A stretch of DNA of 64,000 nt from Chamaelirium japonicum (Eukaryota; Streptophyta; Magnoliopsida; Liliales; Melanthiaceae). Positions 1 to 64,000 of the stretch are shown here, piece after piece. Location of the stretch: assembly GCA_947650365.1 (NCBI GenBank), contig OX393551.1:91486697-91550696 (forward strand), given 5' to 3'. Numbering within the stretch: the first letter of the stretch is position 1; the number at the start of each line of letters is the position of its first letter. Made by a program: the position numbers and the translations under genes. The notes beneath the pieces were generated by a model that worked only from the letters and a program-made list of their open reading frames with translations, was not told the DNA's origin and searched no databases.

Positions 1-106
1 TTCGTACGATCCATTCTTACTCATTCGTACGATCCATTCTAATTCATTTGCACGAACGAATCCATTCTAATTGATTCGTATGACCCATTCTAATTCATTC
101 ATACGA
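1..106 (+). repeat. Tail of a preceding 9-kb higher-order repeat
   Basis: This forward stretch matches the last part of HOR copy 1 (about 9187-9326). It has the CTTACTC unit followed by a CACGAA..AATCC unit and leads into the CCTTTCTTATTTATTG marker. The HOR array therefore extends upstream of the window. The match is shorter than in copy 1 by about two units. Confidence 0.7.
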
Positions 107-484
107 TCCTTTCTTATTTATTGTGCGAATGAATTAGAATGGATCGTACGAATGAGTAAGAATGGATCGTACGAATGAATTATAATGGATTGAATTAGAA
201 TGAATCGTACGAATGAATTAGAATGGATCGTACGAATGAATTAGAATGGATCGTACGAATGAATTAGAATGGATTGAATTAGAATGAATCGTACGAATGA
301 ATTAGAATGGATCGTACGAATGAATTAGAATGGATCGTACGAATGAATTAGAATGGATTGAATTAGAATGAATCGTACGAATGAATTAGAATGAATCATA
401 CGAATGAATTAGAATGAATCGTACGAATGAATTAGAATGGATTGAATTAGAATGAATCGTACGAATGAATTAGAATGAATCATA

Positions 485-1560
485 CGAATGAAATAAAATG
501 GATCATAATCTAATTAATTCATACGATCCATTCTAATTCATTCGCACAATCAATTCTAATTCATTCGTACGATCCATTCTAATTCATTCGCACGATCTAT
601 TCTAATTCATTCGTACGATCCATTCTAATTCATTCGCACGAATGTATCCATTCTAATTCATTCATACAATCTATTCTAATTCATTCGTACGATCCATTCT
701 AATTCATTCGTATAATCCATTCTATTTCATTCGTACGATCCATTCTTACTCATTCGTATGATCCATTCTAATTCATTCGCACGAATGTATCCATTCTAAT
801 TCATTCGTACGATCCATTCCAATTCATTCGTACGATCCATTCTAATTCATTCGTCCGATCTATTCTAATTCATTCATACGATCCATTCTAATTCAGTCAT
901 ACAATCCATTCTAATTCTTTCACACGATCCATTCTAATTCATTCATACGATCCATTCTAATTCATTCGTACGATCCATTCTAATTCATTCGCACGAATGA
1001 ATCCATTCTAATTCATTCGTACAATCCATTCTATTTCATTCGTACGATCCATTCTTACTCATTCGTAAGATCCATTCTAATTCATTGGCACGAATGTATC
1101 CGTTCTAATTCATTCGTACGATCCACTCTAATTCATTTGTACGATCCATTCCAATTCATTCTAATTCTAATTCATTCGCACGAATGTATCCATTCTAATT
1201 CATTCGTACGATCCATTCTAATTCATTCGCACAATCTATTCTAATTCATTCGTACGATCCATTCTAATTCATTCGCACGATCCATTCTAATTCATTTGCA
1301 CGATCCATTCTAATTCATTCATACAATCCATTCTAATTCTTTTGCACGAATGTATCCATTCTAATTCATTACGAATGAGTAAGAATGGATTGTACGAATG
1401 AATTAGAATGGATACATTCTTGCGAATAAATTAGAATAGATCATACGAATGAGTAAGAATGGATTGTACGAATGAAATAGAAGTGATTGTACGAATGAAT
1501 TAGAATGGATCGTGCGAATGAATTAGAATGGATCGTACGAATGAATTAGAATGGATCGTA
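485..1560 (+). repeat. Left arm of about 1-kb inverted repeat, HOR copy 1
   Basis: This segment is the reverse complement of about 3650-4690, unit by unit. Shared diagnostic features include the junction GGATCATAATCTAATT (reading AATTAGATTATGATCC in the partner) and a 28-bp unit followed by CTTACTC and CGTAAG units. TTTCACACG is mirrored as CGTGTGAAAG and CGTCCG as CGGACG. The doubled CATTCTAATTCTAATTC and the orientation switch CTAATTCATTACGAATG are also mirrored. The arm contains two orientation switches (508 and 1368), and both are mirrored. Confidence 0.85.
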
Positions 1561-1622
1561 CGAAGGAATTAGAATGAATCGTACGAATGAATTAGAATGG
1601 ATCGTACGAATGAATTAGAATG

Positions 1623-2198
1623 GATCGAATGAATGAATTAGAATGGATACATTCGTGCAAAGGAATTAGAATGGATTGTATGAATGAATTAGAATGGATC
1701 GTGCGAATGAATTAGAATGGATCGTACGAATGAATTAGAATGGATACATTCGTGCGAAAGAATTAGAATTGATCGTATGAATGAATTAGAATGTATCGTA
1801 TGAATGAAATAGAATGTATCGTACGAATGAATTAGAATGGATCGTACGAAGGAATTAGAATGGATCGTACGAATGAATTCGAATGTATCCTTTCTAATTC
1901 ATTCGTACGATCCATTCTAATTCCTTCGTACGATCCATTCTAATTCATTCGTACGATCCATTCTAATTCATTCGCATGATCCATTCTAATTCATTCGTAC
2001 GATCCATTCTATTTCATTCATACGATCCATTCTAATTCATTCATACGATCTATTCTAATTCTTTCGCATGAATGTATACATTCTAATTCATTCGTACGAT
2101 CCATTCTAATTCATTCGCACGATCCATTCTAATTCATTCATACAATCCATTCTAATTCTTTTGCACGAATGTATCCATTCTAATTCATTCGTTCGATC
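1623..2198. repeat. Foldback J, HOR copy 1
   Basis: The reverse block 1623-1870 and the forward block 1891-2198 are inverted copies that meet at the junction GAATGAATTCGAATGTATCC (1871-1890). Reading outward from the centre, both arms show a CCTTCG unit, a CTATTTCATTCATACG unit, CATACGAT followed by CTTTCGCA and a 28-bp unit, then GCACG, CATACAATCC and a TTGCACGAATG unit. Both end in the GTTCG/GAATG variant (left GATCGAATG, right CATTCGTTCGATC). The right arm has about two extra units. Confidence 0.82.
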
Positions 2199-2625
2199 CA
2201 TTCTAATTCATTCATACGATCCATTTTAATTCATTCGCACGATCCATTCTAATTCATGCATACGATCCAATCTAATTCATTCATACGACCCATTCTAATT
2301 CATTCGCACGAATGTATCCATTCTAATTCATTCGTACATATATGAATGAATTAGAATGGATCGTACGAATGAATTAGAGTTGATACATTCGTGCGAATGA
2401 ATTAGAATGGATCGTATGAATGAATTAGATTGGATCGTATGAATGAATTATAATGGATAATGCGAATAAATTAGAATAGATCATACGAATGAATTAGAAT
2501 GGATCGTACGAATGAATTAGAATGGATACATTCGTGCAAAAGAATTAGAATGGATTGTATGAAAGAATTAGAATGGATCGTGCGAATGAATTAGAATGGA
2601 TACATTCGTGCGAATGAATTAGAAT
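2050..2625. repeat. Foldback P, HOR copy 1
   Basis: The forward arm 2050-2328 and the reverse arm 2349-2625 meet at CATTCGTACATATATGAATG (2329-2348). From the centre, both arms carry a 28-bp unit and an ATTAGATTGG (CCAATCTAAT) unit. A GTGC-type unit, a TTTTGCACG/CGTGCAAAAG 28-bp unit, a CATACAATCC/GGATTGTATG unit and a second 28-bp unit follow. The right arm has one extra unit next to the centre. The left arm of P overlaps the right arm of foldback J, which gives a three-fold concertina. Confidence 0.8.
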
Positions 2626-3649
2626 GGATCGTATGAATGAATTAGATTGGATCGTATGAATGAATTAGAATGGATCGTGCGAATGAATTAGAATGGATCG
2701 TATGAATGAATTAGAATGGATCGTACGAATGAATTAGAATGGATCGTACGAATGAATTAGATTGGATCGTACAAATGAATTAGAATGGATCGTACGAAGG
2801 AATTAGAATGGATCGTATGAATGAATTAGATTGGATCGTATTAATGAATTTGAATGGATCGTATGAATGAATTAGATTGGATCGTATGAATGAATTAGAA
2901 TGGATCTTACGAATGAATTAGAATGGATCGTACGAATGAAATAGAATGGATTGTATGAAAGAATTAGAATAGATCGTGCGAATGAATTAGAATGGATCGT
3001 ACGAATGAATTAGAATGGATCATATGAATGAATTAGAATGGATCGTACGTATGAATTTGAATGGATCGTGCGAATGAATTAGAATGGATCGTATGAATGA
3101 ATTAAAGTAGATACATTCGTACGAAGGAATTAGAATGGATTGTATGAATGAATTAGAATGGATCGTATGAATGAATTAGAGTAGATACATTCGTACGAAG
3201 GAATTAGAATGGATCATACGAATGAATTAGAATGGATTATATGAATGAATTAGAATGGATCGTACAAATGAATTAGAATGGATACATTCGTGCGAATGAA
3301 TTAGAATGGATTGTACAAATAAATTAGAATGGATCGTGCGAATGAATTAGAATAGATTGTACGAATGAATTAGAATGGATCGTACGTCTAATTCATTCGT
3401 ACGATCCATTCTAATTCATTCATACAATCCATTCTACTTCTTTTGCACGAATGTATCGATTCTAATTCATTCATACGATCCATTCCAATTCCTTCGTACG
3501 ATCCATTCTAATTCCTTCATACGATCCATTCTAATTCATTCCCATGAATGTATCCATTCTAATCGATACGTACGATCCATTCTATTTCATTCGTATGAAC
3601 CATTCTTACTCATTCGTATGATCCAATCTAATTCATTCATACGATCCAT

Positions 3650-4690
3650 TCTAATTCATTCGTACGTTCCATTCTAATTTATTAGCACGATCAATGCTAA
3701 TTCATTCGTACGATCCATTCTAATTCATTCGTACAATCCATTCTATTTCATTCGTACGATCCATTCTTACTCATTCGTATGATCCATTCTAATTCATTCG
3801 CATGAATGTATCCATTCTAATTCATTCGTACAATCCATTCTTACTCATTCATAATGAATTAGAATGGATACATTCGTGCAAAAGAATTAGAATGGATTGT
3901 ATGAATGAATTAGAATGGTTCGTGCAAATGAATTAGAATGGATCGTGCGAATGAATTAGAATGGATCGTACGAATGAATTAGAATAGATTGTGCGAATGA
4001 ATTAGAATGGATCGTACGAATGAAATAGAATGGATACATTCATGCGAATGAATTAGAATTAGAATGAATTGTAATGGATCGTACGAATGAATTAGAGTGG
4101 ATCGTATGAATGAATTAGAATGGATACATTCGTGCCAATGAATTAGAATGGATCTTACGAATGAGTAAGAATGGATCGTACAAATGAAATAGAATGGATT
4201 GTACGAATGAATTAGAAAGGATTCATTCGTGTGAATGAATTAGAATGGATCGTACGATTGAATTAGAATGGATCGTGTGAAAGAATTAGAATGGATTGTA
4301 TGAATGAATTAGAATGGATCGTATGAATGAATCAGAATGGATCGGACGAATGAATTAGATTGGATCGTACGAAAGAATTAGAATGGATACATTCGTGCGA
4401 ATGAATTAGAATGGATCATACAAATGAGTAAGAATGGATCGTACGAATGAAATAGAATGGATTGTACGAATGAATTAGAATGGATCGTACGAATGAATTA
4501 GAATAGATTGTACGAATGAATTAGAATGGATACATTCGTGCGAATGAATTAGAATGGATCGTACGAATGAATTAGAATAGATCGTGCGAATGAATTAGAA
4601 TGGATCGTACGAATGAATTAGAATAGATTGTGCGAATGAATTAGAATGGATCATATGATTGAATTAGATTATGATCCATTTTATTTCATT
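3650..4690 (-). repeat. Right arm of about 1-kb inverted repeat, HOR copy 1
   Basis: It is the inverted partner of about 485-1560; the loop between the arms is about 2.1 kb and itself holds two foldbacks. The switch at 3852 (CTCATTCATAATGAATT) mirrors the one at 1368, and the switch at 4663-4669 (TTAGATTATGATCC) mirrors the one near 508. Beyond 4690 the similarity to the other arm stops. Confidence 0.85.
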
Positions 4691-5527
4691 CGTATGATCC
4701 ATTCTAATTCCTTCGTACAATCTAATTCATTCATACGATCCATTCTAATTCATTCGCACGAATGTATCCATTCAAATTCATTCGTACGATCCATTCTAAT
4801 TCATTCGCACGATCCATTCTAATTCATTCGTACGATCCATTCTAATTCATTTATACGATCCAATCTAATTCATTCATACAATCCATTCTAATTCATTTGC
4901 ACGAATTTATCCATTCTAATTCATTCGTACGATCCATTCTAATTCATTCGTACGAACCATTCTAATTCATTCGTACGATCTATTCTAATTCATTCGTACG
5001 ATCCATTCTAATTCATTTGCACGATCCATTCTAATTCATTCACACTCATACGATCCATTCTAATTCATTCGCACGAATGTATCCTTTCTGATTCATTCGT
5101 ACGATCCATTCTAATTCATTCGCACAATCTATTCTAATTCATTCGAACGATCCATTCTAAGTCATTCGTACGATCCATTCTAATTCATTCGTACGATCCA
5201 TTCTAATTCATTCGCACGATACATTCTATTTCATTCGTACGATCCATTCTAATTCATTCGCACGAATGTATCCATTCCAATTCATTCGTACGATCCATTC
5301 TAATTCATTCGCACGATCCATTCTAATTCATTCATACGATCCATTCTAATTCATTCATACGATCCATTTTAATTCATTCGAACGATCCATTCTAATTCAT
5401 TCATACGATCCATTCTAATTCATTCGTACGATCCATTCTAATTTCTTCGTATGATCTATTCTAATTCCTTCGTACGATCCATTCTAATTCCTTCGTACGA
5501 TCCATTCAAATTCTTTCGCACGAATCT

Positions 5528-5797
5528 ATTTGAATGGGTCGTACGAATGAATATGAATGAATTAGAATGGATCGTTTGAGTGAATGCGAATGGATCGTGC
5601 GAATGAATTAGAATGGATTGTACGAATGAATTAGAATGGATCGTACGAATGAATTAGAATGGATACATTCGTGCGAATCCATTCTATTTCATTCGTACGA
5701 TCCATTCTAATTCATTCGTACGATCCATTCTAATTCATTCGCACAATCTATTCTAATTCATTCGTACAATCCATTCTAATTCATTCGCACGATCGAT
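5528..5797 (-). repeat. Inverted partner of 7130-7440, HOR copy 1
   Basis: The reverse block 5528-5677 carries the GTTTGAGTGAATGCG variant, mirrored as CATTCACTCAAACG at about 7390-7410. The following forward block starts at junction CATTCGTGCGAATCC, the mirror of GGATTCGCACGAATG at about 7300. The mirroring continues on both sides of the junction, with a change in unit number on the far side. Confidence 0.78.
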
Positions 5798-6400
5798 ACG
5801 AAGAAATTAGAATGGATCGTATGAATGAATTAGAATGGATCGTATGAATGAATTAGAATGGATCGTACGAATGAATTAGAATGGATTGAATTAGAATAAA
5901 TCATACGAATGAATTAGAATGAATCATACCGTATGAATGAATTAGAATGGATCATACGAAGGGATTAGAATGGATCGTACGAATGAATTAGAATGGATCG
6001 TACGTACGAATGAATTAGAATGGATTGCATGAATGAATTAGAATAGATCGTACGAATGAATTAGAATGGATCGTACGAAATGTATCCATTCTAATTCATT
6101 CGTACGATCCATTCTAATTCATTCGTATGATCCATTCTTACTCATTCGTACGATCCAATCTAATTCATTCATACGATCCATAATAATTCATTCGTACGTT
6201 CCATTCTAATTCATTAGCACGATCAATGCTAATTCATTCGTACGATCCATTCTAATTCATTCGTACGATCCATTCTAATTCATTCGTACGATCCATTCTA
6301 ATTCCTTCGTATGATCCATTCTAATTCATTCGTACGGTATGATTCATTCTAATTCATTCGTACGATTCATTCTAATTCAATCCATTCTAATTCATTCGTA
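5797..6400. repeat. Palindromic segment with the ACCGTACG marker, HOR copy 1
   Basis: The reverse block 5797-6079 holds GGATTGAATTAG and CATACCGTATG. The forward block after 6080 holds the mirror units GTACGGTATGATTC (about 6333) and CTAATTCAATCC (about 6376). The arms lie roughly at 5810-6000 and 6260-6400, with a loop of about 260 bp. The same arrangement is seen at 15195-15790 in copy 2. Confidence 0.7.
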
Positions 6401-7129
6401 CGATTCATTCATACGATCCATTCTTACTCATTCGTACGATCCATTCTAATTCATTCGCACGATCCATTCTAATTCATCCGTACGATCCATTCTATTTCAT
6501 TCGTAGGATCCATTCTTACTCATTCGTACGATCCATTCTAATTCATTCGCACGAATGTATCCATTCTAATTCATTCGTACGATCCATTCTAATTCCTTCG
6601 TACAAACCATTCTAATTCCTGCGTACGATCCATTCTAATTATTTTGTACGACCCATTATATTTCATTCGTATGATCCATTCTAATTCCTTTGTACGATCC
6701 AGTCTAATTCATGCCCATGAATGTATCCATTCTAATTCATTTGCACGAATGTATCCATTCTAATTCATTCGTACGATCCATTCTAATTCATTCGTACGTT
6801 CCATTATAATTCATTCGTAAGATCCATTCTAATTCATTCATACGATCTATTCTAATTCATTCATACAATCCATTCTAATTCCTTCGTACGATCCATTCTA
6901 ATTCATTCATACGATCCATTCTAATTCATTCGTACTATCCATTCTTACTCATTCGTACGAAGGAATTAGAATGGATCGTACGAAGGAATTAGAATGGATA
7001 GTACGAATGAATTAGAATGGATACCTTCGTGCAAATGAATTAGAATGGATCGTACGAATGAGTAAGAATGGATCGTACAAATGAAATAGAATGGATCGTA
7101 TGAATGAATTAGAATGGATCGTGCGAATG

Positions 7130-7440
7130 AATTAGAATGGATCGTGCGAATGAATTAGAATAGATTGTGCGAATGAATTAGAATGGATCGTACGAATGAA
7201 TTAGAATGGATCGTACGAATGAATTAGAATGGATCGTACGAATGAATTAGAAAGGATCGTGCGAATGAATTAGAATGGATCGTACGAATGAAATAGAATG
7301 GATTCGCACGAATGTATCCATTCTAATTCATTCGTACGATCCATTCTAATTCATTTGTACAATCCATTCTAATTCATTCGCACGATCCATTCACATTCAC
7401 TCAAACGATTCATTCTAATTCATTCATATAATCCATTCTA
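7130..7440. repeat. Partner of the inverted segment 5528-5797, HOR copy 1
   Basis: It contains the reverse-to-forward switch GGATTCGCACGAATG at about 7300-7314, followed by GTACAATCC, GCACG and CATTCACTCAAACG units in the mirror order of 5528-5690. Confidence 0.78.
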
Positions 7441-8277
7441 ATTCATTCGTGCGAATCCATTCTATTTCATTCGTACGATCCATTCTAATTCATTCGCACG
7501 ATCAATTCTAATTCATTCATACAATCCATTCTAATTTATTTGCACGAATGTATCCATTCTAATTCATTCGTACGATCTATTCTAATTCATTCGTACGATT
7601 CATTCTAATTCATTAATACGATCCAATCGCATTCACTCAAACGATCCATTCTAATTCCTTCGTACGATCCATTCTAATTCCTTCGTACGATCCATTCTAA
7701 TTCATTCCCATGAATGTATCCATTCTAATTCTTTCGCACGAGCCATTCTAATTCATTCGCACGATCCATTCTAATTCATTCATACGATCCATTCTAATTT
7801 ATTCGTACGATCCATTCTAATTCATTCGCACGATCCATTCTAATTCATTCGCACGAATGTTTCCATTCTAATTCATTCGTATGATCCATTCTAATTCATT
7901 CACACGATCCATTCTAATTCTTTCATACAATCCATTCTATTTCTTTTGCACGAATGTATCCATTCTAATTCATTCGTACGATCCATTCTATTTCATTCGT
8001 ACGATCCATTCTAATTCATTCGTACAATCCATTCTAATTCTTTCGCACGATCTATTCGAATTCATTCGCACGAATGTATCCACTCTAATTCATTCATACG
8101 ATCCATTCTAATTCCTTCGTACGATCCATTCTATTTCATTCGTATGATCCATTCTATTTCATTCATATAATCCATTCTAATTCATTCGCACGATCCATTC
8201 TAATTCATTCATACGATCCATTCTAATTCATTCGTATGATCCATTCTAATTCATTCATACGATCCATTCTAATTCAT

Positions 8278-8720
8278 ACGAATTAGAATGGATCGTATGA
8301 GTGTGAATGAATTAGAATGGATCGTGCAAATGAATTAGAATGGATCGTATTAATGAATTAGAATGGATCGTGCGAATGAATTAGAATGGATCGTACGAAA
8401 TTCTAATTCATTCGCATGAATGTATCCATTCTAATTCATTCGTACGATCCATTCTAATTCATTCGCACAATCTATTCTAATTCATTCATACGATCCATTC
8501 TAATTTATTCGCACGTTCCATTCTAATTCATTCATACGATCCATTCTTATTCATTCATATGATCCATTCTAATTCATTCGCACGATCCATTCTTACTCAT
8601 TCGTACGATCCATTCTAATTCATTCGCACGATCCATTCTAATTCATTAATATGATCCATTCTAATTCATTCGCACGATCCATTCTAATTCATTCACACTC
8701 ATACGATCCATTCTAATTCA
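8278..8720. repeat. Short inverted pair 8278-8398 / 8600-8720, HOR copy 1
   Basis: The short reverse block carries GTATGAGTGTGAATG, a GTGC unit and a GTATTAATG unit. The mirror order occurs downstream as GCACG, CATTAATATG and CATTCACACTCATACG. The left switch is a hairpin: CCATTCTAATTC, loop ATAC, then GAATTAGAATGG. Copy 2 has the same pair at 17306-17427 and 17628-17735. Confidence 0.78.
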
Positions 8721-9532
8721 TTCGCATGAATATATCCTTTCTAATTCATTCGTACGATCCATTCTAATTCATTCGCACAATCTATTCTAATTCATTCTTA
8801 CGATCCATTCTAATTTATTCACACGATCCATTCTAATTCATCCATACGATCTATTCTAATTTATTCATATGATCCATTCTAATTCATTCGCACGATCCAT
8901 TCTTACTCATTCGTACGATCCATTCTAATTCATTCGCACGATCCATTCTAATTCATTAATACGATCCATTCTAATTCATTCGTACGATCCATTCTAATTC
9001 ATTCGTATGATCCATTCTAATTCATTCGTACGGTATGATTCATTCTAATTCATTCGTACGATCCATTCTAATTCAATCCATTCTAATTCATTCGTACGAT
9101 CCATTCTAATTCATTCGTACGATCCATTCTAATTCATTCGTACGATTCATTCTAATTCAATCCATTCTAATTCATTCGTAGGATCCATTCTTACTCATTC
9201 GTACGATCCATTCTAATTCATTCACACGAATGAATCCATTCTAATTCATTCGTATGATCCATTCTAATTCATTCATACGATCCATTCTAATTCATTCATA
9301 TGATCCATTCTAATTCATTCGCACGATCCTTTCTTATTTATTGAGCGAATGAATTAGAATGGATCGTACGAATGAGTAAGAATGGATCGTACGAATGAAT
9401 TATAATGGATTGAATTAGAATGAATCGTACGAATGAATTAGAATGGATCGTACGAATGAATTAGAATGGATCGTACGAATGAATTAGAATGGATTGAATT
9501 AGAATGAATAGTACGAATGAATTAGAATGAAT

Positions 9533-10650
9533 CATACGAATGAAATAAAATGGATCATAATCTAATTCATTCATACGATCCATTCTAATTCATTCGCACA
9601 ATCTATTCTAATTCATTCGTACGATCCATTCTAATTCATTCGCACGATCTATTCTAATTCATTCGTACGATCCATTCTAATTCATTCGCACGAATGTATC
9701 CATTGTAATTCATTCATACAATCTATTCTAATTCATTCGTACGATCCATTCTAATTCATTCGTACAATCCATTCTATTTCATTCGTACGATCCATTCTTA
9801 CTCATTCGTATGATCCATTCTAATTCATTCACACGACTGTATCCATTCTAATTCATTCGTACGATCCATTCTAATTCATTCGTACGATCCATTCTAATTC
9901 ATTCGTCCGATCCATTCTAATTCATTCGTACGATCCATTCTAATTCATTCGTCCGATCCATTCTAATTCATTCATACGATCCATTCTAATTCATTCATAC
10001 AGTCCATTCTAATTCTTTCACACGATCCATTCTAATTCATTCGTACGATCCATTCTAATTCATTCGTACGATCCATTCTAATTCATTCGCACGAATGAAT
10101 CCATTCTAATTCATTCGTACAATCCATTCTATTTCATTCGTACGATCCATTCTTACTCATTCGTAAGATCCATTCTAATTCATTGGCACGAATGTATCCA
10201 TTCTAATTCATTCGTACGATCCACTCTAATTCATTTGTACGATCCATTCCAATTCATTCTAATTCGAATTCATTCGCACGAATGTATCCATTCTAATTCA
10301 TTCGTACGATCCATTCTAATTCATTCGCACAATCTATTCTAATTCATTCGTACGATCCATTCTAATTCATTCGCATGATCCATTCTAATTCATTTGCACG
10401 ATCCATTCTAATTCATTCATACAATCCATTCTAATTCTTTTGCATGAATTTATCCATTCTAATTCATTACGAATGAGTAAGAATGGATTGTACGAATGAA
10501 TTAGAATGGATACATTCGTGCGAATGAATTAGAATGGATCATACGAATGAGTAAGAATGGATCGTACGAATGAAATAGAATGGATTGTACGAATGAATTA
10601 GAATGGATAGTGCGAATGAATTAGAATGGATCGTACGAATGAATTAGAAT
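9533..10650 (+). repeat. Left arm of about 1-kb inverted repeat, HOR copy 2
   Basis: Equivalent to 485-1560 in copy 1, with the same marker order (AATAAAATGGATCATAATC, CACGACTG, CGTCCG, TTTCACACG, CGTAAG, CATTACGAATGAG). It is inverted relative to about 12965-14050. Preservation of the pair in successive HOR copies shows that the inverted duplication predates HOR amplification. Confidence 0.8.
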
Positions 10651-10721
10651 GGATCGTACGAAGGAATTAGAATGGATCGTACGAATGAATTAGAATGGAT
10701 CGTACGAATTAATTAGAATGG

Positions 10722-11300
10722 ATCAAACGAATGAATTAAAATAGATACATTTGTGCAAAGGAATTAGAATGGATTGTATGAATTAATTAGAATGGATCGT
10801 GCGAATGAATTAGAATGGATCGTACAAATGAATTAGAATGGATACATTCGTGCGAAAGAATTAGAATAGATCGTATGAATGAATTAGAATGGATCGTATG
10901 AATGAAATAGAATGGATCGTACGAATGAATTAGAATGGATCGTACGAAGGAATTAGAATGGATCGTACGAATGAATTCGAATGTATCCTTTCTAATTCAT
11001 TCGTACGATCCATTCTAATTCCTTCGTACGATCCATTCTAATTCATTCGTACGATCCATTCTAATTCATTCGCACGATCCATCCTAATTCATTCGTACGA
11101 TCCATTCTATTTCATTCATACGATCCATTCTAATTCATTCATACGATCTATTCTAATTCTTTCGCACGAATATATACATTCTAATTCATTCGTACGATCC
11201 ATTCTATTTTATTCGCACGATCCATTCTAATTCATTCAAACAATCCATTCTAATTCTTTTGCACGAATGTATCCATTCTAATTCATTCGTTCGATCCATT
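10722..11300. repeat. Foldback J, HOR copy 2
   Basis: Same arrangement as at 1623-2198, centred on GAATGAATTCGAATGTATCC at 10969-10988. The outer ends are GATCAAACGAATG on the left and CATTCGTTCGATCC on the right. Confidence 0.8.
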
Positions 11301-11730
11301 CTAATTCATTCGTACGATCCATTCTAATTCATTCGCACGATCCATTCTAATTCATGCATACGATCCAATCTAATTCATTCATACGATCCATTCTAATTCA
11401 TTCGCACGAATATATCCATTCTAATTCATTCGTACATGTATGAATGAATTAGAATGGATCGTACGAATGAATTAGAGTTGATACATTCGTGCGAATGAAT
11501 TAGAATGGATCGTACGAATGAATTAGATTGGATCGTATGAATGAATTATAATGGCTCATGCGAATGAATTAGAATAGATCATACGAATAAATTAGAATGG
11601 ATCGTACGAATGAATTAGAATGGATACATTCGTGCAAAAGAATTAGAATGGATTGTATGAATGAATTAGAATGGATCGTGCGAATGAATTAGAATGGATA
11701 CATTCGTGCGAATGAATTAGAATGGATCGT
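11148..11730. repeat. Foldback P, HOR copy 2
   Basis: Centre CATTCGTACATGTATGAATG at 11427-11446, with the same arm structure as copy 1. One CpG-type transition (TAC to TAT) separates this 20-mer from a perfect palindrome. Confidence 0.8.
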
Positions 11731-11751
11731 ACGAATGAATTAGAATGGATC

Positions 11752-12000
11752 GTATGAATTAGAATGGATCGTACGAAGGAATTAGAATGGATCGTATGAA
11801 TGAATTAGATTGGATCGTATTAATGAATTTGAATGGATCGTATGAATGAATTAGATTGGATCGTATGAATGAATTAGAATGGATCTTACGAATGAATTAG
11901 AATGGATCATACGAATGAAATAGAATGGATTGTATGAATGAATTAGAATAGATCGTGCGAATGAATTAGAATGGATCGTACGAATGAATTAGAATGGATC
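11752..12000 (-). repeat. 249-bp tandem duplication in HOR copy 2, first copy
   Basis: This stretch starts at GTATGAATTAGAATGGATCG and is repeated immediately downstream. I compared the two copies base by base and found no difference over 249 bp. It is 11 monomers, one of them short by 4 bp. HOR copies 1 (near 2800) and 3 (near 20768) carry the segment once. Confidence 0.95.
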
Positions 12001-12249
12001 GTATGAATTAGAATGGATCGTACGAAGGAATTAGAATGGATCGTATGAATGAATTAGATTGGATCGTATTAATGAATTTGAATGGATCGTATGAATGAAT
12101 TAGATTGGATCGTATGAATGAATTAGAATGGATCTTACGAATGAATTAGAATGGATCATACGAATGAAATAGAATGGATTGTATGAATGAATTAGAATAG
12201 ATCGTGCGAATGAATTAGAATGGATCGTACGAATGAATTAGAATGGATC
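12001..12249 (-). repeat. 249-bp tandem duplication in HOR copy 2, second copy
   Basis: Identical to 11752-12000 and then continues into the sequence expected from copies 1 and 3. Identity this complete, against visible divergence between HOR copies, marks it as one of the youngest events in the window. Confidence 0.95.
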
Positions 12250-12964
12250 ATATGAATGAATTAGAATGGATCGTACGTATGAATTAGAATGGATCGTGCG
12301 AATGAATTAGAATGGATCTTATGAATGAATTAGAGTAGATACATTCGTACGAAGGAATTAGAATGGATCGTACGAATGAATTAGAATGGATTATATGAAT
12401 GAATTAGAATGGATCGTACGAATGAATTAGAATGGATCGTACGAATGAATTAGAATGGATCGTGTGAAAGAATTAGAATGGATTGTATGAATGAATTAGA
12501 ATGGATCGTATGAATGAATTAGAGTAGATACATTCGTACGAAGGAATTAGAATGGATCGTACGAATGAATTAGAATGGATACATTCGTGCGAATAAATTA
12601 GAATGGATTGTACGAATAAATTAGAATGGATCGTACGAATGAATTAGAATAGATTGTACGAATGAATTAGAATGGATCGTACGTCTAATTCATTCGTACG
12701 ATCCATTCTAATTCATTCATACAATCCATTCTACTTCTTTTGCACGAATGTATCCATTCTAATTCATTCATACGATCCATTCTAATTCCTTCATACGATC
12801 CATTCTAATTCCTTCGTACGATCCATTCTAATTCATTCCCATGAATGTATCCATTCTAATTGATACGTACGATCCATTCTATTTCATTCGTATGATCCAT
12901 TCTTACTCATTCGTACGATCCAAATTAATTTATTCATACGATCCATTCTACGATCCATTCTAAT

Positions 12965-14050
12965 TCATTCGTACGTTCCATTCTAATTCATTAGCACGAT
13001 CAATGCTAATTCATTCGTACGATCCATTCTAATTCATTCGTACAATCCATTCTATTTCATTCGTACGATCCATTCTTACTCATTCGTATGATCCATTCTA
13101 ATTCATTCGCACGAATGTATCCATTCTAATTCATTCGTACAATCCATTCTTACTCATTCGTAATGAATTCGAATGGATACATTCGTGCAAAAGAATTAGA
13201 ATGGATTGTATGAATGAATTAGAATGGATCGTGCAAATGAATTAGAATGGATCGTGCGAATGAATTAGAATGGATCGTACGAATGAATTAGAATAGATTG
13301 TGTGAATGAATTAGAATGGATCGTACGAATGAATTAGAATGGATACATTCGTGCGAATGAATTAAAATTAGAATGAATTGGAATGGATCGTACGAATGAA
13401 TTAGAGTGGATCGTATGAATGAATTAGAATGGATACATTCGTGCCAATGAATTAGAATGGATCTTACGAATGAGTAAGAATGGATCGTACAAATGAAATA
13501 GAATGGATTGTATGAATGAATTAGAATGGATTCATTCGTGTGAATGAATTAGAATAGATCGTACGAATGAATTAGAATGGATCGTACGAATGAATTAGAA
13601 TGGATCGTGTGAAAGAATTAGAATGGATTATATGAATGAATTAGAATGGATCGTATGAATGAATTAGAATGGATCGGACGAATGAATTAGATTGGATCGT
13701 ACGAATGAATTAGAATGGATCGTACGAATGAATTAGAATGGATACATTCGTGCGAATGAATTAGAATGGATCATACAAATGAGTAAGAATGGATCGTACG
13801 AATGAAATAGAATGGATTGTACGAATGAATTAGAATGGATCGTACGAATGAATTAGAATAGATTGTATGAATGAATTAGAATGGATACATTCGTGCGAAT
13901 GAATTAGAATGGATCGTACGAATGAATTAGAATAGATCGTGCGAATGAATTAGAATGGATCGTACGAATGAATTAGAATAGATTGTGCGAATGAATTAGA
14001 ATGGATCGTATAAATGAATTAGATTATGACCCATTTTATTTCATTCGTAT
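12965..14050 (-). repeat. Right arm of about 1-kb inverted repeat, HOR copy 2
   Basis: Inverted partner of about 9533-10650. It begins in the AGCACGATCAATGC units, crosses the TAATGAATTC switch at 13161 and ends at TTAGATTATGACCC (about 14025). Confidence 0.8.
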
Positions 14051-14862
14051 GATCCATTCTAATTCCTTCGTACAATCTAATTCATTCATACGATCCATTC
14101 TAATTCATTCGCACGAATGTATCCATTCTAATTCATTCGCACGATCCATTCTAATTCATTCATACGATCCATTCTAATTCATTTATACGATCCAATCTAA
14201 TTCATTCATACAATCCATTCTAATTCATTTGCACGAATTTATCCATTCTAATTCATTCGTACGATCCATTCTAATTCATTCGCACAATCTATTCTAATTC
14301 ATTCGTACGATCCATTCTAATTCATTCGTACGATCCATTCTAATTCATTCGCACGATCCATTCTAATTCATTCACACTCATACGATCCATTCTAATTCAT
14401 TCGTACGAATGTATCCTTTCTAATTCATTCGTACGATCCATTCTAATTCATTCGCACAATCTATTCTAATTCATTCGAACGATCCATTCTAAGTCATTCC
14501 TACGATCCATTCTAATTCATTCGTACGATCCATTCTAATTCATTCGCACGATACATTCTATTTCATTCGTACGATCCATTCTATTTCATTCGCACGAATG
14601 TATCCATTCCAATTCATTCGTACGATCCATTCTAATTCATTCGCACGATCCATTCTAATTCGTTCATACGATCCATTCTAATTCATTCATACAATCCATT
14701 TTAATTCATTCGCACGATCCATTCTAATTCATTCATACGATCTATTCTAATTCATTCGTACGATCCAATCTAATTTCTTCGTATGATCTATTCTAATTCC
14801 TTCGTACGATCCATTCTAATTCCTTCGTACGATCCATTCAAATTCATTCGCACGAATCTATT

Positions 14863-15196
14863 TGAATGGGTCGTACGAATGAATATGAATGAATTAGAAT
14901 GGATCATTTGAGTGAATGCGAATGGATCGTGCGAATGAATTAGAATGGATTGTACGAATGAATTAGAATGGATCGTACGAATGAATTAGAATGGATACAT
15001 TCGTGCGAATCCATTCTATTTCATTCGTACGATCCATTCTAATTCATTCGCACGATCCATTCTAATTCATTCATACGATCCATTCTAATTCATTCGTACG
15101 ATCCATTCTAATTCATTCGTACGATCCATTCTAATTCATTCGCACAATCTATTCTAATTAATTCGTACGATCCATTCTAATTCATTCGCACGATCG
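14863..15196. repeat. Inverted partner of 16208-16470, HOR copy 2
   Basis: Counterpart of 5528-5797. It carries CATTTGAGTGAATGCG and the junction CATTCGTGCGAATCC near 14998-15012, which mirror the CATTCACTCAAACG unit and the GGATTTGCACGAATG junction of 16325-16470. Confidence 0.75.
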
Positions 15197-18100
15197 ATAC
15201 GAGGAAATTAGAATGGATCGTACGAATGAATTAGAATGGATCGTATGAATGAATTAGAATGGATCGTACGAATGAATTAGAATGGATTGAATTAGAATGA
15301 ATCGTACGAATGAATTAGAATGAATCATACCGTACGAATGAATTAGAATGGATCATACGAAGGGATTAGAATGGATCGTACGAATGAATTAGAATGGATC
15401 GTACGTACGAATGAATTAGAATGGATTGCATGAATGAATTAGAATAGATCGTACTAATGAATTAGAATGGATCGTACGAAATGTATCCATTCTAATTCAT
15501 TCGTACGATCCATTCTAATTCATTCGTATTTTCCATTCTTACTCATTCGTACGATCCAATCTAATTCATTCATATGATCCATTCTAATTCATTCGTACGT
15601 TCCATTCTAATTCATTAGCACGATCAATGCTAATTCATTCGTACGATCCCTTCTAATTCATTCGTACGATCCATTCTAATTCCTTCGTATGATCCATTCT
15701 AATTCATTCGTACGGTATGATTCATTCTAATTCATTCGTACGATTCATTCTAATTCAATCCATTCTAATTCATTCGTACGATTCATTCATACGATCCATT
15801 CTTACTCATTCGTACGATCCATTCTAATTCATTCGCACGATCCATTCTAATTCATCCGTACGATCCATTCTATTTCATTCGTAGGATCCATTCTTACTCA
15901 TTCGTACGATCCATTCTAATTCATTCGCACGAATGTATCCATTCTAATTCATTCGTACGATCCATTCTAATTCCTTCGTACAAACCATTCTAATTCCTGC
16001 GTACGATCCATTGTAATTCCTTTGTACGACCCATTATATTTCATTCGTATGATCCATTCTAATTCCTTTGTACGATCCAGTCTAATTCATGCCCATGAAT
16101 GTATCCATTCAAATTCATTTGCACGAATGTATCCATTCTAATTCATTCGTACGATCCATTCTAATTCATTCATACTTTTCATTCTAATTCATTCGCACGA
16201 TCCATTAGAATGGATCATACGAATGAAATAGAATGGATCGTACGAATGAATTAGAATGGATCGTACGAATGAATTAGAATGGATCGTGCGAATGAATTAG
16301 AATGGATCGTACGAATGAAATAAAATGGATTTGCACGAATGTATCCATTCTAATTCATTCGTACGATCCATTCTAATTCATTCGTACAATCCATTCTAAT
16401 TCATTCGCATGATCCATTCGTATTCACTCAAACGATCCATTCTAATTCATTCATATGATCCATTCTAATTCATTCGTGCGAATCCATTCTATTTCATTCG
16501 TACGATCCATTCTAATTCATTCGCACGATCAATTCTAATTCATTCATACGATCCATTCTAATTCATTTGCACGAATGTATCCATTCTAATTCATTCGTAC
16601 GATCTATTCTAATTCATTCGTACGATCCATTCTAATTCATCAATACGATCCAATCGCATTCACTCAAACGATCCATTCTAATTCCTTCATACGATCCATT
16701 CTAATTCCTTCGTACGATCCATTCTAATTCATTCCCATGAATATATCCATTCTAACTCATTCGCACGATCCATTCTAATTCATTCGCACGATCCATTCTA
16801 ATTCATTCATACGATCCATTCTAATTCATTCGTACGATCCATTCTAATTCATTCGCACGATCCATTCTAATTCATTCGCACGAATGTATCCATTCTAATT
16901 CATTCGTATGATCCATTCTAATTCAGTCACACGATCCATTCTAATTCATTCATACAATCCATTCTATTTCTTTTGCACGAATGTATCCGTTCTAATTCAT
17001 TCGTACGATCCATTCTATTTCATTCGTACGATCCATTCTAATTCATTCGTACAATCCATTCTAATTCATTCGCACGATCTATTCGAATTCATTCGCACGA
17101 ATGTATCCACTCTAATTCATTCATACGATCCATTCTAATTCCTTCGTACGATCCATTCTATTTCATTCGTATGATCCATTCTATTTCATTCATATAATCC
17201 ATTCTAATTTATTCGCACGATCCATTCTAATTCATTCATACGATCCATTCTAATTCATTCGTATGATCCATTCCAATTCATTCATACGATCCATTCTAAT
17301 TCATACGAATTAGAATGGATCGTATGAGTGTGAATGAATTAGAATGGATCGTGCGAATGAATTAGAATGGATCGTATTAATGAATTAGAATGGATCGTGC
17401 GAATGAATTAGAATGGATCGTACGAAATTCTAATTCATTCGCACGAATGTATCCATTCTAATTCATTCGTACGATCCATTCTAATTCATTCGCACAATCT
17501 ATTCTAATTCATTCATACGATCCATTCTAATTTATTCGCACGATCCATTCTAATTCATTCATACGATCCATTCTTATTCATTCATATAATCCATTCTAAT
17601 TCATTCGCACGATCCATTCTTACTCATTCGTACGATCCATTCTAATTCATTCGCACGATCCATTCTAATTCATTAATACGATCCATTCTAATTCATTCGC
17701 ACGATCTATTCTAATTCATTCAAACTCATACGATCCATTCTAATTCATTCGCACGAATGTATCCTTTCTAATTCATTCGTACGATCCATTCTAATTCATT
17801 CGCACAATCTATTCTAATTCATTCTTACGATCCATTCTAATTTATTCGCATGATCCATTCTAATTCATTCATACGATCCATTCTAATTCATTCATATGAT
17901 ACATTCTAATTCATTCGCACGATCCATTCTTACTCATTCGTACGATCCATTCTAATTCATTCGCACGATCCATTCTAATTCATTAATACGATCCATTCTA
18001 ATTCATTCGTACGATCCATTCTAATTCCTTCGTATGATCCATTCTAATTCATTCGTACGGTATGATTCATTCTAATTCATTCGTACGATTCATTCTAATT

Positions 18101-18534
18101 CAATCCATTCTAATTCATTCGTACGATCCATTCTAATTCATTCGTACGATTCATTCTAATTCAATCCATTCTAATTCATTCGTACGATCCATTCTTACTC
18201 ATTCGTACGATCCATTCTAATTCATTCGCACGAATGAATCCATTCTAATTCATTCGTATGATCCATTCTAATTCATTCATACGATCCATTCTAATTCATT
18301 CATATGATCCATTCTAATACATTCGCACGATCCTTTCTTATTTATTGTGCGAATGAATTAGAATGGATCGTACGAATGAGTAAGAATGGATCGTACGAAT
18401 GAATTATAATGGATTGAATTAGAATGAATCGTACGAATGAATTAGAATGGATCGTACGAATGAATTAGAATGGATCGTACGAATGAATTAGAATGGATTG
18501 AATTAGAATGAATCATACGAATGAATTAGAATGA

Positions 18535-19540
18535 ATCATACGAATGAAATAAAATGGATCATAATCTAATTCATTCATACGATCCATTCTAATTCATTCG
18601 CACAATCTATACTAATTCATTCGTACGATCCATTCTAATTCATTCGCACGATCTATTCTAATTCATTCGTACGATCCGTTCTAATTCATTCGGACGAATG
18701 TATCCATTCTAATTCATTCATACAATCTATTCTAATTCATTCGTACGATCCATTCTAATTCATTCGTACAATCCATTCCATTTCATTCGTACGATCCATT
18801 CTTACTCATTCGTATGATCCATTCTAATTCATTTGCACGAATGTATCCATTCTAATTCATTCGTACGATCCATTCTAATTCATTCGTCCGATCCATTCTA
18901 ATTCATTCATACAATCCATTCTAATTCATTCATACAATCCATTCTAATTCTTTCACACGATCCATTCTAATTCATTCGTACGATCCATTCTAATTCATTC
19001 GTACGATCCATTCTAATTCATTCGCACGAATGAATCCATTCTAATTCATTCGTATAATCCATTCTATTTCATTTGTACGATCTATTCTTACTCATTCGTA
19101 AGATCCATTCTAATTCATTAGCACGAATGTATCCATTCTAATTCATTTGTACGATCCACTCTAATTCATTTGTACGATCCATTCCAATTCATTCTAATTC
19201 TAATTCATTTGTACGATCCATTCCAATTCATTCTAATTCTAATTCATTCGCACGAATGTATCCATTCTAATTCATTCGTACGATCCATTCTAATTCATTC
19301 GCACAATCTATTCTAATTCATTCGTATGATCCATTCTAATTCATTCGCACGATCCATTCTAATTCATTTGCACGATCCATTCTAATTCATTCATACAATC
19401 CATTCTAATTCTTTTGCACGAATGTATCCATTCTAATTCATTACGAATGAGTAAGAATGGATTGTACGAATGAATTAGAATGGATACATTCGTGCAAAAG
19501 AATGGATTGTACGAATGAATTAGAATGGATCGTGCGAATG
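18535..19540 (+). repeat. Left arm of about 1-kb inverted repeat, HOR copy 3
   Basis: Equivalent to the left arm in copies 1 and 2. It carries an extra duplicated TTCCAATTCATTCTAATTC segment near 19165-19240 and a deletion just after the switch at 19442. It pairs with about 21790-22855, and part of it also pairs with 24335-25135. Confidence 0.8.
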
Positions 19541-19644
19541 AATTAGAATGGATCGTACGAATGAATTAGAATGGATCGTACGAAGGAATTAGAATGGATC
19601 GTACGAATGAATTAGAATGGATCGTACGAATGAATTAGAATGGA

Positions 19645-20222
19645 TCGAACGAATGAATTAGAATGGATACATTCGTGCAAAAGAATTAGAATGGATTGTA
19701 TGAATGAATTAGAATGGATCGTGCGAATGAATTAGAATGGATCGTACGAATGAATTAGAATGGATACATTCGTGCGAAAGAATTAGAATAGATCGTATGA
19801 ATGAATTAGAATGGATCGTATGAATGAAATAGAATGGATCGTACGAATGAATTAGAATGGATCGTACGAAGGAATTAGAATGGATCGTACGAATGAATTC
19901 GAATGTATCCTTTCTAATTCATTCGTACGATCCATTCTAATTCCTTCGTACGATCCATTCTAATTCATTCATACGATCCATTCTAATTCATTCACACGAT
20001 CCATTCTAATTCATTCGTATGATCCATTCTATTTCATTCATACGATCCATTCTAATTCATTCATACGATCTATTCTAATTCTTTTGCACGAATGTATACA
20101 TTCTAATTCATTCGTACGATCCATTCTAATTCATTCGCACGATCCATTCTAATTCATTCATACAATCCATTCTAATTCTTTTGCACGAATGTATCCATTC
20201 TAATTCATTCGTTCGATCCATT
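19645..20222. repeat. Foldback J, HOR copy 3
   Basis: Centre at 19891-19910. The outermost variant units are exact reverse complements here (GATCGAACGAATG on the left, CATTCGTTCGATC on the right), which makes this the clearest of the three copies. Confidence 0.82.
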
Positions 20223-20645
20223 CTAATTCATTCGTACGATCCATTCTAATTCATTCGCACGATCCATTCTAATTCATGCATACGATCCAATCTAATTCAT
20301 TCATACGATCCATTCTAATTCATTCGCACGAATGTATCCATTCTAATTCATTCGTACATGTATGAATGAATTAGAATGGATCGTACGAATGAATTAGAGT
20401 TGATACATTCGTGCGAATGAATTAGAATGGATCGTACGAATGAATTAGATTGGATCGTATGAATGAATTATAATGGATCATGCGAATGAATTAGAATAGA
20501 TCATACAAATGAATTAGAATGGATCGTACGAATGAATTAGAATGGATACATTCGTGCAAAAGAATTAGAATGGATTGTATGAATGAAATAGAATGGATCG
20601 TGCGAATGAATTAGAATGGATACATTCGTGTGAATGAATTAGAAT
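20070..20645. repeat. Foldback P, HOR copy 3
   Basis: Centre CATTCGTACATGTATGAATG at 20349-20368, arms as in copies 1 and 2. Confidence 0.8.
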
Positions 20646-21789
20646 GGATCGTATGAATGAATTAGATTGGATCGTATGAATGAATTAGAATGGATCGTGC
20701 GAATGAATTAGAATGGATCGTACGAATGAATTAGAATGAATCGTACGAATGAATTAGAATGGATCGTATGAATTAGAATGGATCGTACGAAGAAATTAGA
20801 ATGGATCGTATGAATGAATTAGATTGGATCGTATTAATGAATTTGAATGGATCGTATGAATGAATTAGATTGGATCGTATGAATGAATTAGAATGGATCT
20901 TACGAATGAATTAGAATGGATCGTACGAATGAAATAGAATGGATTGTATGAATGAATTAGAATAGATCGTGCGAATGAATTAGAATGGATCGTACAAATG
21001 AATTAGAATGGATCATATGAATGAATTAGAATGGATCGTACGTATGAATTAGAATGGATCTTGCGAATGAATTAGAATGGATCGTATGAATGAATTAGAG
21101 TAGATACATTCGTACGAAGGAATTAGAATGGATCGTACGAATGAATTAGAATGGATTATATGAATGAATTAGAAAGGATCATACAAATGAATTAGAATGG
21201 ATCGTACGACTGAATTAGAATGGATCGTGTGAAAGAATTAGAATGGATTGTGTGAATGAATTAGAATGGATCGTATGAATGAATTAGAGTAGATATATTC
21301 GTACGAAGGAATTAGAATGGATCGTTCGAATGAATTAGAATGGATTATATGAATGAATTAGAATGGATCGTATGAATGAATTAGAATGGATACATTCGTG
21401 CGAATGAATTAGAATGGATTGTACGAATAAATTAGAATGGATCGTACGAATGAATTAAAATAGATTGTACGAATGAATTAGAATGGATCGTACGTCTAAT
21501 TCATTCGTACGATCCATTCTAATTCATTCATACAATCCATTCTACTTCTTTTGCACGAATGTATCCATTCTAATTCATTCATACGATCCATTCTAATTCC
21601 TTCGTACGATCCATTCTAATTCCTTCGTACGATCCATTCTAATTCATTCCCATGAATGTATCCATTCTAATTGATACGTACGATCCATTCTATTTCATTC
21701 GTATGATCCATTCTTACTCATTCGTACGATCCAATCTAATTCATTCATACGATCCATTCTACGATCCATTCTAATTCATTCGTACGTTC

Positions 21790-22855
21790 CATTCTAATTC
21801 ATTAGCACGATCAATGCTAATTCATTCGTATGATACATTCTAATTCATTCGTACAATCCATTCTATTTCATTCGTACGATCCATTCTTACTCATTAGTAT
21901 GATCCATTCTAATTCATTCGCACGAATGTATCCATTCTAATTCATTCGTACAATCCATTCTTACTCTTTCGTAATGAATTAGAATGGATACATTCGTGCA
22001 AAAGAATTAGAATGGATTGTATGAATGAATTAGAATGGATCGTGCAAATGAATTAGAATGGATCGTGCGAATGAATTAGAATGGATCGTACGAATGAATT
22101 AGAATAGATTGTGCGAATGAATTAGAATGGATCGTACGAATGAATTAGAATGGATACATTCGTGCGAATGAATTAGAATTAGAATGAATTGGAATGGATC
22201 GTACGAATGAATTAGAGTGGATCGTTTGAATGAATTAGAATGGATACATTCGTGCCAATGAATTAGAATGGATCTTACGAATGAGTAAGAATGGATCGTA
22301 CAAATGAAATAGAATGGATAGTACGAATGAATTAGAATGGATTCATTCGTGCGAATGAATTAGAATGGATCGTACGAATGAATTAGAATGGATCGTACGA
22401 ATGAATTAGAATGGATCGTGTGAAAGAATTAGAATGGATTGTATGAATGAATTAGAATGGATCGTATGAATGAATTAGAATGGATCGGACGAATGAATTA
22501 GATTGGATCGTACGAATGAATTAGAATGGATCGTACGAATGAATTAGAATGGATACATTCGTGCGAATGAATTAGAATGGATCATACAAATGAGTAAGAA
22601 TGGATCGTACGAATGAAATAGAATGGATTGTACGAATGAATTAGAATGGATCGTAAGAATGAATTAGAATAGATTGTATGAATGAATTAGAATGGATACA
22701 TTCGTGCGAATGAATTAGAATGGATCGTACGAATGAATTAGAATAGATCGTGCGAATGAATTAGAATGGATCGTACGAATGAATTAGAATAGATTGTGCG
22801 AATGAATTAGAATGGATCGTATGAATGAATTAGATTATGATCCATTTTATTTCAT
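21790..22855 (-). repeat. Right arm of about 1-kb inverted repeat, HOR copy 3
   Basis: Inverted partner of 18535-19540. It includes the switch GTAATGAATT at 21971 and ends at TTAGATTATGATCC near 22832-22845. Confidence 0.8.
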
Positions 22856-23449
22856 TCGTATGATCCATTCTAATTCCTTTGTACAATCTAATTCATTCAT
22901 ACGATCCATTCTAATTCATTCGCACGAATGTTTCCATTCAAATTTATTCGTACGATCCATTCTAATTCATTCGCACGATCCATTCTAATTCATTCGTACG
23001 ATCAATTCTAATTCATTTATAAGATCCAATCTAATTCATTCATACAATCCATTCTAATTCATTTGCACGAATTTATCCATTCTAATTCATTCGTACGGTC
23101 CATTCTAATTCATTCGTACGGTCCATTCTAATTCATTCGTACGATCCATTCTAATTCATTCGCACGATCCATTCTAATTCATTCACACTCATACGATCCA
23201 TTCTAATTCATTCGCACAAATGTATCCTTTCTAATTCATTCGTACGATCCATTCTAATTCATTCGCACAATCTATTCTAATTCATTCGAACGATCCATTC
23301 TAAGTCATTCGTACGATCCATTCTAATTCATTCGTACGATCCATTCTTATTCATTCGCACGATCCATTCTATTTCATTCGTACGATCCATTCTAATTCAT
23401 TCGCACGAATGTATCCATTCCAATTCATTCGTACGATCCATTCTAATTC

Positions 23450-24334
23450 ATTCGCACAATCTATTCTAATTCATTCGTACGATCAATTCTAATTCATTCG
23501 CTCGTATCCATTCTAATTCATTCATACGATCCATTCTATTTCATTCATACGATCCATTCTTACTCATTCGTACGATCCATTCTAATTCATTCGTACGATC
23601 CATTCTAATTCATTCGCACAATCTATTCTAATTCATTCGTACGATCCATTCTAATTCATTCGCACGATCAATTCTAATTCATTCATACGATCCATTCTAT
23701 TTCATTCGTACGATCCATTCTTACTCATTCGTACGATCCATTCTAATTCATTTGCACGAAGGTATCCATTCTAATTCATTCGTACTATCCATTCTAATTC
23801 CTTCGTACGATCCATTCTAATTCCTTCGTACGATCCATTCTAATTCATTCGTACGATCCATTCTAATTCATTCGTACGATCCATTCTAATTCCTTCGTAT
23901 GAATGAATTAGAATCGATCGTACGAATGAATTAGAATGGATCCATTCTAATTCATTTGCACGAAGGTATCCATTTAATTAGAATGGATCGTGCGAATGAA
24001 TTAGAATGGATCGTACGAATGAATTAGAATGGATCGTATGAATGAATTAAAATGGATCGTAGTAATGAATTAGAATGGATCCTAGGAATGAATTAGAATA
24101 GATTGTGCGAATAAATTAGAATGGATCTGGATCGTGTATCCATTCTAATTCATTCGTACGACCCATTCTAATTCATTCGCACGATCCATTCTAATTCATT
24201 CGTACGATCTAGTCTATTTCATTCGTACAATCCATTGTAATTCATTCATACGATCCAATCTAATTCATTCATACGATCCATTCTAATTCATTCGTACGAT
24301 CTATTCTATTTCATTCATACGATCCATTCTCATT
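23450..24334. repeat. Transition from the 9-kb HOR domain to the mosaic domain
   Basis: HOR order is lost near 23450. A forward stretch of common units follows, then three orientation changes within about 80 bp (23898, 23942, 23977). A reverse block runs to about 24135 and a forward block carries module X. The 35-45 bp blocks near 23898-23977 are the shortest in the window and mark a rearrangement hot spot. Confidence 0.7.
24119..24333 (+). repeat. Module X, direct copy 1 (short)
   Basis: It opens with the junction GATCTGGATCGTGTATCC (24119-24141 with its flanks), then GTACGACCC, GCACG, a GATCTAGTCTATTTC unit, CATACGATCCAATC and GATCTATTCTATTTC. It is cut at CATTCTCATTCGTGCC near 24330. Confidence 0.75.
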
Positions 24335-25135
24335 CGTGCCAATGAATTAGAATGGATCTTACGAATGAGTAAGAATGGATCGTACGAATGAAATAGAATG
24401 GATTGTACGAATGAATTAGAATGGATTCATTCGTGCGAATGAATTAGAATGGATCGTACGAATGAACTAGAATGGATCGTACGAATGAATTAGAATGGAT
24501 CGTGTGAAAGAATTAAAATGGATTGTATGAATGAATTAGAATGGATCGTATGAATGAATTAGAATGGATCGGACGAATGAATTAGAATGGATCGTACGAA
24601 TGAATTAGAATGGATCGTACGAATGAATTAGAATGGATACATTCGTGCGAATGAATTAGAATGGATCATAAGAATGAGTAAGAATGGATCGTACGAATGA
24701 AATAGAATGGATTGTACGAATGAATTAGAATGGATCGTACGAATGAATTAGAATAGATTGTATGAATGAATTAGAATGGATAAATTCGTGCGAATGAATT
24801 AGAATGCATCGTACGAATGAATTAGAATAGATCGTGCGAATGAATTAGAATGGATCGTACGAATGAATTAGAATAGATTGTGCGAATGAATTAGAATGGA
24901 TCGTATGAATGAATTAGATTATGATCCATTTTATTTCATTCGTATGATTCATTCTAATTCATTCGTACGATTCATTCTAATTCAATCCATTCTAATTCAT
25001 TCGTATGATCCATTCTACTTCATTCGTACGGTCCATTCTAATTCATTCGTACGATTCATTCTAATTCAATCCATTATAATTCATTCGTACGATCCATTCT
25101 TACTCATTCGTACGATCCATTCTAATTCATTCGCA
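24335..25135. repeat. Inverted copy of an HOR segment (18350-19105 equivalent), about 800 bp
   Basis: This block reads as the reverse complement of the start of an HOR. It runs from the CGTGCCAATG/CTTACG units through CGTGTGAAAG, CGGACG and TTAGATTATGATCC into CATTCGTATGATTC and CTAATTCAATCC. It ends with the mirror of GATTATAATGGATTGAATTAG-type units at about 25065-25085. The segment continues past 24945, where the HOR right arm (22855) stops, so it derives from the left-arm side and not from 22250-22855. Confidence 0.78.
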
Positions 25136-27113
25136 CGAATGAATCCATTCTAATTTATTCGTATGATCCATTCTAATTCATTCACATGAATGTATCCATT
25201 CTAATTCATTCGTACGATCCATTCTATCTCATTCGTACAATCCATTCTATTTCATTCGTACGATCCATTCTAATTCATTCGCACGATCCATTCTAATTCA
25301 TTTGTAGGATCCATTCTAATTCATTCGTACGATCGATTCTAATTCATTCATACGATCCATTCTAATTCATTCGTACGATCCATTCTAATTCATTCGTACG
25401 ATCCATTCTAATTCATTCGCACAATCTATTCTAATTCATTCGTACGATCCATTCTAATTCATTCGCACGATCCATTCTAATTCATTCATACGATCCATTC
25501 TATTTCATTCGTACGATCCATTCTTACTCATTCGTACGATCCATTCTAATTCATTTGCACGAAGGTATCCATTCTAATTCATTCGTACTATCCATTATAA
25601 TTCCTTCGTATGATCCATTCTAATTCTTTCGTACGATCCATTCTAATTCATTCGTACGATCCATTCTAATTCATTCGTATGATTCATTCTAATTCCTTCG
25701 TATGATCCATTCTAATTTATTCGTACGGTATGATTCATTCTAATTCATTCGTACGATTCATTCTAATTCAATCTATTCTTATTCATTCGAACGATCCATT
25801 CTAATTCTTTCGTACGATCCATTCTAATTCATTCGTACGATTCATTCTAATTCAATCCATTCTAATTCATTCGTACGATCCATTCTAATTCTTTCGTACG
25901 ATCCATTCTAATTCATTCGTACGATTCATTCTAATTCGATCCATTCTAATTCTTTCGTACGATCCATTCTAATTCATTCGTACGATCCATTCTAATTCAT
26001 TCGTACGATCCATTCTAATTCCTTCGTATGATCCATTCTAATTCATTCGTACGGTATGATTCATTCTAATTCATTCGTACGATTCATTCTAATTCAATCT
26101 ATTCTAATTCATTCGTACGATCCATTCTAATTCTTTCGTACGATCCATTCTAATTCATTCGTACGATTCATTCTAATTCAATCCATTCTAATTCATTCGT
26201 ACGATCCATTCTTACTCATTCGTACGATCCATTCTAATTCATTCGCACGAATGAATCCATTCTAATTCATTTGTATGATCCATTCTAATTCATTCGCATG
26301 AATGTATCCATTCTAATTCATTCGTACGATCCATTCTATCTCATTCGTACAATCCATTCTATTTCATTCGTACGATCCATTCTAATTCATTCGCACGATC
26401 CATTCTAATTCATTCGCATGATCCATTCTAATTCATTCGTACGATCTATTCTAATTCATTCATATGATCCATTCTAATTCATTCGCACAAATGTATCCAT
26501 TCTAATTCATTCGTACGATCTATTCTAATTCATTCGCACAATCTATTCTAATTCATTCATACGATCCATTCTAATTTATTCGCACGATCCATTCTAATTC
26601 ATTCATACGATCCATTCTAATTCATTCATATGATCCATTCTAATTCATTCGCACGATCCATTCTTACTCATTCGTACGATCCAATCTAATTCATTCGCAC
26701 GATCCATTCTAATTCATTAATACGATCCATTCTAATTCATTCGCACGATCAATTCTAATTCATTCACACTCATACGATCCATTCTAATTCATTCGCACGA
26801 ATGTATCCTTTCTAATTCATTCGTACGATCCATTCTAATTCATTCGCACAATCAATTCTAATTCATTCGAACGATCCATTTTAATTCATTCGTACGATCC
26901 ATTCTAATTCATTCGCACGATCCATTCTAATTCATACGCACGATCCATTCTAATTCATTAGCACGATCCATTCTAATTCATTCTTACGATCCATTCTAAT
27001 TTATTTATATGATCCAATCTAATTCATTCATACGATCCATTCTAATTCTTTCGCACGAATGTATCTATTCTAATTCATTCGTACGATCCATTCTAATTTA
27101 TTAGCACGAAAAA
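24924..27113 (+). repeat. Long forward block with 1.9-kb-scale internal order
   Basis: About 2.2 kb in one orientation. The marker GTACGGTATGATTC recurs at 25733 and 26049, a local repeat of 316 bp. The CTATCTCATTCGTACAATCC unit is at about 25226 and 26336. The run from GCATGATCC to CATTCACACTCATACG at about 26424-26780 recurs 1930 bp downstream and again in part at about 29365. Confidence 0.75.
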
Positions 27114-27367
27114 ACACGATCCACTCACATACGAATAAATTAGAATGAATTAGAATGGATTGTGTGAATGAATTAGAATGGATCGTATGAATGAATTAGA
27201 ATGGATCGTGTGAATGAATTAGAATGGATCGTGCGAATGAATTAGAATATGGATCGTACGAAGGAATTAGAATGGATCGTACGAATGAATTCGAATGTAT
27301 CCTTTCTAATTCATTCGTACGATCCATTCTAATTCCTTCGTACGATCCATTCTAATTCATTCGTACG
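26820..27367. repeat. Segmental duplication with the A6 anomaly, copy 1
   Basis: It matches 56972-57541, about 30.17 kb away, in the same orientation. Both copies contain AGCACGAAAAAACACGATCC (here at 27103) followed by ACTCACATACG. This is the clearest place where the sequence departs from 23-bp grammar. Both then cross into a reverse block with GTGTGAATG and GAATATGG units, and into junction J (27283-27302). Confidence 0.8.
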
Positions 27368-29777
27368 ATCCATTCTAATTCATTCGCACGATCCATTCTA
27401 ATTCATTCGTACGATCCATTCTATTTCATTCATACGATCCATTCTAATTCATTCATACGATCTATTCTAATTCTTTCACACGAATGTATCCATTCTAATT
27501 CATTCGTACGATCCATTCTAATTCATTTGCACGATCCATTCTAATTCATTCGTACGATCCATTCTAATTCATTCGTATGATCCATTCTAATTAATTCGTA
27601 CGATCCATTCTAATTCATTCGCACAATCTATTCTAATTCATTCGTACGATCCATTCTAATTCATTCGCACGATCCATTCTAATTCATTCATACGATCCAT
27701 TCTATTTCATTCGTACGATCCATTCTTACTCATTCGTACGATCCATTCTAATTCATTTGCACGAAGGTATCCATTCAAATTCATTCGTACTATCGATTCT
27801 AATTCCTTCGTACGATCCATTCTAATTCCTTCGTACGATCCATTCTAATTCATTCGTACGATCCATTCTAATTCATTCATACGATCCATTCTAATTCCTT
27901 CATATGATCCATTCTAATTCATTCGTACGGTATGAATCATTCTAATTCATTCGTACGATTCATTCTAATTCAATCCATTCTAATTCATTCGTACGATCCA
28001 TTCTAATTCATTCATATGATCCATCCTAATTCATTCGCATGAATGTATCCATTCTAATTCATTCGTACAATCCATTCTATTTCATTCGTACGATCCATTC
28101 TAATTTATTCGCACAATCTATTCTAATTCTTTCATACGATCCATTCTAATTTATTTGCACGATCCATTCTAATTCATTCATACGATCCATTCTAATTCAT
28201 TCATATAATCCATTCTAATTCATTCGCATGAATGTATCCATTCTAATTTATTCATACGATCCATTCTATCTCATTCGTACAATCCATTCTATTTCATTCG
28301 TACGATCCATTCTAATTCATTCGCACGATCCATTCTAATTCATTCGCATGATCCATTCTAATTCATTCGTACGATCGATTCTAATTCATTCATACGATCC
28401 ATTCTAATTCATTCGCACGAATGTATCCATTCTAATTCATTCGTACGATCCATTATAATTCATTCGCACAATCTATTCTAATTCATTCATACGATCCATT
28501 CTAATTTATTCGCACGATCCATTCTAATTCATTCATACGATCCATTCTAATTCATTCATATGATCCATTCGAATTCATTCGCACGATCCATTCTTACTCA
28601 TTCGTACGATCCATTCTAATTCATTCGCACGATCCATTCCAATTCATTAATACGATCCATTCTAATTCATTCGCACGATCCATTCTAATTCATTCACACT
28701 CATACGATCCATTCTAATTCATTCGCACGAATGTATCCTTTCTAATTCATTCGTACGATCCATTCTAATTCATTCGCACAATCTATTCTAATTCATTCGA
28801 ACGATCCATTCTAATTCATTCGTACGATCCATTCTAATTCATTCGTACGATCCATTCTAATTCATTCGCACAATCTATTCTAATTCATTCGTACGATCCA
28901 TTCTAATTCATTCGCACGATCCATTCTAATTCATTCATACGATCCATTCTATTTCATTCGTACGATCCATTCTTACTCATTCGTACGATCCATTCTAATT
29001 CATTTGCACGAAGGTATCCATTCTAATTCATTCATACTATCCATTCTAATTCCTTCGTACGATCTATTCTAATTCCTTCGTACGATCCATTCTAATTCAT
29101 TCGTACGATCCATTCTAATTCATTCGTACGATCCATTCTAATTCCTTCCTATGATCCATTCTAATTCATTCGTACGGTATGATTCATTCTAATTCATTCG
29201 TACGATTCATTCTAATTCAATCCATTCTAATTCATTCGTACGATCCATTCTAATTCATTCGTACGATCCATTCTAATTCATTCGTACGATCTATTCTATC
29301 TCATTCGTACAATCCATTCTATTTCATTCGTACGATCCATTCTAAATCATTCGCACGATCCATTCTAATTCATTCGCATGATCCATTCTAATTCATTCCT
29401 ACGATCGATTCTAATTCATTCATACGATCCATTCTAATTCATTCGCACGAATGTATCCATTCTAATTCATTCGTACGATCCATTCTAATTCATTCGCACA
29501 ATCTATTCTAATTCATTCATACGATCCATTCTAATTTATTCGCACGATCCATTCTAATTCATTCATACGATCCATTCTATTTCATTCGATCGATCCATTC
29601 TATTTCATTCGTACGATCTATTCTAATTCATTCATACGATCCATTCTAATTTATTCGCACGATCCATTCTAATTCATTCATACGATCCATTCTATTTCAT
29701 TCGTACGATCCATTCTAAATCATTCGCACAATCTATTCTATTTCATTCGTACGATCCATTCTAATTCATTCGTATGA
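27298..29777 (+). repeat. Longest forward block (about 2.5 kb)
   Basis: It is made of forward units with recurring internal order. GTACGGTATGA occurs near 27928 and 29174, CTATCTCATTCGTACAATCC near 28265 and 29294, and CATTCACACTCATACG at 28691 (1930 bp after 26761). The TTTGCACGAAGGTATCC unit near 27760 and 29005 is typical of the mosaic domain. Confidence 0.75.
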
Positions 29778-31330
29778 GTGAATTAGAATGGATACGAAGG
29801 AATTAGAATGGATCGTACGAAGGAATTAGAATGGAGAATGGATCGTGCGAATGAATTAGAATGGATCGTGCGATAGGAATGGATCGTACGAATGAAATAG
29901 AATAGATCGTACGGATAAATGAATTTGGATCGTGCTAATGAATTAGAATGGATCGTACGAATGAATTAGAATGGATCGTACTAATGAATTAGAATAGATT
30001 GTGCGAATGAATTAGAATGGATCGTACGAATGAATTAGAAAGGATATATTCGTGCGAATGAATTAGAATAGATCGTATAAATGAATTAGATTGGATCGTA
30101 TTAATGAATTAGAATGGATCGTGCGAATGAATTAGAATGGATCGTACGAATGAATTAGAATGGATAGATTCGTGCGAATGAATTTGAATGGATCGTACGA
30201 AGGAATTAGAATGGATCGTACGAAGGAATTAGAATAGATCGTACGAATAAATTAGAATGGATCGTATGAATGAATTAGAATGGATCATGCGAATGAATTA
30301 AAATGGATCGTATGAATGAAATAGAATGGATCGTATGAATTAGAATGGATCGTACGAAAGAAATAGAATGGATCGTACGAATGAATTAGAATAGATTGTG
30401 CGAATGGATTAGAACGGATCATACGATTAAGTAAGAATGGATTGTACGAATGAAATAGAATAGATCGTACGAATGAATTAGAATGGATCATGCTAATGAA
30501 TTAGAATTGATCATACGAATGAATTAGAATAGATTGTGCGAATGAATTAGAATGGATCGTACGAATGAATTTGAATAGATACATTCGTGCGAATGAATTA
30601 GAATGGATCGTATGAATGAATTAGAGTGGATACATTCGTACAAATGAATTAGAATGGATCGTACAAATGAATTAGAATGGATCGTACGAATGAATTAGAA
30701 TGGATACATTCATGCGAATGAATTAGAATGGATCATGCGAATGAATTAGAATGGATTCATTCGTGCGAACGAATTAGAATGGATCGTACGAATGAGTAAG
30801 AATGGATCGTACGAATGAATTAGAATGGATTGAATTAGAATGAATCGTACGAATGAATTAGAATGGATTGAATTAGAATGAATCAAACGAATGAATTAGA
30901 ATGAATCATACCGTACGAATGACTTAGAATGGATCATACGAAGGAATTAGAATGGATCGTACGAATGAATTAGAATGGATCGTATGAAGGAATTAGAATG
31001 GATCGTACGAAGGAATTAGAATGGATAGTATGAATGAATTAGAATGGATACCTTCGTGCAAATGAATTAGAATTGATCGTACGAATGAGTAAGAATGGAT
31101 CGTACGAATGAAATAGAATGGATCGTATGAACGAATTAGAATGGATCGTGCGAATGAATTAGAATGGATCGTACGAATGAATTAGAATAGATTGTGCGAA
31201 TGAATTAGAATGGATCGTACGAATGAATTAGAATGGATCGTACGAATGAATTAGAATGGATCGTATGAATGAATTAGAATGGATCGTGCGAATGAATTAG
31301 AATGGATAGTATGAATGAAATAGAATGGAT
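29778..31330 (-). repeat. Reverse block with module M and ACCGTACG marker
   Basis: A reverse-orientation mosaic. It starts with the AATGGAGAATGG junction (about 29832), contains module M (30285-30491) and the CATACCGTACG marker near 30911. It ends at the GGATTCGCACG switch near 31327. Confidence 0.72.
30285..30491 (-). repeat. Module M, reverse copy 1
   Basis: Its signature is GATTGTGCGAATGGATTAG followed by a CATACGATTAAGTAAG unit (30394-30435). AAAATGGATCGTATG, a short GTATGAATTAG unit and two GAAATAG units flank it. The unit order matches the other module M copies. I did not find it in the 9-kb HOR copies. Confidence 0.8.
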
Positions 31331-32845
31331 TCGCACGATTGTATCCATTCTAATTCATTCGTACGATCTATTCTAATTCATTCGTACGATCCATTCTAAT
31401 TCATTAATACGATCCAATCTAATTCATTCATACGATCCATTCTAATTCATTCGTACGATCCATTCTAATTCATTAGAATATATCGTATGAATGAATTAGA
31501 TTGGATCGTATGAATGAATTAGAATGGATCGTGCGAATGAATTAGAATGGATCGTACGAATGAATTAGAATGGATCGTTTGAATGAATTAGAATGGATCG
31601 TACTTATGAATTAGAATGGGTCGTTTGAGTGAATGCGAATGGATCGTGTGAATGAATTAGAATGGATTGTATGAATGAATTAGAATGGATCGTACGAATG
31701 CATTAGAATGGATACATTCGTGCGAATCCATTCTATTTCATTCGTACGATCCATTCTAATTCATTCGCACGATCCATTCTAATTCATTCATACGATCCAT
31801 TCTAATTCATTCGTACGATCCATTCTAATTCATTCGTACGATCCATTCTAATTCATTCGTATGATCCATTCTACGATCCATTCTAATTCATTCGAACGTT
31901 CCATATTCTAATTGTACGAATGAGATAGAATGGATCGTACGAATGAATTAGAATGGAAACATTCATGCGAATGAATTAGAATGGATCATACGAATGAATT
32001 AGAATGGATTCATTCATGCGAATGAATTAGAATGGATCATACGAATGAGTAAGAATGGATCGTACGAATAAATTAGAATGGATTGAATTAGAATGGATCG
32101 TGCGAATGAATTAGAATGGATCGTACGAATGAAATAGAATGGATTCGCACGAATATATCCATTCTAATTCATTCGTACGATCCATTCTAATTCATTCGTA
32201 CAATCCATTCTAATTCATTCGCACGATCCATTAGCATTCACTCAAACAATCCATTCTAATTCATTTATATGATCCATTCTAATTCATTCGCACGAATGTA
32301 TCCATTCAAATTCATTCATACGATCCATTCTAATTCATTTGTACGAATGTATCCACTCTAATTCACTCATACGATCCATTCTAATTCATTCGCACAAATG
32401 TATCCATTCCAATTCATTCGTACGATCCATTCTAATTCATTCGTACGATCCATTCTAATTCATTCGTACTATCCATTCTAATTCATTCGCACGATCCATT
32501 CTAATTCATTTGCACGATCCATTCTAATTCATTCATACAATCCATTCTACTTCTTTTGCACGAATGTATCCATTCTAATTCATTCGTACGATCCATTCTA
32601 ATTCCTTCGTACGATCCATTCTAATTCCTTCGTACGATTCATTCTAATTCATTCGCACGAATGTATCCATTCGAATTCATTCGTACGATCCATTCTAATT
32701 CATTCACACAATCTATTCTAATTCATTCGTACGATCCATTCTAATTCATTCGCACGATCCATTCTAATTCATTTGCACGATCCATTCTAATTCATTCATA
32801 CAATCCATTCTAATTCTTTTACACGAATGTATCCATTCTAATTCA
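31331..32845. repeat. Mosaic of short alternating blocks
   Basis: Forward 31333-31472, reverse 31473-31726, forward 31727-31912, reverse 31913-32143, forward 32147-32845. The junctions CATTCGTGCGAATCC (about 31715) and GGATTCGCACGAATA (about 32142) are the two orientations of the HOR switch seen at 5670 and 7300. The reverse block at 31620 carries GTTTGAGTGAATGCG. Confidence 0.7.
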
Positions 32846-33340
32846 TTACGAATGAGTAAGAATGGATTGTACGAATGAATTCGAATGGATACATTCGTGC
32901 GATTGAATTAGAATGGATTATACGAATGAGTAAGAATGGATCGTACGAATGAAATAGAATGGATTATACGAATGAATTAGAATGGATCGTACGAATGAAT
33001 TAGCATTGATCGTGCTAATGAATTAGAATGGAACGTACGAATGAATTAGAATGGATCGTAGAATGGATTGTATGAATGAATTAGATTGGATCGTACGAAT
33101 GAGTAAGAATGGATCATATGAATGAAATAGAATCGATCGTACGTATCAATTAGAATGGATACATTCATGGGAATGAATTAGAATGGATCATACGAAGGAA
33201 TTAGAATGGATCGTACGAAGGAATTAGAATGGATCGTACGAATGAATTAGAATGGATACATTCGTGGAAAAGAAGTAGAATGGATTGTATGAAAGAATTA
33301 GAATGGATCGTACGAATGAATTAGACGTACGATCCATTCT
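32845..33340 (-). repeat. Inverted copy of HOR segment 12670-13170
   Basis: Both ends are junctions that mirror HOR switches. CATTACGAATGAG at the left mirrors CTCATTCGTAATG at 13161, and GAATTAGACGTACG at 33320 mirrors CGTACGTCTAATTC at 12680. Between them the rare units GCATTGATCGTGCTAATG, GGAACGTACG, GATCGTAGAATGG, GTACGTATCAATTAG and CATGGGAATG appear in exact mirror order. Confidence 0.83.
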
Positions 33341-34778
33341 AATTCATTCGTACAATCTATTCTAATTCATTCGTACGATCCATTCTAATTTATTCGTACA
33401 ATCCATTCTAATTCATTCGCACTAATGTATCCATTCTAATTCATTCGTACGATCCATTCTAATTCATTCATATAATCCATTCTAATTCATTCGTACGATC
33501 CATTCTAATTCCTTCGTACGAATGTATCTACTCTAATTCATTCATACGATCCATTCTAATTCATTCGCACGATCCATTCTAATTCATACGTACGATCCAT
33601 TCTAATTCATTCATATGATCCATTCTAATTCATTCGTACGATCCATTCTAATTCATTCGCACGATCTATTCTAATCCATTCTAATTCATTCGTACGATCC
33701 ATTCTAATTCATTCGCAAGATCCATTCTAATTCATTCATACGATCCAATCTAATTCATTCATACGATCCATTCAAATTCATTAATACGATCCAATCTAAT
33801 TCATTCATACGATCCATTCTAATTCCTTCGTACGATCCATTCTAATTCATACGATCCATTCTAATTCATTCGATCCATTCTAATTCATTCGTACGATCCA
33901 TTCTAATTCATTCGCACGATCCATTCTAATTCATTCATACGATCCAATCTAATTCATTCATACGATCCATTCTAATTCATTCGCACGAATGTATCCATTC
34001 TAATTCATTCGCACGATCCATTCTAATTCATTCATACGATCCATTCTAATTCATTCTTATGATCCATTCTAATTCATTTGCATGATCCATTCTTACTGAT
34101 TCGTACGATCCATTCTAATTCATTCGCACGATCCATTCTAATTCATTAATACGATCCATTCTAATTCATTCGTACGATCCATTCTAATTCATTCGTACGA
34201 TTCATTCTAATTCAATCCATTCTAATTCATTCGTACGATCCATTCTTACTCATTCGTACGATCCATTCTAATTCATTCGCACGAATGAATCCATTCTAAT
34301 TCATTCGTATGATCCATTCTAATTCATTCGCATGAATGTATCCATTCTAATTCATTCGTACGATCCATTCTATCTCATTCATACAATCCATTCTATTTCA
34401 TTCGTACGATCCATTCTAATTCATTCGCACGATCCATTCTAATTCATTCGCATGATCCATTCTAATTCATTCGTACGATCGATTCTAATTCATTCATACG
34501 ATCCATTCTAATTCATTCGCACGAATGTATCCATTCTAATTCATTCGTACGATCCATTCTAATTCATTCGCACAATCTATTCTAATTCATTCATACGATC
34601 CATTCTAATTCATACGTACGATCCATTCTACTTCATTTATACGATCCAATCTAATTCATTCATACAATCCATTCTAATTCATTCGCACGAATTTATCCAT
34701 TCTAACTCGTTCGTACGATCCATTCGAATTCATTCGCACGAATGTATCCATTCTAATTCATTCGTACGATCCATTCCG
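33328..34778 (+). repeat. Forward block, mosaic domain
   Basis: It contains shortened units near 33840-33880 (CATACGATCC and CATTCGATCC with the intervening bases missing). A run at 34190-34590 then repeats the order of 26160-26560 (CTTACTC, GAATGAATCC, CTATCTC, GCATGATCC). It ends at GATCCATTCCGTGTGAATG. Confidence 0.7.
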
Positions 34779-35999
34779 TGTGAATGAATTAGAATGCATC
34801 GTATGAATGAATTAGAATGGATATATTCGTGCGAATGAATTAGAATGGATCGTACGAATGAATTAGAATATGGATCGTACGAAGGAATTAGAATGGATCG
34901 TACGAATGAATTCGAATGTATCCTTTCTAATTTATTCGTACGAATGGATTGTATGAATGAATTAGAATGGATCGTACGAATGAATTAGAATGGATCGTAC
35001 GAATGAATTAAAATGGATCATATGAATGAAATAGAATAGATCGTACGAATGAATTAGAATGGATCGTTTGAATGAATTAGATTGGATCGTATGAATGAAT
35101 TAGAATGGATTGTACGAATGAAATAGAATAGATTGTACGAATGAATTAGAATGGATCGTACGAATGAATTAGAATGGATACATTCGTGCGAATGAATTAG
35201 AATGGATCGTATGAATGAATTAGAATCGATCGTACGAATGAATTAGAATGGATCATGCGAATGAATTAGAATGGATCGTGCGAATGAATTAGAATGGATC
35301 GTACGAATGAAATAGAATGGATTGTACGAATGAGATAGAATGGATCGTACGAATGAATTAGAATGGATACATTCATGCGAATGAATTAGAATGGATCATA
35401 CGAATGAATTAGAATGGATACCTTCTTGCAAATGAATTAGAATGGATCGTGCGAATGAATTAAAATGGATCGTATGAATGAAATAGAATGGATCGTATGA
35501 ATTAGAATGGATCGTACGAATGAAATAGAATGGATCGTACGAATGAATTAGAATAGATTATGCGAATGGATTAGAATGGATCATACGATTGAGTAAGAAT
35601 GGATTGTACGAATGAAATAGAATAGATCGTACGAATGAATTAGAATGGATCATGCTAATGAATTAGAATTGATCGTACGAATGAATTAGAATAGATTGTG
35701 CGAATGAATTAGAATGGATCGTACGAATGAATTGGAATGGATACATTCGTGCGAATGAATTAGAATGGATCGTATGAATGAATTAGAGTGGATACATTCG
35801 TACAAATGAATTAGAATGGATCGTACGAATGAATTAGAATGGATACATTCGTGCGAATGAATTAGAATGGATCATATGAATGAATTAGAATGGATCGTTT
35901 GAGTGAATGCGAATAGATCGTGCGAATGAATTAGAATGGATTATACGAATGAATTAGAATGGATTGTACGAATGAATTAGAATGGATACATTCGTGCGA
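34779..35999 (-). repeat. Reverse block with junction J, module M and module Y
   Basis: Short reverse 34779-34914, junction J at 34904-34923, a 30-bp forward remnant and then reverse sequence. Module M lies at about 35445-35660 (signature near 35556-35596). Module Y at 35690-35990 carries GAATTGGAATGG, GAATTAGAGTGG, GTACAAATG and TTTGAGTGAATGCG. Confidence 0.72.
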
Positions 36000-37497
36000 A
36001 TCCGTTCTATTTCATTCGTATGATCCATTCTAATTCATTCGCACGATCCATTCTAATTCATTCATACGATCCATTCTAATTCATTCGTATGATCCATTCT
36101 AATTCATTCGTACGATCCATTCTAATTCATTCGTACGATCCATTCTAATTCATTCGCACAATCTATTCTAATTCATTCGTACGATCCATTCTAATTCATT
36201 CGCACGATCCATTCTAATTCATTCATACGATCCATTCTATTTCATTCGTACGATCCATTCTTACTCATTCGTACAATCCATTCTAATTCATTTGCACGAA
36301 GGTATCCATTCTAATTCATTCGTACAATCCATTCTAATTCCTTCGTACGATCCATTCTAATTCCTTCGTACGATCCATTCTAATTCATTCGTACGATCCA
36401 TTCTAATTCATTCATACGATCCATTCTAATTCATTCGTAGGATCCATTCTAATTCATTCGCACGAATGGATCATATGAATGAATTAGAATGGATCGTATG
36501 AATGAATTAGAATGGATCCTGCGAATAAATTAGAATGGATCGTATGAATGAATTAGAATAGATTGTGCGAATGAATTAGAATGGATCGTGCGAATGAATT
36601 AGAATGGATACATTCGTGCGAATGAATTAGAATGGATCGTATGAATGAATTAGAATCGATCGTACGAATGAATTAGAATGGATCATGCGAATGAATTAGA
36701 ATGGATCGTGCGAATGAATTAGAATGGATCGTACGAATGAAATAGAATGGATTGTACGAATGAGATAGAATGGATCGTACGAATGAATTAGAATGGATAC
36801 ATTCATGCGAATGAATTAGAATGGATCATACGAATGAATTAGAATGGATTCATTCGTGCGAATGAATTAGAATGGATCGTACGAATGAGTAAGAATGGAT
36901 CGTACGAATGAATTAGAATGGATTGAATTTGAATGAATCATACGAATGAATTAGAATGGATCGTACGAATGAATTAGAATTGATCGTACGAATGAATTAG
37001 AATGAATTGAATTAGAATGAATCGTACGAATGAATTAGAATGAATCATACCGTACGAATGAATTAGAATAGATCATATGAAGGAATTAGAATGGATCGTA
37101 TGAATGAATTAGAATGGATCGTATGAATGAATTAGAATGGATCGTACGGAGGAATTAGAATCGATCGTACGAAGGAATTAGAATGGATAGTACGAATGAA
37201 TTAGAATGGATACCTTCGTGCAAATGAAATAGAATAGATCGTACGAATGAGTAAGAATGGATCGTACGAATGAAATAGAGTGGATCGTATGAATGAATTA
37301 GAATGGATCGTGCGAATGAATTAGAATGGATCGTACGAATGAATTAGAATAGATTGTGCGAATGAATTAGAATGGATCGTACGAATGAATTAGAATGGAT
37401 CGTACGAATGAATTAGAATGGATCGTATGAATGAATTAGAATGGATCGTGCGAATGAATTAGAATGGATCGTACGAATGAAATAGAATGGATTCGCA
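36000..37497. repeat. Forward block then reverse block, mosaic domain
   Basis: Forward 36000-36465, reverse 36466-37494. The reverse portion at about 36600-36960 repeats the unit order of 35160-35400 (GAATCGATCG, CATGCG, GAATGAGATAG, CATTCATGCG). It then carries the CATACCGTACG marker near 37050 and ends at the GGATTCGCATGAATG switch near 37489. Confidence 0.7.
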
Positions 37498-38909
37498 TGA
37501 ATGTATCCATTCTAATTCATTCGTACGATCCATTCTAATTCATTCGTACAATCCATTCTAATTCATTCGCACGATCCATTCGCATTCACTCAAACGATCC
37601 ATTCTAATTCATTCATATGATCCATTCTAATTCATTCGCACGAATGTATCCATTCTAATTCATTCGTACGATCCATTCTAATTCATTTGTACGAATATAT
37701 CAACTCTAATTCATTCATCCGATCCATTCTAATTCATTCGCACGAATGTATCCATTCAAATTCATTCGTACGATCCATTCTAATTCATTCGCACAATCTA
37801 TTCTAATTAATTCGTACGATCAATTCTAATTCATTAGCATGATCCATTCTAATTCATTCGTACGATCTATTCTATGTCATTCGTACAATCCATTCTTACT
37901 CAATCGTATGATCCATTCTAATCCATTCGCACAATCTATTCTAATTCATTCGTACGATCCATTCTATTTCATTTGCACGAAGGTATCCATTCTAATTCAT
38001 TCGTACTATCCATTCTAATTCCTTCGTACGATCCATTCTAATTCATTCGTACGATCCATTCTAATTCATTCGCACGATCTATTCTAATTCATTTGTACGA
38101 TCCATTCTATTTCATTCATACGATCCATTCTAATTCATTCATACGATCCATTCTAATTCATTCGCACGATCCATTCTAATTCATTCGTACGATCCATTAT
38201 AATTCATTCGTACGATCCATTCTAATTCATTCGCACAATCTATTCTAATTCATTCGTACGATCCATTGTAATTCATTCATACGATCCATTCTAATTCATT
38301 CGCACGATCCATTCTAATTCATTCCAATCTAATTCATTCATACGATCCATTCTACGATCCATTCTAATTCATTCGTACGTTCCATTCTAATTCATTAGCA
38401 CGATCAATGCTAATTCATTCGTACGATCCATTCTAATTCATTCTACGATCCATTATAATTCATTCGTACGATCCATTATAATTCATTCGCACAATCTATT
38501 GATTCTACGATCCATTATAATTCATTCTACGATCCATTATAATTCATTCGTACGATTCATTCTAATTCATTTGCACGAATTTATCCATTCTAATTCATTC
38601 GTACGATCCATTCTAATTCATTTGCACGATCCATTCTAATTCATTCGTACGATCCATTCTAATTCATTCGCACAATCTATTCTAATTCATTCGTACGATC
38701 CATTGTAATTCATTCATACGATCCATTCTAATTCATTCGCACGATCCATTCTAATTCATTCCAATCTAATTCATTCATACGATCCATTCTACGATCCATT
38801 CTAATTCATTCGTACGTTCCATTCTAATTCATTAGCACGATCAATGCTAATTCATTCGTACGATCCATTCTAATTCATTCGTACTATCCATTCTTACTCA
38901 TTCGTACGA
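37498..38909 (+). repeat. Forward block with partial module M and 437-bp duplication
   Basis: Forward orientation throughout. The module M signature CTTACTCAATCG...CTAATCCATTCGCACAATC is at about 37895-37935, and the module is cut after about 120 bp. The second half holds the 437-bp duplication and a cluster of shortened units. Confidence 0.75.
38190..38877 (+). repeat. 437-bp direct duplication with shortened units between
   Basis: The run containing CATTGTAATTC, CATTCCAATC, CATTCTACGATCC, GTACGTTCC and AGCACGATCAATGC occurs twice with a fixed 437-bp offset (for example 38321 and 38758, 38265 and 38702); 437 is 19 monomers. Between the copies (38430-38560) there are several truncated units of the CATTCTACGATCC type with CATTATAATTC, and one GATTCTACG join. 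Confidence 0.88.
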
Positions 38910-40600
38910 AGGAATTAGAATGGATCGTATGAAGGAATTAGAATGGATAGTACGAATGAATTAGAATGGATACGTTCGTGCAAAGGAATTAGAATGGATA
39001 CCTTCGTGCAAATGAATTAGAATGGATCATACGAATGAGTAAGAATGGATCGTACGAATGAAATAGAATGGATCGTATGAATGAATTAAAATGGATCGTG
39101 CGAATAAATTAGAATGGATAGTACGAATGAATTAATTGGATACCTTCTTGCAAATGAATTAGAATGGATCGTACGAATGAGTAAGAATGTATCGTACGAA
39201 TGAAATAGAATGGATCGTATAAATGAATTAGAATGGATCGTGCGAATGAATTAGAATGGATCGTACGAATGAATTAGAATAGATTATGCGAATGAATTAG
39301 AATGGATTGAATTAGAATGAATTGTACGAATGAATTAGAATGAATCATACCGTACGAATGAATTAGAATAGATCATACGAAGTAATTAGAATGGATCGTA
39401 CGAATGAATTAGAATAGATTGTGCGAATGAATTAGAATGGATCGCACGAATGAAATAGAATGGATCGTACGGATGAATTAGAATGGATCATGCGAATGAA
39501 TTAGAATGGATCGTACGAATGAGTAAGAATGGATCGTACGAATGAATTAGAATGGATTGTACGAATGAATTAGAATGGATCGTACGAATGAATTAGAATG
39601 GATACAGTCGTGCGAATCCATTCTATTTCATTCGTATGATCCATTCTAATTCATTTGTACGATCCATTCTAATTCTAATTCATTCGTATGATCCATTCTA
39701 ATTCATTCGTATTAATGAATTAGAATGGATCGTGCGAATGAATTAGAATGGATCGTACGAATGAGTAAGAATGGATCGTGCGAATGAATTAGAATGGATT
39801 GTACGAATGAATTAGAATGGATCGTACGAATGAATTAGAATGGATACATTCGTGCGAATCCATTCTATTTCATTCGTACGATCCATTCTAATTCATTCGT
39901 ACTATCCATTCTAATTCCTTTGTACGATCCATTCTAATTCCTTCGTACGATCCATTCTAATTCATTCGTACGATCCATTCTAATTCCTTCGTATGATCCA
40001 TTCTAATTCATTCGTACGGTAGGATTCATTCTAATTCATTCGTACGATTCATTCTAATTCAATCCATTCTAATTCATTCGTACGATCCATTCTAATTTCT
40101 TCATATGATCTATTCTAATTCCTTCGTACGATCCATTCTATTTTATTCGTACGATCCATTCTAATTCATTCGTACGATCCATTCTAATTCATTCGTACGA
40201 TTCATTCTAATTCAATCCATTCTAATTCATTCGTACGATCCATTCTTACTCATTCGTACGATCCATTCTAATTCATTCGCACGATCCATTCTAATTCATT
40301 CGTACGATCTAATCTATTTCATTCGTACAATCCATTCTAATTCATTCATACGATCCATTCTAATTCATTCGCACAATCTATTCTAATTCATTCGTACGAT
40401 CCATTCTAATTCATTCGCACGATCTATTCTAATTCATTCGTACGATCCATTCTAATTCATTCGCACGAATGTATCCATTCTAATTCATTCATACAATCTA
40501 TTCTAATTCATTCGTACGATCCATTCAAATTCATTCTTACAATCCATTCTATTTTATTCGTACGATCCATTCTTACTCATTCGTATGATCCATTCTAATG
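38910..40600. repeat. Mosaic with 1.03-kb segment duplicated at 49650-50690
   Basis: Reverse 38910-39616, forward 39618-39713, reverse 39714-39857, forward 39858-40600. From about 39300 to 40320 the order of blocks and variant units matches 49650-50690 in direct orientation. The offset is about 10.34 kb at the CATTCTAATTCTAATTC marker (39666 and 50009). Confidence 0.78.
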
Positions 40601-41170
40601 AATTAGAATGGATACATTCGTGCGAATGAATTAGAATGGATCATACGAATAAATTAGAGTAGTTCGAATTAGAATGGATCGTGCGAATGAATTAGAATAG
40701 ATTGTACGAATGAATTAGAATGGATCGTACGAATGAATTAGAATAGATTGTATGAATGAATTAGAATGGATACATTCGTGCGAATGAATTAGAATGGATC
40801 GTACGAATGAATTAGAATAGATCGTGTGAATGAATTAGAATGGATCGTACGAATGAATTAGAATAGATTGTGCGAATGAATTAGAATGGATCGTATGAAT
40901 GAATTAGATTATGATCCATTTTATTTCATTCGTATGATCCATTCTAATTCCTTCGTACAATCTAATTCATTCATACGATCCATTCTAATTCATTCGCACG
41001 AATGTATCCATTCAAATTCATTCGTACGATCCATTCTAATTCATTCGCACGATCCATTCTAATTCATTCGTATGATCCATTCTAATTTATTTATACGATC
41101 CAATCTAATTCATTCATACAATCCATTCTAATTCATTTGCACGAATTTATCCATTCTAATTCATTCGTAC
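40600..41170. repeat. Direct fragment of the HOR (about 22600-23100 equivalent)
   Basis: The reverse block 40600-40911 has paired GATTGTGCG and GATCGTGTG units and crosses TTAGATTATGATCC (about 40905). It continues through CCTTCGTACAATCTAATTC, a CATTCAAATTC unit, TTTATACGATCCAATC and TTTGCACGAATTTATCC, which is the HOR order at 4660-4920 and 22830-23080. Confidence 0.78.
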
Positions 41171-42884
41171 GATCCATTCTAATTCATTAGCACGATCCAT
41201 TCTAATTCATTCGTACGATCCATTCTAATTCATTTATACGATCCAATCTAATTCATTCATACGATCCATTCTAATTCATTCGCACGAATGTATCCATTCT
41301 AATTCATTCGTACGATCCATTCTAATTCATTCGCACGATCCATTCTAATTCATTCGCACGATCCATTCTAATTCATTCGTACGATCCATTCTATTTCATT
41401 CATATGATCCATTCTAATTCATTCATATGATCTATTCTAATTCTTTCGCACGAATGTATCCATTCTAATTCATTCGTACGATCCATTCTAATTCATTCGC
41501 ACGATCCATTCTAATTCATTCATACAATCCATTCAAATTCTTACGTACGATCCATTAGAATGGATTGTATGGATGAATTAGAATAGATTGTGCGAATGAA
41601 TTAGAATAAATCGTACGAATGAATTAGAATGGATACATTCGTGCGAATGAATTAGAATGGATCGTATGAATGAATTAGAATCGATCGTACAAATGAATTA
41701 GAATGGATCATACGAATGAATTAGAATGGATCGTGCGAATGAATTAGAATGGATTGTGCGAATGAATTAGAATGGATCGTATGAATGAATTAGAATGGAT
41801 CGTGCGAATGAATTAGAATGGATCGTACGAATAAAATAGAATGGTTTGTGTGAATGAATTAGAATGGATCGTGCGAATGAATTAGAATGGATCGTATTAA
41901 TGAATTAGAATGGATCGTGCGAATGAATTAGAATGGATCGTACGAATGAGTAAGAATGGATCGTACGAATGAGTAAGAATGGATTGAATTAGAATGAATC
42001 GTACGAATGAATTAGAATGGATCGTACGAATGAATTCGAATGGATCGTACGAATGAATTAGAATAGATTGTGCGAATGAATTAGAATAGATTGTGCGAAT
42101 GAATTAGAATGGATCGTACGAATGAATTAGAATGGATAAATTCGTACAAATGAATTAGAATGGATTGTATGAATGAATTAGATTGGATCGTATAAATGAA
42201 TTAGAATGGATCGTACGAATGAATTAGAATGGATCGTGCGAATGAATTAGGATGGATCATACGAATGAATTTGAATGGATACATTCGTGCGAATAAATTA
42301 GAATGGATCGTATGAATGAATTAGAATGGATTGTACGAATTTATTAGAATGGATACATTCATGCTAATGAATTAGAATGGATCATACGAATGAATTAGAA
42401 TGGATTCATTCGTGCGAATGAATTAGAATGGATCGTACGAATGAGTAAGATGGATCGTACGAATGAATTAGAATGGATTGAATTAGAATGAATCGTACGA
42501 ATGAATTAGAATAGATCGTACGAAGGAATAAGAATGGATCGTATGAATGAATTAGAATGGATTGTACGAATGAAATAGATTAGATCGTACGAATTAATTA
42601 GAATGGATCGTGCGAATGAATTAGAATGGGTCGTACGAATGAATTAGAATGGATCGTACGAATGAATTAGAGTGGATACATTCGTACAAATGAATTAGAA
42701 TGGATCGTACGAATGAATTAGAATGGATACATTCGTACGAATGAATTGGAATGGATCATATGAATGAATTAAAATGGATCGTTTAAGTGAATAAGAATGG
42801 ATCGTGCGAATGAATTAGAATGGATTGTACGAATGAATTAGAATGTATCGTACGAATGAATTAGAGTGGATACATTCGTGCGAA
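41171..42884. repeat. Forward then reverse block, mosaic domain
   Basis: Forward to about 41554, where CGATCCATTAGAATGG turns it to reverse (41555-42884). The reverse block has GGATTGAATTAG subunits, a GAATTAGGATGG variant and a fragment of inverted module X near 42560-42640 (GAAATAGATTAG, GGGTCGTACG). It ends at the CATTCGTGCGAATCC switch near 42873. Confidence 0.68.
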
Positions 42885-42885
42885 T

Positions 42886-45133
42886 CCATTCTATTTCATT
42901 CGTACGATCCATTCTAATTCATTCGCACGATCCATTCTAATTCATTCATACGATCCATTCTAATACAATCGTACGATCCATTCTAATTCATTCGTACGAT
43001 CCATTCTAATTCATTCGCACAATCCATTCTATTTCATTCGTACGATCCATTCTAATTCATTCGCACGATCCATTCTAATTCATTCATACAATCCATTCTA
43101 TTTCATACGTACGATCCATTCTTACTCATTCGTACGATCCATTCTAATTCATTTGCACGAAGGTATCCATTCTAATTCATTCGTACTATCCATTCTAATT
43201 CCTTCGTACGATCCATTCTAATTCCTTCGTACGATCCATTCTAATTCATTCGTACGATCCATTCAAATTCCTTCGTATGATCCATACTAATTCATTCGTA
43301 TGGTATGATTCATTCTAATTCATTCGTACGATTCATTCTAATTCAATCCATTCTAATTCATTCGTACGATCCATTCTAATTCATTCGTACGATCCATTCT
43401 AATTCATTCGTACGATTCATTCTAATTTAATCCATTCTAATTCATTCGTACGATCCATTCTTACTCATTCGTACGATCCATTCTAATGAATTAGAATGGA
43501 TCGTACGAATGAATTGGAATGGATACATTCGTGCGAATGAATTAGAATGGATCGTATGAATGAATTAGAGTGGATACATTCGTACAAATGAATTAGAATG
43601 GATCGTACGAATGAATTAGAATGGATACATTCGTGCGAATGAATTAGAATGGATCATATGAATGAATTAGAATGGATCGTTTGAGTGAATGCGAATGGAT
43701 CGTGCGAATGAATTAGAATGGATTGTACGAATGAATTAGAATGGATCGTACGAATGAATTAGAATGGATACATTCGTGCGAATCTATTCTATTTCATTCG
43801 TACGATCCATTCTAATTCATTCGCACGATCCATTCTAATTTATTCATACGATCCATTCTAATTCATTTGTACGATCCATTCTAATTCATTCGTACGATCC
43901 ATTCTAATTCATTCGCACAATCTATTCTAATTCATTCGTAAGATCCATTCTAATTCATTCGCACGATCTATTCTATTTCATTCATACGATCCATTCTATT
44001 TCATTCGTACGAATGTATCCATTCTAATTCATTCGTACGATCCATTCTAATTCATTTGTACGAATGTATCCGCTCTAATTCATTCATACGATCCATTCTA
44101 AGTCATTCGCACGAATGTATCCATTCCAATTCATTCGTACGATCCATTCTAATTCATTCGCACAATCTATTCTAATTCATTCGTACGATCAATTCTAATT
44201 TATTTGCACGAATGTATCCATTCTAATTCATTCGTACGATCCATTCTAATTCATTCGTACGATCCATTCTAATTCATTCGTACGATCCATTCTAATTCAT
44301 TCGTACAATCTATTCTAATTCATTCGTATGATCCATTCTAATTCAATCCATTCTAATTCATTCGTATGATCCATTCTAATTCATTCGTACGATCCATTCT
44401 AATTCATTCGTACGATTCATTCTAATTCAATCCATTCTAATTCATTCGTACGATCCATCCTTACTCATTCGTACGATCCATTCTAATTCATTCGCACGAA
44501 TGAATCCATTCTAATTCATTCGTATGATCCATTCTAATTCATTCGCACGAATGTATCCATTTTAATTCATTCGTACGATCCATTCTAATTCATTTGTACG
44601 AATGTATCCACTCTAATTCATTCATACGATCCATTCTAATTCATTCGCACAAATGTATCCATTCCAATTCATTCGTACGATCCATTCTAATTCATTCGCA
44701 CAATCTATTCTAATTCATTCGTACGATCAATTCTAATTCATTCGTACGATCCATTCTAATTCATTCGTACAATCCATTCTAATTCATTCGTACGATCCAT
44801 TCTAATTCATTCGCACGATCCATTCTAATTCATTCATACGATCCAATCTAATTCATTCATACGATCCATTCAAATTCATTCGCACGAATGTATCCATTCT
44901 AATTCATTCGCACGATCCATTCTAATTCATTCATACAATCCATTCTAATTCTTTTGCACGAATGTATCCATTCTAATTCATTTGTACGATCCATTCTAAT
45001 TCATTCGTATGATCTATTCTAATTTATTCGCACGATCCATTCTAATTCATGCATATGATCCAATCTAATTCATTTATACGATCCATTCTAATTCATTCGC
45101 ACGAATGTATCCATTCTAATTCATTCGTACATG
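42886..45133. repeat. Forward-reverse-forward mosaic with module Y
   Basis: Forward 42886-43487, reverse 43490-43783, forward 43784-45133. The reverse block is module Y (GAATTGGAATGG, GAATTAGAGTGG, GTACAAATG, TTTGAGTGAATGCG). It starts at a perfect hairpin (43465-43512) and ends at CATTCGTGCGAATC. The last forward part leads into palindrome P at 45122-45141 with the CATGCATACG/CATATG-type HOR units. Confidence 0.72.
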
Positions 45134-45668
45134 TATGAATGAATTAGAATGGATCGTACGAATGAATTAGAGTTGATACATTCGTGCGAATGAATTAGAA
45201 TGGATCGTACGAATGAATTAGATTGGATCGTATGAATGAATTATAATGGATCATGCGAATGAATTAGAATAGATCATACGAATGAATTAGAATGGATACA
45301 TTCGTGCAAAAGAATTAGAATGGATTGTGCGAATGAATTAGAATGGATCGTACAAATGAGTAAGAATGGATCGTGCGAATGAATTAGAATGGATCGTGCG
45401 AACGAATTAGAATGGATCGTATGAATGAATTAGAATTGATCGTGCGAATGAACTAGAATGGATCGTACGAATGAATTAGAATGGATACATTCGTGCGAAA
45501 GAATTAGAAAAGATCGTATGAATAAATTAGAATGGATCGTATGAATGAAATAGAATGGATCGTACGAATGAATTAGAATGGATCGTGCGAATGAATTAGA
45601 ATGGATCGTACGAAGGAATTAGAATGGATCATACGAATGAATTAGAAAGGATACATTCGAATTCATTC
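45122..45668 (-). repeat. Mosaic of direct P arm and inverted J arm
   Basis: From 45122 to about 45320 this is a direct copy of the right arm of foldback P (GAGTTGATACATTCG, ATTAGATTGG, ATTATAATGG, GTGCAAAAG). From about 45460 to 45668 it is an inverted copy of the right arm of foldback J and ends in inverted junction J, GGATACATTCGAATTCATTC (45649-45668). Equivalent P-to-J' segments occur at 58960-59340 and, without the J' end, at 53525-53760. Confidence 0.78.
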
Positions 45669-47006
45669 GTACGATCCATTCTAATTCCTTCGTACGATCC
45701 ATATTCTAATTCATTCGCACGATCCATTCTAATTCATTACTGCGATCCATTCTAATTCATTCGTAAGATCCATTCTAATTCATTCGCACGATCCATTCTA
45801 ATTCATTCGTACGATCCATTTTATTTCATTTATACGATCCATTCTAATTCATTCATACGATCTATTCTAATTCTTTCGCACGAATGTATCCATTCTAATT
45901 CATTCGTACGATCCATTCTAATTCATTCGCACGATACATTCTAATTCATTCATACAATCCATTCTAATTCTTTTGCACGAATATATCCATTCTAATTCAT
46001 TCGTTCGATCCATTCTAATTCATTCGTACGGTATCGATTCTAATTCATTCCTCTAATCCATTCTAATTCATTCATACAATCCATTCTAATTCTTTTGCAC
46101 GAATGTATCCATTCTAATTCATTCGTTCGATCCATTCTAATTCATTCGTACAATCCATTCTAATTCATTCGCACGATCCATTCTAATTCATTCGCACGAA
46201 TTTATCCATTCTAATTCATTCGTACGATCCATTCTAATTCATTCATACGATCCATTCTAATTCATTCGTACGATCCTTTCTAATTCATTGGTACGATCCA
46301 TTCTAATTCCTTCGTATGATCCATTCTAATTCATTCGTACGGTACGCCCCATTCTAATTCATTCGTACGATCCATTCTAATTCCTTCGTATGATCCATTC
46401 TAATTCATTCGTACGGTATGATTCATTCTAATTCATTCGTACGATGCATTCTAATTCAATCGTACGATCCATTCTAATTCATTCGTACGATTCATTCTAA
46501 TTCAATCCATTCTAATTCATTCGTACGATCCATTCTTACTCATTCGTACGATCCATTCTAATTCATTCGTACGATCCATTCTAATTCATTCGTACGATCT
46601 ATTCTATCTCATTCGTACAATCCATTCTAATTCATTCGTACAATTAGAATGGATCATGCTAATGAATTAGAATTGATCGTACGAATGAATCAGAATAGAT
46701 TGTGCGAATGAATTAGAATGGAACGTACGAATGAATTGGAATGGATACATTCGTGCGAATGAATTAGAATGGATCGTATGAATGAATTAGAGTGGATACA
46801 TTCGTACAAATGAATTAGAATGGATCGTACGAATGAATTAGAATGGATACATTCGTGCGAATGAATTAGAATGGATCGTGCGAATGAATTAGAATGGATC
46901 GTACGAATGAAGTAGAATGGATCGTATGAATGAATTAGAATGGATCGTAGTAATGAATTAGAATGGATCCTACGAATGAATTAGAATAGATTGTGCGAAT
47001 GAATTA
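45669..47006. repeat. Forward then reverse block, mosaic domain
   Basis: Forward to about 46645, with a GATCCATATTC unit near 45707, a second HOR-like CTTTTGCACG/GTTCG run, and GTACGGTA markers near 46340 and 46417. Then reverse 46646-47026, containing module Y (about 46725-46860) after a GTACAATTAG switch. Confidence 0.68.
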
Positions 47007-47320
47007 GAATGGATCTGGATCGTGTATCCATTCTAATTCATTCGTACGACCCATTCTAATTCATTCGCACGATCCATTCTAATTCATTCGTACGATCTAA
47101 TATATTTCATTCGTACAATCCATTCTAATTCATTCATACGATCCAATCTAATTCATTCATACGATCCATTCTAATTCATTCGTACGATCTATTCTATTTC
47201 ATTCATACGATCCATTCTAATTCGTTTGTATGATCCATTCTAATTCCTTCGTACGATCCATTCTATTTCATTCGTATGACCCATTCTAATTCATAAGTAC
47301 GATCCATTCTAATTCATTCA
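47007..47320 (+). repeat. Module X, most complete direct copy
   Basis: Junction GATCTGGATCGTGTATCC at 47007-47029, then GACCC, GCACG, a GATCTAATATATTTC unit, CATACGATCCAATC, GATCTATTCTATTTC, CTAATTCGTTTG, a CCTTCG unit, GTATGACCC and CATAAGTACG. The same order, reverse-complemented, is at 63490-63801, and a direct copy without the junction is at about 50640-50890. Confidence 0.82.
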
Positions 47321-48250
47321 AACGATCCATTCTAATTCATTCGTACGATCCATTCTAATTCATTCGCACGATCCATTCTAATTCATTCATACGATCCAAT
47401 CTAATTCATTCATACGATCCATTCTAATTCATTTGTACAATCTATTCTAATTCATTCGCACGATCCATTCGCATTCACTCAAACGACCCATTCTAATTCA
47501 TAAGTACGATCCATTCTAATTCATTCAATCGATCCATTCTAATTCATTCGCACGATCCATTCTAATTCATTCGCACGATCCATTCTAATTCATTCGTACG
47601 ATCCATTCTAATTCATTCGTACGATCCATTCTAATTCCTTCGTATGATCCATTCTAATTTATTCGTACGGTATGATTCATTCTAATTCATTCGTACGATT
47701 CATTCTAATTCAATCCATTCTAATTCATTCGTACGATCCAATCTAATTCATTCGTACGATCCATTCTAATTCTAATTCATTCGTACAATCCATTCTAATT
47801 CATTTGTACGAATGAAATAGAATGGATCGTACGAATGAGTAAGAATGGATCGTACGAATGAATTAGAATAGATTGTAGGAATGAATTAGAATGGATCATA
47901 CGAATGAATTAGAATAGATTATATGAATGAATTAGAATGGATACATTCATGCGAATGAATTAGAATGGATCGTACGAATGAATTAGAATAGATCGTGCGA
48001 ATGAATTAGAATGGATCGTACGAATGAATTAGAATAGATTGTGCGAATGAATTAGAATGGATCGTATGAATGAATTAGATTATGATCCATTTTATTTCAT
48101 TCGTATGATCCATTCTAATTCCTTTGTACAATCTAATTCATTCATACGATCCATTCTAATTCATTCGCACGAATGTATCCATTCAAATTCATTCGTACGA
48201 TCCATTCTAATTCATTCGCACGATCCATTCTAATTCATTCGTACGATCTA
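47321..48250. repeat. Forward block then direct HOR fragment
   Basis: Forward to about 47805 with a second CATAAGTACG unit and a GTACGGTATGATTC marker. The stretch 47806-48250 then repeats the HOR order of the TTAGATTATGATCC region, including CTTTGTACAATCTAATTC and a CATTCAAATTC unit. Confidence 0.72.
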
Positions 48251-49283
48251 TTCTCATTCCTTCGTACGATCCATTCTAATTCCTTCGTACGATCCATTCT
48301 AATTCCTTCATACGATCCATTCTAATTCCTTCGCATAATCCATTCTAATTCATTCGCACAATCTATTCTAATTCATTCGTACGATCCATTCTAATTCATT
48401 CGCACGATCCATTCTAATTCATTCATACGATCCATTCTATTTCATTCGTACGATCCATTCTTACTCATTCGGACGATCCATTCTAATTCATTTGCACGAA
48501 GGTATCCATTCTAATTCATTCGTACTATCCATTCTAATTCATTAGTATGAATGAATTAGAATGGATCGTGCGAATGAATTAGAATGGATCGTACGAAAGA
48601 ATTAGAATGGATCGTACGAATGAATTAGAATTGATCGTACGAATGAATTAGAATAGATTGTGCGAATGAATTAAAATGATTCGTATAAATGAATTAGAAT
48701 GGATCGTATGAATGAATCAGAATGGATCGTGCGAATGAATTAAAATGGATCGTATGAATGAAATAGAATGGATCGTATGAATTAGAATGGATCGTACGAA
48801 TGAAATAGAATGGATCGTACGAATGAATTAGAATAGATTGTGCGAATGGATTAGATTGGATCATACGATTGGGTAAGAAAGGATTGTACGAATGAAATAG
48901 AATAGATCGTACGAATGAATTAGAATGGATCATATGAATGAATTAGAATGGATCGTTCGAATGAATTAGAATAGATTGTGCGAATGAATTAGAATAGGTC
49001 GTACGAATGAATTAGAATGGATCGTGTGAATAAATTAGAAAGGATCTTAGAATGGATCGTACGAATAAAATAGAATTGATCGTACGAATGAATTAGAATA
49101 GATTGTGCGAATGGATTAGAATGGATCATACGATTGAGTAAGAAAGGATTGTACGAATGAAATAGAATAGATCGTACGAATGAATTAGAATTGATCGTAT
49201 GAATGAATTAGAATGGATCGTTCGAATGAATTAGAATGGATCGTACGAATGAATTAGAATGGGTCGTACGAATGAATTAGAAT
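48251..49283. repeat. Forward block then reverse block with two module M copies
   Basis: Forward to about 48547, then reverse to 49291. A full module M lies at about 48694-48933 (signature 48838-48880). A second, shorter one follows at about 49050-49215 (signature 49099-49142), giving a local tandem pair in reverse orientation. Confidence 0.75.
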
Positions 49284-51185
49284 GGATACACGATCTAGAT
49301 CCATTCTAATTCATTCGCACGATCCATTCTAATTCATTAATACGATCCATTCTAATTCATTCGCACGATCCATTCTAATTCATTCACACTCATACGATCC
49401 ATTCTAATTCATTCGCACGAATGTATCCTTTCTAATTCATTCGTACGATTCATTCTAATTCAATCCATTCTAATTCATTATAATGGATCATATGAATGAA
49501 ATAGAATAGATCGTACGAATGAAATAGAATGGATCATATGAATGAATTAGAATGGATCGTGCGAATGAATTAGAATGGATCGTGCAAATGAATTAGAATG
49601 GATCATACGAATGAATTAGAATAGATTGTGCGAATGATTAATGAATGGATTGAATTAGAATGAATCGTACGAATGAATTAGAATGAATCATACCATACGA
49701 ATGAATTAGAATGGATCATACGAAGGAATTAGAATGGATCGTACGAATGAATTAGAATAGATTGTGCGAATGAATTAGAATGGATCTTACGAATGAAATA
49801 GAATGGATCGTACGGATGAATTAGAATAGATCGTGCGAATGAATTAGAATGGATCGTACGAATGAGTAAGAATGGATCGTACGAATGAATTAGAATGGAT
49901 TGTACGAATGAATTAGAATGGATCGTACGAATGAATTAGAATGGATACATTCGTGCGAATCCATTCTATTTCATTTGTACGATCCATTCTAATTCATTTG
50001 TACGATCCATTCTAATTCTAATTCATTCGTACGATCCATTCTAATTCATTCGTATTAATGAATTAGAATGGATCGTGCGAATGAATTAGAATGGATCGTA
50101 CGAATGAGTAAGAATGGATCGTGCGAATGAATTAGAATGGATTGTACGAATGAATTAGAATGGATCGTACGAATGAATTAGAATGGATACAATCGTGCGA
50201 ATCCATTCTATTTCATTCGTACGATCCATTCTAATTCATTCGTACTATCTATTCTAATTCCTTCGTACGATCCATTCTAATTCCTTCGTACGATCCATTC
50301 TAATTCATTCGTACGATCCATTCTAATTCCTTCGTATCATCCATTCTAATTCATTCGTACGGTATGATTCATTCTAATTCATTCGTACGATTCATTCTAA
50401 TTCAATCCATTCTAATTCATTCGTACGATCTATTCTAATTTCTTCGTATGATCTATTCTAATTCCTTCGTACGATCCATTCTATTTCATTCGTACGATCC
50501 ATTCTAATTCATTCGTATGATCCATTCTAATTCATTCGTACGATCCATTCTAATTCATTCGTACGATTCATTCTAATTCAATCCATTCTAATTCATTCGT
50601 ACGATCCATTCTTACTCATTCGTACGATCCATTCTAATTCATTCGCACGATCCATTCTAATTCATTCGTACGATCTATTCTATTTCATTCGTACAATCCA
50701 TTCTAATTCATTCATACGATCCAATCTAATTCATTAATACGATCCATTCTAATTCATTCGTACGATCTGTTCTATTTCATTCATACGATCCATTCTAATT
50801 CGTTTGTACGATCCTTTCTAATTCCTTCGTACGATCCATTCTATTTCATTCGTATGACCCATTCTAATTCATAAGTACGATCCATTCTAATTCATTCAAA
50901 CGATCCACTCTAATTCATTCATACGATCCATTCTAATTCATTCGCACGAATGTATCCATTCCAATTCATTCATATGATCCATTCTATTTCATTCGTACGA
51001 TCCATTCTAATTCATTCGTACGATTCATTCTAATTCAATCCATTCTAATTCATTCGTACGATCCATTCTAATTCATTCGCACGATCCATTCTAATTCATT
51101 CATACGATTCATTCTAATTCATTCGCACGATCCATTCTAATTCATTCATACGATCCATTCTAATTCATTCATACGATCCATCCTA
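49284..51185. repeat. Inverted X junction and second copy of the 1.03-kb segment
   Basis: The inverted X junction lies at 49284-49306, with one C-to-T change from the copy at 63779. Forward 49300-49481, reverse 49482-49960, forward 49961-50056, reverse 50057-50202, forward 50203-51185. The part 49650-50690 matches 39300-40320, and it runs into the body of module X (50640-50890). Confidence 0.75.
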
Positions 51186-52349
51186 ATGAATTAGAATGGA
51201 TCGTATGAATGAATTAGAATAGATTGTGCGAATGAATTAGAATGGATCATATGAATGAATTAGATTGGAACATATGAATGAATTAGAATGGATCGTACGA
51301 ATGAATTAGAATGGATCGTACGAATGAATTAGAATGGATACATTCGTGCGAATGAATTAGAATGGATCGTATGAATGAATTAGAATCGATCGTACAAATG
51401 AATTAGAATGGATCATGCGAATGAATTAGAATGGATCGTGCGAATGAATTAGAATGGATCGTACGAATGAAATATTATGGATTGTACGAATGAGATAGAA
51501 TGGATCATACGAATGAATTAGAATGGATTCATTCGTGCGAATGAATTAGAATGGATCGTACGAATGAGTAAGAATGGATCGTACGAATGAATTAGAATGG
51601 ATTGAATTAGAATGAATCGTACGAATAAATTAGAATGGATCGTACGAATGAATTAGAATGGATCGTACGAATGAATTAGAGTGGATTGAATTAGAATGAA
51701 TCGCATGAATGAATTAGAATGAATCATACCGTATGAATGAATTATAATAGATCATACGAAGGAATTAGAATGGATCGTACGAATGAATTAGAATGGATTG
51801 TACGAATGAATTAGAATGGATCATACGAAGGAATTAGAATGGATCGTACGAAGGAATTAGAATAGATAGTACGAATGAATTAGAATGGATACCTTCGTGC
51901 AAATGAATTAGAATGGATCGTACGAATGAATTAGAATGGATACATTCGTGCAAAAGAATTAGAATGGATTGTATGAATGAATTAGAATGGATCGTGCGAA
52001 TGAATTAGAATGGATACATTCGTGCAAAAGAATTAGAATGGATTGTATGAATGAATTAGAATGGATCGTGCGAATGAATTAGAATGGATCGTACGAATGA
52101 ATTAGAATGGATACATTCGTGCGAAAGAATTAGAATAGATCGTATGAATGAATTAGAATGGATCGTACGAATGAAATAGAATGGATCGTACGAATGAATT
52201 TGAATGGATCGTGCGAATGAATTAGAATGGATCGTACGAATGAATTAGAATAGATTGTGCGAATGAATTAGAATGGATCGTACGAATGAATTAGAATGGA
52301 TCATACGAATGAATTAGAATGGATCGTATGAATGAATTAGAATGGATCA
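51186..52349 (-). repeat. Reverse block between two hairpin switches
   Basis: It is entered through CCATCCTAATGAATTAGAATGG (51186) and left through a near-perfect hairpin at 52330-52371. Inside are the order of 35160-35400 (GAATCGATCG, GAATGAGATAG), the CATACCGTATG marker (about 51727) and a tandem pair of GTGCAAAAG 28-bp runs (about 51945 and 52019). Confidence 0.72.
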
Positions 52350-53535
52350 TACGATCCATTCTAATTCATTCGCACGATCCTTTCTAATTCATTCGTACGA
52401 TCCATTCTAATTCATTCGTACGATCCATTCTAATTCATTCGTACGATCCATTCTAATTCATTCGCACAATCTATTCTAATTCATTCGTACGATCCATTCT
52501 AATTCATTCGTATGATCCATTCTAATTCATTCATACGATTCATTCTAATTCAATCCATTCTAATTCATTCGTACGATCGATTCTTACTCATTCATACGAT
52601 CCATTCTAATTCATTCGCACAAATGAATCCATTCTAATTCATTCGCATGAATGTATCCATTCTAATTCATTCGTACGATCCATTCTATCTCATTTGTACA
52701 ATCCATTCGATTTCATTCGTACGGTCCATTCTAATTCATTCGCACGATCCATTCTAATTCATTCACACGATCCATTCTAATTCATTCACACTCATACGAT
52801 CCATTCTAATTCATTCGCACGAATGTATCCTTTCTAATTCATTCGTACGATCCATTCTAATTCATTCGCACAATCTATTCTAATTCATTCGAACGATCCA
52901 TTCTAATTCATTAGCATGATCCATTCTAATTCATTCGTACGATCTATTCTATTTCATTCGTACAATCCATTCTTACTCAATCGTATGATACATTCTAATC
53001 CATTCGCACAATCTATTCTAATTCATTCGTACGATCCATTCTATTTCATTCGTACGATCCATTCTAATTCTTACGATCCATTCTATTTCATTCATACGAT
53101 CCATTTTAATTCATTCGCACGATCCATTCTAATTCATTCATACGATCCATTCTAATTCATTCGCACGATCCATTCTCCATTCTAATTCCATCGTACGATC
53201 CATTCTATTTCATTCATACGATCCATTCTAATTCATTCATATGATCTATTCTAATTCTTTTGCACGAATGTATCCATTCTAATTCATTCGTACGATCCAT
53301 TCTAATTCATTCGCACGATCCATTCTAATTCATTCATACAATCCATTCTAATTCTTTTGCACGAATGTATCCATTCTATTTCATTCGTTCGATCCATTCT
53401 AATTCATTCGTACGATCCATTCTAATTCATTCGCACGATCCATTCTAATTCATGCATACGATCCAATCTAATTGATTCATACGATCCATTCTAATTCATT
53501 CGCACGAATGTATCGATTCTAATTCATTCGTACAT
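52350..53535 (+). repeat. Forward block with forward module M
   Basis: The block includes CATTCACACTCATACG (about 52786), forward module M at 52905-53160 (signature 52973-53013) and the CATTCTCCATTC junction near 53175, the mirror of AATGGAGAATGG. It ends in the HOR order leading to palindrome P (53525-53544). Confidence 0.77.
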
Positions 53536-54320
53536 GTATGAATGAATTAGAATGGATCGTATGAATGAATTAGAGTTGATACATTCGTGCGAATGAATTA
53601 GAATGGATCGTACGAATGAATTAGATTGGATCGTATGAATGAATTATAATGGATCATGCGAATGAATTAGAATAGATCATACGAATGAATTAGAATGGAT
53701 CGTACGAATGAATTAGAATGGATACATTCGTGCAAAAGAATTAGAATGGATTGTGCGAATGAATTAGAATGGATCGTACAAATGAGTAAGAATGGATCGT
53801 GCGAATGAATTAGAATGGATCATATGAAAGAATTAGAATGGATCATGCGAATGAATTAGAATGGATCGTGCGAATGAATTAGAATGGATCGTATTAATGA
53901 ATTAGAATGGATCGTGCGAATGAATTAGAATGGATCGTACGAATGAATTAGAATGTATACATTCGTGCGAAAGAATTAGAATAGATCATATGAATGAATT
54001 AGAATGGATCGTATGAATGAAATAGAATGGATCGTACGAAGGAATTAGAATGGAGAATGGATCGTGCGAATGAATTAGAATGGATCGTATGAATGAATTA
54101 GAATGGATCGTGCGAATGAATTAAAATGGATCGTATGAATGAAATAGAATGGATCGTATGAATTAGAATGGATCGTACGAATGAAATAGAATGGATCGTA
54201 CGAATGAATTAGAATAGATTGTGCGAATGGATTAGAATGGATCATACGATTGAGTAAGAATGGATTGTACGAATGAAATAGAATAGATCTTACGAATGAA
54301 TAAGAATGGATCATGCTAAT
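52905..54320. repeat. Inverted repeat built on module M (arms about 430 bp)
   Basis: The forward arm 52905-53330 and the reverse arm about 53890-54320 share, in mirror order, module M, the CATTCTCCATTC/GAATGGAGAATGG junction, a CTATTTCATTCATACG unit, CATATGATCTATTC and a CTTT(T/C)GCACG 28-bp unit. The spacer is about 560 bp and contains palindrome P. Differences between the arms are mostly single transitions. Confidence 0.8.
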
Positions 54321-54335
54321 GAATTAGAATGGATC

Positions 54336-56836
54336 GTACGAATTCATTCGCACGATCCATTCTAATTCATTCATATGATCTATTCTATTTCATTCGTACG
54401 ATCTATTCTATTTCATTCATACGATCCATTATAATGAATTAGAATGGATTGAATTAGAATGAATCGTACGAATGAATTAGAAAGGATACATTCGTGCGAA
54501 TGAATTAGAATGGATCGTATGAGTGTGAATGAATTAGAATGGATCGTGCGAATGAATTAGAATGGATACATTCATGGGAATGAATTAGAATGGATCGTAC
54601 GAAGGAATTAGAATGGATCGTACGAAGGAATTAGAATGGATCGTACGAATGAATTTGAAGGGATACATTCGTACGAATGAAATAGAATGGATTGTACGAA
54701 TGAGATAGAATGGATCGTACGAATGAATTAGAATGGATACATTCATGCGAATGAATTAGAATGGATCATACGAATGAATTAGAATGGATTCATTCGTGCG
54801 AATGAATTAGAATGGATCGTACGAATGAGTAAGAATGGATCGTACGAATGAATTAGAATGGATCGTACGAATGAATTAGAATGGATCGTACGAATGAATT
54901 AGAATGGATTGAATTAGAATGAATCGTACGAATGAATTAGAATGAATCATACCGTACGAATGAATTAGAATGGATCATACGAAGGAATTAGAATGGATCG
55001 TACGAATGAATTAGAATGGATCGTACGAAGGAATTAGAATGGATCGTACGAATGAATTAGAATGGATCGTACGGATAAATGAATTTGGATTGTGCTAATG
55101 AATTAGAATGGATCGTACGAATGGATTAGAATGGATCGTACTAATGAATTAGAATAGATTATGCGAATGAATTAGAATGGATCGTACGAATGAATTAGAA
55201 AGGATATATTCGTGCGAATGAATTAGAATAGATCGTACCAATGAGATAGAATGGATCGTACGAATGAATTAGAATGGATACATTCATGCGAATCAATTAG
55301 AATGGATCATACGAATGAATTAGAATGGATCGTACGAATGAAATAGAATGGATTGTACGAATGAGATAGAATGGATCGTACGAATGAATTAGAATGGATA
55401 CATTCATGCGAATGAATTAGAATGGATCATGCGAATGAATTAGAATGGATCGTGCGAATGAATTAGAATGGATCGTACGAATGAAATAGAATGAATTGTA
55501 CGAATGAGATAGAATGGATCGTACGAATGAATTAGAATGGATACATTCATGCGAATGAATTAGAATGGATCATACGAATGAATTAGAATAGATTCATTCG
55601 TGCGAATGAATTAGAATGGATCGTACGAATGAGTAAGAATGGATCGTACGAATGAATTAGAATGGATTGAATTAGAATGAATCGTACGAATGAATTAGAA
55701 TGGATCGTACGAATGAATTAGAATGGATCGTACGAATGAATTAGAATGGATTGAATTAGAATGAATCGTACGAATGAATTAGAATGAATCATACCGTACG
55801 AATGAATTAGAATGGATCATACGAAGGAATTAGAATGGATCGTGCGAATAAATTAGAATGGATCGTATGAATGAATTAGAATAGATTGTGCGAATAAATT
55901 TGAATGGATCGTACGAATGAATTAGAATGGATATATTCGTGCGAATGAATTAGAATGGATCGTATGAATGAATTAGAATCGATCGTACGAATGAATTAGA
56001 ATGAATAATGCGAATGAATTAGAATGTATTGTGCGAATGAATTAGAATGGATCGTACGAATGAAATAGAATGGATTGTACGAATGAGATAGAATGGATCG
56101 TACGAATGAATTAGAATGGATACATTCATGCGAATGAATTAGAATGGATCATACGAATGAATTAGAATGGATTCATTCGTGCGAATGAATTAGAATGGAT
56201 CGTACGAATAAGTAAGAATGGATCGTACGAATGAATTAGAATGGATTGAATTAGAATGAATCGTACGAATGAATTAGAATGGATCGTACGAATGAATTAG
56301 AATGGATCGTACGAATGAATTAGAATGGATTGAATTAGAATGAATCGTACGAATGAATTAGAATGAATCATACCGTACGAATGAATTAGAATGGATCATA
56401 CGAAGGAATTAGAATGGATCGTACGAATGAATTAGAATGGATCGTACGAATGAATTAGAATGGATCGTACGAAGGAATTAGAATGGATCGTACGAAGGAA
56501 TTAGAATGGATAGTACGAATGAATTAGAATGGATACCTTCGTGCAAATGAATTAGAATGGATCGTACGAATGAGTAAGAATGGATCATACGAATGAAATA
56601 GAATGGATCGTATGAATGAATTAGAATGGATCGTGCGAATGAATTAGAATGGATCGTACGAATGAATTAGAATAGATTGTGCGAATGAATTAGAATGGAT
56701 CGTACGAATAAATTAGATTGGATCGTACGAATGAATTAGAATGGATCGTGCGAATGAATTAGAATGGATCGTACGAATGAATTAGAATGGATCGTACGAA
56801 GGAATTAGAATGGATCGTACGAATGAATTAGAAAGG
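54336..56836 (-). repeat. Long reverse block with nested 579-bp repeat
   Basis: After a short forward piece (54336-54430) the orientation is reverse for about 2.4 kb. The run GAATGAGATAG, CATTCATGCG, GATTCATTCGTGCG, GAATGAGTAAG, GGATTGAATTAG, CATACCGTACG and GAAGGAATTAG recurs. Two neighbouring copies are offset by 579 bp (GAATGAGATA at 55502 and 56081), and related partial copies start at 54699 and 55359. Confidence 0.78.
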
Positions 56837-57480
56837 ATACATTCGAATTCATTCGTACGATCCATTCTAATTCCTTCGTACGATCCATATTCTAATTCAT
56901 TCGCACGATCCATTCAAATTCATTCATACGATCCATTCTAATTTATTCGCATGATCCATTCTAATTCATTCGTACGATCCATTCTAATTCATTCGCACAA
57001 TCTATTCTAATTCATTCGAACGATCCATTCTAATTCATTCGTACGATCCATTCTAATTCATTCGTACGATCCATTCTAATTAATTCGCACGATCCATTCT
57101 AATTCATTCGCACGATCCATTCTAATTCATTAGCACGATCCATTCTAATTCATTCGTACGATCCATTCTAATTCATTTATACGATCCAATCTAATTCATT
57201 CATACGATCCATTCTAATTCTTTCGCACGAATGTATCCATTCTAATTCATTCGTACAATCCATTCTAATTCATTAGCACGAAAAAACACGATCCACTCAC
57301 ATACGAATAAATTAGAATGAATTAGAATGGATTGTGTGAATGAATTAGAATGGATCGTATGAATGAATTAGAATGGATCGTGCGAATGAATTAGAATGGA
57401 TCGTGCGAATGAATTAGAATATGGATCGTACGAAGGAATTAGAATGGATCGTACGAATGAATTCGAATGTATCCTTTCTA
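56830..57480. repeat. Inverted repeat with opposing J junctions
   Basis: Inverted J (GGATACATTCGAATTCATTC) at 56835-56854 and direct J at 57455-57474 face each other. Next to each are a CCTTCG unit and the rare GATCCATATTC / GAATATGGATC unit. The loop contains most of the A6 segmental duplication. Confidence 0.78.
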
Positions 57481-57541
57481 ATTCATTCATATGATCCATT
57501 CTAATTCCTTCGTACGATCCATTCTAATTCATTCGTACGAT
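56972..57541. repeat. Segmental duplication with the A6 anomaly, copy 2
   Basis: Direct match to 26820-27367. AGCACGAAAAAACACGATCC begins at 57275, an offset of 30172 bp. The match ends where this copy turns to reverse at GATTCATGCTAATGAATTAG. Confidence 0.8.
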
Positions 57542-57546
57542 TCATG

Positions 57547-58959
57547 CTAATGAATTAGAATTGATCGTACGAATGAATTAGAATAGATTGTGCGAATGAA
57601 TTAGAATGGATCGTACGAATGAATTGGAATGGATACATTCGTGCGAATGAATTAGAATGGATCGTATGAATGAATTAGAGTGGATACATTCGTACAAATG
57701 AATTAGAATGGATCGTACGAATGAATTAGAATGGATACATTCGTGCGAATGAATTAAAATGGATCATATGAATGAATTAGAATGGATCATTTGAGTGAAT
57801 GCGAATGGATCGTGCGAATGAATTAGAATGGATTGTACGAATGAATTAGAATGGATCGTACGAATGAATTAGAATGGATCGTACGAAGGAATTAGAATAG
57901 ATCGTACGAAGGAATTAGAATGGATAGTACGAATGAATTAGAATGGATACCTTTGTGCAAATGAATTAGAATGGATCGTACGAATGAGTAAGAATGGATC
58001 GTACGAATGAAATAGAATGGATCGTATAAATGAATTAGAATGGATCGTGCGAATGAATTAGAATGAATCGTACGAATGAATTAGAATAGATTGTGCGAAT
58101 GAATTAGAATGGATCGTACGAATGAATTAGAATGGATCGTACGAATGAATTAGAATGGATCGTGCGAATGAATTAGAATGGATCGTACGAATGAAATAGA
58201 ATGGATTATACGAATGAAATAGATTAGATCGTGCGAATGAATTAGAATAGATCGTATGAATGAATTAGATTGGATCGTATTAATGAATTAGAATGGATCG
58301 TACGAATGAATTAGAATGGATCGTACGAATGAATTAGAATGGATACATTCGTGCAAAAGAATTAGAATGGATTGTATGAATGAATTAGATTGGATCGTGC
58401 GAATGAATTCGAATGTATCGTACGAATGAATTAGAATGGATCGTGCGAATGAATTAGAATGGATCGTATGAATGAATTAGAATGGATCGTACGAATGAAT
58501 TAGAATAGATTGTGCGAATGAATTAGAATGGATCGTACGAATGAATTAGAATGGATCGTACGAATGAATTAGAATGGATCGTACTAATGAATTAGAATAG
58601 ATTGTGCGAATGAATTAGAATGGATCGTACGAATGAAATAGAATGGATTCGCATGAATGTATCCATTCTAATTCATTCGTACGATCCATTCTAATTCATT
58701 CGTACAATCCATTCTAATTCATTCGCACGATCCATTCGCATTCACTCAAACGATCCATTCTAATTCATTCATATGATCCATTCTAATTCATTCGCACGAA
58801 TGTATCCATTCTAATTCATTCGTACGATCCATTCTAATTCATTCGTACGATCCATTCTAATTCATTCGCACGATCCATTCTAATTCATGCATACGATCCA
58901 ATCTAATTCATTCATACGATCCATTCTAATTCATTCGCATGAATGTATCCATTCTAATT
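57547..58959. repeat. Reverse block with module Y, then forward block
   Basis: Reverse 57547-58640 begins with module Y (57600-57830), then a GAAGG-rich run and the GTATTAATG units. The GGATTCGCATGAATG switch at about 58637 leads to a forward stretch with CATTCACTCAAACG, which is the HOR order at 7300-7440. HOR-like units then run up to palindrome P at 58960. Confidence 0.72.
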
Positions 58960-59340
58960 CATTCGTACATGTATGAATGAATTAGAATGGATCGTACGAA
59001 TGAATTGGAGTTGATACATTCATGCGAATGAATTAGATTGGATCGTATGAATGAATTATAATGGATCATGCGAATGAATTAGAATAGATCATACGAATGA
59101 ATTAGAATGGATCATACGAATGAGTTAGAATGGATACATTCGTGCAAAAAAATTAGAATGGATCATATGAATGAATTAGAATGGATCGTATGAATGAATT
59201 AGAATGGATCGTGCAAATGAATTAGAATGGATCGTGCGAATGAATTAGAATGGATCGTGCGAATGAATTAGAATGGATCGTACGAATGAATTAGAATGGA
59301 TCGTACGAATGAATTAGAAAGGATACATTCGAATTCATTC
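58960..59340 (-). repeat. Short P-to-J' mosaic
   Basis: It starts at CATTCGTACATGTATGAATG (58960-58979) and ends at GGATACATTCGAATTCATTC (59321-59340). It is the same composite as 45122-45668 but about 165 bp shorter, so the composite itself has been duplicated and then reduced. Confidence 0.75.
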
Positions 59341-60258
59341 GTACGATCCATTCTAATTCCTTCGTACGATCCATATTCTAATTCATTCGCACGATCCATT
59401 CTAATTCATTCATACGATCCATTCTAATTTATTCGCACGATCCATTCTAATTCATTCGTACGATCCATTCTAATTCATTCGCACAATCTATTCTAATTCA
59501 TTCGAACGATCCATTCTAATTCATTCATACGATCTATTCTAATTCATTCGTACGATCTATTCTATTTCATTCGTACAATCCTTTCTTACTCAATCGTATG
59601 ATCCATTCTAATCTATTCGGACAATCTATTCTAATTCATTCGTACGATCCATTCTATTTCATTCGTACGATCCATTCTAATTCATACGATCCATTCTATT
59701 TCATTCATACGATCCATTTTAATTCATTCGCACGATACATTCTAATTCATTCATACGATCCATTCTAATTCATTTATACGATCCATTTTAATTCATTCGC
59801 ACAATCTATTCTAATTTATTCGTACGATCAATTCTAATTTATTAGCATGATCCATTCAAATTCATTCGTACGATCTATTCTATTTCATTCGTACAATCCA
59901 TTCTTACTCAATCGTATGATCCATTCTAATCCATTCACACAATCTATTCTAATTCATTCGTACGATCCATTCTATTTCATTCGTACGATCCATTCTAATT
60001 CATACGATCCATTCTATTTCATTCATACGATCCATTTTAATTCATTCGCACGATCCATTCTAATTCATTCATACGATCCATTCTAATTCATTCGTACGAT
60101 CCATTCTAATTCATTCGTACGATCCATTCTAATTTCTTCGTATGATCTATTTTAATTCCTTCGTACGATCCATTCTAATTCATTCATACGATCCATTCTT
60201 ACTCATTCGTACGATCCATTCTAATTCATTCGCACGATCCATTCTAATTCATCCGTAC
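59341..60258 (+). repeat. Forward block with a tandem pair of module M
   Basis: After a GATCCATATTC unit (about 59371), module M appears twice, at about 59540-59790 and 59840-60086. The two signature runs (59586 and 59904) are 318 bp apart. The first copy has a CTAATCTATTCGGACAATC variant and a CCTTTCTTACTC unit. Confidence 0.8.
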
Positions 60259-61514
60259 GAATGAATTAGAATAGATACATTCGTGCGAATGAATTAGAAT
60301 GGATCATATGAATGAATTAGAATGGATCGTACGAATGAGTAAGAATGGATCATACGAATGAATTAGAATGGATTGAATTAGAATGGATCGTATGAATGAA
60401 TTAGAATGGATCGTTCGAATGAATTAGAATAGATTGTGCGAATGAATTAGAATGGATCGTACGAATGAATTAGAATGGATCGTGCGAATAAATTAGAATG
60501 GATCGTATGAATGAATTAGAATGGATCATGCGAATGAATTAGAATATGGATCGTACGAAGGAATTAGAATGGATCGTACGAATGAGTAAGAATGGATCGT
60601 ATGAATGAATTAGAATGGATTGAATTAGAATGAATCATACGAATGAATTAGAATGGATCGTACGAATGAATTAGAATGGATCGTACGAATGAATTAGAAT
60701 GGATTGAATTAGAATGGATCGTGCGAATGAGTAAGAATGGATCGTACGATTGAATTAGAATGGATCGTACGAATGAATTAGAATGGATCGTACGAATGAA
60801 TTAGAATGGATTGAATTAGAATGAATCGTACGAATGAATTAGAATGAATCATACCGTACGAATGAATTAGAATAAATCATACGAAGGAATTAGAATGGAT
60901 CGTACGAATGAATTAGAATGGATCGTACGAAGGAATTAGAATGGATCGTACGAAGGAATTAGAATGGATAGTACGAATGAATTAGAATGGATACCTTCGT
61001 GCAAATGAATTAGAATGGATCGTATTAATGAATTTGAATAGATGGTACGAATGAATTAGAATGGATACGAATGGATCGTACGAATGAGTAAGAATGGATC
61101 GTACGAATGAAATAGAATGGATTGTATGAATGAATTAGAATGGATTGTATGAATGAATTAGAATGGATCGTGCGAATGAATTAGAATGGATACATTCGTG
61201 CGAATGAATTAGAATGGATCGTATGAATGAATTAGATTGGATCGTATGAATGAATTAGAATGGATTGTATGAATTAGAATGGATACCTTACGATCCATTC
61301 TATTTCATTCATACGATCCATTATAATGAATTAGAATGGATTGAATTAGAATGAATCGTACGAATGAATTAGAAAGGATACATTCGTGCGAATGAATTAG
61401 AATGGATCGTATGAGTGTGAATGAATTAGAATGGATCGTGCGAATGAATTAGAATGGATCGTATTAATCAATTAGAATGGATCGTGCGAATGAATTAGAA
61501 TGGATCTGGATCGT
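60259..61514. repeat. Reverse block, mosaic domain
   Basis: Reverse 60259-61289 with a GAATATGG unit (60543), GGATTGAATTAG subunits, CATACCGTACG (about 60852) and a CTTCGTGCAAATG unit. A 36-bp forward remnant (61290-61325) follows, then reverse 61326-61511 with GTATGAGTGTGAATG, which is the unit run of HOR 8278-8398. Confidence 0.7.
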
Positions 61515-62257
61515 GTATCCATTCTAATTCATTCGTACGACCCATTCTAATTCATTCGTACGATCCATTCTAATTCATTCGAACGATCCATTCGAATTCA
61601 TTCATACGATCAATTCTAATTCATTCGTACGATCTATTCTATTTCATTCGTACAATCCTTTCTTACTCAATCGTATGATCCATTCTAATCCATTCGCACA
61701 ATCTATTCTAATTCATTCGTACGATCCATTCTATTTTATTCGTACGATCCATTCTAAGATCCTTTCTAATTTATTCGCACGATCCATTCTAATTCATTCA
61801 TACGATCCATTCTAATTCATTCGCACAATCTATTCTAATTCATTCGAAAGATCCATTCTAATTCATTCATACGATCCATTCTAATTCATTCGTACGATCT
61901 ATTCTATTTCATTCGTACAATCCTTTCTTACTCAATCGTATGATCCATTCTAATCCATTCGCACAATCTATTCTAATTCATTCGTACGATCCATTCTATT
62001 TCATTCGTATGATCCATTCTAATTCATACGATCCATTCTATTTCATTCATACGATCCATTTTAATTCATTCGCACGATCCATTCTAATTCATTCATACGA
62101 TCCATTCAAATTCATTTATACGAATCATTTTAATTCATTCGCACAATCTATTCTAATTCATTCGTACGATCAATTCTAATTCATTCGTACGATCCATTCT
62201 AATTTATTCGTACGATCCATTCTAATTCATTCGCACGATCCATTCTAATTCATTCAT
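61498..62257 (+). repeat. X junction followed by two module M copies
   Basis: The direct X junction (61498-61520) gives two X-type units, then a partial module M (signature 61663, cut at CATTCTAAGATCC). A fuller module M follows (signature 61928, body to about 62180). The two signatures are 265 bp apart. Both copies share the CCTTTCTTACTC unit with the copy at 59586. Confidence 0.78.
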
Positions 62258-63489
62258 ACTAATGAATTAGAATGGATAGTACGAATGAATTAGAATGGAT
62301 ACCTTCGTGCAAATGAATTAGAATGGATCGTACGAATGAGTAAGAATGGATCGTACGAATGAAATAGAATGGATCGTATGAATGAATTAGAATGGATCGT
62401 GTGAATGAATTAGAATGGATCGTACGAATGAATTAGAATAGATTGTGCGAATGAATTAGAATGGATTGTGCGAAGGAATTAGAATGGATCGTACGAAGGA
62501 ATTAGACTGGATCGTACGAAGGAATTAGAATGGATCGTACGAATGAATTAGAATGGATCGTACGAATGAATTAGAATGGATCGTGCGAATGAATTAGAAT
62601 GGATCGTACGAATGAATTTGAATGGATACATTCGTGCGAATGAATTAGAATGGATCGTATGAATGAATTAGATTGTACGAAGGAATTAGAATGGATCATA
62701 CGATCCATTCTAATTCATTCGCATAATCTATTCTAATTCATTCGTACAATCCATTCTAATTCATTCGCACGATCTATTCTAATTCATTCGTACGATCCAT
62801 TCTAATTCATTCGCATGAATGTATCCATTCTAATTCATTCATATAATCTATTCTAATTCATTCGTACGATCCATTCTAATTCATTTGTACAATCTATTCT
62901 AATTCATTCGTACGATCCATTCTTACTCATTCGTACGATCCATTCTATTTCATTCGTACAAATGAATTAGAATGGATTGTACGAATGAATTAGAATTAGA
63001 ATGGATCATACGAATGAATTAGATTGGATTGAATTAGAATGAATCGTACGAATGAATTAGAATGAATCATACCGTACGAATGAATTAGAATGGATTGAAT
63101 TAGAATGAATCGTACGAATGAATTAGAATGAATCCTACCGTACGAATGAATTAGAATGGATCATACGAAGGAATTAGAATGGATCGTACGAATGAATTAG
63201 AATGGATCGTACGAATGAATTAGAATGGATCGTGCGAATGAATTAGAATGAATCGTACGAATGAATTAGAATGGATCGATTGAATGAATTAGAATGGATC
63301 GTACTTATGAATTAGAATGGGTCGTTTGAGTGAATGCGAATGGATCGTGCGAATGAATTAGAATGGATTGTACGAATGAACTAGAATGGATCGTATGAAT
63401 GAATTAGATTGGATCGTATGAATGAATTAGAATGGATCGTGCGAATGAATTAGAATGGATCGTACGAATGAATTAGAATGGATCGTTTG
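62258..63489. repeat. Reverse-forward-reverse mosaic
   Basis: Reverse 62260-62700, a near-palindromic switch at 62683-62716, forward 62701-62957 in the order of HOR 590-740, then reverse from 62958. Two GGATTGAATTAG...CATACCGTACG runs (about 63070 and 63128) stand 58 bp apart. The TTTGAGTGAATGCG unit occurs near 63325. Confidence 0.72.
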
Positions 63490-63801
63490 AATGAATTAGA
63501 ATGGATCGTACTTATGAATTAGAATGGGTCATACGAATGAAATAGAATGGATCGTACGAAGGAATTAGAAAGGATCATACAAACGAATTAGAATGGATCG
63601 TATGAATGAAATAGAATAGATCGAACGAATGAATTAGAATGGATCGTATGAATGAATTAGATTGGATCGTATGAATGAATTAGAATGGATTGTACGAATG
63701 AAATAGATTAGATCGTACGAATGAATTAGAATGGATCGTGCGAATGAATTAGAATGGGTCGTACGAATGAATTAGAATGGATACACGATCCAGATCCATT
63801 C
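63490..63801 (-). repeat. Module X, inverted copy
   Basis: Reverse complement of 47007-47320. It contains CTTATGAATTAG, GGGTCATACG, a GAAGG unit, CAAACGAATTAG, GAAATAGAATAG, ATTAGATTGG, GAAATAGATTAG and GGGTCGTACG, and ends in the exact mirror of the X junction (63779-63801). Confidence 0.82.
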
Positions 63802-64000
63802 TAATTCATTCGCACAATCTATTCTAATTCATTCGTAGGATCCATTCTAATTCATTACTACGATCCATTCTAATTCATTCATACGATCCATTCTACTTCA
63901 TTCGTACGATCCAATCTAATTCATTTGCACGATCCATTCTAATTCATTCGCACGAATGTATCCATTCTAATTCATTCGTACGATCTATTCTAATTCATTT
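63802..64000 (+). repeat. Forward block running off the window
   Basis: Ordinary forward units with a CTTCATTCG variant, CCAATC and one 28-bp unit. The block is still satellite at the last base, so the array continues downstream. Confidence 0.9.

Follow-up and report, generated by a model that had tools for sequence, protein, structure and literature searches.

Many of the orientation switches in the satellite array described here are copied from a restricted number of founder junctions, blocks that carry these junctions lie in the array in either orientation, and a 4.2-kb mirror module of the same array is also present on scaffold C2 and, in both orientations, in another unit of scaffold C3. 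We consider it probable that the array was shaped by the copying of founder junctions together with an exchange of blocks, irrespective of their orientation, between centromere units of the satellite Chio. The stretch of DNA analysed (64 kb; the window) corresponds to C3:91,486,697-91,550,696, C3 being contig OX393551.1, within a genome of 1.52 Gb.

The satellite and its higher-order units

A 23-bp satellite fills the window from end to end (TRF) and alternates in orientation in 101 runs. It was found at all points sampled between C3:90.49 and 92.05 Mb and was absent from the sampled points at C3:89.49 and 92.55 Mb. A two-form satellite model covers 93.8% of the bases and places 131 switches in 84 kb (the window and its flanks), a density of about 1.5 per kb. 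The two monomer forms derived from the window, of 23 and 28 bp, are distinguished by 5 bp and a single substitution, exactly the difference published for Chio1 and Chio2 (PMC10264360). These satellites of Chionographis japonica are described as 23 and 28 bp in length, enriched in CENH3 and forming megabase CENH3-positive units in which forward and reverse arrays are mixed; their monomers carry dyads, the role of which is given as unknown (PMC10264360), and Chio higher-order repeats have also been published. The mixed orientation and the megabase scale are both found here, in the 131 switches and in the sampled points, and the window is filled with the motif TTCGTACGA, the 9-bp motif reported as common to the Chio and Chama satellites (PMC12722358). 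The initial annotation had not recognized this short-unit satellite; judged by its sequence, it fits Chio1/Chio2, the holocentromere satellite of C. japonica, and we identify it as such, the array (23- and 28-bp forms) occupying positions 1-64,000 in both orientations. The window is most likely part of a megabase centromere unit of this holocentric plant. An Rfam scan of the window returned no matches.

Self-BLAST offsets resolve three higher-order units with approximate boundaries, all on the forward strand: unit 1 (294-9345, about 9.05 kb), unit 2 (9346-18,349, about 9.0 kb) and a truncated unit 3 (18,350-23,667), the direct match of which stops near 23,667. The higher-order repeat of about 9 kb that had been proposed is thus recovered in three units, but its spacing is not constant (offsets of 9027-9401 from unit 1 to unit 2 and of 8802-9027 from unit 2 to unit 3) and its third unit is incomplete. 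Just past the truncation, positions 24,331-25,302 hold an inverted copy of 128-1096, the start of unit 1 (94.1% over 982 columns). Mirror blocks also occur outside the 9-kb units: 46,808-49,515 is paired in inverted orientation with 61,289-64,000 (46,808-47,772 with 63,031-64,000 at 97.8%, and 47,852-49,515 with 61,289-62,959 at 95.5%), and 52,887-53,533 is paired across a short spacer with 53,702-54,343 on the reverse strand (94.3%). Among repeats of at least 95% identity and at least 250 bp, 54 are direct and 57 inverted in the 84 kb, and 10 are direct and nine inverted outside the 9-kb units (28,001-64,000).

Elsewhere in the assembly, CCCTAAA repeats stand at the start of C3, and 59 small unplaced contigs (the first being C514:7679-9022) give equally scoring complete matches to COX1, with no stops under the standard code; they are probably mitochondrial sequence that the assembly kept as separate contigs.

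The mirror arms and the order of events

Within unit 1, the left arm (A1; 485-1560, forward) and the reverse complement of the right arm (B1; 3650-4690, reverse) agree at 993 of the 1028 bases aligned (96.6%). The pair recurs in unit 2, where A2 (9533-10,650, forward) matches the reverse complement of B2 (12,965-14,050, reverse) at 97.5% over 1071 aligned columns, and in unit 3, where A3 (18,535-19,540, forward) matches that of B3 (21,790-22,855, reverse) at 97.5% over 958. In the alignment of unit 1, the variants TTTCACACG, CGTCCG, CGTAAG and a doubled CTAATTCTAATTC follow one another in the same order in both arms, and both orientation switches (near 507/4669 and 1371/3854) are kept; three gaps, each roughly a monomer long, distinguish the arms (near 804, 942 and 1521), and past about 1560 the similarity of the arms drops to the satellite background. 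The alignment scored 929. Shuffling the order of monomers within orientation blocks 500 times gave 680.9 ± 16.7 with a maximum of 748, and 816 overlapping reverse-complemented windows outside the three unit places gave a mean of 450.5 and a best score of 734.5 (90.3% identity), while the best of 816 same-strand windows reached 754 (90.7%); the control windows were unmatched in orientation pattern, and the shuffle is the stricter control. The mirroring of the arms unit by unit, with rare variants and both switches, and its two recurrences had been noted in the initial annotation, and both observations are upheld, every control lying far below the observed pair. The data support the arms being an inverted duplicate of one block in which the order of variants was kept.

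The relative age of this duplication can be approached from an alignment of all six arms. Six SNPs of the pattern AAA/BBB split the left arms from the right arms (split support 0.977) and zero SNPs group the arms by unit, and because of this the 9-kb amplification is most likely the later event and the inverted duplication the earlier one. Private SNPs are more numerous than diagnostic ones, so the amplification would have followed soon after the duplication. The gaps speak against the split: four gap columns unite A1 with B1, and 23 gap columns, amounting to one monomer, are common to A3 and B1. The proposed sequence of a kilobase inverted duplication and a subsequent 9-kb amplification therefore holds for the SNPs, with these shared gaps running counter to it. 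Conversion between the arms of one unit was also considered and rejected, with zero supporting SNPs, although the four gap columns shared by A1 and B1 could fit it.

Arms of this kind, the present pair included, could be produced by a local fold-back, by an inverted copy arriving from elsewhere or by a flip after direct duplication. In a fold-back, a broken end or stalled fork would anneal to itself at short inverted motifs and be copied in the reverse direction, the 2.1-kb spacer being the loop, with transfer to other units a separate and later event. The arms and spacer match the fold-back signature published for human inverted duplications (PMC3907307), which likewise combine an inverted copy with a spacer but are large rearrangements in patients and not satellite DNA. 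A smaller structure of the same form lies between the arms, where 1488-1885 (forward) matches 1936-2338 (reverse) at 93.5% over 403 columns, giving two inner arms, each about 400 bp long, around a spacer of about 51 bp, with equivalents in units 2 and 3; the dyads published for the Chio monomer (PMC10264360) likewise speak for a fold-back. The breakpoint that a fold-back should leave is unreadable here because the inner edges of the arms sit in ordinary satellite, and we regard this origin as possible but rather unlikely.

Founder junctions of the orientation switches

Orientation and phase were decoded in the 84 kb of continuous sequence and in four 10-kb pieces from other units, which yielded 170 junctions. 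All but one, dropped for a short flank, were clustered, and piece L027 (C8:27,000,001-27,010,000) was left out; this piece is the edge of another array, in which satellite is mixed with other sequence and the model fits poorly (87.4% of bases). With the middle threshold, the 169 junctions were sorted into 40 clusters (other thresholds gave 34, 52 and 58); 17 of the 40 hold a single junction, and both orientations are present in 11 of the 12 largest. Four junctions were searched for as exact sequences. J1 (5661-5695, forward; 35 bp), the commonest of them, occurs in the window at 5661, 14,993, 31,710, 39,842 and 42,868 on the forward strand and at 7285 on the reverse, and J2 (1866-1900, forward) occurs five times forward and three times reverse. 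J3 (490-515, forward) is the outer switch of the arms and lies at 490, 9542 and 18,546 (forward) and at 4662, 22,828, 24,912, 40,902 and 48,073 (reverse). J4 (1361-1390, forward), the inner switch, lies at 1361, 10,459, 19,433 and 32,838, all forward; none of its exact copies in the window is reverse, and near-identical reverse copies cluster at 3854, 13,163 and 21,974.

An exact search of the genome found 11,123 copies of J1 in the form with the linked variant CTATTT (5646 forward and 5477 reverse) and 335 with the common CTAATT (133 and 202), together with 1881 forward and 1817 reverse copies of J2, 315 and 294 of J3, and 329 and 357 of J4. Because the CTATTT-linked form makes up 97% of the two forms, the J1 copies fit descent from one copied founder. 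Recurrent breakage at one hot spot was weighed as a source of J1 alone and rejected, the CTATTT form outnumbering the consensus form by 11,123 to 335. The genome-wide balance of strands is weak evidence because the orientation of scaffolds is arbitrary. Within one unit of 0.69 Mb (C2:1.65-2.34 Mb), the matches listed comprise 84 forward and 73 reverse copies of J1 in 70 orientation runs, against 79.1 ± 6.3 after shuffling (P = 0.083). That this unit might be polarized, with J1 all forward, was discarded once a reverse-complement search showed reverse sites interleaved.

The bases shared at the 40 distinct junctions average 1.55 (range 0-7), compared with 0.65 for 1499 synthetic joins (an earlier and less fair null gave 0.75), and 15 of the 40 share none. 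This fits joining by little homology, and the slight excess is also what a fold-back would lead one to expect. The idea that breaks fall strictly at the monomer dyad was rejected, since the shared bases are barely above the null and 15 of the 40 junctions have none. A recurring switch beside the A-run variant CACGAAAAAACACG was also observed at window positions 27,131 and 57,303 and near 6680 in piece L009, and is likely another founder junction.

In a selective reading, mirror blocks would be kept because their hairpins or cruciforms aid the loading of CENH3. The authors of the work on the beetle Tribolium madens so interpret conserved inversion sites in its satellites (PMC13081366), and dyads are on record for Chio itself, albeit with an unknown role (PMC10264360). 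The founder junctions are unevenly represented, with exact copies numbering from 609 to 11,123 (in patterns of unequal length), which is also compatible with neutral copying, and selection appears improbable to us as the cause.

Module copies in distant units and the spread of the satellite

Three distant places of the module were picked by their J3 (and J4) sites in the layout of the window, and these are the distant copies examined. Their similarity to the window is expected because they were chosen by this layout, and the relationships among the copies are the informative part. Compared with window positions 300-4900, the copy on C2 is 97.7% identical in direct orientation (4551 columns), and the two on C3 are 97.4% identical in direct orientation (4408 columns) and 96.4% identical in inverted orientation (4536 columns; about 20 Mb away); the two C3 copies match each other in inverted orientation at 99.4% of 4841. 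Fifteen unrelated blocks of 4.7 kb averaged 89.6%, with a best value of 93.5%. Unit 2 is nearest to the two C3 copies (98.6%, compared with 98.2% to unit 3 and 97.6% to unit 1), unit 3 is nearest to the C2 copy (98.5%) and unit 1 is nearest to unit 3 (97.8%). The tree joins unit 2 to the two copies on C3 (support 1.000, 21 SNPs) and unit 3 to the one on C2 (support 0.945, eight SNPs). The purely local history of satellite growth that had been proposed is not supported by these results: units elsewhere contain the module, in either orientation, and it is with these distant copies, not with each other, that units 2 and 3 have their closer similarity. The assignment to another unit hinges on the scaffolding, because satellite contigs were placed by Hi-C.

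These copies also bear on the origin of the arms. Fold-back alone offers no explanation for inverted copies separated by 1.4 Mb or placed on a different scaffold. A direct duplication of a block, with one copy later flipped by a crossover within satellite blocks of opposite orientation, would preserve the order of variants and both switches equally well, and inverted homologous blocks are plentiful; a weak argument against it is that the arms are inverted in six of the six module copies (three in the window and three distant), a copy with direct arms never being seen among them, and we judge this route unlikely.

It is most improbable that the mirror pair is an assembly artefact, created by misjoined contigs or by reads that were folded or chimeric. 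The assembly does exceed the 1C value (1526 versus 1368 Mb; PMC10264360), and a larger mirror on C3 (71.51-73.06 Mb) may consist of two haplotype contigs placed head to head, but the arms of the pair diverge by about 3% with fixed differences, lie within 4.2 kb of sequence without N and recur three times in the window as well as in the three distant copies. In the larger mirror, which may alternatively be a true giant inverted repeat, the J3 spacings of C3:71,514,753-71,987,028 and 72,580,023-73,055,885 are mirrored in inverted order over about 475 kb, with chains of seven gaps (for four gaps, the null expectation is 0.017 inverted matches on average), and a sampled pair shows 99.4% identity in inverted orientation. 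Among the 64 markers listed for C3:70.6-73.07 Mb, six head-to-head J3 pairs stand 3.8-4.5 kb apart, where orientation shuffles predict 1.77 (P = 0.0016); two of these pairs correspond to each other across the 475-kb mirror.

The four 10-kb pieces from other units were selected by similarity to window positions 509-1000. No long block common to them and the window array was found, the longest match being 493 bp at an identity of at least 92%, and a single match in total reaches at least 95% over at least 250 bp. Exchange of long blocks is accordingly shown for some units only, because these pieces share just short blocks with the array. Inverted repeats of at least 92% and at least 400 bp are present in two of the four pieces and direct ones in three.

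Under the preferred reading of founder-junction copying and orientation-blind exchange, new switches would be rare events, at breaks where the joined ends share 0-7 bp, and blocks of kilobases or more would then be copied by ectopic recombination that ignores orientation. Locally, an inverted duplication would have given the 1-kb arms, tandem amplification the unit of about 9 kb, and longer blocks would likely then have been exchanged with other units; gene conversion, break-induced replication and reinsertion of circular DNA are candidate routes of copying.

Part of this picture has precedents. The mixed orientation of Chio has been published (PMC10264360), as have kilobase mirror arrays with conserved inversion sites in a beetle (PMC13081366). 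These macro-dyads of TmSat1 and TmSat2 in T. madens, likely centromeric satellites, resemble the window in their inverted subarrays of several kilobases and conserved inversion sites, both of which are found here. They are described as based on a repeat of about 110 bp with predominantly two subarrays per array (PMC13081366), whereas the window has a 23-bp repeat in 101 runs over 64 kb, with numerous founder junctions and with mirror arms that lie within a tandemly repeated unit of about 9 kb. The Chama satellite of Chamaelirium luteum, from the sister genus, shares the motif and large centromeric higher-order arrays with Chio, but is reported to have a 60-bp monomer and arrays consistently in one orientation (PMC12722358). 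Mirror blocks with the order of variants kept, founder junctions and a closer kinship of distant than of neighbouring units were not found in the two Chio papers (PMC10264360, PMC12722358), supplements aside, and the word 'inverted' is absent from the main text of the former; no further primary paper on Chionographis with Chio1 was found outside subscription journals. New here are the reading of switches as copies of founder junctions and the presence of the mirror module in distant units with a kinship closer than that of neighbours.

How a satellite came to build about 100 centromere units in this plant is stated to be unknown (PMC12722358), and non-allelic gene conversion and circular DNA have been proposed (PMC12722358, PMC10264360). 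The orientation-blind copying that we infer agrees with these ideas of the authors and adds to them the indifference to orientation and the scale of the blocks. Block exchange is hard to trace in a satellite that runs one way; switch junctions that carry linked variants are infrequent and also report the strand, and with such markers an assembly therefore suffices to measure copying between units, its direction and the length of the blocks. The mirror module offers a natural test case for the role of long inverted repeats in centromere chromatin, and mirror blocks shared with distant centromeres are a record of how such repeats spread. Tentatively, and with more doubt than confidence, we suggest that blocks ranging from kilobases up to hundreds of kilobases may pass between Chio units regardless of orientation or chromosome, with founder junctions serving as heritable tags; such copying would have seeded and homogenized the units of the holocentromere, and the transition from a monocentric to a holocentric state may be traceable from one junction to the next.
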